A DNA stretch of 64,000 bases from Planctomycetaceae bacterium. Its GTDB lineage: Bacteria > Planctomycetota > Phycisphaerae > UBA1845 > UTPLA1. Positions within the stretch are counted from its first letter, which is position 1. Each line of letters begins with the position of its first letter. The notes below the pieces were generated by a model. The model saw nothing but the letters and a program-made list of their open reading frames with translations, searched no databases and was not told the DNA's origin. The position numbers and the translations under genes were made by a program. The DNA is taken from NCBI GenBank assembly GCA_006969385.1, contig CP030884.1:2356001-2420000 (forward strand), written 5' to 3'. Positions 1-64,000 of the stretch are shown in pieces.

Positions 1-2244
1 GACGCCGTCATTTGCATTGGGATTGGCAGAGACATAAATATCGTTGTCGCCGTCTTCGTCCATATCCAAGGCGACGGTGACGACCGCACCGTTAAGCTGG
101 TCTTCAATCGTGATAGGGGCTCCAAAATTCCCGACGCCATCGAGATTGGGAAACCATGCGATTCGACTGTTGGTAAAGCTGCTTGCAATAATGTCGAGAT
201 CGCCGTCGGCGTCCATGTCGGCAAAATCGAAAGGGCGTGCGCCGGGGAAGTTGTTACTGATATAGCGGATAGGGCCGAACGCTCCGATTCCAGCTAGATT
301 TTCATGCCAGAAGATCGAGCCCTGAAGCGATGACCCGACGACGTCACGATCGCCATCACCGTCGACGTCAAACGCTTCGAGGCGGATCACTTCCGATTCG
401 GTATCCGAGAAGAGTTGTTTCGGTTCGAAAATCGCGTCGCCCGGAACATTGCGACACCAATATATGCGGCCGTCGGTGAAAGTGTTGAACACGACGTCAA
501 GCCAACCATCCTCATCGACATCGATCAACAATACATGAAGCGGCTCGGTCACATTATCTTCAATTACATTTTTCGGGCGGAATTGACCATTCGGGCCGAG
601 CGCATACCAACTGACCACACCACCATCTAACTCGGTGATCACGAGATCCTGAGTACCATCTTGATCGATATCACCGAGATCGAGACCATAGGGAAGTTGC
701 AGATTTTCGGCGATCGGTAGTGCCGTGAACTCAATCAACGGTTCGCAGAATTCAATCAGTCCATTGAAATCACAATCGAACTCGCACCAGTCGGGTGTTT
801 GGTTGCCATTGCAATCTGCAAGCACTGAATCGCAGATATCAGGAATGCCGTTGGCGTCACAGTCAGCGACCGTACCCGCGGCGATTTCGCAGGCGTCGTT
901 CATGCCGTTGTCGTCACAGTCGCCATCGGTGGCAAAGAAGATGACGGCGCTTTCCGAAGAATTGGTTGTCGCGAGAATATCTTTGCTGCCATCACCGTTC
1001 ATGTCTGCCAGTTTCATGCGAATGATTGGAGCATTCGCATAGCGCACGCTTTCCGATACTGTCGAAATCACTCCGTTATCGTTGAGGTGCCAGCGGATCG
1101 GGTCGACAGGTGACGTCGTGAAAGTTGAGCCAATAATCAAGTCGAGGTCATGGTCTTGATCCAAGTCCGCGAGTTTAAGGTCGTTTGCTCTTGCTTGAAT
1201 AGAGGTGAACTCTTGTTGCACAGAAAACTGGCCGGTGCCCGTCGCGTTTTCAAGAACAGAAAATGAGCCACTGCGCCGTCGTGCGACGACCAAGTCGGTG
1301 TCATTATCACCATCTAGATCACCCGCTTCAACAACCATCTCGCTAAACGGAAAATACGGGGTCGCGATCGGTACGAAGGGCCCAAACGAATCTGAAATTG
1401 GATCGAATCGAACCCATCCCAAGATATCTGGTCCCGTTTGGCTTAATACGATATCGAGTTGACCGTCGGTATCGATATCTGCCAAAACAAAATCGATAAG
1501 TGGGACACTGTTGATGGCTGTAATCGGCGGGCTGAAATTTCCGGCCCCGTCGTTCTTTAAAAGCAAAATAGCGTCTAAATACTCACCGCCAGCAACAACA
1601 TCGATATCACCGTCATGATCAAAGTCGAGCAAAGCCAATTCGACAATATTTATGATCAGGGCGGATACATCGTGAGCCTGCCAATCGCCGCCGAGGCCGT
1701 CGAGATTTTCCAGCCATCGAATTCCGCCGGAAGATCCGAAGTCGATTACTAAATCGTGATCGCCGTCACCATCGATGTCGGCAGACGCCATGTCGCGCGT
1801 GCCGGGAAAACTGGATGTGGTTCCGAATTCCGGAAAAATTGTCCCGCGGAGACTGGGGCCCTCTCCGTCGTAATTCTCGAACACCGTCAAAGTGTTGGGG
1901 AAGAAGTTGAAGTAGCGAGCCGCCAAGTCGAGATCGCCGTCATCCTCAAGATCGATTGGAGTGGCCGAAGTGTATGAGAATATTGAATTGGTTGACATCG
2001 AATAAGGTCGAAACGCAATACCCGACGCGCAATCATCCGGCACGCCGTCAGCGTCACAATCGGTGCTTGTGCCGTTCGCAATGTCCGTTGCATCTTCGAT
2101 ACCGTTGTTGTTGCAATCCATAATGCCTGCATGCAACGGCTGGCAAAGGACCATCATCACGAGAATACTCGGGTGAAGAGGGCTAAAGAGGCGTGGTAGA
2201 TTCAGGCGGCGGATCGTGATGCTTCGATTAAAGATTGCGGTCAT
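1..2244 (-). CDS. Secreted FG-GAP/VCBS-repeat protein, C-terminus beyond the window
   Basis: I translated this frame by hand. It stays open for 748 codons from an ATG at 2244 to the window edge, so the C-terminus is missing. An AAGGAAAG sequence lies just upstream of the ATG. The first 40 residues are basic then hydrophobic, like a signal peptide. The rest holds at least nine calcium-loop motifs of FG-GAP/VCBS type, for example DIDGDGDHDLVIDFG, DFDHDGDIDVVAGG, DMNGDGSKDILATT and DMDADGDLDIIASS. Such repeats normally build a beta-propeller. Near residue 40 and around residues 443-480 there are short Cys-bearing EF-hand-like stretches (DCDANGIPDIC type). It is probably an exported surface or extracellular protein; ligand and role are unknown. 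Family call is firm, function is not. Confidence 0.85.
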   Translation of the reverse strand, partial: MTAIFNRSITIRRLNLPRLFSPLHPSILVMMVLCQPLHAGIMDCNNNGIEDATDIANGTSTDCDADGVPDDCASGIAFRPYSMSTNSIFSYTSATPIDLEDDGDLDLAARYFNFFPNTLTVFENYDGEGPSLRGTIFPEFGTTSSFPGTRDMASADIDGDGDHDLVIDFGSSGGIRWLENLDGLGGDWQAHDVSALIINIVELALLDFDHDGDIDVVAGGEYLDAILLLKNDGAGNFSPPITAINSVPLIDFVLADIDTDGQLDIVLSQTGPDILGWVRFDPISDSFGPFVPIATPYFPFSEMVVEAGDLDGDNDTDLVVARRRSGSFSVLENATGTGQFSVQQEFTSIQARANDLKLADLDQDHDLDLIIGSTFTTSPVDPIRWHLNDNGVISTVSESVRYANAPIIRMKLADMNGDGSKDILATTNSSESAVIFFATDGDCDDNGMNDACEIAAGTVADCDANGIPDICDSVLADCNGNQTPDWCEFDCDFNGLIEFCEPLIEFTALPIAENLQLPYGLDLGDIDQDGTQDLVITELDGGVVSWYALGPNGQFRPKNVIEDNVTEPLHVLLIDVDEDGWLDVVFNTFTDGRIYWCRNVPGDAIFEPKQLFSDTESEVIRLEAFDVDGDGDRDVVGSSLQGSIFWHENLAGIGAFGPIRYISNNFPGARPFDFADMDADGDLDIIASSFTNSRIAWFPNLDGVGNFGAPITIEDQLNGAVVTVALDMDEDGDNDIYVSANPNANDGV

Positions 2245-2424
2245 GGTCTTTCCTTATCCCCGTTATTCTGCAGTGGGAGATACCCATTCTTGAATACTTG
2301 CTGGTGAGTATTTGGAAGGTAATCGCAGCATAATGGAGTGGGCAACCCCAAGAGAGCCGCGGGGTACCAATACGCAAGCAAATTAAATGCTGCAAAATGG
2401 CAGCCGATACCGGTTCACTCGAAC

Positions 2425-4605
2425 CTACTGATTCAACACCAAACCCGCAAAAACAAACGCATCCGCCGCGGTGATGTCGCCGCTGAAATTGACATCCATC
2501 GCGCAGAACGCGGCGCTGTCGGTGGATTGATCGAGCATCAGGGCGACGAGCGTTTGGATATCGTTACCGTTCAATTGACCATCACCGTTTGCATCACCCG
2601 GTCGGCGCTGCGGACAAGGGTCGTCGATATCAGCGATTCCGTCGCCATCGCTGTCGATGAAAATATAGCTTTGATACAGCGGCAACAAACCGGCCGCACT
2701 GGCTTCACCGCAAACGGGGGGCGTGCATCCCACCGGTGGAACGGCGGGATCAATGATGAGGTCGTCGATGCGCGCGATGTCGTTCGCATCCGTCGATTGC
2801 ATGAAGTACGGCTCGACGCTCGACGATGCCAGACGCATCGTGTTACTGATGAGCGTGTTGCTACCGGCCCAGTGAAACTTAAACGGCGAACTGGCGACGC
2901 CATAAATGCCGTTATTTTCAATCGTGAAGCCTGTCGAACCCTGATCGAGATAGATGGCCGGGTTGCGCGATAGGCCTGGCGCTGCCGGTATGCCCCAAAT
3001 CAAGTTACCGCGGAAGATCGAATCGGGTTGCAAGCCCACCGAGTAAATCGCGCCACCATCGCTAAGTAGTTGCACCACGTTATGTATACGATTGTCGATG
3101 ATCGACATGGCACCACAGGGCCGCTCGCTGTCATCCCAATAACCGCCGGTTGAAACGCCGATATGCGGCAGGCGGCGCAGCAAATTGTTTTGAATGGTCG
3201 AGCGGATGGTTAGCCCCGACCAGATGCCGGCGCAATCCTGAAAGACAACGCCGCAATCCTGAACGAGGTTGGATAAGACGGTGTTGTTCGTCGCGGCTTG
3301 GTCTTGGTGATTTTCGACCCAAAAGATGCCGTTTACGCGACGGTAACGATCTTCACCGAGGATCACGCCGTTACCCGCAATGTCGGTAATCGTCGAACCG
3401 ACGAGCGAACAATCGCGACACCACGCGCCCAGCATCACGCCCCAACCGCCACAGTGTGCCACGCGCACGCGTTCGAGATGACAATTCGCGGCCACTTCAA
3501 ACTTGATCGCGGCGGGTAATTCGTATTCCGGCAGGCCGCGCTGTTCGTAGTAGCCAGATTGATAGCTCGAATATCCGCCCGGCGGCAACGCCCAGGCGGC
3601 GTGTTCGAAGGACAAATTTGAAAAGCGCAAATTGGCGACGGGCGCACCCGTTGCGAAGTTACCGCGCGCGACGAGTAGTTCGGTAGCGACCGGCGCGATC
3701 GCGTTGACGGTTTCGACAAACTCGCCGGGCTTGGGCCAATAGGTCAGTACGCCGGTTGAGTTATCGAGATACCATTCGCCGGGCGCATCGAGCAGGCTCG
3801 GGTGATTCTCTAACGTGTAGCGCGGATGGTCGGTTATTTGAAAGATCGACGTAATCAGCCCCAACGCACCCAATGGTTCGGCCGTGGTCACTGCGCGGGT
3901 CGTGTGGTTTACCTGGTCGATGCGCACGCGCGACGTGGTCCATTCGTGCAGCATGTTGCATTCGGCACCGGCTAAATTGCTGTTGGTTGGTAAATCACCC
4001 TGCGCATATCGAAACACGGTGCGCGTATCTGAACCGATCGACGGGTCGGGGCCGTCGGCGGTCAGGTAGCCGGTGTTCGGGTGGCGTGCGCGAGGGCGGC
4101 GCTGACCGTTGACGAAGAGTTCGCGAAACGACCACTCGCCGGTGGCAACGTCGGGAATGGTGGTCGTCCAAGTGCCGTCGATCTGTTCGGTCCAGTTGTC
4201 GATCGCGCGACCGCCGCTGATCACGGCGCGTTCGCCGGGGAAGGAGGTGTATTCGATGACGCGCCCGGCAGGGGCCGAGTCGCTCGTGTCAAAGGTGACG
4301 GGATCGCTAATGAAGTACGTGCCGCCGCGCAGGTAAACGTGTATGTCGTCGTCGATACCGCCAAGGAGCAATGCTCGCAATACAAGTCGAGCTCGATCGA
4401 GCGATGCGAATGGTGCTTCGATGGTGCCCGCGTTGGTATCGTTGCCATTGGGCGCGACGTAGTATGCGACCGGCGGCTCACCTGCGCTGGCCGTGGTCGA
4501 AGTGATCATGAGTGCGGCGATCCAGCCAGCGGCGCGCACCGTCATGCGACGTTCGCCAGCAGACCGCAAAGTGCGAGCCATCATGTTTGGACATCGAATT
4601 GGCAC
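2425..4605 (-). CDS. Secreted right-handed beta-helix protein (GH141-like) with dockerin-like tail
   Basis: 726 residues from a GTG start at 4605, chosen because GGAGG lies five bases upstream; Met-8 is an alternative. A signal peptide is followed by YYVAPNGNDTNAGT, then a parallel beta-helix with many short N/G-rich turns. The opening block (APFASLDRAR, LRGGTYFISDPV, WSFRELFVNGQRRPRARHPN) resembles glycoside hydrolase family 141 and related beta-helix carbohydrate enzymes. About the last 75 residues contain a DSDGDGIAD loop and two EF-hand repeats (GDANGDGQLNGNDI and MDVNFSGDITAADA), like a type I dockerin. It probably acts outside the cytoplasm on a polysaccharide. No catalytic residues could be assigned, so substrate is open. 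Confidence 0.8.
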   Translation of the reverse strand: MPIRCPNMMARTLRSAGERRMTVRAAGWIAALMITSTTASAGEPPVAYYVAPNGNDTNAGTIEAPFASLDRARLVLRALLLGGIDDDIHVYLRGGTYFISDPVTFDTSDSAPAGRVIEYTSFPGERAVISGGRAIDNWTEQIDGTWTTTIPDVATGEWSFRELFVNGQRRPRARHPNTGYLTADGPDPSIGSDTRTVFRYAQGDLPTNSNLAGAECNMLHEWTTSRVRIDQVNHTTRAVTTAEPLGALGLITSIFQITDHPRYTLENHPSLLDAPGEWYLDNSTGVLTYWPKPGEFVETVNAIAPVATELLVARGNFATGAPVANLRFSNLSFEHAAWALPPGGYSSYQSGYYEQRGLPEYELPAAIKFEVAANCHLERVRVAHCGGWGVMLGAWCRDCSLVGSTITDIAGNGVILGEDRYRRVNGIFWVENHQDQAATNNTVLSNLVQDCGVVFQDCAGIWSGLTIRSTIQNNLLRRLPHIGVSTGGYWDDSERPCGAMSIIDNRIHNVVQLLSDGGAIYSVGLQPDSIFRGNLIWGIPAAPGLSRNPAIYLDQGSTGFTIENNGIYGVASSPFKFHWAGSNTLISNTMRLASSSVEPYFMQSTDANDIARIDDLIIDPAVPPVGCTPPVCGEASAAGLLPLYQSYIFIDSDGDGIADIDDPCPQRRPGDANGDGQLNGNDIQTLVALMLDQSTDSAAFCAMDVNFSGDITAADAFVFAGLVLNQ

Positions 4606-4678
4606 GAACTCCTCCGAAGGAAGCGATCATACCATGATGGATGTTTGAATAGCGAGAGTTGATTCAGGAAATTGGGCA

Positions 4679-4712
4679 GGTGGCCCACGTTGGAGTACCA
4701 ACATGGGGCACC
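4679..4712. repeat. Long imperfect hairpin downstream of the PilB-type gene
   Basis: Two 15-base arms (ggtggcccacgttgg and ccaacatggggcacc) flank a 4-base loop. They pair with one mismatch and one G-T pair. It lies just after the stop of the minus-strand ATPase gene but has no T-run, so it could be a weak terminator, an mRNA-end stabiliser or a dispersed repeat unit. Confidence 0.45.
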
Positions 4713-4731
4713 CTTTAATACTTGAACGCAA

Positions 4732-6495
4732 TTAGCCCTTCGTCGCGCGGACGACTTCGCTGATCGTCGTGACGCCGGCGCGCACCTTGTTCCAACCGTC
4801 GTCGCGTAGCATGACCATGCCGCTGTTGAGGGCGACCTTCTTGATCTTGCCGGCGGAGGCGCGTTCGAGCACGAGTTCGCGAATCTCGTCGTTCATCTTC
4901 ATGAATTCGAAGATACCCTTTCGACCCGAAAAGCCGCTGTTGCGACAGTCGCGACAACCCTTGCCGCGGAAGACCTTTTGACCCGGCTTCAAGTTGAAGT
5001 CGGGCGGCACATCGAGCGGATCGGGTTCGTACGCTTCTTTGCAGTGTTTGCAAATCGTACGCACCAGGCGTTGCGCCAAAATGGCTTCGACCGATGACGC
5101 AACGAGGAAGGGCTCGACGCCCATATCGAGCATACGCGTGGTGGCGCTTGGTGCGTCGTTGGTGTGCAACGTGCTGAACACAAAGTGGCCCGTGAGCGAT
5201 GCCTGCACTGCAATCTCGGCGGTTTCCTTGTCTCGAATTTCACCGACCATGATGACGTCGGGGTCGTGTCGCAAAAAGGCACGCATGCCTTGAGCAAAGG
5301 TCAGGCCGGCTTTGTTGTTGACGTTAACCTGATTGATGCTTTCGAGGTTGTACTCGACCGGGTCTTCAACGGTAAGCACTTTCAGTTCGGGGCTGACAAT
5401 ACTATTCAACGATGCATAGAGCGACGTCGTCTTACCGCTACCCGTCGGGCCGGTGACCAGCAAAATGCCGTGCGGCTGCGTGATCACGTGGCGATAGCCT
5501 TTGAGCATTTCTTCATCGAAGCCCAAGTCTTCCAGCGTTAGCAGAATCGACTGCTTATCGAGGATACGCATGACGACGCCTTCGCCATGCAGCATCGGAA
5601 TGATGCTGACACGAAGGTCGATCTCGCGACCGTGGGCTTTGATCTTAAAGCTTCCGTCTTGCGGCAGGCGGCGCTCGGCGATGTTCAGGTTCGACAGAAT
5701 CTTGATACGACTGATGATGGCCGCTTGCAGTTTGCGAATTTCGGGCGGCACGTTGGTCGGCCGCAAAACACCGTCGACGCGATAGCGCACGCTCAGGTCG
5801 TGTTCGTAAGGCTCGATGTGTATATCACTGGCGCGTTCGTTAATCGCTTCGAGCAGAATTTCGTTAACGAGTTTGACGACGCTCGCGTCTTGCGCCATTT
5901 CGGCAAGGTCGCTATCGGCGTCGGCCATGTCGCTCATGACCTTCAGGTCTTCGTCTTCGTCGACGAGTTGGCTGATCGTGTCGCGCCCGAGACCGAGGTG
6001 CTTATTGATGATCTCGTTGATTTCATTTTCGCGCGCGAGGACAGGCTTCACATCGAGGCCGGTCATCATGCGCAGTTCATCGAAGGCGTAGATTTGATAC
6101 GGATCGCGCGTGGCCACGCGGATGGAACCGTTTTCGCGATTGAGGGGGATGAGTTTAGCGCGATGCAGCAACTTGCTCGGCATGCGCTTCATGGTGTCGA
6201 GATCGATGTTGACGTCTGCGCTGGTTAAATCGACGACGTCGAAGTGATGCAGTTTGCCGAGCGCTTCGAGCACGGCCGTCTCGCTGCACATGCCCATGCG
6301 CACGATGACCTGGTCCAACCGATCGTTGGGGCCGCACTTTTGGTTGGCGGCGTCGAGTTGGTCCTGCGTGAGAACCGACCCGTCAATCAGAATCTGACCG
6401 AGATTCACAAATCCACCCTTTGCAGGTTGCTTACCGTTCGTGGGTCGGTCGACAACACTCGGGTCGACAGTTGCCCGTGGCATTTGGTCCCACAT
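4732..6495 (-). CDS. pilB: Type IV pilus / type II secretion assembly ATPase, PilB/GspE family
   Basis: 587 residues, normal length for PilB/GspE hexameric ATPases that power pilin polymerisation from the cytoplasm. An MshEN-like N-terminal domain covers roughly residues 25-150, followed by the linker and the RecA-like motor. Visible motifs are Walker A GPTGSGKTT, the Asp box DPVEYNLESINQV, the Walker B region DPDVIMVGEIRD and the His box STLHTNDAPSA. Near the C-terminus is the tetracysteine zinc site, CKHC and CRDC. It stands alone, far from the main pilus cluster near 48-64 kb, which has its own PilB-type gene, so it may serve a second machine or a different condition. The ATG is preceded by GGAG at 12 bases. 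Whether it serves pili or secretion cannot be told. Confidence 0.92.
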   Translation of the reverse strand: MWDQMPRATVDPSVVDRPTNGKQPAKGGFVNLGQILIDGSVLTQDQLDAANQKCGPNDRLDQVIVRMGMCSETAVLEALGKLHHFDVVDLTSADVNIDLDTMKRMPSKLLHRAKLIPLNRENGSIRVATRDPYQIYAFDELRMMTGLDVKPVLARENEINEIINKHLGLGRDTISQLVDEDEDLKVMSDMADADSDLAEMAQDASVVKLVNEILLEAINERASDIHIEPYEHDLSVRYRVDGVLRPTNVPPEIRKLQAAIISRIKILSNLNIAERRLPQDGSFKIKAHGREIDLRVSIIPMLHGEGVVMRILDKQSILLTLEDLGFDEEMLKGYRHVITQPHGILLVTGPTGSGKTTSLYASLNSIVSPELKVLTVEDPVEYNLESINQVNVNNKAGLTFAQGMRAFLRHDPDVIMVGEIRDKETAEIAVQASLTGHFVFSTLHTNDAPSATTRMLDMGVEPFLVASSVEAILAQRLVRTICKHCKEAYEPDPLDVPPDFNLKPGQKVFRGKGCRDCRNSGFSGRKGIFEFMKMNDEIRELVLERASAGKIKKVALNSGMVMLRDDGWNKVRAGVTTISEVVRATKG

Positions 6496-6630
6496 GGTCG
6501 TATCGGACTCCTAAGAGCATAACGCCCTTAGTTTGTAGTGGGAAAATGCTTGGCAGTTGCAGTGCGAAACGAGACCGAAAAGCGTGGCCTCGTTTCGGGA
6601 GTGGGGTGTAAATTTATATTTTTTAGGTAT

Positions 6631-7302
6631 TTAGGTTGTTTCGAGTTGGGCGGTCGTGAGCGTCAGGTCCATAATGCCGCTGCCCTCCCAATCCCAGCGG
6701 TCGTCAAGCGCCCAGCGAAACGCCGCCAGCATGCCGGCATATTCGCAGGCAGTTTGCAAGACCGCGTCATCGGAGGCTGCAGACACATCGCGACCCTGCA
6801 CTTCGAGCGGCATGGCCGTAGCCCAAGCGTGTTGCTGCTGAAACGCGGCGTCGGTGCGGGCGGTCGGGTCGTGCCGCAGGCGTTGCTCGTGCCGCAGCCG
6901 CCAGAGGCCCTTTTGGATCGTCTCCATCTTGCGATTGGCTTCGCCGGTGCAGCGCACGACCTGACGCGGGTCCAAATCGTCGAAATTGAGCGGCGCTTGC
7001 GGGTCCACATGGGGGAAGAGCCAGCAAAGCGCGCAGAATTCCCCCCAGACTTGACGGAGCCGGATTTGAAGCTCGGCATCGCTGTAAGCCTTTACAACGT
7101 CGAGGGCTAGCAAAATATCCCGAGCGCGCCTGACGGGGCCGGGGGCGGGGGTTTTGATATCGTGTTCGCCTGCCGGGCGGCACAGTCGGCGTTGCATGCT
7201 GGTTTTTAGCGTGACGACGTTAGCCTGAACGGCGTGGGCGGCGTCGGCGATTTCGGTGACGCTACGCGGGACGACGGCAGAAACGGTCTGGGGAAGTTCC
7301 AT
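6631..7302 (-). CDS. Hypothetical protein, 223 residues
   Basis: Not recognised. It is a soluble, mostly helical-looking protein without signal peptide or membrane segment, with many Trp, Arg and Gln residues (WRLRHEQRLRHD, FRWALDDRWDWEG). The ATG at 7302 has no Shine-Dalgarno sequence; instead a TAAAAT -10-like box lies about 7 bases upstream, so a leaderless transcript is possible. It lies upstream of the ATPase gene on the same strand, separated by 135 bases that contain a 9-bp inverted repeat (cgaaacgag/ctcgtttcg at 6565-6597) without a T-run. No function is proposed. Confidence 0.6.
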   Translation of the reverse strand: MELPQTVSAVVPRSVTEIADAAHAVQANVVTLKTSMQRRLCRPAGEHDIKTPAPGPVRRARDILLALDVVKAYSDAELQIRLRQVWGEFCALCWLFPHVDPQAPLNFDDLDPRQVVRCTGEANRKMETIQKGLWRLRHEQRLRHDPTARTDAAFQQQHAWATAMPLEVQGRDVSAASDDAVLQTACEYAGMLAAFRWALDDRWDWEGSGIMDLTLTTAQLETT

Positions 7303-7724
7303 GCCGAAATTTTAGCAAAATTCTCGATTTACGCGGCGGCGTCCTAATATCGGAAACACGGCTGCTGGTCCCTCGTATTCGGACGTAAAAGGATTTTCCG
7401 GCTCGACCGGCGAAATCTGTACTGAGAATGTGCAAATCCTTGACTGCGAAAGCGGCTTCCAGATACCATTGGCAGTTCAGGAGGGCGAAGCGCAAAGACC
7501 ACTCCCAGAGTCGAAACCGGTTTCTTCCGGATTCGCTTGCGCTTTGTATGATCCGCCCGCCAGTGTGATTGAGTGAGGGTAAAGTCGAAATCATCGGTTT
7601 TGACTTTTATTTTTGACTAGTGGGGTTTCTTAGGCGCATCCAAAGCAAACTGATCGCTCATGGGTAGTGAGCGACAATCGCCTTTCGCGATAGCGTCGTA
7701 CAAAATTTTTTGAAGGAGAAGTGG
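7303..7724. other. Upstream region of the Cys-rich exoprotein gene, no convincing gene
   Basis: About 420 bases between divergent genes. Short frames exist on both strands, but none has a ribosome site, recognisable domain or consistent coding character. An AT-rich stretch near 7590-7620 and GAAGGAGA just before 7725 fit a promoter and ribosome site for the rightward gene. Confidence 0.4.
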
Positions 7725-10700
7725 ATGAATCGTTCAGGTCGAATTTTGGTTGCTCTTGCATTTGCATGCACGGCAACGTTTTCCAGTCTTGCTTTCGGTC
7801 AGCCTGAATCGCTGACGGCGTACGATGCCGGAAGCAAGGCCGAGGTATCGATTGATGTGCAGGGTGCTTCGAATCAGCCTCAGACCGTTGATGCGTTGCT
7901 AGCCGGGCGCGAAGAAGCACTCTCGGTTTCGCCCGAAGCTTACGCGAAGATGCGCGAATATCGCCGTTCAGTGGGAACGCCCAACGGCGCTCCGCGTGAT
8001 CCCAGTGGTGATATCTATAACACCGACCTAGCCATTGACGAAGCATTCGATGCTCCGGGTGATGGTCCGGTTTCGGTTCACGCCGCCTTTAACAACCTGA
8101 CCTTCGGCGCACCAAACCCGGAACAGAACGGTCAATTTCTTGACCTTGGCGGTTTGGAAGGCATTCTTGACGGTCAAATTCACGACGTGACGGATGTTGC
8201 GACGGATTTGGGCAACGGTGTGTTCCGCTTGAACATCACTTACCAGTTGCGTCTGCCGTCCCCGTTCCCATCAAACGAACTGTTTCCCGGTGGTTTGACG
8301 GTCGGTAATGGTGGTCTGACCGATGGCTTTATCTTCTTCGGTGATGTCGAGCCGCTCGACAACCTGGCCGGCCAAACGGTTTTGTCTTACACGATCGACC
8401 TGTTCGACCGCATGGACAACAACGTCGGCGCGTTCGATGCGTTCGGTACGCTTGCCGACAACAACGCTCCGTGGGACGGTGAAGCCAGCGTTTTGCTTCC
8501 GGGCGTTGCTGGTGACGATGTCAGCCGCATTGAGATTGAGATGATCATCGCAACCCTCGATCAAGTTGATCCGACGGGTGCTTGCTGTCTAATCGGTCTC
8601 GACTGTGTTGACGGCGTCACAGCACTGCAGTGTGCCGGTGGCGGCGGTGTCTATCAGGGCGATGCTTCGACCTGTGCCACCAGCGACTGTACGCTCGTTC
8701 CGGGTGCTTGTTGTGACACCCGCGATGGCACTTGTGTCGATGGCGTCGACGTCGCAACGTGTGCTCCGACCGTACGCGACGCGTTCTTCGCTCGCTTCCT
8801 CTCGGCCAACGCTGTTTGTGCCGACTTCGATCCGCCTTGTGCGGCGACCGCGTTCACGCTCGCTTGTGACGTGAATGACATCGTCGAAGGCGAAACTTGT
8901 TCGACCGCCGACGAGTTCAACTCGGGTTGTTTCTCGGATCTGGATCCGGTCAACGGTGCCTTTAACGGTCCGGTGCTGACATCGGGCGATACCGTTTGTG
9001 GTATCAGCGGCACGAACTTCGACCCGTCGTCGGGTACGACGTTCAACGACCTCGATCACTATGAGTTCAACTTGGTCGATATCGAAACGCAGGTCATCTT
9101 CAGCTTCGAAGCTGAGTTTGACGCTCTGATCGGTATTGTGAACACCGCCGGTAGTGTGGGTTGTCCACCTGCGGGTGGTACTGGTGCCTTGGCACCGTTC
9201 TTCCCCGGCACCGGTACGCTGGTGACCGCCGGAAACCAGGCGACGATTCAGGCTTGTCTGCCCGCCGGTACTTGGTACTTCATCGTGGGTACCGACCTCA
9301 ACTCGGCTCCGCAGCCGTGTACGGCCGACTTGACGTATCGCCTGACGTACGATGCTTTCACGCCGTGTATCACGATCGAGTGCCCGGTCGGTTCCAACGG
9401 CTTGACGCCTAACGCGATCGGTAACGGTCCGGACGGCATCACGTTTGCAACGTCCGACCGTGCAATCGGTTTCTCGGTCGCTGAAAGCTTCACGCCGGCT
9501 GCCGCCTCGATGGTGACGGAAGTTACTTGGTGGGGTGCTTACTTCGATACCGGTTTCGCCGTTTGTCCGGATGGTGCCATGGGTACCCCGATGGACGACG
9601 ACTGGGAAATCACCTACTACATCAACGACGACCTCAACAATCTCCCCGGTAACTTGCTGGCTGGTCCGTTCTCCGTCACCGCGACGGAAACGCCGACGGG
9701 CCGCATCATCGGTGGTGATGCTGAAGTCGAGTTCACCGCGACGCACCCGCCGGTCGCAGTGACTGCTGGTAACTGTCACTGGGTGGAAATCAGCAACAAC
9801 ACGACGGGCTGCTTCTTCGCCATGTCGACCGCGCCTCCCGGCGACGGCCTCTCGGCTCAGCGCAATCTGCCCGCCGACTTCGTCGTTGGTGATGCCAGCA
9901 ACTTCGACCTTGGTGTTTGTTGGAACATCGGTCTGCAAGCAATCAGCTGCCCGGATTCGATCGACTTCCAGGGTGCCTGTTGTCTGCCGTTCGGACCATG
10001 TCAGGTGCTCACGCTGAGCAACTGTCTCGGTCAAGATGGTATCTTCGCCGGTGTGGATACCGTCTGTGGTGTCGATACCGACTGTACGGGTGCCTGCTGT
10101 GTTCCGGACACGATGGCCGGTACGGCAAGCTGCCAGATCCTGACGTACCAGCAGTGCGTCACGGTTTCGACCAATGGAAACAACATCTTTGAATTCCTTG
10201 GTCTTGGCACCGACTGTGCTGACAGCCCCTGCGCGACCGGCAATTGCTGTTTCGCCGACGGTAGCTGTCAGGACTTTGCCAACTCGTTCGTGGTAACGCA
10301 CCGCCCGAACTGTCAGCCGCAGCTTATCTCGGATGAGCCGGGCAACATCTTCGACCGCCTGAATACGTTTACGGCCCCGCCGTTCCTGGCAGTGGGTGGT
10401 TTCACCGAAGGTGGTGCATGTACGATTGGATTCGGGGATCCGGTTTGTCCGCAGCCGAGCGTCTTTAACGCCCTCGATGTGGGCTGCAACGGTTCGGCCA
10501 CGCTTAACAACGCGGGTCTGGGCGTCGCCGGTAACTCCAGCAACGGCACCATCGACCAGCCCGACATGAGCTGTTTCGGTGGCGGTCCGGCTGCTGAAGG
10601 CAACGGTGCCTTCTGGTTGACCTTTGAAGCTTCCAACCTTCAAACGTTGGTTTCGACTTGTTCGACGACGGCCGTGAATGACACGGTACTGTCGGTGTAC

Positions 10701-11135
10701 ACGTCGACCGGCCTCAACCCGGCCAACGACATCTTCAACAACGGTGAAGCGTTTGAAGTGGCTTGTAACGAAGACGCGGTTCCGAACTGCAATGGCGATG
10801 GCGGTAACTTCAACGCTGAAGTTTGTCTCGACACGGTTCCGGGCCAGCGCTACTGGGTGCAGGTCGCGTCGTTTGACGTAGCCAGCCAAGGTGAAATCAC
10901 CACCACGATCACCTGTGCCGACGATGTTTGTGACGCAGCCGCACCTTGTGCGACCTGTACGTCCGACGTCGATGGCGACAACGATCGCGATGGTGCCGAC
11001 ATCCAGGCATTCGCCAACGAATTGATCAGCCCGACGCCGAATCTGTGTGCAGACACAGACGGCAGCGGCACGATCGATCTCGGCGACATCGCGAACTTCG
11101 TCAGCGAAGTGCTCGCCGGCGGCACCTGCCCGTAA
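7725..11135 (+). CDS. Large secreted Cys-rich 'GACC'-repeat protein with C-terminal dockerin-like domain
   Basis: 1136 residues from the ATG at 7725; GAAGGAGA directly upstream decides this over an in-frame TTG at 7710. A signal peptide (RILVALAFACTATFSSLAFG) precedes a beta-rich region. Repeated Cys modules then begin GACC or GNCC (TGACCLIGLDC, PGACCDTRDGTC, QGACCLPFGPC, TGACCVPDTM, TGNCCFADGSC), probably disulfide-knotted. Between them lie stretches resembling bacterial pre-peptidase/CUB-like beta-sandwiches, such as HYEFNLVDIETQVIFSFEAE and GTWYFIVGTDLNS. The end has two EF-hands (DVDGDNDRDGADIQAFANEL and DTDGSGTIDLGDI). It is transcribed alone and closed by a strong terminator. Location is surely extracytoplasmic; role is unknown. 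Confidence 0.85.
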   Translation: MNRSGRILVALAFACTATFSSLAFGQPESLTAYDAGSKAEVSIDVQGASNQPQTVDALLAGREEALSVSPEAYAKMREYRRSVGTPNGAPRDPSGDIYNTDLAIDEAFDAPGDGPVSVHAAFNNLTFGAPNPEQNGQFLDLGGLEGILDGQIHDVTDVATDLGNGVFRLNITYQLRLPSPFPSNELFPGGLTVGNGGLTDGFIFFGDVEPLDNLAGQTVLSYTIDLFDRMDNNVGAFDAFGTLADNNAPWDGEASVLLPGVAGDDVSRIEIEMIIATLDQVDPTGACCLIGLDCVDGVTALQCAGGGGVYQGDASTCATSDCTLVPGACCDTRDGTCVDGVDVATCAPTVRDAFFARFLSANAVCADFDPPCAATAFTLACDVNDIVEGETCSTADEFNSGCFSDLDPVNGAFNGPVLTSGDTVCGISGTNFDPSSGTTFNDLDHYEFNLVDIETQVIFSFEAEFDALIGIVNTAGSVGCPPAGGTGALAPFFPGTGTLVTAGNQATIQACLPAGTWYFIVGTDLNSAPQPCTADLTYRLTYDAFTPCITIECPVGSNGLTPNAIGNGPDGITFATSDRAIGFSVAESFTPAAASMVTEVTWWGAYFDTGFAVCPDGAMGTPMDDDWEITYYINDDLNNLPGNLLAGPFSVTATETPTGRIIGGDAEVEFTATHPPVAVTAGNCHWVEISNNTTGCFFAMSTAPPGDGLSAQRNLPADFVVGDASNFDLGVCWNIGLQAISCPDSIDFQGACCLPFGPCQVLTLSNCLGQDGIFAGVDTVCGVDTDCTGACCVPDTMAGTASCQILTYQQCVTVSTNGNNIFEFLGLGTDCADSPCATGNCCFADGSCQDFANSFVVTHRPNCQPQLISDEPGNIFDRLNTFTAPPFLAVGGFTEGGACTIGFGDPVCPQPSVFNALDVGCNGSATLNNAGLGVAGNSSNGTIDQPDMSCFGGGPAAEGNGAFWLTFEASNLQTLVSTCSTTAVNDTVLSVYTSTGLNPANDIFNNGEAFEVACNEDAVPNCNGDGGNFNAEVCLDTVPGQRYWVQVASFDVASQGEITTTITCADDVCDAAAPCATCTSDVDGDNDRDGADIQAFANELISPTPNLCADTDGSGTIDLGDIANFVSEVLAGGTCP

Positions 11136-11185
11136 GCTGACTTGAGGAGTCAGACTCCTTAGTCCGTTACATTTCTCGTTAACCC

Positions 11186-11223
11186 AACCCGCCCGTCGCT
11201 CAGTGCGACGGGCGGGTTTCTTT
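11186..11223 (+). terminator. Rho-independent terminator after the Cys-rich exoprotein gene
   Basis: A perfect 14-bp stem, aacccgcccgtcgc pairing with gcgacgggcgggtt, has a 5-base loop and is followed by tctttt-like T-rich sequence, 50 bases after the stop codon. Confidence 0.9.
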
Positions 11224-11385
11224 ATGCGCTTTACGGTGGTGATGCAGATTTGTTAGACCAATTAATAATTGAATGTGGTTCAGCCGAATAGACCGCGCTA
11301 CGGCAGGTTAGTCGAACGCACTCGTTATCCAACCTTATGCCGTGAACGGTTGTGGCTATGTCGCACGGCGATCTAAATCTGCGAA

Positions 11386-11412
11386 TAAAAAAGGCCGACG
11401 CATCGGTCGGCC
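11386..11412 (-). terminator. Rho-independent terminator of the MmgE/PrpD gene
   Basis: Read on the minus strand, ggccgac, a 6-base loop and gtcggcc are followed by a run of six T. It lies about 65 bases after the stop of the minus-strand gene. Confidence 0.8.
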
Positions 11413-11475
11413 AAGGTGGGTCGTTATTACGTTGTTTGATATATGCTTGCTAACGTTTGAACACGTCAGTCACTA

Positions 11476-12852
11476 TTAGGATACTTTGAACTTCCACAAG
11501 TCCGCCACCGACTTGGCTTTGTCGAGATTCCACATCGCATCGAGCAGTTGATCCTGCGTGCGCTTGCTGATGACGCCGTCGGCCAGGGTGCGGAACTTGT
11601 ATTCGACTTCGTCGTCGGTCATCGGGTTACCGGCATGGCCGCGCGGGTACTTGACCGTCTTGGAATATTCCTTGCCGTCTTTCATCGTGAGCGTAAGGCG
11701 ATTGGGAATGCCGTCGGGATAGCCCTTATTGAGGTCGTCGGCCTCGGCGATGGTGGTGCGATCGAGCATGTCGAGGTACTTCTTGCCCTTGAACTTGCGC
11801 GGCGAGAACGAATCGCGGTCGAGCTTGCCGTCGATCAGAGCGGCGACGGTCATGTAACCCATGCTGTGGTCGGCGGTTTCGCGGCTGGTAGGGCGCCATT
11901 TTTCGGGTTCGCTGCCGATGATCGAGACGGCGGCTTCGAACGATTCCATATGCAGTTTCTGCATGTCGGCGGGTTTGTACCCGTCGGCCATGAACTGATC
12001 GCGCAATTGCAGGGCGGCGTCGATCGAGCTTTGGGCGTGGTATTCGGCGGGCCAAAACTTGATGTACGTCTTGTTGATCATGTAGCCCGATTTCTTGCTG
12101 CCCAGCTTCACATCGAATGTGCAGTTGGTGAGCTGCTTGAACACGCCCTTGGGACCTTCGAAGATTTCGTGCGGGCCGGTGAAGCCTTGGCGGGCCAAAT
12201 TGGCCGCGAATACGGCATTGCGACAGGCGTTGGAGAACGCACAGGCCTTCCACATCGAAATCTGGCCGGTGCGCGTCTGGCGGGTAGCGATGTTGCATAC
12301 GCCTGCCAAGCCTTGTGCGTGAACCATCTCGGCAGCCTTCAGACCCCACAGCTTGCACGCACCCAACGAGGCGCTAAATGCACCATAGGTCACGTGATCC
12401 CAGCCGTAGGCCCGCAGGCTGGCGGCATCGCAAAGGCTGCATTGAATTTCATACGCGATTACGGTGGCGAGAATGAGATCCTTACCGTTGCGACCGGCGT
12501 CTTGGGCGACGGCCAGCGTGGCGGCGATGTTGTCGGACGGGTGGGCCGGTTCTTTGGAGAGATAGGTGTCGTTGTAGTCAAGGTAGCGAATGTGGGCGCC
12601 ATTGGCGAACGCGGCAAGGTCGGGCGTCGTGCGGTGGTTGGTGCCGACCACAATGGAACCGGCACCATCCTTGCCCGCCTTCACGCCGAGGGCGGTTTGC
12701 CGCGCGATGCGGGCCGGGTCGGCCTTGTAGGCGCCGAGCGAGGTACCGAGTGAATCGATAAAGCGGCGTTTGGTTTCGTGAATGGCCTCGGGCGTGAGGT
12801 CACTGTATTTGAGCTTGTGCGTCCAGTTGGCGAGTTTTTCCGCGAGTAGCAT
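11476..12852 (-). CDS. MmgE/PrpD family protein (2-methylcitrate dehydratase-like)
   Basis: 458 residues, the usual length for this family. The N-terminus LLAEKLANWTHKLKYSDLTP and RRFIDSLGTSLGAY are the family's opening helices. The central ANGAHIRYLDYNDTYL, with HPSDNIAATLAVAQ, is the conserved block with substrate-site Asp and His residues. Members include 2-methylcitrate dehydratase of the propionate pathway, cis-aconitate decarboxylase and enzymes of unknown substrate. No methylcitrate synthase or lyase lies nearby, so the substrate is not fixed by context. The ATG at 12852 has GGAG nine bases upstream. Cytoplasmic, single-gene unit, divergent from the hydrolase at 12999. Confidence 0.88.
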   Translation of the reverse strand: MLLAEKLANWTHKLKYSDLTPEAIHETKRRFIDSLGTSLGAYKADPARIARQTALGVKAGKDGAGSIVVGTNHRTTPDLAAFANGAHIRYLDYNDTYLSKEPAHPSDNIAATLAVAQDAGRNGKDLILATVIAYEIQCSLCDAASLRAYGWDHVTYGAFSASLGACKLWGLKAAEMVHAQGLAGVCNIATRQTRTGQISMWKACAFSNACRNAVFAANLARQGFTGPHEIFEGPKGVFKQLTNCTFDVKLGSKKSGYMINKTYIKFWPAEYHAQSSIDAALQLRDQFMADGYKPADMQKLHMESFEAAVSIIGSEPEKWRPTSRETADHSMGYMTVAALIDGKLDRDSFSPRKFKGKKYLDMLDRTTIAEADDLNKGYPDGIPNRLTLTMKDGKEYSKTVKYPRGHAGNPMTDDEVEYKFRTLADGVISKRTQDQLLDAMWNLDKAKSVADLWKFKVS

Positions 12853-12998
12853 GTTGTTGATCTCCGTGATGTGAACAGTCCGCGCTTGTAACGGCGGCGA
12901 TTATACCGACGGGTGAAAACCTGCAAGGGAGCAGGCTTAAACAGCCCACATTACTGCCAAACTTGAGGGATAACCGTCGCGCCTCTACAACACCATGT

Positions 12999-13889
12999 AT
13001 GAGTAGAACCGCACGACTGGGACCGACGAACGAACCGCCGCGGCTGCAATTGGGCGATATGCGAATCACGATTCTGGACGGCGGTCATCTCTGGCTCGAC
13101 GGTGGGGCGATGTTTGGGATTATTCCCAAGCCGCTGTGGTCGCGCCTGACCGAGGCCGACGAGCAGAATCGTATTCCGCTGGCGATGACGTGTTTTCTGG
13201 TCGAGACCGACGGGAAGACGATCTTGGTCGAGACTGGCTCGGGCCTAAGGTCGAAATACCACGAGAAAGAGCAGGACATCTTTCGATTCGCCGATCATTC
13301 GATTGTCGATTCGCTGGCGGCGATTGGTATCGAGCCGGATCAGATCGATCTGGTGATTTTGACGCACTTGCATTTCGATCATGCTGGTGGCGGAACGACG
13401 GTGGATACTAAGGGGGCGTTCACGCCGGCCTTCCCCCGCGCCAAGTACGTCGTGCAACAAGGCGAATGGGATGATGCGGTCTCGGGGCATGCCGTGATGA
13501 CGGCGACGTATCGCACGGAGAATCTGGCACCGCTAGAAGCGGCGGGTGTGCTGAGTATGGTGAAGGGCACGGCGGAAATCGAACCGGGCGTGTCAGTGCG
13601 CCCGACGCCGGGGCATACACGGCATCAACAGGGTGTGGTGTTTTCGGGCGGCGAGCGCACGGTGGTCTTGCCGGCGGATTTGATGCCGACCAGTGCCCAT
13701 CTGGGCTTGCCGTACAACATGGCGTATGACCTGTTGCCGTTTGAGAATATGGTGAACAAAGAGGGGCTGCTGGACGAGTGCTTGGCAAAGGGCTGGCAAT
13801 TGGCGCTGGGGCAAGATCCGCAATCGGTGTTGTTCGATCTCTCCCGCGACGAGAAAGGACGCTTTCGATTAGAAGCTGCCCAACCGTAA
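12999..13889 (+). CDS. Metallo-beta-lactamase fold hydrolase
   Basis: 296 residues from the ATG at 12999; a TTG at 12963 is in frame but poorer, and neither start has a clear ribosome site. The metal-binding motif THLHFDHAG (His-123, His-125, Asp-127, His-128) is complete. A later GHTRHQQG supplies the next His, and LPADLMPTSAHLG the bridging Asp and last His. The overall pattern (ILDGGHLWLDGGAMFG at the front) matches the subgroup containing lactonase-like and quinolone-signal-like hydrolases. Soluble, no signal peptide. Substrate cannot be read from sequence or neighbours. Confidence 0.88.
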   Translation: MSRTARLGPTNEPPRLQLGDMRITILDGGHLWLDGGAMFGIIPKPLWSRLTEADEQNRIPLAMTCFLVETDGKTILVETGSGLRSKYHEKEQDIFRFADHSIVDSLAAIGIEPDQIDLVILTHLHFDHAGGGTTVDTKGAFTPAFPRAKYVVQQGEWDDAVSGHAVMTATYRTENLAPLEAAGVLSMVKGTAEIEPGVSVRPTPGHTRHQQGVVFSGGERTVVLPADLMPTSAHLGLPYNMAYDLLPFENMVNKEGLLDECLAKGWQLALGQDPQSVLFDLSRDEKGRFRLEAAQP

Positions 13890-13980
13890 AAATTGAAAGC
13901 TTCAGGGGGTTTGGCTGGGTCAGAGGTCCCAATTTCCCGCCGCATCGAACGGATTGCGGTTGCGGCCCTATGATCCTGCC

Positions 13981-14403
13981 ATGAATATGTTCATGACCAA
14001 TATGATGCGGGGTGTAGCAGTGGACACCAAAACAGTAGCCGTGATCGGGGCTTCCGCCGATCGAAGTAAATTCAGCAATAAGGCGGTGCGCGCTCACTCC
14101 CAACAGGGATGGGACGTGTTTCCCGTCAATCCCAAGGGTGGTGAAATTGAAGGCCGTTCGGTGTTCGCATCGGTGCGCGATATCGATGAACCGCTCAAGC
14201 GCGTGACGCTGTATGTGCCGCCGCAAATCGGCATCAAGATGTTGCCCGATATCGCCGCCGTGCAGCCGGAGGAATTGTTTTTGAACCCCGGCACCGACAG
14301 TCCGGAGTTGTTGGCGGAAGCGGAATCCCTCGGTTTGAACGTCGTGCAAGGATGCAGCATTATCGACGTGGGTATGTCACCGGCGATGTTGAGCGACGTA
14401 TAG
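13981..14403 (+). CDS. CoA-binding domain protein (YccU-like)
   Basis: 140 residues, a stand-alone Rossmann-type CoA_binding domain. Visible marks are KTVAVIGASADRSKFSNKAV (dinucleotide-type glycine loop), GWDVFPVNPKGGEIEG, VTLYVPPQIGIKMLPDIAA and the C-terminal GLNVVQGCSIID. Similar small proteins are widespread and bind CoA; their role is unsettled. The start is uncertain: ATG 13981 is chosen, but internal Met codons and a GTG near the VDTKTVAV segment are possible. It precedes mqnD by 56 bases on the same strand and may be co-transcribed. Confidence 0.82.
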   Translation: MNMFMTNMMRGVAVDTKTVAVIGASADRSKFSNKAVRAHSQQGWDVFPVNPKGGEIEGRSVFASVRDIDEPLKRVTLYVPPQIGIKMLPDIAAVQPEELFLNPGTDSPELLAEAESLGLNVVQGCSIIDVGMSPAMLSDV

Positions 14404-14459
14404 CATCGTGGGCGACCTGACGCCGAACCAAATAACGATAAGAGAACGAGAAAGACGAG

Positions 14460-15311
14460 ATGACGACCGACACGCAGACCGAGACGATTCGCGTAGGCCA
14501 TTCGCCCGATCCCGATGACGCATTTATGTTTTATGCGTTGGCGAAGGAGCTGATCGATACCGCGCCGTATCACTTTACGCATGAGATGGCCGATATCGAG
14601 ACGCTGAACCAGCGCTCGCTCAATAGTGAACTCGAAGTAAGCGCCATCTCGCTGCACAACTATCCGTATATCTCGGATAACTATGCATTGCTCAATTGCG
14701 GATGCAGCATGGGCGACGGATACGGGCCGATGGTAATTACCAAAGAGCCGAAGACCATTGACGAGGTGCGCGGCAAGAAGATTGCCATTCCCGGCGAGCG
14801 GACGACAGCTTTTTTGGCGCTGAATTTATGTTTCGGTAAAGGCAATTTCGAGTATGAAACCGTGATGTTCGATGAGATACCCGACGCCGTTGCGCGTGGT
14901 GATTTTGACGCCGGTCTGATCATCCACGAAGCGCAGATTACCTATGAGCGCGATGGCCTGCATCTGGTGGTCGATCTGGCGAAATGGTGGGAAGGTCAGA
15001 CCGGTTTGCCGTTGCCGTTGGGCGGTAACGTTATTCGTCGCGATATGGGCGAAGACAAGATGCGCGTGATTGCGAAGCATTTGAAGGATGCGATTCAGTA
15101 CGCGCTCGACCATCGCGAAGAAGCGATTGCATATGCGTTGGAATTTGGGCGTGGGCTCGATACGGGATTGACGGATCGATTTGTCGAAATGTACGTGAAT
15201 AAGTGGACGCTCGATTACGGCGATCGCGGTCGCACCGCTGTCCGTAAACTACTGGCGGAAGGTGCTAAGGCCGGCTTGGTGCCGGATGCGGGGGAGATTG
15301 AGTTTATCTGA
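14460..15311 (+). CDS. mqnD: 1,4-dihydroxy-6-naphthoate synthase of the futalosine menaquinone pathway
   Basis: 283 residues, the normal length. MqnD converts cyclic dehypoxanthine futalosine to 1,4-dihydroxy-6-naphthoate. Supporting motifs are GHSPDPDDAFMFYAL at the N-terminus, MADIETLNQRSL, the AIPGERTTAFLAL loop, DAGLIIHEAQITY and VDLAKWWEGQTGLPLPLGG. The last two are signatures of the two-lobed periplasmic-binding-like fold of MqnD. The cytoplasmic enzyme implies menaquinone-based respiration through the alternative pathway. The other mqn genes are not in the window. A terminator follows at 15406. Confidence 0.93.
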   Translation: MTTDTQTETIRVGHSPDPDDAFMFYALAKELIDTAPYHFTHEMADIETLNQRSLNSELEVSAISLHNYPYISDNYALLNCGCSMGDGYGPMVITKEPKTIDEVRGKKIAIPGERTTAFLALNLCFGKGNFEYETVMFDEIPDAVARGDFDAGLIIHEAQITYERDGLHLVVDLAKWWEGQTGLPLPLGGNVIRRDMGEDKMRVIAKHLKDAIQYALDHREEAIAYALEFGRGLDTGLTDRFVEMYVNKWTLDYGDRGRTAVRKLLAEGAKAGLVPDAGEIEFI

Positions 15312-15405
15312 GCCCGCGAGGTCTCCGGTCGAGCTTTGGCTTGTGGCCGGAAACGTCGTCTTCTCCGTTTTGCAATCATTGCAACCCATTTAAGAATGTC
15401 ATGCT

Positions 15406-15443
15406 ACGCCGCTCTCGTTAAGATGAGCGGCGTTTTCTATTTT
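15406..15443 (+). terminator. Rho-independent terminator after mqnD
   Basis: A 9-bp perfect stem, acgccgctc with gagcggcgt, is followed by tttctattttt. It sits about 95 bases after the mqnD stop and 20 bases before the next gene, separating the two units. Confidence 0.85.
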
Positions 15444-15462
15444 TGACAGCGGAGGGCTGACT

Positions 15463-16314
15463 GTGGATTCAATGGCGGATATCAACTCACCTTGGGTCGA
15501 TCCGGAGGTGCTGTCGATGCCGGACAATCATCCGGGCCTGTCGGACAAAGACTACGTGCGCCGCCGTCGGATGTTTTTTTATTCGGCGCGCGAGCATCGG
15601 CTGCGCAAGCTACCGTCTCCGCACTTTGTTTATTTGGATGAAGAAACCGACTTGTGGCAGAGCGTGTTTAAGCGGTTGGACGATCTGCACGCGCGACACG
15701 CGGCACGCGTTTACCTGGACGGGCGCGACGCGCTGCGCATCGAACGTCGGCGCATTCCCAACTTGGGCGAACTCGATAGAACGTTGCAAGCATCGACGGG
15801 TGTGCGCCTGGTGCCGGCAGAAGGCTTGTTGCACGGCAAGACGTATTTTGAGTTGTGGGCCGATCGTGTGATGCCGTGTACGCAGTTTCTGCGGCACGCC
15901 TCGCAACCCGAATACACGCCCGAGCCCGACGCGATTCACGACATCATCGGGCACGTACCGCCGTTGATGGACGATGCATACGTGCAACTCATCGAAGTCG
16001 TGGGCCAGATGGCGCGACAGGTCGATGCCGAACGACTCGAACATCTCGTTCGTTTCTACTGGTTCACGATCGAATTCGGCCTCATCGAAGAGCGCGGCGA
16101 AACGCGCGTGTTGGGCGCGGGGATTCTCTCCTCGATCGGCGAACTCGAACACGCGATATCGAACGATGTGGAGATTCGACCGTTCGAGTTGAACAACGTG
16201 TTGGCTACGGGATTTGACAACACGCACCTACAGTCGGTGCTTTATAAGGCGGGATCGCTCGACGAGATTATCGCGGCCGCGGAAGCGCTGCGTAATCGTT
16301 GGAAACTGGCCTAG
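15463..16314 (+). CDS. phhA: Phenylalanine 4-monooxygenase (aromatic amino acid hydroxylase)
   Basis: 283 residues, matching the short monomeric bacterial enzymes without regulatory ACT domain. It converts phenylalanine to tyrosine with tetrahydropterin and non-haem iron. The iron ligands are visible: His-159 and His-164 in HDIIGHVP and Glu-204 in FYWFTIEFGL. The pterin/active-site block RVLGAGILSSIGELEHA follows. The GTG at 15463 is chosen because GGAGGG lies seven bases upstream; a Met four codons in is the alternative. No pterin-4a-carbinolamine dehydratase is adjacent. It is a single-gene unit preceded by a terminator. Confidence 0.93.
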   Translation: MDSMADINSPWVDPEVLSMPDNHPGLSDKDYVRRRRMFFYSAREHRLRKLPSPHFVYLDEETDLWQSVFKRLDDLHARHAARVYLDGRDALRIERRRIPNLGELDRTLQASTGVRLVPAEGLLHGKTYFELWADRVMPCTQFLRHASQPEYTPEPDAIHDIIGHVPPLMDDAYVQLIEVVGQMARQVDAERLEHLVRFYWFTIEFGLIEERGETRVLGAGILSSIGELEHAISNDVEIRPFELNNVLATGFDNTHLQSVLYKAGSLDEIIAAAEALRNRWKLA

Positions 16315-17061
16315 CGCTGGTCAGGTGAATTGGTAACCGCGAAACACGGTCGGCGCGACGGCTAGGAATGGTACGAGTGCTTAAGCGGTTGAGGTGTTGG
16401 TGGAAGTGGAAGGCAAGTGGTATCACTGTTCCGCCTGCAGGCCCGCCTACAGCCGTTAAAGATACAGGCGTTTCGATCAAGAAGGTCATTATGTAGAAAA
16501 GCACATTCGATCGAAGAGAACGGTCTTCTTCAGGAAAGTCAAACAGCGGGCGAACGGACTCGAACCGTCAACGTTCAGCTTGGAAGGACCACTTCGAATA
16601 CTAGGCCGATTGCTCAAAAGTCCCTACAAGACAACATCTTACGATCGTTAGACGTTTTCGCAAATTGTCGCAATCTTTCGCATTTTGTCGCACCTATTCG
16701 CGGTAAAGTGCTGCGCAAAACGGTAGTTCGGTAGTGGCTATAAAATGCAATTGTTCCACACCTGATCGACCGCGAGTTCAAGCGGCGAAGCCATTCGAAT
16801 AGCCCTAAGTCCATGCCTTTCCAAAGGACCAGGCCGTCACTTGAAAACTGAGAGTGAAGCTTCGCATTCGTCTCCTCTCTGTGTGAAAATGCAGGGTTTG
16901 ATCTCGGCATTTGTCCACTTCTCATAATGAACGCCGCTTGCCAGACTGCAATTTCTACGAAGCGGCGAGAGCCGACGGAGGTGCCCACATCGATCCAAGT
17001 CTTATCTGACTTACTGTCGAGCTTAGTAGCATCTGGAGAGGTGTGGATTGCTTATTGACGA
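16315..17061. other. Intergenic stretch holding a tRNA-Gly fragment and decayed frames
   Basis: About 750 bases without a convincing gene. On the plus strand a frame near 16390-16640, broken by one TAA at about 16453, reads EVEGKWYHCSACR then RYRRFDQEGHYVEKH and runs into the antisense of the tRNA-Gly fragment at 16541. It may be a remnant of a mobile-element gene, but I cannot identify it. The rest shows no RNA, repeat or protein I can support. Confidence 0.4.
16541..16587 (-). repeat. 3' half of a tRNA-Gly gene, candidate attachment-site repeat
   Basis: On the minus strand this 47-base stretch runs from the anticodon loop (CTTCCAA, anticodon TCC) through the T arm to the acceptor end CGCCCGCT and a few bases beyond. 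It matches positions 33433-33479 except in the T stem and at single positions. The T-stem differences are paired: GACGG/CCGTT here, GCGCG/CGCGT in the intact gene, so both would fold. The match stops exactly in the anticodon loop, and the 5' half is absent. That is the usual shape of the distal repeat left by integration into a tRNA gene. Confidence 0.7.
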
Positions 17062-17259
17062 CTAAACGTTGATTCTGGATTGCGAGCGGAGTATTTTCAG
17101 AGTTCCACCGTCAAGGTGGTCTTGCTGTCGAACCCCCGTGCGTCGGACAACGGGCCATCGCACGTTTGGATTTCTGAGATGACGGTTGACGAACAGCGTC
17201 AACTCATAACGCATCTGTTCACGCAGTCGTTCGAGTTTCTTCGATTCTTTGGCGGTCAT
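17062..17259 (-). CDS. Small basic hypothetical protein, 65 residues
   Basis: Weak candidate. The ATG at 17259 is preceded by GGAGA eight bases upstream. The product begins MTAKESKKLERLREQMRYEL, a charged helix, and is Arg/Lys-rich throughout, with no membrane segment. It faces away from the ECF sigma-factor gene 124 bases to the right, so it could share its control region. A frame on the opposite strand covers the same bases but has no ribosome site. Not recognised. Confidence 0.35.
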   Translation of the reverse strand: MTAKESKKLERLREQMRYELTLFVNRHLRNPNVRWPVVRRTGVRQQDHLDGGTLKILRSQSRINV

Positions 17260-17382
17260 ATTCGATTCTCCATGTGCGAGGCATTCACGCACTGAGCGAA
17301 ATTCAGCCTATTCAATCACGGGCTTTTTTTTGATTTTTTGTCTTCTAGATCTCGCTGGGGTCGTATTTTGGGGGTGAAGTAA

Positions 17383-17991
17383 GTGAATCATTCTGATGAG
17401 CAAGCCCTTGTGGAAGCTGCAAATGCGGGTGATCGCGATGCCCTAACGGCGTTATTAAATGAACTCGCCAAGCCACTGCGGGTTCATGTGGCTGGCAACA
17501 TCGATGCGAAATGGCAGGCGTTATTGGATGTTGATGATGTGCTGCAAATTACCTATCTGGACGCATTTAGCGGCATTAATAAGGCAAGCCTAGATACCCC
17601 TAAGGATATGTTGAATTGGTTATACCGATTAGCAGACAACAATATCCGAGACGCCATTCGGGGTTTGAGTGCGGCAAAGCGACCGAATCCGAGCAATCGG
17701 GTGACGGCTGACGATCATGATTCGGCGAGTCTTGATCTGCTGGAATCTCTCGGTGTTCATTCAGCGACCCCTAGTCGAGTGGCAGCGGCGAAAGAGGCGA
17801 AAACGCTCCTACGTAATGCGCTGGCTGATCTGGCGCCTGACCATCGCGAAGTCATCACGCGTTTCGATCTCAAACACGAAGACCCCAAAGAGATTGCTAA
17901 TAGCCTGAACCGATCGGTCGGTGCTATTTATATGCTCCGCGCACGGGCGCTGGAACGTTTGAGCGAAGTCCTGCCAAAATACTCCTCCTAA
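17383..17991 (+). CDS. ECF-type RNA polymerase sigma factor
   Basis: 202 residues with the two sigma domains of extracytoplasmic-function factors. Region 2 covers about residues 15-90 (DVLQITYLDAF is the -10 recognition helix area). Region 4 covers about residues 135-195 (LADLAPDHREVITRFDLKHE, then helix-turn-helix EIANSLNRSVGAIYMLRARALERL). The GTG at 17383 has GGGGGTG upstream. The Ser/Thr kinase gene follows after 67 bases, an arrangement frequent in planctomycetes, where no classical anti-sigma factor is adjacent and the kinase is thought to control activity. A promoter-like motif overlapping its stop codon is repeated at 31999, suggesting which genes it may drive. Confidence 0.92.
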   Translation: MNHSDEQALVEAANAGDRDALTALLNELAKPLRVHVAGNIDAKWQALLDVDDVLQITYLDAFSGINKASLDTPKDMLNWLYRLADNNIRDAIRGLSAAKRPNPSNRVTADDHDSASLDLLESLGVHSATPSRVAAAKEAKTLLRNALADLAPDHREVITRFDLKHEDPKEIANSLNRSVGAIYMLRARALERLSEVLPKYSS

Positions 17992-18037
17992 AAAAAATCG
18001 ATAACGCGCGTGACTGGTCCGGAGATCTTTCGCTGAG
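17990..18037 (+). promoter_or_regulatory. Two-box promoter-like motif before the kinase gene (copy 1)
   Basis: Eight A residues, ten bases, gcgtgactg (18008-18016), twelve bases, then ttcgctgag (18029-18037). The same boxes with the same spacing, including the offset of 18 from the A-run, occur at 31999-32046 although the bases between differ. Box distance fits -35/-10 elements of an ECF promoter, with the A-run as an upstream element. The kinase ATG is 22 bases beyond. Confidence 0.65.
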
Positions 18038-18058
18038 CTAGCAACAACGAGGGTTTTT

Positions 18059-19804
18059 ATGAGCGATCCAGGTGCCAATCCGACTGAGTCCAGCGGTGAT
18101 GTTGATAAACGCCTCATCGACGCGGCCCGCGCCCAAGCTGATGGGCGCGGTAGTGGAGACGACGAGACTAAGGCCGCTGGCGATCAGACAGAGACCATAA
18201 GCACCAACCCGTTGGCGATCGACAACGACCTCACGTTGGACGCCCGCGCCGTCGCCGGAGATGCATTCCCCTCTATTGCTGGCTACCTCTTCCAACGCAA
18301 GATCTCCGGCGGCGGTCAAGGCCTCGTGTTCGAAGCGATTCAGGAATCCACCAAACGTCGCGTTGCTGTGAAAGTCATCCGGGGCGGCGCCATGTCCCAC
18401 CCTGAAAACCGTAAACGTCTGCAACGCGGCGTGCGCGTGCTGGGTCAATTGCATCATCCATCCATCGTCGGAATCGTCGACAGCGGTATCGCCGATGGCT
18501 GCCTGTATTACGTGATGGAATACGTCGCAGGTGTCACGTTAGACGATTATGTAGCCCGCATGCGCTCCACGTCGGTTGGCTGGAATGCGGAAGGCAGCGA
18601 CGGTGATTCGGGGTCACGCAGTAGGCGCTCGCGGCAAGAAGCCAAGGCCGAGCGGCTCACGATGCACCGACTGTTGACGATCTTCGCCAAACTCTGCGAA
18701 GCCCTTGATGTGGCACATGTTAGAGGCGTGCTGCATCGCGATATCAAGCCCGCCAACGTGCTCGTGGATCAGCGCGGCGAGCCACACATACTCGACTTCG
18801 ATTTGGCCAAAATCCTCGACGGCGGTTTCATGCCGGACGAAGACTTTTCGGCCATGACGGTATCGGGTGAGTTTCTGGGGTCACTTCGTTGGGCCAGTCC
18901 GGAACAAGTGGAACGCAAACCGTCGGGTATTGATTTACGCACCGATGTTTATTCGCTAGGCGTGGTGCTGTATGAGATGCTCACGGGTCAATTTCCGTAT
19001 CCGGTGGTCGGCACGCGGCGTGAGATTGAAGACAACATTTTGCACGCGACACCCAAGAAACCGCACACGATTCGCAAGGCGGTTGATGATGAACTCGAGA
19101 CGATCGTATTAAAGTGTTTGGCAAAGGAGCCAGCACGCCGTTACCGCAGCGCCGGTGATTTGGCCGTGGATATCCGCAGCTACCTGAATGGTGATCCGAT
19201 CTCGGCCAAGCGCGACAGCGGTTGGTACATGCTCAAGAAACTGGCGGTACGTCATAAGGCCGCGACGACCGTGGCGTTGTCGGTCGTCGTGATTCTGATG
19301 AGTTCGTTGACGTATGTCTATTTTGCGTGGCGCTCAGCCCAAGATGTGATCAAAGAACGAGATAAGGCGGTTGAACTCGCGAGTTTCCATCAGACGGATG
19401 CTGAAAATATGGCTTTCATCGCATTGGAGGCTCGTCGTGAAACGCGTTTCCTATGGTTCTTGTCCGAATATAGGGCCGGAAATATGGACCGGGCGCTGCA
19501 AGCGGCCAGCGAGTTCAAGGTCAAGGGTCCAAGGGCAGAGGCCATTACGACAGGATTCCTCCTGGGTGAAATCGACGTCAATACACTCGAACAGGTTATG
19601 CCGGTTGACGATGCGCTCTACAAGGAGTTTGCTCTGGCCGAGTGGCACAGTAACGAAAAACAATGGAAAGAGGCCGCAGAACTGTATAATGCGTGTCGTA
19701 GTCTGAACGGGCCGGAGTGGCTCAAACGAGAAGCAGCATCAAGGCGAGCTGAACTCGCTGGCAAAACCGAAAACGCCCATCCTGGCGACGAGCAGGGGGC
19801 GTGA
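18059..19804 (+). CDS. Membrane-anchored Ser/Thr protein kinase with DFD in place of DFG
   Basis: 581 residues. A disordered charged N-terminus precedes a Hanks-type kinase domain (about 75-375): glycine loop [12 protein letters not shown], catalytic Lys-105 in VAVKVI, catalytic loop [11 protein letters not shown] (Asp-228), SPEQ, and [19 protein letters not shown]. The metal-binding motif reads DFD (246-248) instead of DFG; Asp-246 is kept, so activity is still likely. A charged insertion of about 35 residues (170-200) interrupts the N-lobe/C-lobe junction. One membrane segment (about 402-424) is followed by a helical extracytoplasmic tail of about 155 residues that could sense a signal. The stop overlaps the next start, so it is co-translated with the prepilin-like gene. 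Confidence 0.92.
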
Positions 19805-20595
19805 TTGTTATGCAACTCACAACTCCTAAACAAGATGGTCCTAAAGCTGCTAGCCGCGCATTTACGCTCATCGAGTTGCTCGTCGTTATTGCGATCATCA
19901 GCCTGCTCATCGCTATTCTGTTGCCGTCGCTCGCGGCTGCCCGGCGCATTGCAGATCGCACCTCATGCCAGACCAACTTAAAAAACTTGGCCGAAGCGTG
20001 GCACATGTATCTCGATGATAACGATGACCGCTTTCTGCAAAGTCCGAATCCGACGGACAACGTGCAAGTAAACTACGGCGGCAAGCAAGGAGCGATTCCG
20101 CCGTTTCGCAAACGCAAGCCGCTCAATCGGTATCTAAATCTCGATCTCGAACTCGATGATGCACCCGTGTATTTCTGCAAGCAGGATGAAGGTGCCTTCA
20201 CCGTAAGCGGTAAGCACTACGACTACTTTGGAACGAGCTATTCACCCAACCTGATGATGATCGGCACCATGCCGCTGCAGATTACCGGCAGTGATCCGTG
20301 CGCCGATGTTCTGCAGCAAGCGAATGAGAAGTTGCCGGGCCTCAAGCGCACGCAGTGTGCCGACCCGGGGCGACTGGTACTGATCGGCGACTACGGCTGG
20401 GTCTATGACTGGAACGTCAACGATCCGATCAATGTCGCGTGGCGGCATGGCGAAGACTGGAAACACAACGTGGCATTCCTCGATGGGCATGTTGCGTTTC
20501 AGAAGTTTGATAAGGGAAGGCATACGAGTTCTGAGTATCTCGTGATGCCTCTTAGAAACCTGCAAACGGCCTGCGCAGAATGCCAGGCTCAATAG
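19801..20595 (+). CDS. Prepilin-like protein with N-terminal methylation motif and C-terminal H-X9-DG motif
   Basis: 264 residues from GTG 19801 (overlapping the kinase stop by four bases) or ATG 19810. The prepilin signal is [20 protein letters not shown], with Ala before the cleaved Phe and Glu at +5. The globular part ends in [20 protein letters not shown], the signature ending of the large planctomycete prepilin-like family (DUF1559-related). It is probably processed by prepilin peptidase and displayed at the envelope. Its last 70 codons occur again, decayed, at 25511-25730. Being in one unit with the kinase and the giant exoprotein, it may help export or anchor the latter, which is inference. 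Confidence 0.88.
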
Positions 20596-20617
20596 ATATG
20601 CTGGGGGTTGAGTTGAT

Positions 20618-23600
20618 ATGGTAATTGGAAAAAAGCGCTGCTTGCTGATCACGTTGATTTGTGCGGGATTGCTATCCGCGGCGAATACCCATGCCGATGG
20701 CGTGACGCAGGCAGTCAACTGGTCGAAGCGCTGGCGCGATACGACAGAATTCGCTCTCAATCCGAGTAAGACCGAAGCACTGGACGCGAATGGTGACCGC
20801 TGGAGCATCAGTACGGGAGCATTTTTAGGGAGTTTCGAGTGGGGATCTTCGTTCCGCCCATTCACCTTCTCTCCCGATGGCTCAGAGGTAGCAAGAGGTG
20901 AGGGTACTACCCTGCGAATTTATTCATATCCAGCGGGTACGCTACTAAAAGAAATCCTTAATAGCGCATTTGTGTCTCGCATCGAGTATGCGCCGGACGG
21001 AAATCGACTCTTGGTTACATATCAGGGGTCTAATAATGACGAGGTAATGTATAACCGGAACGGGTCGCCATTGATTGACTTTACAATATCGCAGAGCCTT
21101 GGCCCTATTGCGTTCTCACCCGATGGATCGGAGTACGCGAGTATTTCTTCATCCGGTGTTCTAAGTCGATACAATTCCGCGAATGGATCTATCATCGAAT
21201 CAGTTATTACTAATGTGCCGGGCGTGCTCTATTTTGACGATATCGTGTATCTACAAAACGGAGACGTTTTGGCCGTGGGACTGTTGGAATATTATGATGA
21301 ATTCGTAAATGACTATCTCGTTTTCCCCTATCTCTATTATTTTGATATTGGATCGTTTTCATCCTTGGCTTGGGTTAATGACTGTGCGCAGGTGTTAGCT
21401 TTAGGTCCAAGTAATATCTCAGTGAATCCAAGTGAGGATGGATTCTTAATTAGTGCTTATGCCGAATTACAGCTCTTTGAGGGGCCTGCTTGTTCAGATA
21501 GTAGTGGACTCTTTTACAATATTAATGAGCCCCTGTGGGGCTTGTGGTTGTCTGATTCGCAAATTGCAACCAATTTAGGCATCTACGACACAAACGAAAC
21601 GCTTGTTCAGACCTTTCCCGGGCCCATCTTTCTTGAGGCAGTGTCAGGTCTGACCGGTCTGATTAGGAATAATAGCCTTTACTCAACATCAGGTGCGATA
21701 CTTGACTTATCGACAGGCAATGAGATTGCCGCCGTTACTTTGCAAAGCTTCGGCGGCATTGCATTGAACGAGCCGGCCACGTTGTATGCGAATTCTACAT
21801 CGAACGGTGATGTTGAGATCCGGCGCACCAGCGATGGCGGACTTGAACAGACCTTGTCGGGCCATTCACAATCTGTCAGCGCTTTACGCTTTCTTGGCGA
21901 TCAACAGAGATTGCTCAGCGGCAGTTTTGACGATTCTGTACGACTATGGGATTTAGAGACAGGTGACGATATTGTCTTTCCACCAATGCACAGTGCATAC
22001 ATCCGCAACGTGGATGTTAGTCAAGACGGCTTACGGGCGGTTTCGGCCTCACAAGATGGCGTCATCCATGTCTGGGATATCAGTGACCTCGAGAACATTC
22101 AGGTCATTCAAACACTTAATGTTCCGAGTGTCGATCAAGTGTTGATGACGCCGGATGGAGCATCGGTGATCACGGAAGATTTTTCAGCCGGCATTTCCCG
22201 ATGGGATGTGGCAACCGGCTTGCCAGCGTACACGGTACTTGCAAGTGCCGGAGCTCAAAATCTTGATCTGAGCCCAGACGGCAGCATTTTTCTGGCAGAG
22301 GAACGGGATAGGCTCTCTATTTGGCGTACTGCTGATGGCCAGTTGGTGAATGAGATTTTGGAATCGGTGGGTGGCGACGGTACCGATGCGTTTTTCGCGG
22401 GCGATGGTTCGATCATTCGGCGCTCGCAACGGGCTCTATCGAGCCTCGATTTTCCACATGTATTTGTAAACCCGTTGGCCACCCCTGGCGGCGATGGCTG
22501 CACCTGGGCGACAGCGTTTGATTCCGTGGAAGCGGCGCTGAGTTATCTTTCCGCTAACAACAAGGTAGCGGATCTTTGGCTCGCCTCCGGCACCTATATG
22601 CCGGTGACATTGACGGATCCAGAGGATCCGCGGTCGGCGACATATGTGATTCCCGATGGCGTACGATTGGTTGGTGGATTCGCCGGTACTGAGGCGCGCC
22701 TGTCGGAGCGCGATCCTGTCGCGAACCCAACACTATTGACGCAGAACCCGATGTCGAGCCGAACGCTTCTATCGCCGGTGGGTAAGGCAACGCTGGATGG
22801 TCTTACGATTGTACGCGGCTCGAATCCACCGTTGGCGACGGAAGAGTTTCGGCTGGTGAACGATGGCCGACTCACGTTCCGCAATTGCCGCATTCAGACG
22901 GATGCTGATGGATTCATCGGCCTTGATCCGGATCCGAGCAATTTGGCGGATATCATGCTGGAGTCGACACCGATCGAGATCGTGGTGGAGGCAGACGCTT
23001 TTTGTGGAAAAGCCGGTGAACTACTGGAACTGCGTACGCCCGATGTGCTTTGTGGTACCGCGTTTAATCCTGATTGTTTGTCAGGTTTGATCGATGCCGC
23101 CGGTGCGCCGGTGTTCTCCGGTACGCCGGAGGTGCGCTGGATCATAAACAAGTTGGAGGTGAAGAGCGGAACAACGTTGAACCTGACTAACCGTCCCAAT
23201 TTTGACTTCAGAGATGTCGGGGACACGATTCCGGAGTGTCTCTATGTGCGCGAGTTGATCATCGAATCGGGAGCGCGCATCAACACAGGTCTCTTGACCG
23301 TGTACTACGAGACGCTGACGGATGCAGGTGATGTCTCGAACGTCCCGCTGCTGGGCTTTTCATTGATTAATATCGACATGGAATGCCAGGAAGAATTTGA
23401 CGCAAGAGTGTCTCCGCGATTGCGTGATGACAATGACACACAACCGGTGGCCCCGCCCTTCTTGGAAGGATCGATTCAGCGCACCAATGGAGCGCTAGCG
23501 GGTGATCCGAGTCGCTTCTACATGGAGATGAAAACCCAGGATGATGCCAACGGCTCGGATTCAGCATCGACGATATCTGCCAAGGCGACCTTCGCTCGTG

Positions 23601-25447
23601 CCGGCGAAGACGAGATTCTGGTGGCGTTTGAGTACACGTTCTGCGGCAATCCGACGGATGAGTTGGTGGTGTATCTGAGTGATGCCCCGGAAGTCGGCCA
23701 GAACCTGGTAGAGATCGCCCGGATCACGCCTCCGACGAGCGGTCCGGGCTCTATCAGTAGCGATCAGTTCGCGACATTCTCGGGGTTGTTCCCGCGGGGA
23801 AGCTTGAACTTCCGACGCGGTACGTATGTGGAACTGGAGTTGGTGGGCCAGGATGCCTGCGTGTTGATTGATGAGTGGGATCCGCTGGTTTGCTTTTCGC
23901 AGGAATGCGGTGATTTTAGCGGTGACAACGCGACGACAAATATAGATCTCTTGTATGGCCTTTCTGCCCTCGGCGAAACCGTGCTTGGCGTACCGGAAAG
24001 TATAATCGGGGCTAACTCGTGTCTGGATAAAGTCAATCGAGATAATTATGTCGACATCAGTGATGTTGTGATTGCCGACAGCTTGTATGACTACGGGGTG
24101 GTGGGCCTTTGCGACGGCGCGGGTTCGAGCAGCTTCGCGGGGATGACCAGTGGAGTGGTTACTCCCGAAGATCAGTTGATCATCGCGGGCAAGTCCAATG
24201 TCGGAGGTGATCTTGGCGATCGTCTCTACCCGGTGGATGAGGCATTGTCTATATCAGGCCTCGGTATCGCACCACCGGTAGCGGCGGGCGGAATGACATA
24301 TGGCGTTCGCGGTCACGGTCGGCTGGTGAAAGATGGCAGCGGTGCGTTGTACCAGTTGCACAGTGTGGCGGGCTTGGTGCGTTTGAGCGATGGCCAGGTG
24401 ATGGTGGCGCCGGGTGATCAGTCTTTCAATGGCAATACGGTACGACTGGGGATGCCATCCACAGGTGATGGCCTTCCGATCTTCGATGCTGCGTTCGATC
24501 CCAATGATCCGACGACAGTGTACGTGGTACCGGCACGGGTGATTCCCGGTGGCGATGAAGATGCTGCTTACTACGTGGCAGCACAACTGAGCCTAGCGGA
24601 GAACGCGGGAGTCGTGACCTGGACCATCCAAGAGACCTACGGCTTCGACCCGCAGACCGATCCCAACAACAACACGCAGCCACCCCAGTTCTCACAGACC
24701 AATGTGCAGTACCTGCGTGAGATTGAGACGGACAGTGACGGCAATGTGTACGTGACCTGCGCCCGGGCAGATAACCAGAATGACTGGTTATTGATCTACG
24801 ATGCAGTTGGTGGCACTGCCAGCGAACAGCGGGTGCGGTTGAGTGACTTGCCGGCACCGCTGCGCGGTCCGGCGGCGCTGCACGTGAGCGACGATGGTAG
24901 CAAGTTGTACTTGGGTACCTCTCTGGATGAAGGTGATCCGGCAACGACCAAAGTACAGGAATTCACTCTGGGCGGTATGTCTGGTGCGATCACGGTGACG
25001 CCCAGCCGTGTGATCGAGATCGGCAACATGCGCTTTGTGACGTCGATCGCAGAAGACACGAACGGAACTGAGTACGTTGTCGGCTACACCGCACCGGTCC
25101 AGGATCCGTTCTCGATCTTCTTCTTCGAGTCGGACAGCCTTTTCACCACGCCCACGTTAGCCACGCTCCCGCCAACCGGTACCACCACCACGGCGACAAC
25201 GATCACGGGTGCGGATGCAGCGTTGCCGCTGTCGGCGGTGTTCAGCAGCAGTAATACATCAAGCTGTCTGCCGGGTGATATCGATAACTCCGGAGCCGTA
25301 AACAACGATGACATCGCTTCCTTCGTGGATGTGCTGCTCAACGGCACCGTCGATCCCGACCAGGCCTGTCGGGCGGATGTCAATCAGGATGGCACCAGCG
25401 ACGGTCGGGATGTGGGCATGCTGGTTGATCTGATCACTGGGCAATAA
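20618..25447 (+). CDS. Giant secreted WD40 / beta-helix / dockerin-like exoprotein
   Basis: 1609 residues. A signal peptide (KRCLLITLICAGLLSAANTH) precedes a WD40-type propeller over about residues 60-600 (FSPDGSEVARGEG, SVSALRFLGDQQRLLSGSFD, SVRLWDLETG, IHVWDISDL). Then comes a beta-helix region opened by GGDGCTWATAFDSVEAALSY and typical of polymorphic-outer-membrane-like proteins, then a long module shared almost unchanged with the exoprotein at 28.2-32.0 kb. The C-terminus has two EF-hands (GDIDNSGAVNNDDIASF and ADVNQDGTSDGRDVGMLVDL), dockerin-like. Codons in the first half are AT-richer than in flanking chromosome. It follows the prepilin-like gene by 22 bases. Surface or extracellular role likely; target unknown. 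Confidence 0.85.
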   Translation: MVIGKKRCLLITLICAGLLSAANTHADGVTQAVNWSKRWRDTTEFALNPSKTEALDANGDRWSISTGAFLGSFEWGSSFRPFTFSPDGSEVARGEGTTLRIYSYPAGTLLKEILNSAFVSRIEYAPDGNRLLVTYQGSNNDEVMYNRNGSPLIDFTISQSLGPIAFSPDGSEYASISSSGVLSRYNSANGSIIESVITNVPGVLYFDDIVYLQNGDVLAVGLLEYYDEFVNDYLVFPYLYYFDIGSFSSLAWVNDCAQVLALGPSNISVNPSEDGFLISAYAELQLFEGPACSDSSGLFYNINEPLWGLWLSDSQIATNLGIYDTNETLVQTFPGPIFLEAVSGLTGLIRNNSLYSTSGAILDLSTGNEIAAVTLQSFGGIALNEPATLYANSTSNGDVEIRRTSDGGLEQTLSGHSQSVSALRFLGDQQRLLSGSFDDSVRLWDLETGDDIVFPPMHSAYIRNVDVSQDGLRAVSASQDGVIHVWDISDLENIQVIQTLNVPSVDQVLMTPDGASVITEDFSAGISRWDVATGLPAYTVLASAGAQNLDLSPDGSIFLAEERDRLSIWRTADGQLVNEILESVGGDGTDAFFAGDGSIIRRSQRALSSLDFPHVFVNPLATPGGDGCTWATAFDSVEAALSYLSANNKVADLWLASGTYMPVTLTDPEDPRSATYVIPDGVRLVGGFAGTEARLSERDPVANPTLLTQNPMSSRTLLSPVGKATLDGLTIVRGSNPPLATEEFRLVNDGRLTFRNCRIQTDADGFIGLDPDPSNLADIMLESTPIEIVVEADAFCGKAGELLELRTPDVLCGTAFNPDCLSGLIDAAGAPVFSGTPEVRWIINKLEVKSGTTLNLTNRPNFDFRDVGDTIPECLYVRELIIESGARINTGLLTVYYETLTDAGDVSNVPLLGFSLINIDMECQEEFDARVSPRLRDDNDTQPVAPPFLEGSIQRTNGALAGDPSRFYMEMKTQDDANGSDSASTISAKATFARAGEDEILVAFEYTFCGNPTDELVVYLSDAPEVGQNLVEIARITPPTSGPGSISSDQFATFSGLFPRGSLNFRRGTYVELELVGQDACVLIDEWDPLVCFSQECGDFSGDNATTNIDLLYGLSALGETVLGVPESIIGANSCLDKVNRDNYVDISDVVIADSLYDYGVVGLCDGAGSSSFAGMTSGVVTPEDQLIIAGKSNVGGDLGDRLYPVDEALSISGLGIAPPVAAGGMTYGVRGHGRLVKDGSGALYQLHSVAGLVRLSDGQVMVAPGDQSFNGNTVRLGMPSTGDGLPIFDAAFDPNDPTTVYVVPARVIPGGDEDAAYYVAAQLSLAENAGVVTWTIQETYGFDPQTDPNNNTQPPQFSQTNVQYLREIETDSDGNVYVTCARADNQNDWLLIYDAVGGTASEQRVRLSDLPAPLRGPAALHVSDDGSKLYLGTSLDEGDPATTKVQEFTLGGMSGAITVTPSRVIEIGNMRFVTSIAEDTNGTEYVVGYTAPVQDPFSIFFFESDSLFTTPTLATLPPTGTTTTATTITGADAALPLSAVFSSSNTSSCLPGDIDNSGAVNNDDIASFVDVLLNGTVDPDQACRADVNQDGTSDGRDVGMLVDLITGQ
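23578..25447 (+). repeat. Long direct repeat, copy 1 (exoprotein C-terminal module)
   Basis: About 1.87 kb nearly matching 30136-31990. Long stretches are almost identical, for example 24600-24780 against 31144-31325. More distant protein-level similarity starts about 700 bases earlier in both genes. The high identity at silent positions suggests recent duplication or gene conversion. Confidence 0.85.
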
Positions 25448-25510
25448 GGAAGTTGCAAGTGTAAAGTTCCCTCAGCCGGAAGGCTTGTATTGCACTGATC
25501 CAAGGTGATC

Positions 25511-25730
25511 GGTACTGATCGGCGACTATGGCTGGGTCTATGACTGGAACGTCAACGATCCGATCAATGTTGCCTGGCGTCACGGCGAAGATTGGAAACA
25601 CAACGTGGCATTCCTTGATGGGCATGTCGCGTATCAGAAGTTCGAGAAGGGAATGCACACGAGTTCTGAGAATCTCGTGATGCACTTGGGAAACCTGCAA
25701 ACGGCCTGTGCAGAATGCCAGGCTCAATAA
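25511..25730 (+). pseudogene. Remnant of a second prepilin-like gene (last 72 codons)
   Basis: An open frame from about 25512 to the TAA ending at 25730 repeats the end of the prepilin-like protein at 20384-20595, with a few changes (AYQKFEKGMHTSSENL against [16 protein letters not shown]). The prepilin signal and most of the body are missing and no start is present. After it, 25738-25775 resembles the gap and first codons of the 1609-residue exoprotein gene (ggggattgaattg then aattgataataagcgcc). The duplication therefore covered the prepilin end and the next gene's start. Confidence 0.85.
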
Positions 25731-25794
25731 ACTGACAGGGGATTGAATTGGCAATTGATAATAAGCGCCCCGTGGTTTTTTATCCTAGAGCTCA

Positions 25795-25890
25795 ATGACG
25801 CAAGTCTTGAAGTTGCACGGTGAAGTTTCCGTGATTTTCTCGTCGGTGTTCGGAACCGCGATACTCGCCGCGGGCGGAGCCAAAGTATGA
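25795..25890 (+). CDS. Possible 31-residue leader peptide overlapping the next gene
   Basis: ATG at 25795, stop TGA at 25888-25890 overlapping the ATG at 25887 (ATGA). The product ends FSSVFGTAILAAGGAKV, short and hydrophobic. The exact overlap would allow translational coupling to the exoprotein gene. No clear ribosome site is seen, and the region is partly derived from a duplication, so chance is possible. Confidence 0.3.
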   Translation: MTQVLKLHGEVSVIFSSVFGTAILAAGGAKV

Positions 25891-28211
25891 ACCGAATCGC
25901 ATCAACGATTGTAATAGGACTCATTGTAGCAGCGGCTGCCGATCAGGCCCGGGCTGCGCTCATCTGGACCGAGCGCTTCGATATTCATCCCTTCACGACA
26001 AACCGTTGGATTCGCCGTGACCAGGGGTGTGTCGGTAACGGGCAATGGGATGGCTTCTTCGTCCGTAACGACGTTGCCGATCAGTGTTCGGGCGTTACTC
26101 CCGCGCAATTTGTTCGATGGCGCGGTGATCTCCGGAAGTGCATGATTTACAACAATGGTGCGTTCGGTGACATACCTACAGCCCAATACGTCAATCTAAA
26201 TCTATCTTTTCGATATAACCTGAATCAGGGTGACCTACTTGGCTGTGACGTGCTTGTTGGAGCTAACTGGATCAACATCGTTCAAGTTTCTGCCTTCGGG
26301 GGATGGCAAACATTCTCTGGGCCGGTGCCCGACGATGTAATATCGATTCGATTCAAGCTGATTCCAGGGAGTGTCGGTGGCATCACGCCCAATGTCCGGC
26401 TCGACTGCATTGAAATCACCGGCGATTTGGACACTGACTACGACAACGTTCCGGATAGCCAAGACGGCTGCCCGAATGACGGTAGCAAGACTTCGCCAGG
26501 AACGTGCGGCTGCGGTGTGCCAGATTCCAATTTCCGAACGTGGTATCGCGACCAGGATAATGATGGTGCAGGAGACCCGAACCAAACTCAGAATTCTTGC
26601 ACCCAACCGTCCGGTTATGTCGCCAATGCCGACGACGGCTGCCCGAATGATGGGAATAAGACGTCGCCTGGGACGTGTGGTTGCGGTGTGCCAGATTCCA
26701 ATTTCCGAACGTGGTATCGCGACCAGGATGATGATGGTGCAGGAGATCCGATGCAATCTCAGAATTCTTGCACCCAACCTTCTGGTTATGTTGCCAATGC
26801 CAACGACGGTTGCCCGAATGATGGGAATAAGACATCGCCCGGGACGTGCGGTTGCGGAGTACCCGATTCCAATTTTCGCACATGGTTTCTCGACCAAGAC
26901 GGCGATGGTGCAGGAGACCCGAATCAAACTCAGGATTCATGCACCCAACCGTCCGGTTATGTCGCCAATGCCAACGATGGCTGTCCGAATGATGGGAACA
27001 AGACGTCGCCCGGGACGTGTGGTTGCGGCGTGTCAGATTCCAATTTTCGCACATGGTTTCTCGACCAAGATGGTGATGGTGCAGGGGACCCGAACCAAAC
27101 TCAGGATTCATGCACCCAACCGTCCGGCTATGTCGCCAATGCCAACGATGGCTGCCCGAACGATGGGAATAAGGTATCGCCTGGGACGTGCGGTTGCGGA
27201 GTACCCGATTCCGATTTTCGCACGTGGTTTCTCGACCAAGATGGTGATGGTGCAGGAGACCCGAATCAAACTCAGGATTCTTGCACCCAACCATCCGGGT
27301 ATGTTGGCAATTCCGATGATGGCTGTCCGAACGATGCGAATCAGACATCGCCCGGGGCGTGCGGTTGTACTACCCCCCCCGGTGTTATGAGTGCAAGACT
27401 TTACGTAAATGCGAATGCCTCAGGACTGGAAACAGGTGATAACTGGGCCAATGCGTTTCGGAATCTTCAGACCGCGTTGTCGGTCGCACGGGCTAACCCG
27501 GGAGTCGTCGACGAAATCTGGGTAGCCCAAGGCGTATACGATACTTCGTGCGCGGAATTCGAATTAGCCGATGGTGTGAATATCTACGGCGGATTCGACG
27601 GAACTGAGTCAGTCCTGTCCGAAAGATTGCCTGCGGTAAACCGAACGGTTCTATCCGCTATGTTGAATCATCCAGATCCGCTAAACGCATATGTCATTGG
27701 TACTATGCAATTCTCGGGCTCAGCCACCCTCGACGGAATGATTATTACAGGAAGGGTTAGGTCGAGTCTTATTATGGAATCTGGATCACTCACGATTCAG
27801 AATTGTTCTTTTGAATTTTCTGGGTCGCTCAGGCAAACAGGTGGAAATCTGATTCTGAGAAATTGTCTTTTCCTATGGAATCGATCCGGTTTTTTTGGGG
27901 CCGTGAGTTGTTTGGGCGGAACTGCGTCCATTACGAACTGCACATTCCATGCGAATTATGGTTGGGGGGGAGGGAGCCTCGTAGCCGGTGGAATCGAGAT
28001 TAGCGACAGTTCGGTATCGGTAAAGAACTCGATCTTTTGGGGGAATTTCGCGGAGTTTGGTGGACCGGAGCAGATTGCTGTTTTTGGCGGGCCTCAAGGG
28101 GCCGGCGAACTAACGATCTCGCATTCCGTGGTACAAAACGGGCAGCTTGATATTCGGGGAGATGGGATTGTGAACTGGGGCCGGGTAATCTTGCTGTCAA
28201 TCCATTATTGA
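25887..28211 (+). CDS. N-terminal part of a frameshifted giant exoprotein (TSP3-like repeats, beta-helix)
   Basis: 774 residues before a frameshift. The ATG at 25887 has GGAG upstream. A signal peptide (MNRIASTIVIGLIVAAAADQ) precedes a beta-sandwich domain to about residue 190. Five identical-length Ca-binding repeats and a partial sixth follow (each with DGCPNDGNKTSPGTCGCG and DQDGDGAGDPN), similar to thrombospondin type 3 repeats. From about residue 505 a beta-helix begins (LYVNANASGLETGDNWANAF, GVNIYGGFDGTES). The frame ends in NWGRVILLSIHY, but the +2 frame continues as GPGNLAVNPLLTRQGRLRAG, the normal continuation of such proteins. It is therefore the front of one gene of about 2034 codons ending at 31990. 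Confidence 0.82.
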   Translation: MNRIASTIVIGLIVAAAADQARAALIWTERFDIHPFTTNRWIRRDQGCVGNGQWDGFFVRNDVADQCSGVTPAQFVRWRGDLRKCMIYNNGAFGDIPTAQYVNLNLSFRYNLNQGDLLGCDVLVGANWINIVQVSAFGGWQTFSGPVPDDVISIRFKLIPGSVGGITPNVRLDCIEITGDLDTDYDNVPDSQDGCPNDGSKTSPGTCGCGVPDSNFRTWYRDQDNDGAGDPNQTQNSCTQPSGYVANADDGCPNDGNKTSPGTCGCGVPDSNFRTWYRDQDDDGAGDPMQSQNSCTQPSGYVANANDGCPNDGNKTSPGTCGCGVPDSNFRTWFLDQDGDGAGDPNQTQDSCTQPSGYVANANDGCPNDGNKTSPGTCGCGVSDSNFRTWFLDQDGDGAGDPNQTQDSCTQPSGYVANANDGCPNDGNKVSPGTCGCGVPDSDFRTWFLDQDGDGAGDPNQTQDSCTQPSGYVGNSDDGCPNDANQTSPGACGCTTPPGVMSARLYVNANASGLETGDNWANAFRNLQTALSVARANPGVVDEIWVAQGVYDTSCAEFELADGVNIYGGFDGTESVLSERLPAVNRTVLSAMLNHPDPLNAYVIGTMQFSGSATLDGMIITGRVRSSLIMESGSLTIQNCSFEFSGSLRQTGGNLILRNCLFLWNRSGFFGAVSCLGGTASITNCTFHANYGWGGGSLVAGGIEISDSSVSVKNSIFWGNFAEFGGPEQIAVFGGPQGAGELTISHSVVQNGQLDIRGDGIVNWGRVILLSIHY
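26463..27367 (+). repeat. Five 171-bp tandem repeats plus a partial sixth
   Basis: Units begin at 26463, 26634, 26805, 26976, 27147 and 27318, each 171 bases (57 codons), so length changes keep the frame. Each encodes DGCPND, a CGCG segment, an FRTW segment, a D-rich calcium loop and SCTQPSGYV. Differences between units are mostly silent. Confidence 0.93.
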
Positions 28212-31200
28212 CGCGACAGGGGCGGCTTCGCGCAGGATCACCATGCATTGATGCAGGCGGTGATACGGGAATTCCTGCCTCAGACATTGATGGTGAGCCG
28301 CGACCATCGGGTGGCGGCGTCGATATTGGATATGACGAGTTTGTTGATAGTGACGGAGATGACCTCCCCGACTGGTTCGAGGCTGCGTACCCAACCGCGG
28401 CCGCGCCGGAGTCAGACCCCGATATGGACGGTGCGACCTCTCTGGAAGAGTATGAGACATATGGCACTACGCCGGATGGCGCTTTGGTTTATGTAGATGT
28501 TAACAACAATTCCGGTCCATGGGATGGCACATTCTCCAGTCCGTTTCAGACATTGCAGGACGGGATCGATGCGGCCGCTGACGGCGATACGATCCTTGTC
28601 CTCCCGGGTATTTATAGTAATCCACGAGACCGAGACCTCAATTTTGTTGGAAAGGCCGTCCTGCTTATATCAGCCGGTGGTCCCACCGCCACGATTTTGG
28701 ATGGGCTTGGATCAGAATCGAACATATTCGCTGGCGGGCTCTTGTCAACGATTGCCGGATTTGAGTTTCGACGCTTCTCAGTGGCTGCGGCGAGTGATCT
28801 ACCGTTGTTGGCGAACTGCGACTTCAATGATAATCAAGGGGTTATTAGTACATCGCGGAATATAGTTCGCTTATCGAATATCGAATTTTTAGACAATCCA
28901 TTTAATTTAGCGTTAGAGGGTTGTAGCGTCGAATTACAGAATACCACCCAGTTACTCAACGGCGTAGCACGTTTGGAAAACGTCTTTATTTCAGGTGATG
29001 GTCAGCTTGAAATAATGGCTGGTGCGCGGGTCGTGATAGGTATCGAGCCTGGCTTCATTGAGATCTTTCCTTTACCGCAGGGTCCGGTTTCAATGGCTAC
29101 GACTCTCACCGGTAACGGAGTAATTGAGATTACGCCAGTTGGAACCTTGGAAATACTTGAGGGATCGCTAGTCGACCTTAGTGGTACCACGCCTACAGGG
29201 GAGTGCTCGATTACTGACTCTGAAGCCTGGGGTACGATTATCGTAAACGGCACCCTTCTGGGGCTGGGTGGGACGATTCAGCAATCGCAGATTGACGTAC
29301 TTCTTGGATCAATTGAAAACGAAAGCATTATCGAGAATAACGATATTCGGCTAATAGAAACAGCGGCAGGATATGGTGGTGAGTTTTTTGTCTCCGGAGA
29401 GACGACAGTACGTTGCAACGTGATCCGCTCGGAAGGTGATCGGTATCTAGACTTGGACCCGGATCCGACGGCGGATCCGAGGCCGTTTATCGGTGACAAT
29501 CAGTTGTTCGTGACTATCAGGCAGGGCGTGACGGGCGACCAGGGCGAGTTGCTGGAGTTGCGGACGGAGGACTCTGATCCGGCTGTCGGTGGCGGGTTGT
29601 CGGGCGCGCATCAACTCGCCGGTAGTGCGGGTTACGACGATACATGGGTGTTGGAAGAGTTGGAAGTCTTGGCGGATGCCAAGGTGAACCTGACCAATCG
29701 TCCGGGTTTTGTATTCCAGGATCGGCAGATCGCTGCGTTCGAAGCGTTGTACGTTAAGCAACTGAAGTTGCATCCGGGGGCGGTGCTGAATACGGGTTTG
29801 CAGCGGATGTACTACCAGTCGGTGGTGGACGAGAACGATAGCCCCTTGGGTAGTCCGGATGTGGATGGCTTCTTCCCCAATGGGGCGCGGCTGGTTGATA
29901 CGCCGCTGCTGGGCTTCTCGCTGAAGGTGATCTCGATGGAGGATGACACGGAGTTCGCGGTGAGGGTGCGTCCGCGACTACGTGATCCGAACGATGTGCA
30001 ACCACCCTCATGTGAGTTTGGAGGCCCCTGCTTGCAAGGCTCAATCGAACGGATTGAGGATCCGTCGGATGCGAACAATGGCGTGATGGAGATGAAGACG
30101 CGCGCCGATGGTCAGGGAAGTGCATCGAGTGTGTCGGCCCATGGCGCGTTCGCCCGCGCCGGCGAAGACGAGATCCTGGTGGCGTTTGAGTACACGTTCT
30201 GTGGCAATCCAACGGATGAGTTGGTGGTGTACTTGAGCGATGCCCCGGAGGTGGGTCAGAACCTGGTGGAGATTGCGCGGATCACGCCTCCGACAAGTGG
30301 CCCGGGCTCGATCGGTAGCGATCAGTTCGCGACATTCTCGGGGTTGTTCCCCCGGGGAAGCTTGAACTTCCGCCGTGGGACGTATGTGGAACTGGAGTTG
30401 GTGGGCCAGGATGCCTGTGTGCTGATCGATGAGTGGGATCCGCTGGCCTGTGGTTCACCCGAGTGCGGTGACTACGACCTGAGCTACTTCATCTCCAATG
30501 TGGATGTGCTGTATGGGCTAACGGCCTTGGGCAGTGAAGTGGGACAGAACAACTCGTGCCTTGATAAGGTGAACCGTGATAACTATGTGGATGTGAATGA
30601 CGTACTGCTGTCGGATGCGTTGTACGGCTACGGCGTGTCGCAGGGCTTGTGCGTGGGCGGCGCGGGTTCGAGCAGCTTTGCAGCGGTAACCAATGGTGTT
30701 AGTGCTCCCGCCGACCAGTTGATCATCGCGGGCAAGCCCAACGCGGGCGGTGATCTGGAGGATCAACTGTATCCGGTGGATGCGGCAACGTCAGATTCAG
30801 GCCGGAACATTGCACCACCGGTAGCGGCGGGTGATCCGTTCTACGGCCAGCGTGGTCATGGAAGATTGGTGAAGGATGGCAATGGCACCCTTTATCAGTT
30901 ACACAGCGTGGCGGGTCTGGTGCGTTTGAGCGATGGCCAGGTGATGGTGGCCCCGGGCGAGCAGTCTTTCAATGGCAATACGGTGCGACTGGGGATGCCG
31001 CCTACGGGTAGTGGCCTTCCGCTCTTCGATGCAGCGTTCGATCCCAATGATCCGACGACGGTGTATGTGGTGCCGGCGCGCATTATCCCTGCGAGTGGTG
31101 AGAGTGATGCTTACTACGTGGCCGCGCAATTGAGCCTGACGGAAAACGCGGGAGTCGTTACCTGGACCATCCAAGAGACCTACGGCTTCGACCCGCAGAC

Positions 31201-31990
31201 CGATCCCAACAACAACACGCAGCCACCCCAGTTCTCACAGACCAATGTGCAGTACCTGCGTGAGATTGAGACAGACAGTGATGGCAATGTGTACGTGACC
31301 TGCGCCCGGGCAGATAACCAGAACGACTGGTTATTAATCTACAAAGCAGCCATGGGTACGGCCAGCGAGCAGCGAGTGCGATTGAGTGACCTGCCGGTAC
31401 CGCTGCGCGGCCCGGCGGCGCTGCATGTGAGCGACGACGGCAGCAAGTTGTACTTGGGTACGTCACTCGATGAAGGCGACCCCGCAACGACGACGGTGCA
31501 GGAATTTACTCTGGGCGGTATGTCTGGTGCGATCACGGTGACGCCCAGCCGTGTGATCGAGATCGGCAACATGCGTTTTGCGACGGCGATTGCAGAAGAC
31601 ACGAACGGAACTGCGTACGTTGTCGGTTATACCGCACCGGTGCAGGATCCGTTCTCGATCTTCTTCTTCGACTCGGATGGCCTGTTCACGACGCCGACGT
31701 TAGCGACACTACCGCCAGTCGGTACCACCACCACGGCAACAACGATCACGGGCGCGGATGCGGCGTTACCACTGTCGGCGGTGTTCAGCAGCAGTAACAC
31801 ACCCAGTTGCATGCCGGGTGATATGGATAGTTCCGGAGCCGTAGATACCGGTGACATCGCTTCCTTCGTGGACGTGCTGCTCAACGGCACCGTCGATCCC
31901 GACCAGGCCTGTCGGGCCGATGTCAATCAGGATGGCACCAGTGATGGTCGGGATGTGGGAACCTTGGTGGACCTGATCACCGCTCCCTAG
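28208..31990 (+). CDS. C-terminal part of the frameshifted giant exoprotein (beta-helix, shared module, dockerin-like)
   Basis: 1260 codons from a TTG at 28208, but the frame is open back to about 28178 and joins the previous gene if one G is restored in the run at 28177-28180. It therefore probably has no start of its own. It begins with GSPCIDAGGDTG, the typical end of a beta-helix repeat domain. A DSDGDDLPDWFE loop, a second beta-helix (SPFQTLQDGIDAAADGDTIL) and the module shared with the 1609-residue protein follow. Two EF-hands close it (GDMDSSGAVDTGDIASF and ADVNQDGTSDGRDVGTLVDL). Whether the break is real, phase-variable or a sequencing error cannot be told here. Confidence 0.8.
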   Translation: MTRQGRLRAGSPCIDAGGDTGIPASDIDGEPRPSGGGVDIGYDEFVDSDGDDLPDWFEAAYPTAAAPESDPDMDGATSLEEYETYGTTPDGALVYVDVNNNSGPWDGTFSSPFQTLQDGIDAAADGDTILVLPGIYSNPRDRDLNFVGKAVLLISAGGPTATILDGLGSESNIFAGGLLSTIAGFEFRRFSVAAASDLPLLANCDFNDNQGVISTSRNIVRLSNIEFLDNPFNLALEGCSVELQNTTQLLNGVARLENVFISGDGQLEIMAGARVVIGIEPGFIEIFPLPQGPVSMATTLTGNGVIEITPVGTLEILEGSLVDLSGTTPTGECSITDSEAWGTIIVNGTLLGLGGTIQQSQIDVLLGSIENESIIENNDIRLIETAAGYGGEFFVSGETTVRCNVIRSEGDRYLDLDPDPTADPRPFIGDNQLFVTIRQGVTGDQGELLELRTEDSDPAVGGGLSGAHQLAGSAGYDDTWVLEELEVLADAKVNLTNRPGFVFQDRQIAAFEALYVKQLKLHPGAVLNTGLQRMYYQSVVDENDSPLGSPDVDGFFPNGARLVDTPLLGFSLKVISMEDDTEFAVRVRPRLRDPNDVQPPSCEFGGPCLQGSIERIEDPSDANNGVMEMKTRADGQGSASSVSAHGAFARAGEDEILVAFEYTFCGNPTDELVVYLSDAPEVGQNLVEIARITPPTSGPGSIGSDQFATFSGLFPRGSLNFRRGTYVELELVGQDACVLIDEWDPLACGSPECGDYDLSYFISNVDVLYGLTALGSEVGQNNSCLDKVNRDNYVDVNDVLLSDALYGYGVSQGLCVGGAGSSSFAAVTNGVSAPADQLIIAGKPNAGGDLEDQLYPVDAATSDSGRNIAPPVAAGDPFYGQRGHGRLVKDGNGTLYQLHSVAGLVRLSDGQVMVAPGEQSFNGNTVRLGMPPTGSGLPLFDAAFDPNDPTTVYVVPARIIPASGESDAYYVAAQLSLTENAGVVTWTIQETYGFDPQTDPNNNTQPPQFSQTNVQYLREIETDSDGNVYVTCARADNQNDWLLIYKAAMGTASEQRVRLSDLPVPLRGPAALHVSDDGSKLYLGTSLDEGDPATTTVQEFTLGGMSGAITVTPSRVIEIGNMRFATAIAEDTNGTAYVVGYTAPVQDPFSIFFFDSDGLFTTPTLATLPPVGTTTTATTITGADAALPLSAVFSSSNTPSCMPGDMDSSGAVDTGDIASFVDVLLNGTVDPDQACRADVNQDGTSDGRDVGTLVDLITAP
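30136..31990 (+). repeat. Long direct repeat, copy 2 (exoprotein C-terminal module)
   Basis: Partner of 23578-25447, in the same orientation about 6.5 kb away. The centre-to-centre distance equals one prepilin-exoprotein duplication unit. Confidence 0.85.
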
Positions 31991-31998
31991 TGGCGACG

Positions 31999-32046
31999 AA
32001 AAAAAGTCAAAAACCTGCGTGACTGCTAATCACCCTCTTCGCTGAG
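31999..32046 (+). promoter_or_regulatory. Two-box promoter-like motif (copy 2)
   Basis: An A-run from 31999, then gcgtgactg (32017-32025), twelve bases and ttcgctgag (32038-32046): same order and distances as 17990-18037. The intervening twelve bases differ, as expected of a promoter rather than of a duplicated block. It lies between the exoprotein stop and the start of the secreted helical protein 46 bases downstream. Confidence 0.65.
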
Positions 32047-32091
32047 TCAGTGCCGCCAATGGGGGCGGTACCAGCAAATTGGGAGATGGTG

Positions 32092-32994
32092 ATGAATAAG
32101 TACTTCAACAGCTTCAAGACTTTTCTGGCAACCTTCGCTTGCGCTACATTCTTCGTCGCTGCCAACCCCGCGTTGGCAGAGGAGCAGATTTTCACGACTA
32201 TTCCGAGCCCGCAAGTCGCCGAACCTGACCACATCTCCACGTTGATCGATGTTGATCGACGGATCACACAGATGGAGCAAACCGCTGAGCTGGCGCGCCA
32301 GATGATCGAGAAAGGGATGACAGACAAGGCCGCCGCAGCCTTCGACTTCGAGATGATCAAGGAGGAGTATCAAGAGTTATTTGAGCGCTTGACGGAGTTG
32401 GACGAATTGCTGCCTTCGCAAAATACCTATGAGGCGATCGTGGGGCCGAGTGCTGAGTCCTTTACGGCAATGGTCGCTCTCAACTTCCAGCGGCTCGATG
32501 CGGTGGCGATGGAAATCAAGCGATTTGAGCGTGTGATCGAGCAGCGAAAACCGCAACGCACTCCGTCAGATAGTATGCTCTGGGACCGCTATTTCGAATT
32601 CACGGCCGACGTGGATACGGCAAAAGACACAACTAGCGTGTTCACGTACCAAACGTTTGAACTGGTTGCCATCCTGGGTGTTTTCGAAGATGCGGTTGAG
32701 AACGGAAACCGAGTGTATTTGAACATCGACTATGTGGTGCAAGCGCTGACCAGTCTTGAAGTCGCACTCGATGACGAAATCGCCGCAAATAGTGAACTGC
32801 TTGGTCGAGGTAAGCGATTGACCTACGAGGGAGACCGGGCGGGAATCGAGCGTCTGGTAAATGCCACGAAACGAGCCATGAATGAACTGCAGGATGCGCT
32901 GGCCACGAATCGTCACAACGCCGGGAAAGTTGATGCACTCTTCGCTCGCCTGGAGATCTTGGAAATGAGCGACTGGGCGAGATCGCAGGAATAA
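32092..32994 (+). CDS. Secreted, mostly helical hypothetical protein
   Basis: 300 residues from the ATG at 32092, with GGGAG six bases upstream; ATG 32086 is in frame. A signal peptide (FLATFACATFFVAANPALA) ends at a typical Ala-X-Ala site. The mature part is acidic and almost wholly alpha-helical, with heptad-like runs (ITQMEQTAELARQMIEKGM, EEYQELFERLTELDELL, NATKRAMNELQDAL), and no cysteines were noted. No known family is recognised. It has its own copy of the ECF-type motif and a terminator, so it is a single-gene unit that may share control with the kinase operon. Confidence 0.7.
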   Translation: MNKYFNSFKTFLATFACATFFVAANPALAEEQIFTTIPSPQVAEPDHISTLIDVDRRITQMEQTAELARQMIEKGMTDKAAAAFDFEMIKEEYQELFERLTELDELLPSQNTYEAIVGPSAESFTAMVALNFQRLDAVAMEIKRFERVIEQRKPQRTPSDSMLWDRYFEFTADVDTAKDTTSVFTYQTFELVAILGVFEDAVENGNRVYLNIDYVVQALTSLEVALDDEIAANSELLGRGKRLTYEGDRAGIERLVNATKRAMNELQDALATNRHNAGKVDALFARLEILEMSDWARSQE

Positions 32995-33025
32995 TAACGT
33001 CTAATATCTAATCACCTTTACGTCT

Positions 33026-33060
33026 AAGCACGTCCCTATCAACTAGGGACGTGCTTTTTA
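33026..33060 (+). terminator. Rho-independent terminator after the helical secreted protein
   Basis: A 12-bp perfect stem, agcacgtcccta with tagggacgtgct, a 5-base loop, then ttttatatt. It closes the block 32 bases after the stop codon. Confidence 0.92.
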
Positions 33061-33436
33061 TATTGTCGAATGATATTCCTCCACGGTTTAAACCGGTTAC
33101 TATTATTGGCCAGCATAGCTTTGGCCGAGTATCCACCGAATGCGGAATTCGAGAGCAGCGTATGCCAGACGCGAGTAGTGTCTGGTCACCTAAAAAGCAG
33201 TTTTGGATCGGCACTATGCGCAATATTGGATTCGAGTGATTAATGTCACGGGAGAGTGCTCAGCAATCATGGCTGAGGCTTACTCGTTACACCTGCGTTT
33301 TCGGCACTGCCAATGCGGATACGGAGTTGCAAATGTCCTTAAAGTTGTTACCAAAACGGAAGAATTGAAAGAAACCGATGTTGCGATTCAGTCAAACAAA
33401 TTGATGTAACGTGTTTTCTAGAAATGAATTATAAAC
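33061..33436. other. AT-rich spacer between terminator and tRNA-Gly
   Basis: About 375 bases with short open frames on both strands but no ribosome site, known RNA or integrase-like sequence. If the block is an integrated element, this is where its tRNA-proximal end would lie. Confidence 0.35.
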
Positions 33437-33508
33437 AGCGGGCGACGCGACTCGAACGCGCAACATTCAGCTTGGAAGGCTGATGCTCTACCATTGAGCT
33501 ACGCCCGC
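33437..33508 (-). tRNA. tRNA-Gly(TCC)
   Basis: A 72-base cloverleaf on the minus strand: acceptor GCGGGCG/CGCCCGC with discriminator T, D arm GCTC-AATGGTA-GAGC, anticodon stem TCAGC/GCTGA with loop CTTCCAA (anticodon TCC, reading GGA), and T arm with TTCGAGT. No CCA is encoded. It follows rmuC on the same strand. Its 3' half is repeated at 16541-16587. Confidence 0.95.
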
Positions 33509-33795
33509 GATTGGAGCGGAAGGCGACTGTTCGCCGCTGACCGAACCGCCTTAATGATAGCTTCGACGGCTTTTTTTACAAGATTGGTATCGGTTGGGTC
33601 GGATTTCGGCAGTGGGGGCACGTCAATCCACCATCTATACGGTTGCCATACGATTTGGGCGATTCGCTTCGGCGATGCCGAGGCAATTTTGTTCGCGAAT
33701 AAACGATGTTGTCGCCAACCCGTCGCCGCGCGAAGTTTCGGGCAACTTGCGGGCGTACGAGGCTGCGGCCAACCTGGCGACGCAAGACTTGGCCG
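33509..33795 (-). other. Open, protein-like frame after the rmuC stop, no start
   Basis: The rmuC frame stays open after its TGA for about 98 codons up to a TAG inside the tRNA acceptor stem. It reads protein-like near its end (IVWQPYRWWIDVPPLPKS, LVKKAVEAIIKAVRSA). No ATG is in frame and the only GTG is late. It may be a broken gene or a former extension. Not annotated as a gene. Confidence 0.3.
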
Positions 33796-35388
33796 TCAAC
33801 CTGCCGACGCGTCGGCGCGGTCGCGATCTGTATTCGTCGAATCGTCATCTACCTTACCACTATCCGCAAACGGGTCGTCGAAGCGCAACACGTTCTGCAC
33901 CTTGTCGGTCGGTAGCTCCTCGACGGAACGCAATTGGCGTTCCATGGCGCGGGTGCGGACTTCGGCTTTGTCCACGGTGTTGCTCGCTTCGTGTAGTTTC
34001 TTCTTCACACGCGTCAGCACATCGCCGAACTTTCCGAACTCCGTCTTCACTGCGCCGAGTACGTTCCAGACTTCGGTCGAGCGTTTCTGAATCGCCATGG
34101 TGCGGAAGCCCAATTGAAACGAGTTGAGAATCGCGGCGAGTGTCGTCGGCCCGGCCAGCACCACGCGATGTTCGCGTTGGCAAAACTCAACCAGGTTGGT
34201 GCGCCGAATCGCTTCGGCGTACAAGCCTTCGCTTGGCAAAAACATAATGCCGAAGTCCGTCGTATAGGGCGGTGCCAAATACTTTTTCTGAATTTCGGAG
34301 GCGCATGCCTTGATGCCGTTTTCGAGTTCCTTGCCGGCCGACAGCACGGCAGTTTGATCCGCATCTTCCTGCGCCTGCAGCAATCGTTGATAGGCTTCCA
34401 CCGGAAACTTGGAATCGATCGGCAGGTAAACGAACTCGCCGCCGTTGTCGCCGGGTAGGCACACGGCGTATTCAACGTGTTCCGATGACGTCGGCTTGAC
34501 CTTTACGTTGCGCTCGAACTGCGCGGGCGAAAGGATGTGTTCGAGGATCGCGCCGAGTTGCACTTCGCCCCATGTACCGCGCGATTTCACGTTGGTCATC
34601 ACGCGCTTCAAGTCGCCGACACCGTTGGCCAGATTCTTCATCTCGCCGAGGCCCTTGTGCACCGTCTCGAGGCGCTCGCTGACTTGCTTGAAGGATTCGC
34701 CCAAACGTTTTTCGAGCGTGCCCTGCAACTTTTCGTCGACCGTATTGCGCATGGCCTCCAGCTTGGTGTTGTTGTCCTCGCGGAGCGTGTCGAGGCGCTT
34801 TTCGACTGTCGTGCGGAGGGTTTCACCACGTTTGTCGCTGGCTTCGATCAGCTCGGATACGCGCCGCGACATGGTCAGCAACGTTTCGTTTTGCGTTTTG
34901 AACGAGTCGTTCAATTGTTCGCGCAACTGGGTCGTGAACTCGCGCAGCGATTTGGACGATTCGGCACGCGTGGCTTCGGCGTTTTTCGTGTGATCGCCGC
35001 GGAGCTGTTCGAGTTTGTTCTCAATGGTCTGACGCAACTCGTCGATCTTCTTGACGTTAGCGGCCTTTTCCTCGGCGATTTGTTTACCGAAATCTTCGAG
35101 GCGCGATTTCTGATCCGCCGTGCCGTTCTTTAAGACTTCGGTGGTTGCCGTGCCCAGCTTGGAGATCAGGTCGGTCACTTCTTCGCGCAGTTGCTTGGCC
35201 GTGGCGTCGTGTTCGCGTCGTGACTGGCCGAGGTCTTCGCGCACGGCGCGCTCGAACCGTTCGAGTTCCTTTTCGACCGACTCCAACCGACGCAGCGCGG
35301 CGGAGTCTCCGCCGCCGCGCCGCACGAACAGCAAGCCTAGAACGCCGAGCGTGAGTGCGGCATTGATGATGACGAACGCTTCGATCAT
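33796..35388 (-). CDS. rmuC: DNA recombination protein RmuC
   Basis: 530 residues. One N-terminal membrane helix (AFVIINAALTLGVLGLLFV) is followed by about 220 residues of coiled coil and the RmuC nuclease-like domain (about 255-480): MKNLANGVGDLKRVMTNVKSRGTWGEVQLGAILE (split between two helices), LPIDSKFPVEAY, FGIMFLPSEGLYAEAI and VVLAGPTTLAAILNSFQLGF. In E. coli RmuC limits rearrangements at inverted repeats. The acidic tail is disordered. The ATG at 35388 has GAGGA upstream. Single-gene unit, with tRNA-Gly downstream. Confidence 0.94.
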   Translation of the reverse strand: MIEAFVIINAALTLGVLGLLFVRRGGGDSAALRRLESVEKELERFERAVREDLGQSRREHDATAKQLREEVTDLISKLGTATTEVLKNGTADQKSRLEDFGKQIAEEKAANVKKIDELRQTIENKLEQLRGDHTKNAEATRAESSKSLREFTTQLREQLNDSFKTQNETLLTMSRRVSELIEASDKRGETLRTTVEKRLDTLREDNNTKLEAMRNTVDEKLQGTLEKRLGESFKQVSERLETVHKGLGEMKNLANGVGDLKRVMTNVKSRGTWGEVQLGAILEHILSPAQFERNVKVKPTSSEHVEYAVCLPGDNGGEFVYLPIDSKFPVEAYQRLLQAQEDADQTAVLSAGKELENGIKACASEIQKKYLAPPYTTDFGIMFLPSEGLYAEAIRRTNLVEFCQREHRVVLAGPTTLAAILNSFQLGFRTMAIQKRSTEVWNVLGAVKTEFGKFGDVLTRVKKKLHEASNTVDKAEVRTRAMERQLRSVEELPTDKVQNVLRFDDPFADSGKVDDDSTNTDRDRADASAG

Positions 35389-35683
35389 ATGACTTTCCTC
35401 AGGGCTGCTTACGAAGGTACGCTATCTTACGTCCCCGAAAAACCGAACGCGAACGTCGGCGGCGAATCGTGCGATAGTACAACGCCAAGGCCTGTGATAT
35501 CAGGGCGGTGGCGATAGAATCGCGAGCGCAGTTCGGCGGGTATGCGACCGTGCAATCGAGATGATTGTTACCGTTGCCAATGTACGCGTTCGGAGCCACG
35601 CGATTCGCTTCAAGTTCGGCGGCACTGGCTGTATGCTGCAATAGGATAGATACGTCACACGCCATCGACGATGGGAAAAAGAT

Positions 35684-37030
35684 ATGAAGATATTGGTAGT
35701 GGGTAGCGGCGGCCGCGAGCACGCCTTGTGTTGGAAGCTCGCTCAATCCGCACATAACCCCGAGATATTCTGTGCGCCGGGTAACGCCGGCACCGGCCAG
35801 ATCGGGCGCAACGTGCACTTGGCAGCAGAGGATATCGACGGTCTGCTCAAGTTCGCGCAAAAAGAATCCATCGATCTGACGATCGTCGGCCCCGAAGATC
35901 CGCTCTGCGCCGGCATCGTCGATCGATTCGAAGCTGTCGGCCTCAAGATATTCGGCCCGACGGCGGCGGCGGCGCGCATCGAGGGGGACAAGGCCTACGC
36001 CAAAAAGCTGATGCGCGACGCTGGTGTGCCGACGGCCGAAGCGCGCATCTTTGAGCCGACCTCCGTCGAACGCGCGCAGCGGCGCGAGGCGGGGCGCGAC
36101 GACAACGATGTCAAGCCGGAATACGAAACGGCCTACACGATGGCGCGCACGTATGTGACGTCGCGCGAAGAAGGCGTCGTGATCAAGGCGGCGGGCCTGG
36201 CCAAGGGTAAGGGCGTCTTCGTACATAGCGACCCGGCCGACGGCTTGCGCACCTTAGAGAAGATCATGGTCGAAAACGAACTCGGCGCTGCCGGTTCGAC
36301 AGTCGTGATTGAAGAACTGCTCGTCGGTCGCGAAGTGAGCTTGTTGGCGCTGGTCGATGGCAGCACGATCTATATTTTGGAATCGGCCGCCGATCACAAG
36401 CGGCTGGGCGACGAAGATACCGGCCCGAACACGGGTGGCATGGGTGCGTACACGCCGTCGGAGAATTTGACCGAAGCCGAGTTGGAGATGATCGAGCGCG
36501 ACGTGTTTGTGCCGGTTATCGATGCGATGCGGCGGAACGGTATTACGTATCGCGGCGTGTTGTATGCCGGGCTGATGATGACACCGGGCGGGCCGAAGGT
36601 GTTGGAATTCAACTGTCGCTTCGGCGATCCGGAAGCGCAGCCGATTCTGATGCGCTTACAAAGCGATTTGGTCGATGTGATATTGGCGACGATCGAAGGG
36701 CGGCTCGCGGATGTCGTGCTGCAGTGGGATCAGCGCAACGCGCTATGCGTGGTGATGGCGTCCGGCGGCTATCCGGGCGCCTATGAAAAAGGCAAGACGA
36801 TCACGGGCTTGGAAGAGGCGTCGCAGGTTGCGAACACGATGGTGTTTCATGCAGGCACGCGGCAGTTGGGCGGGCGCATCGAAACGAACGGCGGACGCGT
36901 GTTGGGCGTAACGGCGTTGGGCGAGGGTTTGCAGGCGGCGCGCACGTCGGCTTACGAGGCGGTGCGCAAGATTCAGTTCGACGGCGCGCAGTTTCGCGGC
37001 GATATCGGGATGCGCGTTTCAGGTCGGTAG
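35684..37030 (+). CDS. purD: Phosphoribosylamine-glycine ligase
   Basis: 448 residues. PurD joins phosphoribosylamine and glycine with ATP in purine synthesis. The ATP-grasp fold is clear: MKILVVGSGGREHAL at the N-terminus, DLTIVGPEDPLCAGIVD, GDKAYAKKLMRDAGVPTA, VIKAAGLAKGKGVFV, DHKRLGDEDTGPNTGGMGAY and FNCRFGDPEAQPIL. A charged insertion of about 25 residues (SVERAQRREAGRDDNDVKPE) sits between the capping helix and the ATP lid; most relatives lack it, and it may be lineage-specific. murD follows closely on the same strand. Confidence 0.96.
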   Translation: MKILVVGSGGREHALCWKLAQSAHNPEIFCAPGNAGTGQIGRNVHLAAEDIDGLLKFAQKESIDLTIVGPEDPLCAGIVDRFEAVGLKIFGPTAAAARIEGDKAYAKKLMRDAGVPTAEARIFEPTSVERAQRREAGRDDNDVKPEYETAYTMARTYVTSREEGVVIKAAGLAKGKGVFVHSDPADGLRTLEKIMVENELGAAGSTVVIEELLVGREVSLLALVDGSTIYILESAADHKRLGDEDTGPNTGGMGAYTPSENLTEAELEMIERDVFVPVIDAMRRNGITYRGVLYAGLMMTPGGPKVLEFNCRFGDPEAQPILMRLQSDLVDVILATIEGRLADVVLQWDQRNALCVVMASGGYPGAYEKGKTITGLEEASQVANTMVFHAGTRQLGGRIETNGGRVLGVTALGEGLQAARTSAYEAVRKIQFDGAQFRGDIGMRVSGR

Positions 37031-37056
37031 GGTGAAAAACGGGTGCGAATAGGGTG

Positions 37057-38451
37057 ATGGAAAGTTTCGCCAACAAAAAAGTCGTGATCATGGGCCTGGG
37101 CCGCTTCGGCGGAGGCATTGGCGTCACGCGCTGGTTGGCGCAGCAAGGCGCGCGCGTCACGGTAACGGATCTCGCCGATGAAACCGCGTTGGCCGAGAGC
37201 GTGGAACGTATTGCAGACTTGCCTGTCGAGTTGTGTTTGGGCGGTCACGACGAAGCGCTGCTCGATGAATGTGCGCTGCTCGTTAAGAGCCCGGCAGTGG
37301 ATCGGCGCAACTCCGCTTTCTTCAATGCGGCCGTACAACGCGGCGTGCCGTGGTCGAGCGAGATGAATCTGTTCCTCGAACGCTGCCCGGCAAAGATCGT
37401 CGGCATTACCGGTTCGGCGGGTAAGAGCACGACTACGGGCATGGTCGCGGGGATTTTGGATACGGCGTCAACGACCGACGGTTGGGCGCATGGGCGCGTG
37501 TATGTCGGCGGCAACATCGGCGCGTCGCTGCTGCAAAAACTCGACGAGATGCGCTCCGATGATGTGGTTGTTTTGGAGCTATCCAGCTTCCAGTTGGAAG
37601 ATGTGCAGCCGTTGAATTTTCGGCCGAGTATCGGGCTGATTACCAACCTTCGTGAAAATCATCTCGATCGTCATGGCGATATGGCTGCGTATGCCGATGC
37701 GAAGGCGCAGTTGTTTCAATGCATGACGGGCGACGATGCCTTGTTGTTGCCGAGCGATTTTGATGAAGCGCGGATGCCGCAGGTGGCGACATGCCGTGCG
37801 GCACGGTGTACTTTTGGCATCGACGACGATGCTTGCATTCGCGTGACGGGTGCGAATGGCAGAGAACATACCATTGACGTGACGCTGGCGATCCCCGGTC
37901 GGCATAATCTGATGAATGCGGCCGGTGCTGCTGCCATCGCAGTACGGTTGGGTGTGGGCAAAGACGTCATCGCTAAAGCATTGCAGCGATTCACCGGCCT
38001 GCCGCATCGCTTGTCACTCGTCGCCGAGATTGACGGCGTGCGGTTTTACAACGACTCGAAAGCAACATCGCCCGCCGCCGCGATAACGTCGATCGCGGCC
38101 TTTGAATGCAAGCCCATCGTGATTGTCGGTGGCTCGGATAAGGGCGGCAGCTTTGCCGAGTTTGGTCAATTTTTGGCGCAGCACGCAAAGGCGGTTATTT
38201 GCATCGGTGCCACGGCTGCGAACATCGCGGAAAGTATCGTCGCGGCGACGAGCGACAATTCCACGGCGCACGTCTTGATGGCCGCGGACCTAGCGGGGGC
38301 CGTACAACTCGCCGCCAAATCGGCAGCGCCGGAAGACGTCGTCTTGCTCGCGCCGGGTTGCCCGAGTTACGACGCGTTCCAGAATTACGAACAGCGCGGC
38401 GACGCGTTTGCGGCGGCGGTGCACGCCTTAAACAACGCGCCGGTGTCGTAA
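37057..38451 (+). CDS. murD: UDP-N-acetylmuramoyl-L-alanine--D-glutamate ligase
   Basis: 464 residues (GTG 37054 also possible). MurD adds D-glutamate to UDP-MurNAc-Ala in the cytoplasm. Evidence: N-terminal Rossmann loop VVIMGLGRFGGGIGVTRWL, P-loop GITGSAGKSTTTGMV, VLELSSFQLED, NLRENHLDRHGDMAAYADAK, IPGRHNLMNAAGAAAIA, HRLSLVAEIDGVRFYNDSKAT and the C-terminal LLAPGCPSYDAFQNYEQRGDAF. It follows purD by 26 bases and is followed by a secreted peptidase-like gene overlapping its stop codon, so three genes may be co-transcribed. Its presence supports a peptidoglycan wall. Confidence 0.95.
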   Translation: MESFANKKVVIMGLGRFGGGIGVTRWLAQQGARVTVTDLADETALAESVERIADLPVELCLGGHDEALLDECALLVKSPAVDRRNSAFFNAAVQRGVPWSSEMNLFLERCPAKIVGITGSAGKSTTTGMVAGILDTASTTDGWAHGRVYVGGNIGASLLQKLDEMRSDDVVVLELSSFQLEDVQPLNFRPSIGLITNLRENHLDRHGDMAAYADAKAQLFQCMTGDDALLLPSDFDEARMPQVATCRAARCTFGIDDDACIRVTGANGREHTIDVTLAIPGRHNLMNAAGAAAIAVRLGVGKDVIAKALQRFTGLPHRLSLVAEIDGVRFYNDSKATSPAAAITSIAAFECKPIVIVGGSDKGGSFAEFGQFLAQHAKAVICIGATAANIAESIVAATSDNSTAHVLMAADLAGAVQLAAKSAAPEDVVLLAPGCPSYDAFQNYEQRGDAFAAAVHALNNAPVS

Positions 38452-39767
38452 TGGCCCTTCGGTCGTTGCATTCTGCGCTTGCTACCGCTCTCCTAACGCT
38501 AATTAGCCTGCCATTAGCGAACCATCGCGTCGAAGCGAGTGATTTCGCGTTGCGCGCCGATCCATCAATCCCCAAGAATATTGTGCGTGACGCACGGCGC
38601 GTGTTGGCGCTGACGCAACAGCAACTGGGCGATGCGTTTCCCGATTTGGCCAAAGCCGAAGCAGCGTCGGTCAAGCAAGTTTGCACGGTGCGGCTGTATC
38701 GTTCGCCGACGGCGTTTCGGTCTGCCGTTAGCAAACGCACGCGCGGTCGATTCGATCATAGCTTTGCCTTTGCCGACTACGCTGCTGCCACGGGGCACGT
38801 GGCGTTGCAACCGTATCTGTCGGATGAGGCGCTTGCGATAGTCGGCGTGCCCGTGTTGACGCGTTATCAAATCGCACATGAAGCGACGCACCTTTGGCTG
38901 GCGATGCGGGCGCGGGAATATCTCGACGCCGACGATTGGATACGCGAAGGTTTGGCTACCTGGATCGCCGGCAAGGTCGTGACGACTGGGGGCTGGATCT
39001 CGTCGTTTGAAGCAGATCCGTTTGCGGCGACGCGGTTGCGCCGAGTGCAACGGTTGTATCTGGGCCGCACGCGAACCTTTACACCTTGCGATGCGTCGTG
39101 GTACGACGCACTCGGTTCGCCCGATCGTTACGCGTTGGCATGGTGTTGGACGCGCTTCCTGATCGAAGCAGCCAACATAAAGCCCCAGGAATTGTGGTCG
39201 CGCGCTGCGCGTGCCAAGTTTGAATCATCGGCGCTGCGTTCGCAGTTTAAAGACGATTGTTTGGCCCATCGTTTCGCGTGGTATGAGACAGGCCGCGCGC
39301 TTCAATGGCACGATGGCGTCGGTTATCAATGTGCGTTTGACGAAAGCGCCGCGACGGCCTGGCGCGCGGGGCAGCGCTGGCCGATGGGGGAGGCGCTAAG
39401 CGGCACGTTGACGATTCTGGCCAACCCCGGCAACGAGGCGCGCGTGTTGCTTGCCAAAGCGGCGGATGGGCACGTTGTTGTTTCGTTTCAGCCGAAGGGC
39501 GGCGTGCAATTGCTTTGGCAACGAAGCGCCTACGAGCCTGCGACGGTCTTGGCGCGCTCCAATGACGTACGCTTGAAGCAGGGCCAACCCTACGATTTTC
39601 AGATTCGCTATCGTCGCGGCGAGGTGAGCGTCAGCATCGATAATCAGCGCGTATTGAGGGCACCACTCAACGCCAAGCAGCCCGGTGATGGTTGGGGATT
39701 GGGTGCGGGAGCCGGGGTGGCGGTGCGATGGTCCAACATCCGATTAACGGCGGCCGGCCGTCCGTAA
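38451..39767 (+). CDS. Secreted gluzincin-like metallopeptidase with C-terminal beta-sandwich
   Basis: 438 residues from the ATG at 38451, which shares a base with the murD stop (TAATG). An earlier in-frame start inside murD is rejected because a signal peptide begins here (LHSALATALLTLISLPLANH). The zinc motif HEATH (His-143, Glu-144, His-147) and the downstream ligand Glu-166 in REGLATWIAG match gluzincins of the peptidase MA-like group. Residues from about 320 form a beta-sandwich (GTLTILANPGNEARVLLAK, SVSIDNQRVLRAPL) like concanavalin-fold sugar-binding domains. It probably acts in the periplasm or outside. Coupling to murD hints at wall work, but this is inference. Confidence 0.78.
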   Translation: MALRSLHSALATALLTLISLPLANHRVEASDFALRADPSIPKNIVRDARRVLALTQQQLGDAFPDLAKAEAASVKQVCTVRLYRSPTAFRSAVSKRTRGRFDHSFAFADYAAATGHVALQPYLSDEALAIVGVPVLTRYQIAHEATHLWLAMRAREYLDADDWIREGLATWIAGKVVTTGGWISSFEADPFAATRLRRVQRLYLGRTRTFTPCDASWYDALGSPDRYALAWCWTRFLIEAANIKPQELWSRAARAKFESSALRSQFKDDCLAHRFAWYETGRALQWHDGVGYQCAFDESAATAWRAGQRWPMGEALSGTLTILANPGNEARVLLAKAADGHVVVSFQPKGGVQLLWQRSAYEPATVLARSNDVRLKQGQPYDFQIRYRRGEVSVSIDNQRVLRAPLNAKQPGDGWGLGAGAGVAVRWSNIRLTAAGRP

Positions 39768-39815
39768 ACCGTCGGGATTTGCAATTCCGGCGCACCTTCC
39801 TTCATATAACGAGGT

Positions 39816-41168
39816 ATGACGCGTACCTCTCGAAGCCGGTTTCGACGCATCGTCACCACCGTGGTGATATCGACGTTTGGTTTGATAACCGCCGCCTATG
39901 CCGATGACGACGCAGCCACCATCGTCGAGCGCGGCCGCGCCAAAGTGGTAGCGCGCGGCTTTCCACCGGCGCATGTCGATGCGTTTGCCAAAGCAACCGA
40001 CGGCATCGCCGCGCTTTACGTGACGTCACTCGGTCTCGATATGCCCGAAGTCGTCACGCTGAATGCGCAACTTGATTCGGACACTGCCCCCGCGCTGTGG
40101 ATCGGTGACGAGCAAACCATCGAATTGCGTTTGCAGTGGCAGCGGCATCTGGAACGACCGAATCGTAGCCGCGTCTATGTGCTATATGGCATCGGATATC
40201 GGCTGGCCGAGATGGCGATTGAGCGCACGTTGGGCAAGGCACCTTGGTTGACCGACGAAGCGCATCGCGGCTTGGCTCATTATCTTTCTTGCGTGGCGCT
40301 GGAACGCTTGTACGTCGTGCACGGTAAGTCGCTCTGGCCCGATGAATACAACTACGCCGACGACGGTATTCGCGAATTAAAAGAGCGCATGGAGCGCAGC
40401 AACGAGTCCAAAATTATCGTAGCGTGCGCCGCTTGGCACGAATGGGTGCAGGAATATGGCGGTCCGGAGTTGGGGGCGTTGCTCAAGCGCTGGAACAACG
40501 CCGCGCCCGATGCGCTGCGACCGAAGGATGCGTTGAGCTACGCCACCACGCGCGGCACCAAAGATTCCTACGACAAGTCGAAACGCAATCGCTGGTTTCG
40601 CACGTTCTCGGATGAGTATATCAAGTCGGCCATTCGCAACGATGTGACCATCAGCGCCAAACGGCGCGGCCGCCTGATGCGCGACCAGCGCGTATTGAAA
40701 TACGACGACGACGAGCCGAACGAGCCAGTCTTGCTCGCGCGCGGCGAACACATTATTACGTTCAAGGCACCGCCGGATCGGTGGTACCTGACGGAGATAC
40801 ATTTCTACGCCGAACGCTACGGGCAGATTCTGACGAAGGCTAAAGATTTCACGATTACGCTGCGCGACGAGAAATTTAAGAAGGTGTATAGCTGGGATAA
40901 GCCGTACGGCCTGATTCGCGGGCGCGATCCGCAGTGGTATAAAATTCGCCTCGACCCGGTGCCGGTGAGCAGCGCGTTTGCAATAACGATCGAGTTCGAG
41001 TCGCGGCGCAACGCGGGCGTTCGGTTGTTTAAAGATACGTCGAGCAAGGGCAACTCCGCAGCCGGCAGCGCGCGACGGGGGATTCAACCGGTGGCCGATG
41101 GGGATTGGATGATTCGAGCCGAGATCGATCGCGTGAAGGATGACAATCCGTTGATTTGGCGACCGTGA
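39816..41168 (+). CDS. Secreted hypothetical protein, possible inactive relative of the preceding peptidase
   Basis: 450 residues. A signal peptide (IVTTVVISTFGLITAAYA) is followed by an alpha-helical domain of about 220 residues. It runs parallel to the neighbour's peptidase domain in order and length: a helix where the zinc motif should be reads YGIGYRLAEMAI, without HExxH, and TDEAHRGLAHYLSC stands where the neighbour has REGLATWIAG. The C-terminal half is beta-rich (VYSWDKPYGLIRGRDPQWYK, FAITIEFESRRNAGVRLFKD), resembling a carbohydrate-binding or jelly-roll domain. 48 bases downstream of the peptidase gene. Relationship inferred from layout only. Confidence 0.65.
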   Translation: MTRTSRSRFRRIVTTVVISTFGLITAAYADDDAATIVERGRAKVVARGFPPAHVDAFAKATDGIAALYVTSLGLDMPEVVTLNAQLDSDTAPALWIGDEQTIELRLQWQRHLERPNRSRVYVLYGIGYRLAEMAIERTLGKAPWLTDEAHRGLAHYLSCVALERLYVVHGKSLWPDEYNYADDGIRELKERMERSNESKIIVACAAWHEWVQEYGGPELGALLKRWNNAAPDALRPKDALSYATTRGTKDSYDKSKRNRWFRTFSDEYIKSAIRNDVTISAKRRGRLMRDQRVLKYDDDEPNEPVLLARGEHIITFKAPPDRWYLTEIHFYAERYGQILTKAKDFTITLRDEKFKKVYSWDKPYGLIRGRDPQWYKIRLDPVPVSSAFAITIEFESRRNAGVRLFKDTSSKGNSAAGSARRGIQPVADGDWMIRAEIDRVKDDNPLIWRP

Positions 41169-41219
41169 GAGTGTTTTCGATATTGGCGAACGATGGGGCG
41201 TTCGGCAACCCTCCCCTAA

Positions 41220-41240
41220 CCCCTCCCTGCAAGGGAGGGG
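41220..41240. repeat. Short inverted repeat between convergent genes
   Basis: cccctccct, three bases, agggagggg: a perfect 9-bp hairpin in a C-rich context (ccctcccctaacccc). It sits about 50 bases after one gene and 68 before the end of convergent pilT. No clean T-run; possibly a dispersed repeat or a two-way terminator. Confidence 0.5.
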
Positions 41241-41307
41241 GACAGATTTTCAATCGTTCGCGCTTATTAAACGCCGCTACGACGTTAGCATGTCTTTCAA
41301 CATCCCA

Positions 41308-42444
41308 TCAATGATTCTGCATTTCCTCCACAAACGCCAGTGGATTGTTCGCCCACTTCTCCGCTTCCATCGGCGTGACGATTCCTTTGCGCACGAGTTG
41401 GGCCAGCGATTTTTCCATCGTCACCATGCGTTCTTCCGGAATATTCTTGGTGCGCGTTTGCAACTGGGAGTAAAGCTGTTCCAGCTTGTTTAAGCGGATG
41501 AGATTGGAGACGGAATAGATGTTATTTAGAACCTCCATCGCGACTACGCGGCCTTCGCCGCCGGCGCGGGGGATGAGCTTTTGCGAAATGATATGGCTGA
41601 GCCCTAACGACAACTGGCTCGACACTTCATCCTGTTGGTTAACGGGGAACATATCCAACACGCGCGTGACCGACCCGCGCACATCGCGCGTGTGCAGCGT
41701 CGAGAACACCAGGTGCCCCGTTTCCGCCGCCGTTAACGTCCACCGCGCTGATTCGCGGTCGCGCATCTCACCCACGAAGATCACATCGGGGTCTTCGCGC
41801 AAACAATCGCGCAGGCCGCGCTCGAACGACGGCACATCGCGACCGACTTCGCGCTGGCTGATCAGCGCCGTCTTGCTCTTCAGGCGATATTCGACCGGGT
41901 CTTCGAGCGTGATGATGCGGCAAGCGCGCGTGGCGGCGATATGATCGAGCATGGCCGCGATCGTCGTACTCTTACCCGCGCCCGTCATGCCCGTCACCAG
42001 CACCAATCCTTGCTGCTTGCGCACGATGTCGCGCCACACCTCGTTCGGAAAACCCACCTGTTCGATAGGCGGTGGTGAGGTTTGCAGTGCGCGAATCGCA
42101 ATCGCCAAGCCGTTGGTATCGTGAAAGCAGTTCATGCGAAACTGCGTCGCGTCCGTAAAGCATGAGCTATCGACGCTGCGCTGTTTGATCAGTTGTTCAT
42201 ATTCGCGCTCGGCGAGCAGGCACCGCGCGAACGATTCCATCGTCATGGCGTCGACGGGCGGACCCTTCATTTTTTGCAAGTTGCCATCGACGCGATAGAT
42301 CGGCGGGCTGCCGACCTTCAGGTGCAAGTCGGACACGCGCATCGAGCCCATCTGACCGAAGTAATCGAGCAAGTCGAGAATGCTGAGCTTACGATCTTCG
42401 TCGAGGAGATATACCGGCGTGTTGAGGTCGAGTTTTTCATTCAT
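41308..42444 (-). CDS. pilT: Twitching motility retraction ATPase PilT
   Basis: 378 residues from the ATG at 42444; a longer frame upstream to 42753 is not protein-like. PilT hexamers depolymerise the pilus for retraction. Visible: N-terminal PAS-like domain with SDLHLKVGSPPIYRVDG, Walker A GMTGAGKSTT, Asp box EDPVEYRL, Walker B DPDVIFVGEMRD, and His box STLHTRDVRGSV. QLSLGLSHIISQKLIPR and AMEVLNNIYSVSNLIR follow. The C-terminal AGLIRE-type element reads VSNLIRLNK, so it differs from canonical PilT and could be a PilU-like paralogue. It follows the zinc-ribbon membrane protein gene by 38 bases. Together with the pilus cluster it implies dynamic pili. Confidence 0.93.
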   Translation of the reverse strand: MNEKLDLNTPVYLLDEDRKLSILDLLDYFGQMGSMRVSDLHLKVGSPPIYRVDGNLQKMKGPPVDAMTMESFARCLLAEREYEQLIKQRSVDSSCFTDATQFRMNCFHDTNGLAIAIRALQTSPPPIEQVGFPNEVWRDIVRKQQGLVLVTGMTGAGKSTTIAAMLDHIAATRACRIITLEDPVEYRLKSKTALISQREVGRDVPSFERGLRDCLREDPDVIFVGEMRDRESARWTLTAAETGHLVFSTLHTRDVRGSVTRVLDMFPVNQQDEVSSQLSLGLSHIISQKLIPRAGGEGRVVAMEVLNNIYSVSNLIRLNKLEQLYSQLQTRTKNIPEERMVTMEKSLAQLVRKGIVTPMEAEKWANNPLAFVEEMQNH

Positions 42445-42482
42445 GGCGAGCCGTTCGTTAGACGGGGGAAGTGGCGGCGGGT

Positions 42483-42785
42483 TTAGGTTTGTGAAGTTGT
42501 ATCGAAACACGCCACGCAAATGCAACCTTGCGACGTATGGTATCCGTTGGCGACGGCGTCGCCGCAGCGTCGACAGATGCCGCTGCCTTGCGGCGGCTTG
42601 CGTTGACCGTCGGGACCGATGCGTTGGGCCTGAAACTCGGCGAAGGATCGATTCTGGGCGCGGGTCGTGAGCCACGCGCGCGTCGACGTGTAAAGCACCA
42701 GCATGCCCACCGTGGCGAACAACAACAGTGTGAGTATGCCGATCAGTAGCCACATGTTGAGGCCGAACATTTGAAGTTGCGACAT
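42483..42785 (-). CDS. Small membrane protein with zinc-ribbon-like tail, upstream of pilT
   Basis: 100 residues. One long membrane helix (MWLLIGILTLLLFATVGMLVL) is followed by a basic linker and a cytoplasmic tail with CRRC, 14 residues, then CICVAC, a plausible zinc site. The ATG at 42785 has AGGAG ten bases upstream. 38 bases separate it from pilT on the same strand, so the pair is likely an operon. No family recognised; a regulator or membrane adaptor of the retraction motor is a guess from position. Confidence 0.7.
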   Translation of the reverse strand: MSQLQMFGLNMWLLIGILTLLLFATVGMLVLYTSTRAWLTTRAQNRSFAEFQAQRIGPDGQRKPPQGSGICRRCGDAVANGYHTSQGCICVACFDTTSQT

Positions 42786-42898
42786 GTGACCGGTGCTCCT
42801 AAATCGACGCGGCGGGTCGTTTTATCATAGACGCAGAACCGCGAAATCCGGCAGATTTTGCCGATCGCGGGCGAAGCGATCTGAACCCGGGAGATCGG

Positions 42899-43012
42899 AT
42901 GCTAACGCCTTACCGTCCAGAGAGTTGGACGCATTTGGGGGCCGTTGGTTCCCGCGCTGAGGCGATTGTCGAAGCGGTGAGGATTCTGCCGTTAAATGTA
43001 TTTAAACAATGA
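42899..43012 (+). CDS. Possible 37-residue small protein
   Basis: Inside a 450-base intergenic region. The ATG at 42899 has GGGAG six bases upstream, and the product (MLTPYRPESWTHLGAVGSRA, then EAIVEAVRILPLNVFKQ) reads like protein. No known relative. The rest of 42786-43238 shows no feature except the ribosome site GGGAGG of the next gene. Confidence 0.35.
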   Translation: MLTPYRPESWTHLGAVGSRAEAIVEAVRILPLNVFKQ

Positions 43013-43238
43013 GCTTACGGTCGGATACGCGCAAAGGTGTGTGCCAGCATGCAGCTGCATCCGTGTCGGCATAACGACGCACAAGGGTCGATTCTAGTAG
43101 ATACGTTTCGTCGAACCGGCAACGGGGTGAACCGTACTGCAGGCGGACAATTGGGGCGGTCCTAAAATCGCGCGGGAGTGGGATTGCCCGCCTGAACGTT
43201 CCATCGCACCAGCATAACCGGCACAGGGAGGAAACTCG

Positions 43239-44696
43239 GTGAATCGATGCGCGCTTTTAGCTACCTTTTTGCAACTCATCATCGTGCTGGGGCCGGCGCG
43301 AACCGTAACTGCACAAATCTACGTCGCGCCCCAGGCGCTGGCGCCGGACGAACTCACGCGCGTGCGCGTGTCGGTCAAGATCATCACCGACGCCGACGGT
43401 CGTCGGCCGACGGCGGGCTTCTATCATACCGACGCTCAGATACAGGCCGCGATAACCGATGCGAACCTGGCGTTGGAAAACGTCGGTGCCGACTGGCGCT
43501 TGGAACTGTCTGAGATTCGCGAAGCGCGCGGGCTATCCGAATGGTACGGCGCGATGAACTGCGAAGATAAGAACACATTCGAAAATCGCGCCAAGAGCGA
43601 TCCGGCGCGCTACCTGTATCGCAACAACGCGATCAATATCTACATCTTCCAAGCGCTCGTCGGATGCGGCGGCTACTGTTCGCTACCGAGCTTGGGCGAA
43701 GACGTCATCATCGTGAACAATCGCGACGGCATCTTGAACTGGGGCTTGGGCTGGTTACACGAGATCGGCCACTACTTCGGTTTGTTGCATACGTATCAAT
43801 GTTCCGATCTGCCGTGCGATAGCGATCCGAATGTATGCACCGGCGCGGGCAGCGAGCAACGCCGCTGTCCCGATGTTTGCCCCGATACCAACAATCTCAT
43901 GGGGGCATCTGAAGAACTGACGGTTTACAACGTCGGACTTTCGCGCTGCCAGTTGGAAGAAATGTCGCGCGCGATGGATGCTGATAATGGCGTGCGTCGG
44001 AGTGTCGTGCAACGACCGGTGACGGTGGCTAACGAAGCCCCAATCATCGGTGGCTGCGCCGATGACGGGGATCGGTTGAATGTGACGGGCACCGGTGGTG
44101 GAACGGCAGGGGCCGCGATTGGCGTGACCGGATCGAATGGGAATGGTGATCCGCGCGACGATGCGGAAGGCGCGTTGGGATTGGGCGACCCCGACGCGGA
44201 CCCGCGCGACGGCGGCTGCGCCGAAGCCGAGGATGTCGTCGCGCCGGAAGTGCTACGCATCGACGAGCGCAGTCACGCCACGACGGGGCAGGTGCTCGGG
44301 TTCTCCATTTTGTTTAGCGAGCCGATCGACGCCGTGCAGGTGCAAAACGGCACGGACTTGCAAGTGCTATACGGCCAACAGCGCGTTGCCGGATCGATTC
44401 GTTGGCAATCCGAAAATAAAGAATTGGTTTGGACGTCGGCCCAAGCATTGCCGCCGGGGAGCTATTCCATTTGGCTGGCGGGGATGGATGGGAGCGACTT
44501 TCGCGATCCCGCCGGCAATGTGTTGGTGACGAATTTGGAAGGCTTCTTCACGGTGCCGTTTGAGTTGGATCAGACGGGCGCGTTGGCGGTGCCGGCTGCG
44601 GCTGCATGCGGAACGGGTGTATTGTTTCCCGGCGTCGTCAGTTTGTTGATGACGCGGCGTGCGCGGCGCCGTCGGCGGGCGTCGTCGGTGTGTTAG
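43239..44696 (+). CDS. Secreted pappalysin-like metalloprotease with C-terminal sorting-type tail
   Basis: 485 residues from GTG 43239 (GGGAGG seven bases upstream). A signal peptide (LLATFLQLIIVLGPARTVTA) precedes a metzincin domain: HEIGHYFGLLH (His-174, Glu-175, His-178, His-184) and the Met-turn NNLMGAS, as in the M43 pappalysin family. Cys pairs in the DLPCDSDPNVC stretch fit disulfides near the active site. A low-complexity Gly/Asp linker and an Ig-like beta domain (VVAPEVLRIDERSHATTGQV onward) follow. The end has a Cys, a short hydrophobic segment (CGTGVLFPGVVSLLM) and an Arg-rich tail, the plan of PEP-CTERM/MYXO-CTERM-type sorting signals. The last 59 bases overlap the convergent gene. 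Confidence 0.88.
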   Translation: MNRCALLATFLQLIIVLGPARTVTAQIYVAPQALAPDELTRVRVSVKIITDADGRRPTAGFYHTDAQIQAAITDANLALENVGADWRLELSEIREARGLSEWYGAMNCEDKNTFENRAKSDPARYLYRNNAINIYIFQALVGCGGYCSLPSLGEDVIIVNNRDGILNWGLGWLHEIGHYFGLLHTYQCSDLPCDSDPNVCTGAGSEQRRCPDVCPDTNNLMGASEELTVYNVGLSRCQLEEMSRAMDADNGVRRSVVQRPVTVANEAPIIGGCADDGDRLNVTGTGGGTAGAAIGVTGSNGNGDPRDDAEGALGLGDPDADPRDGGCAEAEDVVAPEVLRIDERSHATTGQVLGFSILFSEPIDAVQVQNGTDLQVLYGQQRVAGSIRWQSENKELVWTSAQALPPGSYSIWLAGMDGSDFRDPAGNVLVTNLEGFFTVPFELDQTGALAVPAAAACGTGVLFPGVVSLLMTRRARRRRRASSVC

Positions 44697-45939
44697 TACC
44701 ACCGTCAGGCTGATCGTCAAAAATATGTTCGTCAACGGCGGCCGTGGGATCGAGCATGGCTTCCTGATCTTCGGCGCTCAGCGTTGGCCGTTCGAGACCG
44801 AGCCACGGCGCGATCACACCCGGTAACGACCAAAACACTTGCACCAACCGCGCACTAATCGTTAGCACGATCATCGCGGATTCCATACACCAACCGCCCT
44901 CGACCAGAATCTTATAGAACACCGCTTCGAGTTGGCCGAAGCCTTGCACGCTGATCGGAATGGCCGCGAAGAGCGAGCCGACGACGGTGGCGATGAGCGT
45001 GGCGAGGTACAACTCACCCTGCGTTTGTTCGCCCGTTGGCACGATACCGAAGCAACGCGCGAGGCAATAGACTGTGGTCACGAAGCAGAAGTGACTGATC
45101 GCCGTGCCGATCAGCGCGACCAACGCCTTACCCGCATGATTGCGCAGGTTGAATGCCGTTTGGTCGATGCGGCGAATCTTGTCGGACATCGGCAGCTTGT
45201 CGAGAATCCGATCGTAGCGAACCAGCTCCCGCACGCGCTTCGACGCGAACGCCATTCCGCCAATGACCAACGCGAGCAGCAAATAGCCGACGATCGTACC
45301 GAAGTCGCCAACGATATTGGTATGCCGTGCGGCGAAGACCGTGATGGCGGCAATCATGAGAAAGCTAACCAAGCCGAAGACGCGGTCGAGCACCACGATG
45401 GTGACGCCTTCCGCGCGCTTGTGCGTTTTCTTGGCGATGTGATACGCCTTATAGATATCGCCGCCGGTGGTGCCGGGGAGCGTAAAGTTGAAGAAGTTAC
45501 CGGCAAACGTCAGCAACAGGGCGTCGCGATAGGTCATCGAAATGTCTTGCGTCGATAACAGCAAACGCAAGCGCCATGCGATAATGAACGGAACCGGCGC
45601 GAAGACGGCGAGCGCTCCCAATCCCCACGTGCTGTCGGCGCGGGAAATAATCGACTTCAGGCCCGGCTGATAGGCGCGCTGTCCTTTTTCCAGGGCTTCG
45701 TCTGGCGCAAGGTCGTTCATCGTGACGTTGCGGAGTTCGCCCGAGGTTTCGTGTTGAATTTGAATGACACGCTGGTCGCCGTCGGCACTTTCGCTTTGCA
45801 CGATCCAAACGTCGGCGGGATTATCCGCCAAGCGCACGCGATCATTGAGCGTGACGATCCCTGCAAAAAACCAGATGGCCAGCGCACAGACGCCGAACTT
45901 GATGCCGTTCAGCAACCATTTTTTGGCTTTTGCGGTCAA
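44638..45939 (-). CDS. Flippase-like integral membrane protein (LPG synthase TM / YbhN family)
   Basis: 433 residues with about eight membrane helices. The family core is seen: ITRADSTWG-like lead-in, FAPVPFIIAWRLRLLL, DALLLTFAGNFFNFTLPGTTGGDIYKAY (family signature around the GTTGGD turn), VVLDRVFGLVSFLMIAA and AIPISVQGFGQLEAVFYKIL. Members are lipid or polyprenyl-glycan flippases, or the transmembrane part of lysylphosphatidylglycerol synthase; the synthase catalytic domain is absent here. A soluble domain of about 70 residues sits between the first helices. The C-terminus is disordered. The next gene upstream on the same strand ends 45 bases away, so co-transcription is likely. Confidence 0.85.
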   Translation of the reverse strand: MTAKAKKWLLNGIKFGVCALAIWFFAGIVTLNDRVRLADNPADVWIVQSESADGDQRVIQIQHETSGELRNVTMNDLAPDEALEKGQRAYQPGLKSIISRADSTWGLGALAVFAPVPFIIAWRLRLLLSTQDISMTYRDALLLTFAGNFFNFTLPGTTGGDIYKAYHIAKKTHKRAEGVTIVVLDRVFGLVSFLMIAAITVFAARHTNIVGDFGTIVGYLLLALVIGGMAFASKRVRELVRYDRILDKLPMSDKIRRIDQTAFNLRNHAGKALVALIGTAISHFCFVTTVYCLARCFGIVPTGEQTQGELYLATLIATVVGSLFAAIPISVQGFGQLEAVFYKILVEGGWCMESAMIVLTISARLVQVFWSLPGVIAPWLGLERPTLSAEDQEAMLDPTAAVDEHIFDDQPDGGTNTPTTPADGAAHAASSTN

Positions 45940-45984
45940 ACGCTATTCTCCCATGGCCGCTGTCGTTCGTTTCACAGCGTCGCG

Positions 45985-47616
45985 TCAATGGTTGGCCGAA
46001 TAAGCGTTATACGACATGCCCGGCGGATTGCCAGCGTCGGGTTCTCGGGCACAGTCGCGCGCTATCGCGGTGTGATATCCCGGACTCGCCTCGGCGGCAA
46101 ACAGCGCCACGATCGCATCTTCGAATATCAACCGCCAATTGGGCGTCGATTTCAGTTCACTTGCAAATGGCGAGCCAACGCCGACAAGTGCGGCGTCGAT
46201 TTGATATCGATGCATTTCGCCCGGTAGGCGCTCGGGGTGCGACCACAGCTCGAGGTACCGATGCAGGCCGACGTCGCGATGCAGTTCGCAACGGTCGTCG
46301 ATATAAACGGCGGCCTCGGGCAGGGCGTAGATCAGGTAGCCGGCGTAGCGCATTTCGTTAAACACGCGTAGCGGCCCGTCGGATTGTTGGGCAAGTCGCT
46401 GGAGATTCGGTAGGGCGGCGACGGGCCAATTAGGTGCTTGCGGTCGGCAGCGGTCGGCACCGATCAGCGGGCACCGAGTGCCGGTGGCTTGCAACAGCAA
46501 CGCCGCACATGTGAGTGTTGCTAATGGGACCAAAGTACTTCGCAAAGTTGGCAACGGCACCGAGTTGTTTGGAGTGGTCGGTGTGAACTTTGCGCGCAGC
46601 ACCGGATGGTACCGCCACATGTCGATCAGCGCGATGCCCGCCGTAATGGCAAACAACGGACCGTGTCGCACGCGCGAGCATGCCAATAGAAACCAGACTG
46701 CGGGCAGCAGCCAGTGGATTCTTCGTTCGACCCGCCACGCGCCGACGAGGGTGTAGAAGTAAATACCCGCCAGCGTGAGGATCATCAGGCCTTCCGGTGC
46801 GGTGAAATCGAGCTGGGCATGTTCGACGATGACCTTGGGTAGCAGGTCCGACCCCATCAGCGCAACCCACGTGCGCGGGAGGGCTACGCCGAACGGATTG
46901 ATCAGCGGCGTAACAAGCACTAACCCCAAGGCGATAGTGAGAATGATTGTCGCACGCGCACGGTGCTGCCGTGGTAACGGGTTGCGCTTTCTTGAAAGCA
47001 AGCCAACGTAAGCTTGCATTAACCAAAGCAAGCAATACAAGGCAAACGTCGCGATACCGCCCAACGCGCCGCCGTGGGTGTTGCTCCAAATCAAAAACAA
47101 CGGTGGCAATGCCAATGCCCAATAAATGCGATTGGGCTGTCGTTCGATTTTCTCTAAGACCAACATTAACAACAGGATGGCCAGCATCGTGAACAGGTGC
47201 GGTCGCGGGATGAAGTGATAGCTCGACGCGGCAATCGTCAGGATGGTTAGCAACCCGCACACGGCCACCGGCAACCCTGCGCGTCGCGCTTTCCAGAAGA
47301 TGGTTGCAAAGATAAGCGTAATGATCGAGACGGCCATCGTGATAATACCATCGAGCGCGCCAAGGCGATGCACTATGGCCATGGCCAACTCACCCAACCA
47401 CTGTTGGGCAAGCCAGCTTTCGCCGTGCTGCGTGAAGCTAAACGTATCGGTCGTCACCACGCGGCCGGTGCGTAACATCTCCTCGCCGACCACCGTATGC
47501 CAAAACATGCCGGGGTCCTTCATCATTAGTGAAGGAGCGGCGGTCATGAGGGCGAGCCATAGTCCGCAAACCCAAAGCGTCGTGGGTTGCCTGATTGTCT
47601 TAGATATTGCTCGCAT
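45985..47616 (-). CDS. Polytopic membrane protein, GT-C-glycosyltransferase-like, unknown function
   Basis: 543 residues from the ATG at 47616, with a weak ribosome site; a longer start at 47709 adds a non-hydrophobic stretch. About ten membrane helices follow an opening TLWVCGLWLALMTAAPSLM and a first loop DPGMFWHTVVGEEMLRTG, then DTFSFTQHGESWLAQQWLGE. This loop with acidic residues and W-H pairs resembles GT-C enzymes that use polyprenyl-linked sugars. The soluble C-terminal domain (VFNEMRYAGYLIYALPEAAV, VYIDDRCELHRDVGL) also occurs in such proteins. Next to the flippase-like gene, it may belong to envelope glycan or lipid export. Confidence 0.7.
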   Translation of the reverse strand: MRAISKTIRQPTTLWVCGLWLALMTAAPSLMMKDPGMFWHTVVGEEMLRTGRVVTTDTFSFTQHGESWLAQQWLGELAMAIVHRLGALDGIITMAVSIITLIFATIFWKARRAGLPVAVCGLLTILTIAASSYHFIPRPHLFTMLAILLLMLVLEKIERQPNRIYWALALPPLFLIWSNTHGGALGGIATFALYCLLWLMQAYVGLLSRKRNPLPRQHRARATIILTIALGLVLVTPLINPFGVALPRTWVALMGSDLLPKVIVEHAQLDFTAPEGLMILTLAGIYFYTLVGAWRVERRIHWLLPAVWFLLACSRVRHGPLFAITAGIALIDMWRYHPVLRAKFTPTTPNNSVPLPTLRSTLVPLATLTCAALLLQATGTRCPLIGADRCRPQAPNWPVAALPNLQRLAQQSDGPLRVFNEMRYAGYLIYALPEAAVYIDDRCELHRDVGLHRYLELWSHPERLPGEMHRYQIDAALVGVGSPFASELKSTPNWRLIFEDAIVALFAAEASPGYHTAIARDCAREPDAGNPPGMSYNAYSANH

Positions 47617-47967
47617 TACCTGTGATATCGAGCGAATCGAGGTCCGATGTTGGTTTGAACTCTTGGTAAGAACCTGTGGTGGGGAACGATTGGCATGTCG
47701 CGATTCCAAATTCCATCGCAGATTGAAACGTCTTTTGTGGGCTGATTATGGGGGCAGGGCGACGATGGCTGCGTCGCTGCTGATATTTATGGACCTCGCT
47801 GTAAGTCCTTCACTCTTATTGGCGAATACTTTTGCTGCGATGTAAAGGGGCAGGGTGCGGTCACCGATCATGGTACTGACCGGCGGTACATCCGATGGGG
47901 TGGCCCATCGACGACCGTCGGCATAAACGCAATCAAGATTAGGGACTGGTCTTAGGAGGCAATTACG
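47617..47967. other. Promoter region between divergent membrane-protein and pilin genes
   Basis: 351 bases without a supported gene. TAGGAGG lies nine bases before the pilin ATG. A sequence like a sigma-54 site (ttgg...ttgc at 47819-47835) has one base too many between its GG and GC. Confidence 0.4.
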
Positions 47968-48387
47968 ATGAAGCGCTACGCTTTTACCCTGGTGGAACTT
48001 TTGATTGTCGTGGTCATCCTCGGCATTCTGGCCGCTGTGGTTATTCCGCAGTTTTCGGATGCCAGCACCGACGCCAAGTTCAGTGCGCTCGGCACCAACC
48101 TCGCCACCGTGCGCGGTCAGATCGAGCTGTACCGCTTGCAGCACAACGGCAACTATCCGCCGGCCGCGACCTTCGCCACGGTCATGACATCCAAAACCAA
48201 TGCCGACCACTCGACGACCGGTACGCCGACGCTCGGGCCGTACCTGCAGCGAATTCCGAATAATCCGTACGACAACTCCAACGATATCTCGGCCACGGCC
48301 GGTGGTTGGGTCTATACGGAAGCCACGGGTACGTTTGTCGCCGATGACGGCGGCACGACCAACGGCGTGGCCCATAACTCGCTGTAA
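47968..48387 (+). CDS. Major pilin / GspG-like pseudopilin
   Basis: 139 residues. MKRYAFTLVELLIVVVILGILAAV is a prepilin signal split here as MKRYA then FTLVELLIVV: a short leader, Ala before the cleaved Phe, Glu at +5 and a hydrophobic helix. The body has the GspG-like pattern ALGTNLATVRGQIELYRLQH followed by NGNYPP, LGPYLQRIPNNPYD and a C-terminal beta region. It has its own strong ribosome site (TAGGAGG) and a terminator after it, so it can be made in greater amount than the rest of the cluster, as expected for a major subunit. Confidence 0.92.
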   Translation: MKRYAFTLVELLIVVVILGILAAVVIPQFSDASTDAKFSALGTNLATVRGQIELYRLQHNGNYPPAATFATVMTSKTNADHSTTGTPTLGPYLQRIPNNPYDNSNDISATAGGWVYTEATGTFVADDGGTTNGVAHNSL

Positions 48388-48425
48388 AGCGGCTCAATCC
48401 ATCTGACCAGTCTTGAATTGCTCAT

Positions 48426-48460
48426 CGACGCGGCGTGGCTCGGGCCCGCCGCGTCGTTTT
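48426..48460 (+). terminator. Rho-independent terminator after the pilin gene
   Basis: A 10-bp perfect stem, cgacgcggcg with cgccgcgtcg, an 11-base loop, then tttt. It partly isolates the pilin gene from the following minor pilin operon. Confidence 0.85.
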
Positions 48461-48546
48461 GTTATCGGGATGGTGCTGACGGGGCGGGCGTCCATCCGAA
48501 ACGAATCGTACGCTTAATGGCATTAGGGTCGTCTGACTGCACGAGG

Positions 48547-49086
48547 ATGCCGATGACGCGCGCAGAAAACAACACGACAGGGGCACTGCGATTTCGACGC
48601 GCCGCGTTTACGTTGGCCGAAACGTTGATCGCGTCTATCGTGCTCGCCATCGTTGCCGCGTCCGCCATTTTGCCTTTCGTTGCCGGCGCCCAGCAACTCA
48701 ATGCCGCCACCGAATTCGAATTCGCCGCGTCCTTCGGCGAAGAACTCATGGAAGAAATCATCGCGCGGCCGTTTCACGCGCCGCACGAAGACGGCCCCAC
48801 GCCGGGACCGGAAGCGACGGAAACCGATCGCCGGTTTTACGATTCGGTCGATGATTTCGATGGTTATTCCGAAATGAAAACCGGTACGCAGAGTTATCTG
48901 CTCGATTATCGCGGCGGCAATACCGTTGACGAAGATCACGAAGGGTACTGGCGCGACGTCAGCGTGACCTACGTGGCATTCACCGAACAAACCGAGGCGA
49001 ACGCGATCGTGCAGATCGAAGTACGCGTGCATCGTTACGACAACCTGCTGTTGCGGCTCAATCGCCTCAAGGTGCGGGAGGATTAA
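48547..49086 (+). CDS. Prepilin-type minor pilin (PilV/GspI-like)
   Basis: 179 residues from ATG 48547; ATG 48553 is also possible, and the in-frame open stretch upstream overlaps the terminator. The prepilin signal is RRAAFTLAETLIASIVLAIV with Ala at -1 and Glu at +5. The body is acidic (EEIIARPFHAPHEDGP, SVDDFDGYSEMKTG) and ends VQIEVRVHRYDNLLLRLNRL, typical of GspI/PilV. First gene of the minor pilin series; three bases separate it from the next ATG. Confidence 0.85.
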   Translation: MPMTRAENNTTGALRFRRAAFTLAETLIASIVLAIVAASAILPFVAGAQQLNAATEFEFAASFGEELMEEIIARPFHAPHEDGPTPGPEATETDRRFYDSVDDFDGYSEMKTGTQSYLLDYRGGNTVDEDHEGYWRDVSVTYVAFTEQTEANAIVQIEVRVHRYDNLLLRLNRLKVRED

Positions 49087-49089
49087 GTG

Positions 49090-49815
49090 ATGAAGCGTTA
49101 TCGACGACCGAAAAAATTTCACCGCAGCGGCTTTACGCTGATCGAAATGATGGTGGCGGCGGCGGTCGCAGCCTTCATTACCGCGGCGGCGGCGACGATG
49201 ATCAACGGCATCGCCAATGCTTCGATCAACACCGCCGAGTATCGCGCCGCCAAGTCGGAGGGTATGGCGTCGATGCAGCGCATCACGCAGCGGATTCGCT
49301 CCGCCCGCGCCATCGGGGAAGTCACGAGCGATTCGATTATGCTCTGGGCTGAAGATCGCGACGGCGACGATCAGATCAAAGAACTCGAACTCGAACGCAT
49401 TCACTACGATGCGGGTGAAAAGCGCATCAAGAGCACCACGCTGCAACCGAGTGTGTTCTTTCCGGACGGCGTAGTCGCGGGGCCGACTTGGCTTACCAAT
49501 GATGACTTCTTCATCGGGGCTACCGTTCTGCGCGGCGAAACCGATGTCTTGGCCGAAGATGTCGAGCAATTCTCATTCCAGGGCTATCCCGATTCGACCG
49601 ACGCCCGAATCGTCAACATTAATTTCGAAAAGCCCATGACCAACGACAAGCTGTCCTTTCGCGACGCCGCTTCCCCGCGGGCGCCAGCGGATTACTTGTT
49701 CGTGGATGAAGCAAAAGTGCTGGACGACGAATCGGGCCGCTGGGTGCGCACCGAAGAATCGCGTTGGACGGGATTCTCCGACGTCAAAGGCGAGACGATT
49801 ATTTTCCCGAACTAA
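49090..49815 (+). CDS. Prepilin-type minor pilin (PilW/GspJ-like)
   Basis: 241 residues from ATG 49090, with GGAGG eight bases upstream inside the previous gene's end; GTG 49087 is the alternative. The prepilin signal is RSGFTLIEMMVAAAVAAFI with Gly at -1. The body (MASMQRITQRIRSARAIGEV, SIMLWAEDRDGDDQIKELEL, DVEQFSFQGYPD) follows the GspJ/PilW pattern of a long helix and beta-sheets. It sits between the GspI-like and PilX-like genes, the usual minor pilin order. Confidence 0.86.
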   Translation: MKRYRRPKKFHRSGFTLIEMMVAAAVAAFITAAAATMINGIANASINTAEYRAAKSEGMASMQRITQRIRSARAIGEVTSDSIMLWAEDRDGDDQIKELELERIHYDAGEKRIKSTTLQPSVFFPDGVVAGPTWLTNDDFFIGATVLRGETDVLAEDVEQFSFQGYPDSTDARIVNINFEKPMTNDKLSFRDAASPRAPADYLFVDEAKVLDDESGRWVRTEESRWTGFSDVKGETIIFPN

Positions 49816-49824
49816 GTGGCGATC

Positions 49825-51069
49825 ATGATGAAGAGCGTGCACCAATACTCGAACATGGTCCGGGCCGCTGAGCGGTCCAACCGCCGACGCCGTCGCGCCG
49901 CTACGCGTCGCCCCGGCTACGTGCTGGTGGTCGTGCTGGGCTTGTCGGTCGTCGCGTTTGCCACCGGCGTTGCCTTCATCGAATCGCAGGGCACCGTATT
50001 ACCCGAAGCCGTCAATCGTATGGCGGCGGTGCGGGCACGCTATATGGCCGAATCGGGTATCGAATTGGCCATGCATTATTTGATGTACCCGCCCAAGAGC
50101 GTTGCTATGGGCGACTACTGGCCCGGCGCTGCCCAACAGCGCATCGATAGCACCGAAGATTACTTCACCGTAATCGTACAGAAAGATGAATCGGTCGAAG
50201 GCCAATACACCATCCTTTGCAAAGGTGCCGCCCTCTATTACGACGGAGAGGTGCGCGGGACGCACTCGATTCGTGCGACGGTGTTGGTGCCGCCATCTGA
50301 TACGATTTCGATTAGTCAGGCCTATTTGGCGGGCGATCGTGCAATCATTGACTCGGGCGTGGTGATCGATGGCGACATGCACGTCAACGAGAATATATGG
50401 GCGTTCGGCGTGTGCAGCGGGAATGTTTCGGCCGTGTATTCGGTAATCTGGTCGAACCCCAGTCCGCCGGCGTCGATCACACAAAACGCCGATTCGGTCC
50501 CCGTGCCCCCAGCCAATATCAGTGCCTACCCAAGTTATGTCATCAAAGACAACACCTGTACCGCGTTGGTGTACTCCGCCGGCGTCATCACTCCCGCCAA
50601 TGCGGTGGCCATCAATTCCGCCTTGGATGCTCAGACGAACAATCCCGGACGAATCGTGTATGCCAATACATCGAGCCTGCGCATTTACGGCGGCGCGCAG
50701 ATCAACGGAACGATCGTCATAGACGGTTCGGTCGAGTTTGACGGCTCGGGCACGACCAATATCGTTGCGGTGGATCGCTACCCAGCGCTGGTGTCCACCG
50801 GCACGGTGAGCGTCGAGGCCGATTCGCATTACGTGGGCTTGACTGGCACCGTCTTATGCGGCGATTTCGATATGGAAAGTCGCGCCGACTGTCGCGTCGC
50901 GCTGAGCGGTGCGCTCGTGACCTCGGCAATGCCGGGGATTTCGGGCGTCGATGGTTTGGGTAGCTATTTTTATGCGACGTGGCATGAAGACCGCTCGAAG
51001 TATTACGACCTCACCAAAACCGGTGACAGCCGCCCCGTCACCATCCTCAGTTGGGAGGAGAACTACTAA
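49825..51069 (+). CDS. PilX-like minor pilin / pilus assembly protein with beta-rich C-terminus
   Basis: 414 residues from ATG 49825 (GTG 49816 possible). After a basic N-terminus (SNRRRRRAATRRPG) comes a single helix YVLVVVLGLSVVAFATGVAF, without the cleavage Glu at +5 of true prepilins, as in GspK/PilX proteins. ARYMAESGIELAMHYLM is the PilX signature. The remaining 300 residues are beta-rich, with bactofilin- or adhesin-like repeats (SGVVIDGDMHVNENIWAFGV, GAQINGTIVIDGSVEF). It may cap or decorate the pilus tip. It is followed by a gene overlapping its stop by one base. Confidence 0.8.
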   Translation: MMKSVHQYSNMVRAAERSNRRRRRAATRRPGYVLVVVLGLSVVAFATGVAFIESQGTVLPEAVNRMAAVRARYMAESGIELAMHYLMYPPKSVAMGDYWPGAAQQRIDSTEDYFTVIVQKDESVEGQYTILCKGAALYYDGEVRGTHSIRATVLVPPSDTISISQAYLAGDRAIIDSGVVIDGDMHVNENIWAFGVCSGNVSAVYSVIWSNPSPPASITQNADSVPVPPANISAYPSYVIKDNTCTALVYSAGVITPANAVAINSALDAQTNNPGRIVYANTSSLRIYGGAQINGTIVIDGSVEFDGSGTTNIVAVDRYPALVSTGTVSVEADSHYVGLTGTVLCGDFDMESRADCRVALSGALVTSAMPGISGVDGLGSYFYATWHEDRSKYYDLTKTGDSRPVTILSWEENY

Positions 51070-51392
51070 TGGCAAGCCAGCAATCCAAAATGAATCGACC
51101 GCGTTCGACCGAGCGCTACACGCAGATCGTGCTGACGGTTATCGCGTGCTTATTAACCGTGATCGCCGTCGAGCTGGCGTTTGTGGCGGACGCGACGACA
51201 CTGCCGCGCGCGATGGCACAGATACCGGACACTGGCCTACAGCGCAAGCAAATTGTGGACGAACAACGCATCACCAACCAGCGTTTATCGGCGCTGGAGA
51301 AGCACCTGAAGGAAGGAACCGTCAAGGTCCGCATAGTTCAGGACGATAAAGCGCAGGATACGCCGTCGCGCGCGGGCAAGCGCCGCGGCTAG
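51069..51392 (+). CDS. Small single-span membrane protein of the pilus cluster
   Basis: 107 residues; the ATG at 51069 overlaps the previous stop by one base, with GGGAGGAG nine bases upstream. A basic N-terminus, one membrane helix (IVLTVIACLLTVIAVELAFV) and a helical periplasmic part with a coiled-coil look (QRITNQRLSALEKHLKEG), then a basic end. No family recognised; position suggests an accessory pilus protein. Confidence 0.7.
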   Translation: MASQQSKMNRPRSTERYTQIVLTVIACLLTVIAVELAFVADATTLPRAMAQIPDTGLQRKQIVDEQRITNQRLSALEKHLKEGTVKVRIVQDDKAQDTPSRAGKRRG

Positions 51393-51405
51393 AGAGGGGA
51401 TCGCC

Positions 51406-52095
51406 ATGACGCAATTGAGATCGCGCTATCAACGCAGCGGCTTTACGTTTGTGGAACTCATGATCGTGGCCGTAGTCGCCGCGATTCTCGTGATTGCGGC
51501 CATGCCCGATGCCAAGGCATCCGAGCGGCGCACCGCCTGGGAGTTTATGGCGCAACTGGAAGCGGATATCGAATACGCCAAGAGCATGTCGATCGGTCGG
51601 CCCGACGATCTGGCGGTGATCAAATTCGATGCACAGGCGGACGCCTATTGGGTCGCGCGCTCGTCGGATCCTGACACGCCGATTGCGCATCCGCGCACGC
51701 GAAAGCCCTATCTTGTGCAGGCGGGCAATACCACCGACTCAAAATATCAGGGCGTCAAAATCATGGGATTGGACGTCGGCTCGGACAACACGATGGTCTT
51801 CGATGCGTTCGGCGGTGTAAAGCACGACGCGACAGCGATCGTGCAGATTCAGTACCGCTCGGTGAAGCTGGAAGCGAATGTGTCGAGCCTAACGGGCAGC
51901 AGCGATATTCTGGAGGGTTTTTCGGTTGCCGTTACTGGTAACGGCAACAACGGCAACAACGGCAACGACAACACTGACGACGGCAGCAATCTGAATGCCG
52001 GCGGAGAAAGCGGCTCGGATTTGAATAGCATCATCGATGGCCTCAACGGCTTGGGCGGCGGCGGCCTCGGTGGCGGCAAGAAGGGCAAGAAGTAG
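51406..52095 (+). CDS. Prepilin-type pseudopilin (GspH/FimT-like) with low-complexity tail
   Basis: 229 residues. The prepilin signal is RSGFTFVELMIVAVVAAILV with Gly at -1. The body TAWEFMAQLEADIEYAKSMS, DLAVIKFDAQADAYWVARSS is the GspH/FimT beta-sandwich. The last 50 residues are unusual: an Asn/Gly-rich run (GNGNNGNNGNDNTDDGSN), a Ser/Asp linker and GLGGGGLGGGKKGKK. Such a flexible tail is not a normal part of the family and could be exposed on the pilus or glycosylated. Confidence 0.85.
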   Translation: MTQLRSRYQRSGFTFVELMIVAVVAAILVIAAMPDAKASERRTAWEFMAQLEADIEYAKSMSIGRPDDLAVIKFDAQADAYWVARSSDPDTPIAHPRTRKPYLVQAGNTTDSKYQGVKIMGLDVGSDNTMVFDAFGGVKHDATAIVQIQYRSVKLEANVSSLTGSSDILEGFSVAVTGNGNNGNNGNDNTDDGSNLNAGGESGSDLNSIIDGLNGLGGGGLGGGKKGKK

Positions 52096-52144
52096 CTTGA
52101 GGTTGCGGGCGACCGTAGCTAAATGCCACGGGGCAGATTTTGTA

Positions 52145-53326
52145 ATGCGGAGCATTGGAGGCAGCACGTTGGCTGGCAGGGGGCAAAAACTCGGTCCGAT
52201 CGCGTTGGACATCGGCAGCACGCGCGTGCGCATGTTGCAAATGGCCGATGCGGGTGGCGTGCCGTCGGTCGTTGCCGCGTTGGAGCGGCAGCTCGAGCGC
52301 CGCGCTTCGGATGGTGATGTGTCCCTCGGTGCCGTCAAACGCTGCGTCGTCGACATGCTCGGCTCGGGTGGGTTCAAGGGTCGCAATGTGGTGACAGCAC
52401 TTGGACCCGGCGAATTTCAAATGAAAAACGTGCGCCTGCCGCGCATGCCCGCCGCCGAAATGCCGGAGGCGGTCATGTTTGAAGCCGCCGACCGTTTCGA
52501 CATCGATATCGATCAAACGCAGATTCAATTCATGCCGGTCGGCGAAGTGCGCCACGGCAACGAACTCAAAGAAGAGATCATCGTATTCGCCGTCGATCGG
52601 CAACTCGTCGATCAACGGCTGGAGTTGCTCGATTCGATCAAGATGAACCCAGTCGCTATCGACGCCACGCCGACATGTTTGGTGCGCAGTTTCGTGCGCT
52701 ATCTCAAGTGCGACGGCGAAGATTGTTCAATTAACGTCTTTTTGGAAATGGGCGCGAAGGGGACCGCCATTATCATCACGCGTGGCCCGGAGATTGCCTT
52801 CATTAAGCTGCTCGATATCGGGGGTAACACGCTGACCGAAGCCGTTGCCAAGGCGCTCGACTTGCCGATCGCGGAAGCGTCGGCGCTGCGCATTGGCTTA
52901 CGCAAAGGCGACGAAACCAAACGCACAGCGGGCGGCGCGACCAGCGATATCGCCTTTACGGTTGCCGACGCGATGCGACCTAGCCTGGAAAAAATCGCGC
53001 GCGATCTGCAGCTATGCTTGCGCTATTTCGCGGTCACGTTCCGCGGCATGCGCCCCGAAAGCGTCTCGCTCTTGGGCGGTGAAGCCGACGAACCGCAACT
53101 GGCCGAGGTGCTGTCGTCGGTGGTGGACGTACCGTGCCGCGTGGGCAATCCGTTATTCGGCGTGCAGGGGTTGGAGCACTTTCATACGCGCGAAAGAGGT
53201 ATTCACGCGGCCAGCTGGGCCGTGGCAACTGGCTTGGCCATGCGCGGCATGCCGTGGGTGGCGTTGCGTAACGAAACCGGTAAGGCGGGGGCGCCGCGCG
53301 GCTTGGTAGCAGCATTGGCGGAGTAA
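52145..53326 (+). CDS. pilM: Type IV pilus assembly protein PilM
   Basis: 393 residues from the ATG at 52145; the frame is open further upstream into the previous gene but without ribosome site. PilM is the cytoplasmic actin-like protein that binds the PilN tail. ASKHA-fold marks: LGPIALDIGSTRVRMLQMAD at the N-terminus, FQMKNVRLPRMPAAEMPEAV, EIIVFAVDRQLVDQRLELLD, FIKLLDIGGNTLTEAVAKAL and SVSLLGGEADEPQLAEVL. Its stop overlaps pilN by one base. It starts the overlapping gene chain M-N-O-P. Confidence 0.92.
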   Translation: MRSIGGSTLAGRGQKLGPIALDIGSTRVRMLQMADAGGVPSVVAALERQLERRASDGDVSLGAVKRCVVDMLGSGGFKGRNVVTALGPGEFQMKNVRLPRMPAAEMPEAVMFEAADRFDIDIDQTQIQFMPVGEVRHGNELKEEIIVFAVDRQLVDQRLELLDSIKMNPVAIDATPTCLVRSFVRYLKCDGEDCSINVFLEMGAKGTAIIITRGPEIAFIKLLDIGGNTLTEAVAKALDLPIAEASALRIGLRKGDETKRTAGGATSDIAFTVADAMRPSLEKIARDLQLCLRYFAVTFRGMRPESVSLLGGEADEPQLAEVLSSVVDVPCRVGNPLFGVQGLEHFHTRERGIHAASWAVATGLAMRGMPWVALRNETGKAGAPRGLVAALAE

Positions 53327-53994
53327 TGCACGTGGACTGCGATTTTATTCCATCACGATATCACGATGCCCGCCGCATACGCCGCATGCTGCAGCGGCGC
53401 GTCGTCGGCGTGGTTGTGCTGATCGCGGTGATGGCGGTTTGGTTCTACACCAATCAGAGCCGCATCGCCCGCGCCGACGCCATGATGGAAGAAGCCGCCG
53501 CGCAACAACAACAGGTTGCCAACGTCGCGGCGTATAAGTTGCAATTGCTGCAACAGCGCTCGGGCCTAAACGATTTACAGCAGATGTTGAATACGCTCAC
53601 AGGCGACCGCGATCTGGTACTGATCGTCTCGGAACTCAGTCGCCGCGTGCCCGAAACGATCGTGCTCACCAAATGCGATGTGACGGTGCCGTCGATCCAT
53701 CGATACGGCATCGAGACGGACCCCAAAGACGCGGACAAGACGGTGCCGCTAGCAAATAAGACAGTGCTGCAGTCGGCCGGATTATTCGGTGGTGAATCGG
53801 ATGCCACGATGGTGTTGGAAGGCATCGGTGCGGGTGATTCGGAAATTATCGACTTTGCCGCGGATTTGGATCGCAGCCCGCTGTTTTTCAAAGTCAAATT
53901 CGACGTACTGGAAGATGTGGTGTTCGAGCAGCGCCCCGGTAAGACGTTTAGTCTGACCTGTCGCCTCACGCGGCATCGGGGGGATGCATCATGA
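53326..53994 (+). CDS. pilN: Type IV pilus inner-membrane assembly protein PilN
   Basis: 222 residues. The short cytoplasmic N-terminus contains DFIPSRYHDARRIRRML, the PilM-binding peptide (usual form I-N-L-L-P-x-R). One membrane helix (VVGVVVLIAVMAVWFYTNQS), a coiled coil (MMEEAAAQQQQVANVAAYKL) and a ferredoxin-like periplasmic domain follow. Position between pilM and pilO, with one-base and four-base overlaps, supports the call. Confidence 0.88.
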   Translation: MHVDCDFIPSRYHDARRIRRMLQRRVVGVVVLIAVMAVWFYTNQSRIARADAMMEEAAAQQQQVANVAAYKLQLLQQRSGLNDLQQMLNTLTGDRDLVLIVSELSRRVPETIVLTKCDVTVPSIHRYGIETDPKDADKTVPLANKTVLQSAGLFGGESDATMVLEGIGAGDSEIIDFAADLDRSPLFFKVKFDVLEDVVFEQRPGKTFSLTCRLTRHRGDAS

Positions 53995-54614
53995 CGCCGT
54001 TGCGCGTGAACATCATCACGATCGTCATTGTGCTGGCACTGCTGGGCGGCTTTTTATTTGGCTTGCTCTTTCCCGGTATGAATGCGTTGCACGAGCAGCA
54101 GGCGGCCGTCGACGAAAAGCTCAGCGAGATCGCGCGCCAACAACGCGAAGTTGGTGAGGTTGGGCCGGCGTACGAAGCGTTAACGGCGGTGGAGAAAAGC
54201 GTGCTCGCCGTGAAGCGGCGCGTGCCCTGTACGCCCGAGTTTGGCGATTTTCTCAACGATTTAACGAGGGCGGTCGAGAATACCGGCGTGAAGAACTATC
54301 AGATTCAACCGTTGCCCGATCGGCGCGTCGATGGGGAGAACCTGCCGGAAGCGGTTCAGCTTGCTAAAGGTACCGGCATCGTCGCCGTGCAGTTGACCGT
54401 GCATGCCGATTTCGAGTCGATCTTTAACGTGCTCGCGCGCATCGACGACTTGCAACGGTTGGTGCATATCGAAAAGTTCAAGGTGGAGCCCGCATCGGCT
54501 GGCGGCCCGCTGCGCGCTCAGATCGAAGTACACGCCTATCAGTTCTGCAACCCGGCGATGCAAGTTTGCGACCATGCGCATCCCAACGGCCCAGCGGCAG
54601 GCGGTGCGGCATGA
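53991..54614 (+). CDS. pilO: Type IV pilus inner-membrane assembly protein PilO
   Basis: 207 residues. A membrane helix (IITIVIVLALLGGFLFGLLF) near the N-terminus, then a coiled coil (QQAAVDEKLSEIARQQREVG) and a periplasmic ferredoxin-like domain with FGDFLNDLTRAVENTGVKNY and VQLTVHADFESIFNVLARID, typical of PilO. It probably pairs with PilN to link PilM to the outer-membrane secretin. Four-base overlaps on both sides. Confidence 0.88.
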   Translation: MTPLRVNIITIVIVLALLGGFLFGLLFPGMNALHEQQAAVDEKLSEIARQQREVGEVGPAYEALTAVEKSVLAVKRRVPCTPEFGDFLNDLTRAVENTGVKNYQIQPLPDRRVDGENLPEAVQLAKGTGIVAVQLTVHADFESIFNVLARIDDLQRLVHIEKFKVEPASAGGPLRAQIEVHAYQFCNPAMQVCDHAHPNGPAAGGAA

Positions 54615-55369
54615 GTGGAGCACTCAAGACGCATATCGATCGGCTTAAGGCCGACATGGCCGCCGACAAGAAAAAGACCGGCATTCTTGCCGCGCTTTTT
54701 TTGATTCTGTTGGTGGCCGTTGGGCGTTTGTTTTTGCCGGGTGATGATACGTCGTCAGCGGCTGCCAATACCGCCGTTGTTGCGGGTAACGCGGCGTTGC
54801 CACAGGTGGACAATTCGTTGACGCCCGTACCGCCGCAAACCAAAGGAGCGCCACCCGTTGCCGTGGTGCCGACGCAGATACCGATGACGGTTAAACAGCC
54901 GGCAAAGGCAGTCGCTGCTTCGGGTAAGGGAGCGGCGACGCCCACTAAGCCGTTTGTGAAGAGCATGCGAGAAGCACCCGCCGTCAATGCGGATGTGGTA
55001 TCTCATTTGCCGCGCACATTGGAGCGCAATCCTTTCGATGCCTCCGTCTGGCGACAACGATTTGGCGTACCGACCAGCCCGGCGACTGCGGCATCCAATG
55101 AGAAGGGCGCGGGGTCGATTTTCTCAGCGCTGGCCCAGTCGCTCTCGACTTATCAGACCGAGCGCGCGCAACTCACGCAGCAACTCGACGAAGAATTGGC
55201 CAAGCTGGAGTTGCGGTCAACCATGACCGGATCGCGCACATCGGCCTATATTTCCGGACAGTTGTTACACGAAGGCGACGAAATTGCCGGATTCTCGGTC
55301 GTTCGCATCGAGGCCGGACGCGTCGTACTGACCAAGTACGGCATCCAGCGCACGCTAAGCGTCCCTTAA
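54611..55369 (+). CDS. PilP/GspC-like periplasmic linker protein
   Basis: 252 residues from ATG 54611 (ATGA overlap with pilO). A cytoplasmic helix rich in Lys and Asp, one membrane segment (TGILAALFLILLVAVGRLFL), a Pro/Ala-rich linker, a helical segment (FSALAQSLSTYQTERAQLTQ) and a small C-terminal beta domain SGQLLHEGDEIAGFSVVRIE plus AGRVVLTKYGIQRTLSV. The latter is the HR-type fold shared by PilP and GspC, which docks on the secretin. There is no lipobox, unlike most PilP, so it is closer in plan to GspC. Confidence 0.8.
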   Translation: MSGALKTHIDRLKADMAADKKKTGILAALFLILLVAVGRLFLPGDDTSSAAANTAVVAGNAALPQVDNSLTPVPPQTKGAPPVAVVPTQIPMTVKQPAKAVAASGKGAATPTKPFVKSMREAPAVNADVVSHLPRTLERNPFDASVWRQRFGVPTSPATAASNEKGAGSIFSALAQSLSTYQTERAQLTQQLDEELAKLELRSTMTGSRTSAYISGQLLHEGDEIAGFSVVRIEAGRVVLTKYGIQRTLSVP

Positions 55370-55425
55370 AACACAACCCATCCATCGAATAGCCCGATTG
55401 AGTATCCAGAAGCTATGGAGAGCGT

Positions 55426-57510
55426 ATGGATCATCGACACGTGATTCAATCAGGTGGGGTATTGGTAACTTGCCTCATGGTGCTACTCGGCGCTGGCCGA
55501 TCGGTGCGCGCACAGGATGCGAATGCGGAACTGCCGCTAACGGCGGAAAGCGTGTTGGCAGCGTTGAAGCAAGCACGCGAAGTAGTGGATGAAGCCGAGG
55601 TGCGCGCCGAAGTTGAAGCCGTATCGACATCAACGAAGACGCAAACTTCGTCAGCTACTCGTTCAGCAAATACTCAATCAAATAAACAGCCCGACCCTAA
55701 CACATCGAACGACCGCACAACAACGGCGTCGGCCATCGAAACCGAAGCGCCTAGGGATCCGCTAAGCGAGCAGTATGTCCGCGTCGGCGTGGATGAACGC
55801 GTCACGATGCACGTATCGGGGCTGCCGTTGGCCGATGCGGTGCGCATGTTGTCGGAGCCGACGCAACGAAACATCATCCTGGGGCCCAACGTGTCGGGTA
55901 CGGTTGGTGCCACGCTTTACGACGTCACGTTCGAAGAAGCGCTCAACGCGATGCTGATCTCAAACGGATTGGGTTATCGCGAGCAGGGCAACTTCATCTT
56001 CATTCACACGGCCGAAGAGATCGAGCGGATGCGCAAGAGTTCCAAGCGGATGGAAACGCGCGTGTTTCGGTTGTCGTACGTCAAGGCGGCGATGGTCAAG
56101 GACATGATCGATCCGCTCAAGAGCGACGAGGGCGTCATCACGATTACCGACGAAGCCAAGGTCGGCCTTGGCGATGAATCCGGCCTTGTCGAGACCGGCG
56201 GCAACGATACGACGCAGCCAGAGATGTTGATGATCCGCGATTACGAAGGCGTGATCGAGGAGATGGCGCACGTGATTCGCGAGGTGGATCGGCGTCCGAA
56301 GCAGGTGCTGATCGAAGCGACGATTCTGCGGGCATCGCTTAACCAGTCGAATGCCTTAGGGATCGACTTCACGACAGTGGGTGGTATCGACTTCGCCGAA
56401 CTAAGTAGCACGAGCAACGCGGCCCAGGACATCACGACGGGGGCGACGCCGGCGGCCTTCTTGGATGACACCACGCTAACGGCACGCACCAACTTCAACA
56501 GCGCCGTGCCGAACGGCGGCTTTACATTCGGTATTCTCAAAGATCAGGTGGGCGTGTTCATTCGCGCGCTGGAGCAGGTAACCGACACGAATGTGATCGC
56601 GAATCCCAAGGTCTTGGCGTTGAACAAACAGCCGGGGCAGATGCTCGTCGGTAATCGCGATGGCTACATCACGACCACGATCACCGAGACGACGGCCGTG
56701 CAGAACGTCGAGTTTCTTGAAACGGGTACGTTGCTCACGTTCCGACCGTTCATCGGTGAAGACGGCTACGTGCGCATGGAAATTCACCCGAAGGATTCGA
56801 CCGGCGGTGTGACGGCGGCGAATTTACCGTTTGAATCGACGACCGAAGTAACAACCAACATCATGGTCAAGGACGGTCACACGATTCTGATCGGCGGCTT
56901 GTTCCGCGAAGTCTCGACGGCGTCGCGCTCGCAAGTGCCGGGGTTGGGCGATCTCGATTTCCTCGGGCCGCTGTTCCGCTCGACCAACGACAACACGATT
57001 CGCGAAGAAGTCATCGTGCTGCTTACGGTTCGTATCGTGAAAGAGCCGAACGACTATGCCGCCGGCGAGGCGCTATACGAAGATGTGGAACGCATCCGCA
57101 TGGGTGCCCGCAAGGGGATGCAAATCCTCGGACGCGAACGCTTGTCGCAATACCACTATCAAAAAGCGTTGGAATACTTCGACGTCGGCGATATGAGCAA
57201 GGCGCAATTCTACGCCCGCTTGGCGCTGAACGGTCATCCACAACACACCCACGCACGCAAGCTGCTCGAGCAAATCGAAGGCAAACGCGAGTGGGAATCC
57301 GAATCGTCATCGATTCGATCGGTGGTGCGCGATTTGATTCGAGCAGACCGCGGCGACGCGGCGCGCGCCGAACACGCACGACCGGGACCGCCGTTCGATT
57401 TACCCGAGTTGGGAGTATCCGAAGGGTTAGACGAAAAACGCGAGACGCCGCCCACGCGACTGCAGACGACCGAGCCGCGCATCGAAACGATGCGGGAGGT
57501 GTCGCCATGA
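55426..57510 (+). CDS. pilQ: Outer-membrane secretin PilQ/GspD
   Basis: 694 residues, with GGAGAG upstream of ATG 55426. A signal peptide (VLVTCLMVLLGAGRSVRA) and a disordered Thr/Ser/Asn linker precede an STN/N1-type domain (ADAVRMLSEPTQRNIILGPN). Further N-domains (FRLSYVKAAMVKDMIDPLKS) and the secretin core follow: VLIEATILRASLNQSNALGI, NVIANPKVLALNKQPGQMLV and VPGLGDLDFLGPLFRSTNDN. The last 150 residues add TPR-like helices (YQKALEYFDVGDMSKAQFYA), an extension not found in standard PilQ. It overlaps the TPR lipoprotein gene by four bases. Confidence 0.94.
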   Translation: MDHRHVIQSGGVLVTCLMVLLGAGRSVRAQDANAELPLTAESVLAALKQAREVVDEAEVRAEVEAVSTSTKTQTSSATRSANTQSNKQPDPNTSNDRTTTASAIETEAPRDPLSEQYVRVGVDERVTMHVSGLPLADAVRMLSEPTQRNIILGPNVSGTVGATLYDVTFEEALNAMLISNGLGYREQGNFIFIHTAEEIERMRKSSKRMETRVFRLSYVKAAMVKDMIDPLKSDEGVITITDEAKVGLGDESGLVETGGNDTTQPEMLMIRDYEGVIEEMAHVIREVDRRPKQVLIEATILRASLNQSNALGIDFTTVGGIDFAELSSTSNAAQDITTGATPAAFLDDTTLTARTNFNSAVPNGGFTFGILKDQVGVFIRALEQVTDTNVIANPKVLALNKQPGQMLVGNRDGYITTTITETTAVQNVEFLETGTLLTFRPFIGEDGYVRMEIHPKDSTGGVTAANLPFESTTEVTTNIMVKDGHTILIGGLFREVSTASRSQVPGLGDLDFLGPLFRSTNDNTIREEVIVLLTVRIVKEPNDYAAGEALYEDVERIRMGARKGMQILGRERLSQYHYQKALEYFDVGDMSKAQFYARLALNGHPQHTHARKLLEQIEGKREWESESSSIRSVVRDLIRADRGDAARAEHARPGPPFDLPELGVSEGLDEKRETPPTRLQTTEPRIETMREVSP

Positions 57511-58763
57511 CGCGCGCTTTCTTCACGCAGGTTTTTGGCTTGGTTGGCTTGCTGAGCCTGCTAGCGGCGGGCGGTTGCGCGGGTTTTGAAAAGAGCCCAT
57601 TTCTGCAGCGGCATTTCTCGAGTCGACAGCAATCGTCCGAAGCGGCCGAAGCGCGTTGGAACAACGTGCGCGGCGACGTGCGCCGTCAGATGGCGTCGGA
57701 TCAATTGAAAGCGGGCAACGTTGCAGAGGCGGGGCGTTTGATTGGTGAAGCGCTCGCCATGTCCCCGCAAGATGCCGAAGCGCTGCGCCTACAGGCACGC
57801 ATACTCTTGCTACAGGATCAGCTCGAAACCGCTGCGGCGGCCGCTGACCGTGCCGTGCAACTCGATGACGCGTCGGCGGAAGGGCATTACCTCTTCGGCC
57901 TCATCGCCGAACGCCGTGGAAACACCGACGCATGCGTCGCGGCATACCAACGCGCCGTCGAACGCGATCGTGACGCGCAGGCATACACCGTCGCCTTGGC
58001 GCGGGCGCTGGTCGCCGCTGGCGCCGAAGCGCGGGCGTCGCAGTTGATCGCGCAGCAATGCGAACAGTTCGTACAGTCGGTGGACCTGCATCTCTTGGGA
58101 ATGGACTTGGCGCGGCAGCAGAACCGCGCACCGCAGGCGGTTCGTTACGCGAATACCATCGCGCGTATCGCGCTCGATGATATCGACGCCCGCGCCCGCG
58201 CCGGCGTGGTGTTGGCCTGGGCGGGCGAACATAAGGCCGCCATCGTGTTATTGAATGAAGTCATCGAGACCGTTGAAGGTGACGATTGGAAGGCGCTGAG
58301 CGTCGCGCGACCGTTGGTGGTGCGCGTGTATGCGCGCTGTTGTGCCGAGTTGGGTGATTTCGATGCGGCGCTTGCCGTGTTAAAGCCTTTGTTGCGCGAC
58401 TGCCCCAACGATGCCGTCGCCTGGAGTCTATTTTGCCGCGTCGCAATCAGCGCGGGCGATACCGATACGGCGTGGGCCGCGGTTCATACCTTCAATAAGC
58501 GAAACGTTGCCGACGCGGACATGCTGCTGTTGGAGGCATTGATCTGTTTCCAAAAGGGCCGGCGTGGTAAGGCCATTGCGCTCGCAGATGCGGCGATGCA
58601 GGCCGACCCAAATTGCGCCACCGCGGCGCGCGAGCTGCGCCGACGTGCCGGTGATATCGACGCCACTATGCCGTCGATCGTGTTCTTTTCCAGTGCGCGG
58701 AATGACACGGCGCGCGCCGGTGATAATGCAGGCGATGTTGCGGAGGAGGTGCGTCGACGATGA
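57507..58763 (+). CDS. TPR-repeat lipoprotein (pilotin-like)
   Basis: 418 residues from ATG 57507 (ATGA overlap; GGGAGG upstream). The lipobox LAAGGC at about residue 24 predicts a lipid-anchored protein. About ten tetratricopeptide-like helix pairs follow (DQLKAGNVAEAGRLIGEALA, AEGHYLFGLIAERRGNTDAC, VYARCCAELGDFDAALAVLK). PilF/PilW pilotins, which place the secretin in the outer membrane, are shorter TPR lipoproteins. Position directly after the secretin supports a similar job, but the length is about twice theirs. Confidence 0.82.
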   Translation: MTRAFFTQVFGLVGLLSLLAAGGCAGFEKSPFLQRHFSSRQQSSEAAEARWNNVRGDVRRQMASDQLKAGNVAEAGRLIGEALAMSPQDAEALRLQARILLLQDQLETAAAAADRAVQLDDASAEGHYLFGLIAERRGNTDACVAAYQRAVERDRDAQAYTVALARALVAAGAEARASQLIAQQCEQFVQSVDLHLLGMDLARQQNRAPQAVRYANTIARIALDDIDARARAGVVLAWAGEHKAAIVLLNEVIETVEGDDWKALSVARPLVVRVYARCCAELGDFDAALAVLKPLLRDCPNDAVAWSLFCRVAISAGDTDTAWAAVHTFNKRNVADADMLLLEALICFQKGRRGKAIALADAAMQADPNCATAARELRRRAGDIDATMPSIVFFSSARNDTARAGDNAGDVAEEVRRR

Positions 58764-60361
58764 GCGACAAGCCTCTCAAACCCTGGCAAATGGCGACGCC
58801 GGACGATCCGGTCGCGCGGGAAAATCCTGCGCCCACGATCGAAAGCTCGGCAACAACCGACGCGCCGCAGGCCGACCAACCGACCGTTGAAAAACCGACG
58901 GTAGTGACTGCGCCGCCGTCGCGCCCGGCTAGCGATGTGCTGGCACGGTTGCAATTTCAAGGTGCATGGGCGGTGCTCCCGCTGGGCCTTGTATTGGTGG
59001 GCGTCATCGGTTGGTCTCGTTTCTTTGCGGCCGATGCGATGACGAGCGTTTGGTGGGTTCGTCCCGCGTTTACAGGCCTAATTGGTTGTGCGCTGGGCAT
59101 CATTGTGTTGTCGCATTGGATGCGCCGACAGGCATTGCGCGATGTGGCGAGCCAACTGCAGAGCGGTAGCCTAAACGCAGATATGCATCGCCACGTGCCG
59201 GCGGATGTGAAGCCATTTCTGGCCTTACTCGATCGACACATGCATGTCGTGGAAGACAAATCGAGCGAGTTGATGGACGAAATGCGGCAGTTGCAGGTGG
59301 ACGTGACGATGTCCGAAACGCGTCGCCTCCGTCAGAAAGCCGTCATCGATTCGATTCGCGACCCGATCGTCGCGACCGACTCGTACGATCAGATACTGAT
59401 GATGAACAAAGCGGCGGCACGATTGTTCGAGTGCGACGCCGAACAGTCGTTGCGCAAGAACGTCAAGGACGTTATCGCCGATCCGCAGATTTCGGACTTG
59501 ATTTGTAGTGCGCGCGCCGCTGATGCCCGCGCCGCCGACCGTCGCGTCGAACACGAACGTGGCGAAGTGGTGTACGACGTGCACATCAAACCATTGGGCG
59601 GCGGCAGCCAAGGCGATCAACACGGTGTGGTCTGCGTGATGCGCGACGTTACGCAGGAACGAACCGCCGCGCGCAAGAAGAGCGACTTCGTTTCGCACGT
59701 GGCCCACGAGCTTCGCACACCACTTTCGTCGATTCGCGCTTACGTCGAAATGCTCGTCGATGGCGAGGCCGAAGACGAAGCGTCGCGCCGCGAGTATTAC
59801 GACATCATTCAAACCTCCGCCGATCGTCTGGGCCGCTTGATCGACAATATGCTCAACATCAGCCGCATCGAAGCCGGAACCGTACGCGTCAATAAGGAGC
59901 CGCAGGCGATTTCCGTCGTCGTGAAAGAGGCGGTCGACATCATGCGGCCTAACGCGGAAGCGAAGCAGCTGAAGTTTGTCGAACACTTGACTCCTGTGAT
60001 GTATCAAGTGGAAGCCGACCGCGATTTGATCCTGCAGGCCGTTCTCAACCTGATCAGCAACGCCATCAAGTACACACCCGAGGGCGGCGAAGTGGTCGTG
60101 CAAATGACGGCCGACGAAAACAAAGGTCGCGTCGTGATCGACGTGGCGGATACGGGCGTCGGCATTCCGGAAGAAGATTTACCGCGGATGTTCGAGAAGT
60201 TTTTCCGCGTCGAACAGAACAACAAGTTTGCCAAGGGCACCGGGTTGGGGCTCAACCTGGTCAAGCGCATCGTGGAAGACGTACACGGTGGCCAGATCGC
60301 CTTGCGCAGCGAAGTGGGCAAGGGCAGCACGTTCAGCATAGCCCTGCTTTTGGTGAAGTAA
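58760..60361 (+). CDS. Membrane sensor histidine kinase with PAS domain
   Basis: 533 residues. A disordered N-terminus of about 65 residues, two membrane helices (about 69-90 and 98-120) with almost no periplasmic loop, a linker/coiled coil, a PAS domain (about 193-300, SIRDPIVATDSYDQILMMNK), HisKA with phospho-acceptor His-316 in SHVAHELRTPLSS, and an ATPase domain: N box NLISNAIKYTPEGGE, DTGVGIPEEDLPRMFEKFFR, GTGLGLNLVKRIVEDVHGG. The tiny loop suggests sensing within the membrane or in the cytoplasm. It overlaps the TPR gene by four bases, and the response regulator follows after 19 bases. Confidence 0.93.
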   Translation: MSDKPLKPWQMATPDDPVARENPAPTIESSATTDAPQADQPTVEKPTVVTAPPSRPASDVLARLQFQGAWAVLPLGLVLVGVIGWSRFFAADAMTSVWWVRPAFTGLIGCALGIIVLSHWMRRQALRDVASQLQSGSLNADMHRHVPADVKPFLALLDRHMHVVEDKSSELMDEMRQLQVDVTMSETRRLRQKAVIDSIRDPIVATDSYDQILMMNKAAARLFECDAEQSLRKNVKDVIADPQISDLICSARAADARAADRRVEHERGEVVYDVHIKPLGGGSQGDQHGVVCVMRDVTQERTAARKKSDFVSHVAHELRTPLSSIRAYVEMLVDGEAEDEASRREYYDIIQTSADRLGRLIDNMLNISRIEAGTVRVNKEPQAISVVVKEAVDIMRPNAEAKQLKFVEHLTPVMYQVEADRDLILQAVLNLISNAIKYTPEGGEVVVQMTADENKGRVVIDVADTGVGIPEEDLPRMFEKFFRVEQNNKFAKGTGLGLNLVKRIVEDVHGGQIALRSEVGKGSTFSIALLLVK

Positions 60362-60380
60362 CGAAGAACCGGAGATAGAG

Positions 60381-60767
60381 ATGAATTCGGAAGTCAAAAT
60401 TCTGGTCTGCGACGACGAGCCGCACATCGTGCACGTCGTATCGTCCAAACTGCGCAACGCCGGCTTTGAAGTCATAACGGCCGTCGACGGCGAGGAAGCA
60501 TTCGCCGTAGCCCAGCAGGAACATCCTCAGCTGATCATCACCGACTATCAGATGCCGTTTCTGAGCGGACTGGAATTGTGCACCAAGCTGCGCGGTACCG
60601 ATGGCTTGAGCGATGTGCCCGTCATCATGCTGACTGCACGGGGTTTTTCATTGGGCGACGACGATACCGGTAACACGAATATTAAGAAGGTATTGCCCAA
60701 GCCCTTTAGCCCGCGCGAGATTTTGCGCACCGTCGAAGACTTACTGTCAGTTGGCCCGGCAAACTAA
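60381..60767 (+). CDS. Single-domain response regulator (CheY-like)
   Basis: 128 residues, receiver domain only. Asp-11 and Asp-12 of the acid pocket, phospho-acceptor Asp-55 in IITDYQMPFLSG, Thr-85 in VIMLTARG, and Lys-107 in VLPKPFSP are all present. No DNA-binding or enzyme output, so it must act by protein contact, as for CheY/PilG-type regulators of pilus motors. GGAG six bases before the ATG. Partner of the upstream kinase by position. Confidence 0.93.
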   Translation: MNSEVKILVCDDEPHIVHVVSSKLRNAGFEVITAVDGEEAFAVAQQEHPQLIITDYQMPFLSGLELCTKLRGTDGLSDVPVIMLTARGFSLGDDDTGNTNIKKVLPKPFSPREILRTVEDLLSVGPAN

Positions 60768-60787
60768 GCGGATTGGATTGATTGATC

Positions 60788-62602
60788 ATGGCGTTTCATC
60801 TCCCCGTTACAGGCAATGACGCATCAGCGGGCCGACTCCCGGCGCCGACCGACGTGCGCGCGTTTCAGGATGAAGCCTTCGACCAAATGACCGCGGCGTG
60901 GCGGTCGTGCGGCATGTGGTTTACGGAATGGAACCACACGGGCGTGTTGGTGCGTTCGGATCACGAAGACTCCGAAACCTGGCGTTGGGTGGGGCGCAGT
61001 GCGGCCTTTATCGAGAAGCTGGCGTCGTGTGCGGTGGCGTTGATTCAAGCGTCCGAAGGTCCCCAGGTTGAGGCCAAAGCGACGTATGAAACCATGGCCG
61101 ACGGCGCGTTGCACCTTTTGTGCGTTCCGGCCCTGCGAAACCGACGTCTGGTCGGCGTGGTCGCAGCCGTTGCGCTGAGCACCGACGCAGATGAAGAAGC
61201 GCTGACACGCGCCGCTCAGCAATGGGGTATTCCCACCGCCGAAGCCCGTAAGTGGATGCAGAATGCCGAACGAATCGCTTCAGATCAACTGCACCGCTAC
61301 GGTGAATTGCTACGATTCTCGGTCAATCAAACAACGGACGGCGAACGCCGACGCGATGAATTGGCGATTCTGACGGACAACCTCGACGACACGTATGAAG
61401 AGTTGCACCTGATCTACGAAGTCAGCCACGTGCTCGGCATTCCGCAGCGACCGCACGAGATGTTGACGAACGTCTGCAAACAGCTACTCGAAGTGACCCG
61501 CGCCGAGAGCGTTGCTTTCGTCCTCAATGGCTACGAATTCGACGACATCGAAGCACTGGTCCGTGCGGCGGGCGACGAGAAGGTACTGCACGAGCACGTC
61601 GTATGCGACGGCGCGAATTGTCCGTCGTCAACCGACGTCTTAGAGATCGCACGTTGCCTTCAGCCCGAAGTCGATCAGAAAAGCCGCCACCTACTCATCA
61701 ATCGCGTGGTGGACCATCCAAAGCTCGAATGGGCGCGCGGCTGGTTGAAGCACCTCGTGGCCTATCCGCTGGAGCAGGACGGCAAGCAACACGGCACATT
61801 CTTTACGCTCAACTGCACCGACAAGGGCGATTACACATCGGTCGACGTTCAGCTCTTCAGAGCCGTTGCCGATCGCATTGCCGCCGCGCTGCATAACCAA
61901 CATCTGTATGACGACTTGGCCGATCTGCTGATGGGCATGTTGCACGCGCTAGTGAACAGCGTTGATGCCAAAGACCCCTATACCTACGGTCACTCCGAGC
62001 GCGTGGCCTACTTCAGCCGCGCGTTGGCGCGGGCCATCGGTCTGGAAGAGATCGAGTGCGAGCGCGTGTATCTATCCGGTTTGTTGCATGACATCGGCAA
62101 GATCGGTGTGCCCGACGCGGTGTTGACCAAGGCCGGTCGACTGACCGACGAAGAGTTCGACCAACTCAAGAAGCATCCGGAAGTGGGGCATCGGATCCTG
62201 GCGCGCGTACGGCAGATCGCCGACTTGGTTCCGGGCGTGTTGTTCCATCACGAGCGCGTCGACGGACGCGGCTATCCGTACGGTCTTGAAGGCAAATCGA
62301 TTCCGTTGTTCGGGCGCATCATTTGTGTTGCCGACTCGTTCGATGCCATGACGTCGAACCGTACTTATCGCGCCGCACTGCCGCTGTCGATGGCGATTGC
62401 CGAAATCCGTCGGTGCGCCGGAATGCAGTTTGATCCGGAGTTGGCCGAGGCGTTTTTGAGTCTCGATATACCGGCGCTGTTTGAAGAAGCCACGACCGAT
62501 GCCCCGGCTGGCAGCGACGTATCGCGCATGGGCGCACTGCGCCGCGCCGATCCGGCGCTGGTCGTTGATTCGCCCAGTATCTCGATACCCGGGGAGCAAT
62601 AA
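60788..62602 (+). CDS. GAF / HD-GYP cyclic di-GMP phosphodiesterase
   Basis: 604 residues from ATG 60788 (TTG 60782 possible). A poorly conserved N-terminal domain and a GAF domain (about 210-375) precede the HD-GYP domain (about 390-570): HSERVAYFSRALARAIG, the HD pair in LLHDIGKIGVPD, HPEVGHRIL, and HHERVDGRGYPYGLEGKSIP. The GYP triplet reads GRGYP, the standard active form, then ICVADSFDAMTSNRTYR. HD-GYP proteins cut c-di-GMP, which commonly controls pili and attachment. No membrane segment. It lies between the response regulator and a STAS gene in the pilus cluster. Confidence 0.93.
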   Translation: MAFHLPVTGNDASAGRLPAPTDVRAFQDEAFDQMTAAWRSCGMWFTEWNHTGVLVRSDHEDSETWRWVGRSAAFIEKLASCAVALIQASEGPQVEAKATYETMADGALHLLCVPALRNRRLVGVVAAVALSTDADEEALTRAAQQWGIPTAEARKWMQNAERIASDQLHRYGELLRFSVNQTTDGERRRDELAILTDNLDDTYEELHLIYEVSHVLGIPQRPHEMLTNVCKQLLEVTRAESVAFVLNGYEFDDIEALVRAAGDEKVLHEHVVCDGANCPSSTDVLEIARCLQPEVDQKSRHLLINRVVDHPKLEWARGWLKHLVAYPLEQDGKQHGTFFTLNCTDKGDYTSVDVQLFRAVADRIAAALHNQHLYDDLADLLMGMLHALVNSVDAKDPYTYGHSERVAYFSRALARAIGLEEIECERVYLSGLLHDIGKIGVPDAVLTKAGRLTDEEFDQLKKHPEVGHRILARVRQIADLVPGVLFHHERVDGRGYPYGLEGKSIPLFGRIICVADSFDAMTSNRTYRAALPLSMAIAEIRRCAGMQFDPELAEAFLSLDIPALFEEATTDAPAGSDVSRMGALRRADPALVVDSPSISIPGEQ

Positions 62603-62605
62603 CTC

Positions 62606-62941
62606 GTGCCCACGAAGATCAATGAGTATGGAGCCGTGACGGTCGTTACCACCAATGACGAAATCGGTGGCGAAAGCCTCGCGCTGTTCAAAGACAAGGT
62701 CGATAAGCTCTTCGAAAAGGGCGGTCATCAGCTCATCCTGGATTGTTCGGAGCTGGCTGGCGTCGATAGCGAAGGGCTGGAGTATCTGCTCGATCTGCAG
62801 GATCAATGCGAAGAGCACCTGGGCGCGCTCAAGATTTGCGGTGCCAGCGAAGCGCTGGCGACCATCCTTCGCATTACCCGACTCGATCGCCGCTTTGAAT
62901 TGTTTGGCGACATCGACGAAGCGGTAAAGAGTTTTGGCTAA
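62606..62941 (+). CDS. STAS-domain protein (anti-sigma factor antagonist-like)
   Basis: 111 residues, one STAS domain: AVTVVTTNDEIGGESLALFK, HQLILDCSELAGVDSEGLEY, LGALKICGASEALATILRIT. The usual phosphorylation motif D-S-S-G has Glu in place of the second Ser (VDSEGL), the position phosphorylated in SpoIIAA, so classical switching by a kinase may be absent or moved to the first Ser. GTG start with a GGGGAG sequence upstream. Three bases after the HD-GYP stop. Confidence 0.88.
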   Translation: MPTKINEYGAVTVVTTNDEIGGESLALFKDKVDKLFEKGGHQLILDCSELAGVDSEGLEYLLDLQDQCEEHLGALKICGASEALATILRITRLDRRFELFGDIDEAVKSFG

Positions 62942-62968
62942 CCACTAACCATTGCGAGTATAGCAATC

Positions 62969-64000
62969 GTGGCTTCCACGACCGAAACATCCACCAAACG
63001 CCCCGTCGGTGCCATTCTCGTCGAGAAGGGATTGGTCACCGAAGAGCAGATCGAGCAGGCCGTTGCCGAACAGGCGGCGCGCGGGCATCGACATCTGTTG
63101 GGCGAATTGCTGATCGAACTCGGGTTCGTCACCGGCGATCAGGTGATGGAAGCCTTGGCCGATGCTTACAACGTGCCGTACGCAAAGCTGTCGCCGCGCT
63201 TGGTCGACCCCAAGATCGTCGATTTGCTCGATCGTGAGTTTCTAGAAAAGCACTCGGTGCTGCCGCTATTTAAGGTGCGCGGCACGATGACGGTGGCGAT
63301 GAGCGAGCCATCCAACGTGTTTCTCTTCGAAGAAATATCGCGATTGGCCGATTGCCCGGTGCAGGTAGTCGCGGCGTCTGCGACCGACATTCAGGCGATT
63401 CTCGGGCAGTATATCAACGCCGCCAACGTCTTCGTTATCGACGACATCATCGAAGACGTCACGGCCGATACCTTCGAGCTGCTCGCCGAAAAATCCGACG
63501 ACATCACCAACCTAGAAGGCATGGCGGGGGATTCGCCCGTTATCAAGTTGGTGAACTACTTGGTTTATTCGGCTGTGAAAGAAGGCGCCAGCGATATTCA
63601 CATCGAGCCCGATGAAAACCGCTTGCGCGTGCGCCATCGCATCGACGGTGTCTTGTATCAAAAGATGACGCCGCCTTCGCAGATGATGGCGCCGGTCGTA
63701 TCGCGTATCAAAATTATGGCCGGCATGGATATCGCCGAGCGCCGTTTGCCGCAGGACGGCGGTATCCACGTGTTGATGGAAGGCCGCCCGATCGACTTGC
63801 GCGTATCGACGCTGCCGAATCTGTTCGGCGAAAAGGTCGTTATTCGAATCATTGATAACACCAAGGCGCTGATCAATCTTGAGACGCTGGGCTTTTCCAT
63901 CGATATGCTCAAGCGATTCCGTACGCACCTAATTAAGCCGCACGGGTTGATACTTGTCACCGGCCCGACCGGTAGCGGCAAGAGTACCACGCTGTATGCG
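62969..64000 (+). CDS. pilB: Type IV pilus assembly ATPase PilB/GspE, C-terminus beyond the window
   Basis: 344 codons from a GTG at 62969 to the window edge, frame open, so the second half of the motor is missing. An MshEN-type N-terminal domain (RPVGAILVEKGLVTEEQIEQ, HLLGELLIELGFVTGDQVME) is followed by the linker and GASDIHIEPDENRLRVRHRI, IAERRLPQDGG and Walker A GPTGSGKSTTLYA just before the edge. MshEN domains of this type can bind c-di-GMP, which fits the HD-GYP gene upstream. 27 bases after the STAS gene. It is the cluster's own motor, distinct from the one at 4732-6495. Confidence 0.93.
   Translation, partial: MASTTETSTKRPVGAILVEKGLVTEEQIEQAVAEQAARGHRHLLGELLIELGFVTGDQVMEALADAYNVPYAKLSPRLVDPKIVDLLDREFLEKHSVLPLFKVRGTMTVAMSEPSNVFLFEEISRLADCPVQVVAASATDIQAILGQYINAANVFVIDDIIEDVTADTFELLAEKSDDITNLEGMAGDSPVIKLVNYLVYSAVKEGASDIHIEPDENRLRVRHRIDGVLYQKMTPPSQMMAPVVSRIKIMAGMDIAERRLPQDGGIHVLMEGRPIDLRVSTLPNLFGEKVVIRIIDNTKALINLETLGFSIDMLKRFRTHLIKPHGLILVTGPTGSGKSTTLYA

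Follow-up and report, generated by a model that had tools for sequence, protein, structure and literature searches.

Adjacent giant exoprotein genes of a planctomycete: a probable duplicated cassette with mosaic tails and exchangeable fronts

The window, i.e., the whole 64,000-nucleotide stretch of DNA analysed here, contains two neighbouring giant genes, A and B, which we read as parts of a duplicated giant-exoprotein cassette with recombined mosaic tails and swappable fronts. With its inferred history and function, this whole reading is given a probability of about 0.6. The part that concerns the tails is well supported: the sequence comparisons indicate that the tails of A and B are a mosaic produced by recombination between the copies, by gene conversion or an equivalent process. 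The genome from which the window comes is a single contig of 5.48 Mb, and its nearest named relatives in the collections are Phycisphaerae MAGs.

Repeat layout and structure of the two giant genes

The comparison of the window with itself revealed a direct repeat (23580-25437 and 30139-31980) with 82.9% DNA identity over 1868 columns, including 36 gaps. The repeat units sit towards the 3' ends of two large ORFs, A and B, and the tail copies that they encode are 87% identical as proteins. Protein homology of the tails starts upstream of the DNA block, at the motif PLLGFSL (position 23345 in A and 29903 in B). A long shared module had been reported in the preliminary description and was found again; its characterisation as a nearly identical 1.85-kb module was wrong, because of the overall identity given above and because some segments reach only 55-60%. 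In these least similar segments the silent sites are near saturation. In 25-codon windows the two tails vary between 0.56 and 0.99 in nucleotide identity, and the longest identical DNA runs are 113, 68, 44 and 41 bp. The self-comparison also gave another shared block, 5' of the first (20376-20638 and 25511-25768, 86%), absent from the preliminary description, which corresponds to the 3' end of the pseudopilin gene. A 47-bp direct repeat (85%) flanks the cassette region at 16541-16587 and 33433-33479.

The order of genes in the window is sigma factor, kinase, pseudopilin, A, pseudopilin remnant and B (Table 1). The intact pseudopilin carries the motif xxFxDGHV near its end and has a weak match to DUF1559. 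The remnant is an open stretch with no usable start codon; 15 of its 21 differences from the intact gene are at third codon positions, so it appears to have been under selection until the 5' part was lost. Judged from its sequence, this remnant marks a tandem duplication.

Table 1. Features of the giant-exoprotein locus, the candidate export gene and an independent tail pair (positions in the window unless a contig is named).
Feature	Position	Strand	Basis and remarks
ECF sigma factor gene, first of the cassette	17383..17991	+	TIGR02937 over cut-off, Sigma70_r4_2
Hanks-type Ser/Thr protein kinase gene	18059..19804	+	Pkinase E=1.4e-40
Pseudopilin gene	19801..20595	+	prepilin motif FTLIELL; N_methyl, TIGR02532 over cut-off
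Giant gene A	20618..25447	+	ORF and translation, 1609 aa; apparent signal peptide at start, by eye
A front, WD40 / beta-propeller	20690..22447	+	WD40 over cut-off; apparently replaced relative to the sister genome
A beta-helix-like region	22448..23344	+	93.6% identical to the L053 protein
Constant C-terminal module, copy A	23345..25444	+	shared DNA block 23580-25437
Headless pseudopilin remnant, 3' end only	25512..25730	+	21 differences to 20377-20595
Relic of A-type leader and first codons	25731..25768	+	alignment; 5' shared block ends here
Giant gene B, 5' part	25887..28211	+	774 aa; apparent signal peptide (by eye), 57-aa repeats, beta-helix
B tandem repeats, 171 bp (57 aa)	26448..27431	+	repeat detection in sequence
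Frame change between B parts, short G run	28175..28188	+	sequence and frames
Giant gene B, 3' part	28208..31990	+	1260-aa ORF; second beta-helix region and constant tail
Constant C-terminal module, copy B	29903..31987	+	shared DNA block 30139-31980
314-aa gene	32050..32994	+	also adjoins the giant gene in sister genome locus L053
Secretin gene, type II / type IV pilus machine	55426..57510	+	Secretin E=1.8e-36; candidate export partner
Giant genes of the G033 tail pair (L066, L067)	G033:C6 6255-14003 and 16704-21932		

The fronts of A and B had been described as unrelated, with WD40 in one and TSP3-like repeats in the other. They do differ, and the WD40 of A was confirmed by Pfam, but 'TSP3-like' rests on inspection by eye: the only Pfam match of the B repeats is a sub-threshold one to Excalibur on the 171-bp tandem repeat. 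The ORF at 25887-28211 joins the module-bearing ORF at 28208-31990 only via a frame change. Near the end of the former a beta-helix motif (WGPGN...SPCIDAG) runs from one frame into the other, and a choice_anch_Q match begins just downstream of the G run, in the other frame. The most likely reading is that these ORFs together form gene B (25887-31990), which would be frame-interrupted at the G run.

Comparison with the sister genome and alternative explanations

The reference for the three-way comparison was locus L053 of the sister genome G001 (JAUIHO010000032.1), which shares the kinase, the pseudopilin and the downstream 314-aa gene with the window locus, and has one giant gene only, with a WD40 front. 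In alignment columns 20-108 and 420-440 its tail resembles A, and in columns 205-280 and 300-360 it resembles B, while in columns 440-480 A equals B and L053 differs; as the window locus is present in three genomes only, two of them short-contig MAGs, there is a residual chance that the L053 tail is a chimeric assembly. The assembly of G001 was also checked for a collapsed B gene, and no close match to the B front was found anywhere in it. When the informative sites of A, B and L053 were shuffled, none of 500 shuffles equalled the observed values for the run count, the longest run or max-chi, and the same result (0/500) was obtained with silent informative sites only. Among the silent-comparable codons of A and B, the longest stretch of identical ones was 36, against 15.7 expected by shuffling (p=0.0002).

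Silent identity between A and B is 0.43-0.46 in the non-homogenised segments and 0.74-0.90 in the homogenised ones, and the baseline for orthologs of the two sister genomes is 0.76-0.79. As the homogenised segments are close to this baseline and the others far lower, the exchange took place around or after the species split, over a much older divergence. The earlier proposal that the tails are kept alike by gene conversion is thus supported by the clustered silent sites and the switching three-way patterns, with the qualification that homogenisation is patchy and incomplete. Even divergence along the module, named in the preliminary description as counter-evidence, was also looked for, and the contrary pattern, a strong clustering of silent similarity, was found.

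The fronts were compared at the same locus. Silent identity between A and L053 is 0.74 in codons 1-40, falls to 0.20-0.45 in codons 81-400 (chance 0.36), rises to 0.46-0.62 in codons 401-520, is again at chance level in codons 521-600 (0.29-0.30) and reaches 0.57-0.92 in codons 601-1080. Faster protein evolution would spare silent identity, so its fall to chance level points to replacement of the propeller region. The simplest reading is that one of the sister species had this region swapped for a divergent homolog. In the outgroup G002 the front at the same locus (L054) is a beta-helix that resembles that of B (43% across the compared part); for the A front no close match was found in G002 or G010. 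These sequences show that fronts change independently of the tail, partly at this locus between sister species.

Several other explanations of the tails and fronts were considered. It is very improbable that A and B result, without recombination, from a simple old duplication under uneven functional constraint. Certain stretches that are conserved in the tail are indeed also kept in distant paralogs, but clustering is as strong at silent sites as at all sites and the site patterns of A, B and L053 alternate among three topologies; on the clustered silent sites and switching patterns this explanation was rejected. A recent tandem duplication of the cassette, after which one copy took its front and internal patches from a distant paralog, is possible but doubtful. 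In that case the similar parts would be ancestral and the diverged patches would have been imported. The age of such a duplication would fit the identity of the pseudopilin to its remnant (86%), about that of sister-genome orthologs (87%), and the diverged columns 205-280 of A are of the type found in more distant paralogs (GD.SGDN..TN.D). However, among the tail-gene loci compared nothing above 55% protein identity turned up as a donor for the diverged tail segments of A, and the 113-bp identical run exceeds the ortholog baseline, which requires recent exchange regardless.

A less probable source of the exchanges than copies within the genome, though one with a real share of the likelihood, is other strains or species, through transfer and homologous replacement. 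The silent sites of the A front are as different from those of its sister ortholog as from unrelated sequence, and neither WD40 front has a second copy in G000 or G001; for the tails, on the other hand, donors are at hand next door in the same genome. As for gene B, its frame change at about 28175-28188 and the headless state of its own pseudopilin could mean that it is a decaying pseudogene, now merely a silent sequence store for A. This is quite unlikely, since the parts of B are otherwise open across 2000 codons and the protein identity of B to L053 and L054 is higher than silent identity in most segments, as with purifying selection. Moreover, the frame change may as well be a one-base sequencing error in the G run as a lesion, the two being equally likely.

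Distribution of the tail, its fronts and the cassette

Searches located the tail four times in the window's genome, behind four kinds of front: WD40, 57-aa repeats with a beta-helix, a PMP-type helix and BNR. Across all tail genes the fronts comprise WD40 propellers, 57-aa repeats with beta-helices, PMP-type beta-helices, BNR and sub-threshold DNRLRE-like domains. The idea of a constant C-terminal module with exchangeable fronts was therefore borne out, as the tail stands behind other fronts both in its own genome and in 17 others of the order. In total, 18 of the 114 genomes of the order, the window's own included, carry the tail; in a phylum-wide sample of 392 genomes it was found at E<=1e-30 only in the window's own genome. 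From these counts the family appears confined to this planctomycete order.

A second tail pair, an independent case in support of tail recombination, comes from the draft genome G033, which belongs to another family; here two giant genes on one contig have a mismatch-free common tail of about 3.6 kb (Table 1). The interval between 41 and 3639 bp ahead of the 3' end is free of mismatches, the borders are abrupt and the fronts differ. G045 is a related genome, in which the counterpart of one G033 gene is 83% identical across the front; apart from one 222-bp patch at 91%, its tail and that of the neighbouring gene have not been homogenised. A contig of G045 (G045:C48, L060) also holds a 1092-bp direct repeat (7968-9059 and 9624-10715, 99.5%) within the front of a giant gene, and this repeat indicates that fronts can also be enlarged by internal duplication.

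The cassette was tallied by hand for the 25 tail genes with usable flanks, truncated contigs being left out. A kinase and a pseudopilin, each of the kind seen in the window, adjoin 19 of them. The common order is kinase, pseudopilin and giant gene, often with an ECF sigma factor ahead, and at L026 it is giant gene, kinase and pseudopilin. The cassette is partial at four tail genes (B and single loci of G019, G033 and G059) and missing at two (G047 and G048). No description of a sigma-kinase-pseudopilin-exoprotein cassette in planctomycetes was found in the literature searched, from which subscription journals were mostly absent.

Possible history, known counterparts and export of the giant proteins

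The giants form one family in which the C-terminal 600-700 residues are constant and the front is exchangeable. Gene A would have arisen in the common ancestor with G001, when a pseudopilin-giant unit was duplicated beside an ancestral B-type gene, and would have acquired a WD40 front. G001 would later have lost the B front, so that its single gene would now combine an A front and a mixed tail with an end of the B type. The B type is considered ancestral because the front of L054 is B-like and that of A is without a close match in G002 or G010.

Precedents exist both for modules shared behind different fronts and for recombination among giant surface proteins (PMC5266723, PMC12863079). The gingipains RgpA and Kgp and the haemagglutinin HagA of Porphyromonas gingivalis, which evolve by domain rearrangement and by allelic exchange with gene conversion, are likewise large secreted proteins; they share adhesin modules, and their C-terminal domain stays constant while the fronts vary (PMC5266723). 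In these proteins the C-terminal domain is a type IX secretion signal and the fronts are proteases (PMC5266723), whereas the tail described here is annotated differently, is dockerin-like at its end and is tied to a kinase-pseudopilin cassette. Giant1-5 of Apilactobacillus kunkeei, with many intragenic recombination events, resemble A and B as adjacent giant exoprotein genes with beta-solenoid parts that evolve by recombination (PMC12863079). However, they belong to a Gram-positive bacterium and have a C-terminal SH3b-like domain for wall attachment, and the description consulted contains no sigma-kinase-pseudopilin cassette (PMC12863079). Many planctomycete giant genes are without known function, and the constant tail is a handle to find and group them. 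The sister genomes catch both front exchange and tail homogenisation, and the family offers a testable idea of how such giants are exported and diversified.

The signal-peptide-like starts, beta-rich repeats and dockerin-like pair suggest that the giants are secreted calcium-binding proteins. The front would bind a target outside the cell, and the tail, with beta-rich domains and a calcium-binding dockerin-like end, may serve export, folding or docking. Export would most likely proceed through a type II or type IV pilus machine together with the cassette pseudopilin, the sigma factor and kinase switching the cassette on in a manner like PknS-EcfK of Xanthomonas citri, where a secretion system is activated once the kinase has phosphorylated the sigma factor (PMC13147305). 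In both cases a Hanks-type kinase is paired with an ECF sigma factor; the target of PknS-EcfK is a type VI secretion system (PMC13147305), and here it would be a giant exoprotein with a pseudopilin. What is expected of type II substrates, an adjacent pseudopilin (19/25 loci) and an export machine in the genome, is present. Seven secretin and ten T2SSF matches were found in the genome; T2SSE and secretin are in the window and a T2SSF lies just past its end. Type IV pilus and type II secretion genes (pilin-like, PilM, secretin and T2SSE) occupy 47956-57510 and 4732-6495 of the window. A broader but rather improbable extension would make the cassettes an order-wide plug-in system, each giant protein being fed into a shared type II machine by its own pseudopilin and each cassette having its own sigma/kinase switch, with the tail as a recombination platform for the exchange of fronts. 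If so, recognition fronts would be exchanged while the export or docking part stays uniform.

The only name that Pfam or NCBIfam gives to the tail is for its dockerin-like end; matches of the tail profile to the PDB are confined to this dockerin-like / EF-hand part, and structure prediction from four tail sequences gave a mean pLDDT of 35. In the genome search both giants have a C-terminal type I dockerin, with Dockerin_1 over cut-off (26.9 and 27.1 bits), and in the single-protein scan the match is slightly below it. A dockerin match is present in 12 of 19 tails. A cellulosome-type system would have a cohesin partner in the same genome, and no PF00963 match was found in the genome at E<=0.001. 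A cohesin-dockerin 'planctosome', in which exoproteins dock on cohesins outside the cell, has been proposed in freshwater Planctomycetes (PMC6461901). The proteins described here are likewise planctomycete exoproteins with dockerin, and TSP3 repeats are a feature of the planctosome, but that model requires cohesins (PMC6461901), so it is unsupported in the window's genome, where none was found. Dockerin-like matches occur at 54 places genome-wide and end within 8 residues of the stop codon in 11 of the 16 checked. Another kind of end is seen in exoprotein-like ORFs of L025 (10996-12057 and 12297-14123) and L026 (83-1423), which finish with Cys-Gly-x-Gly...Pro-Met, a hydrophobic stretch and an Arg-rich end; by sequence it looks like a C-terminal sorting signal, distinct from the dockerin-like end.
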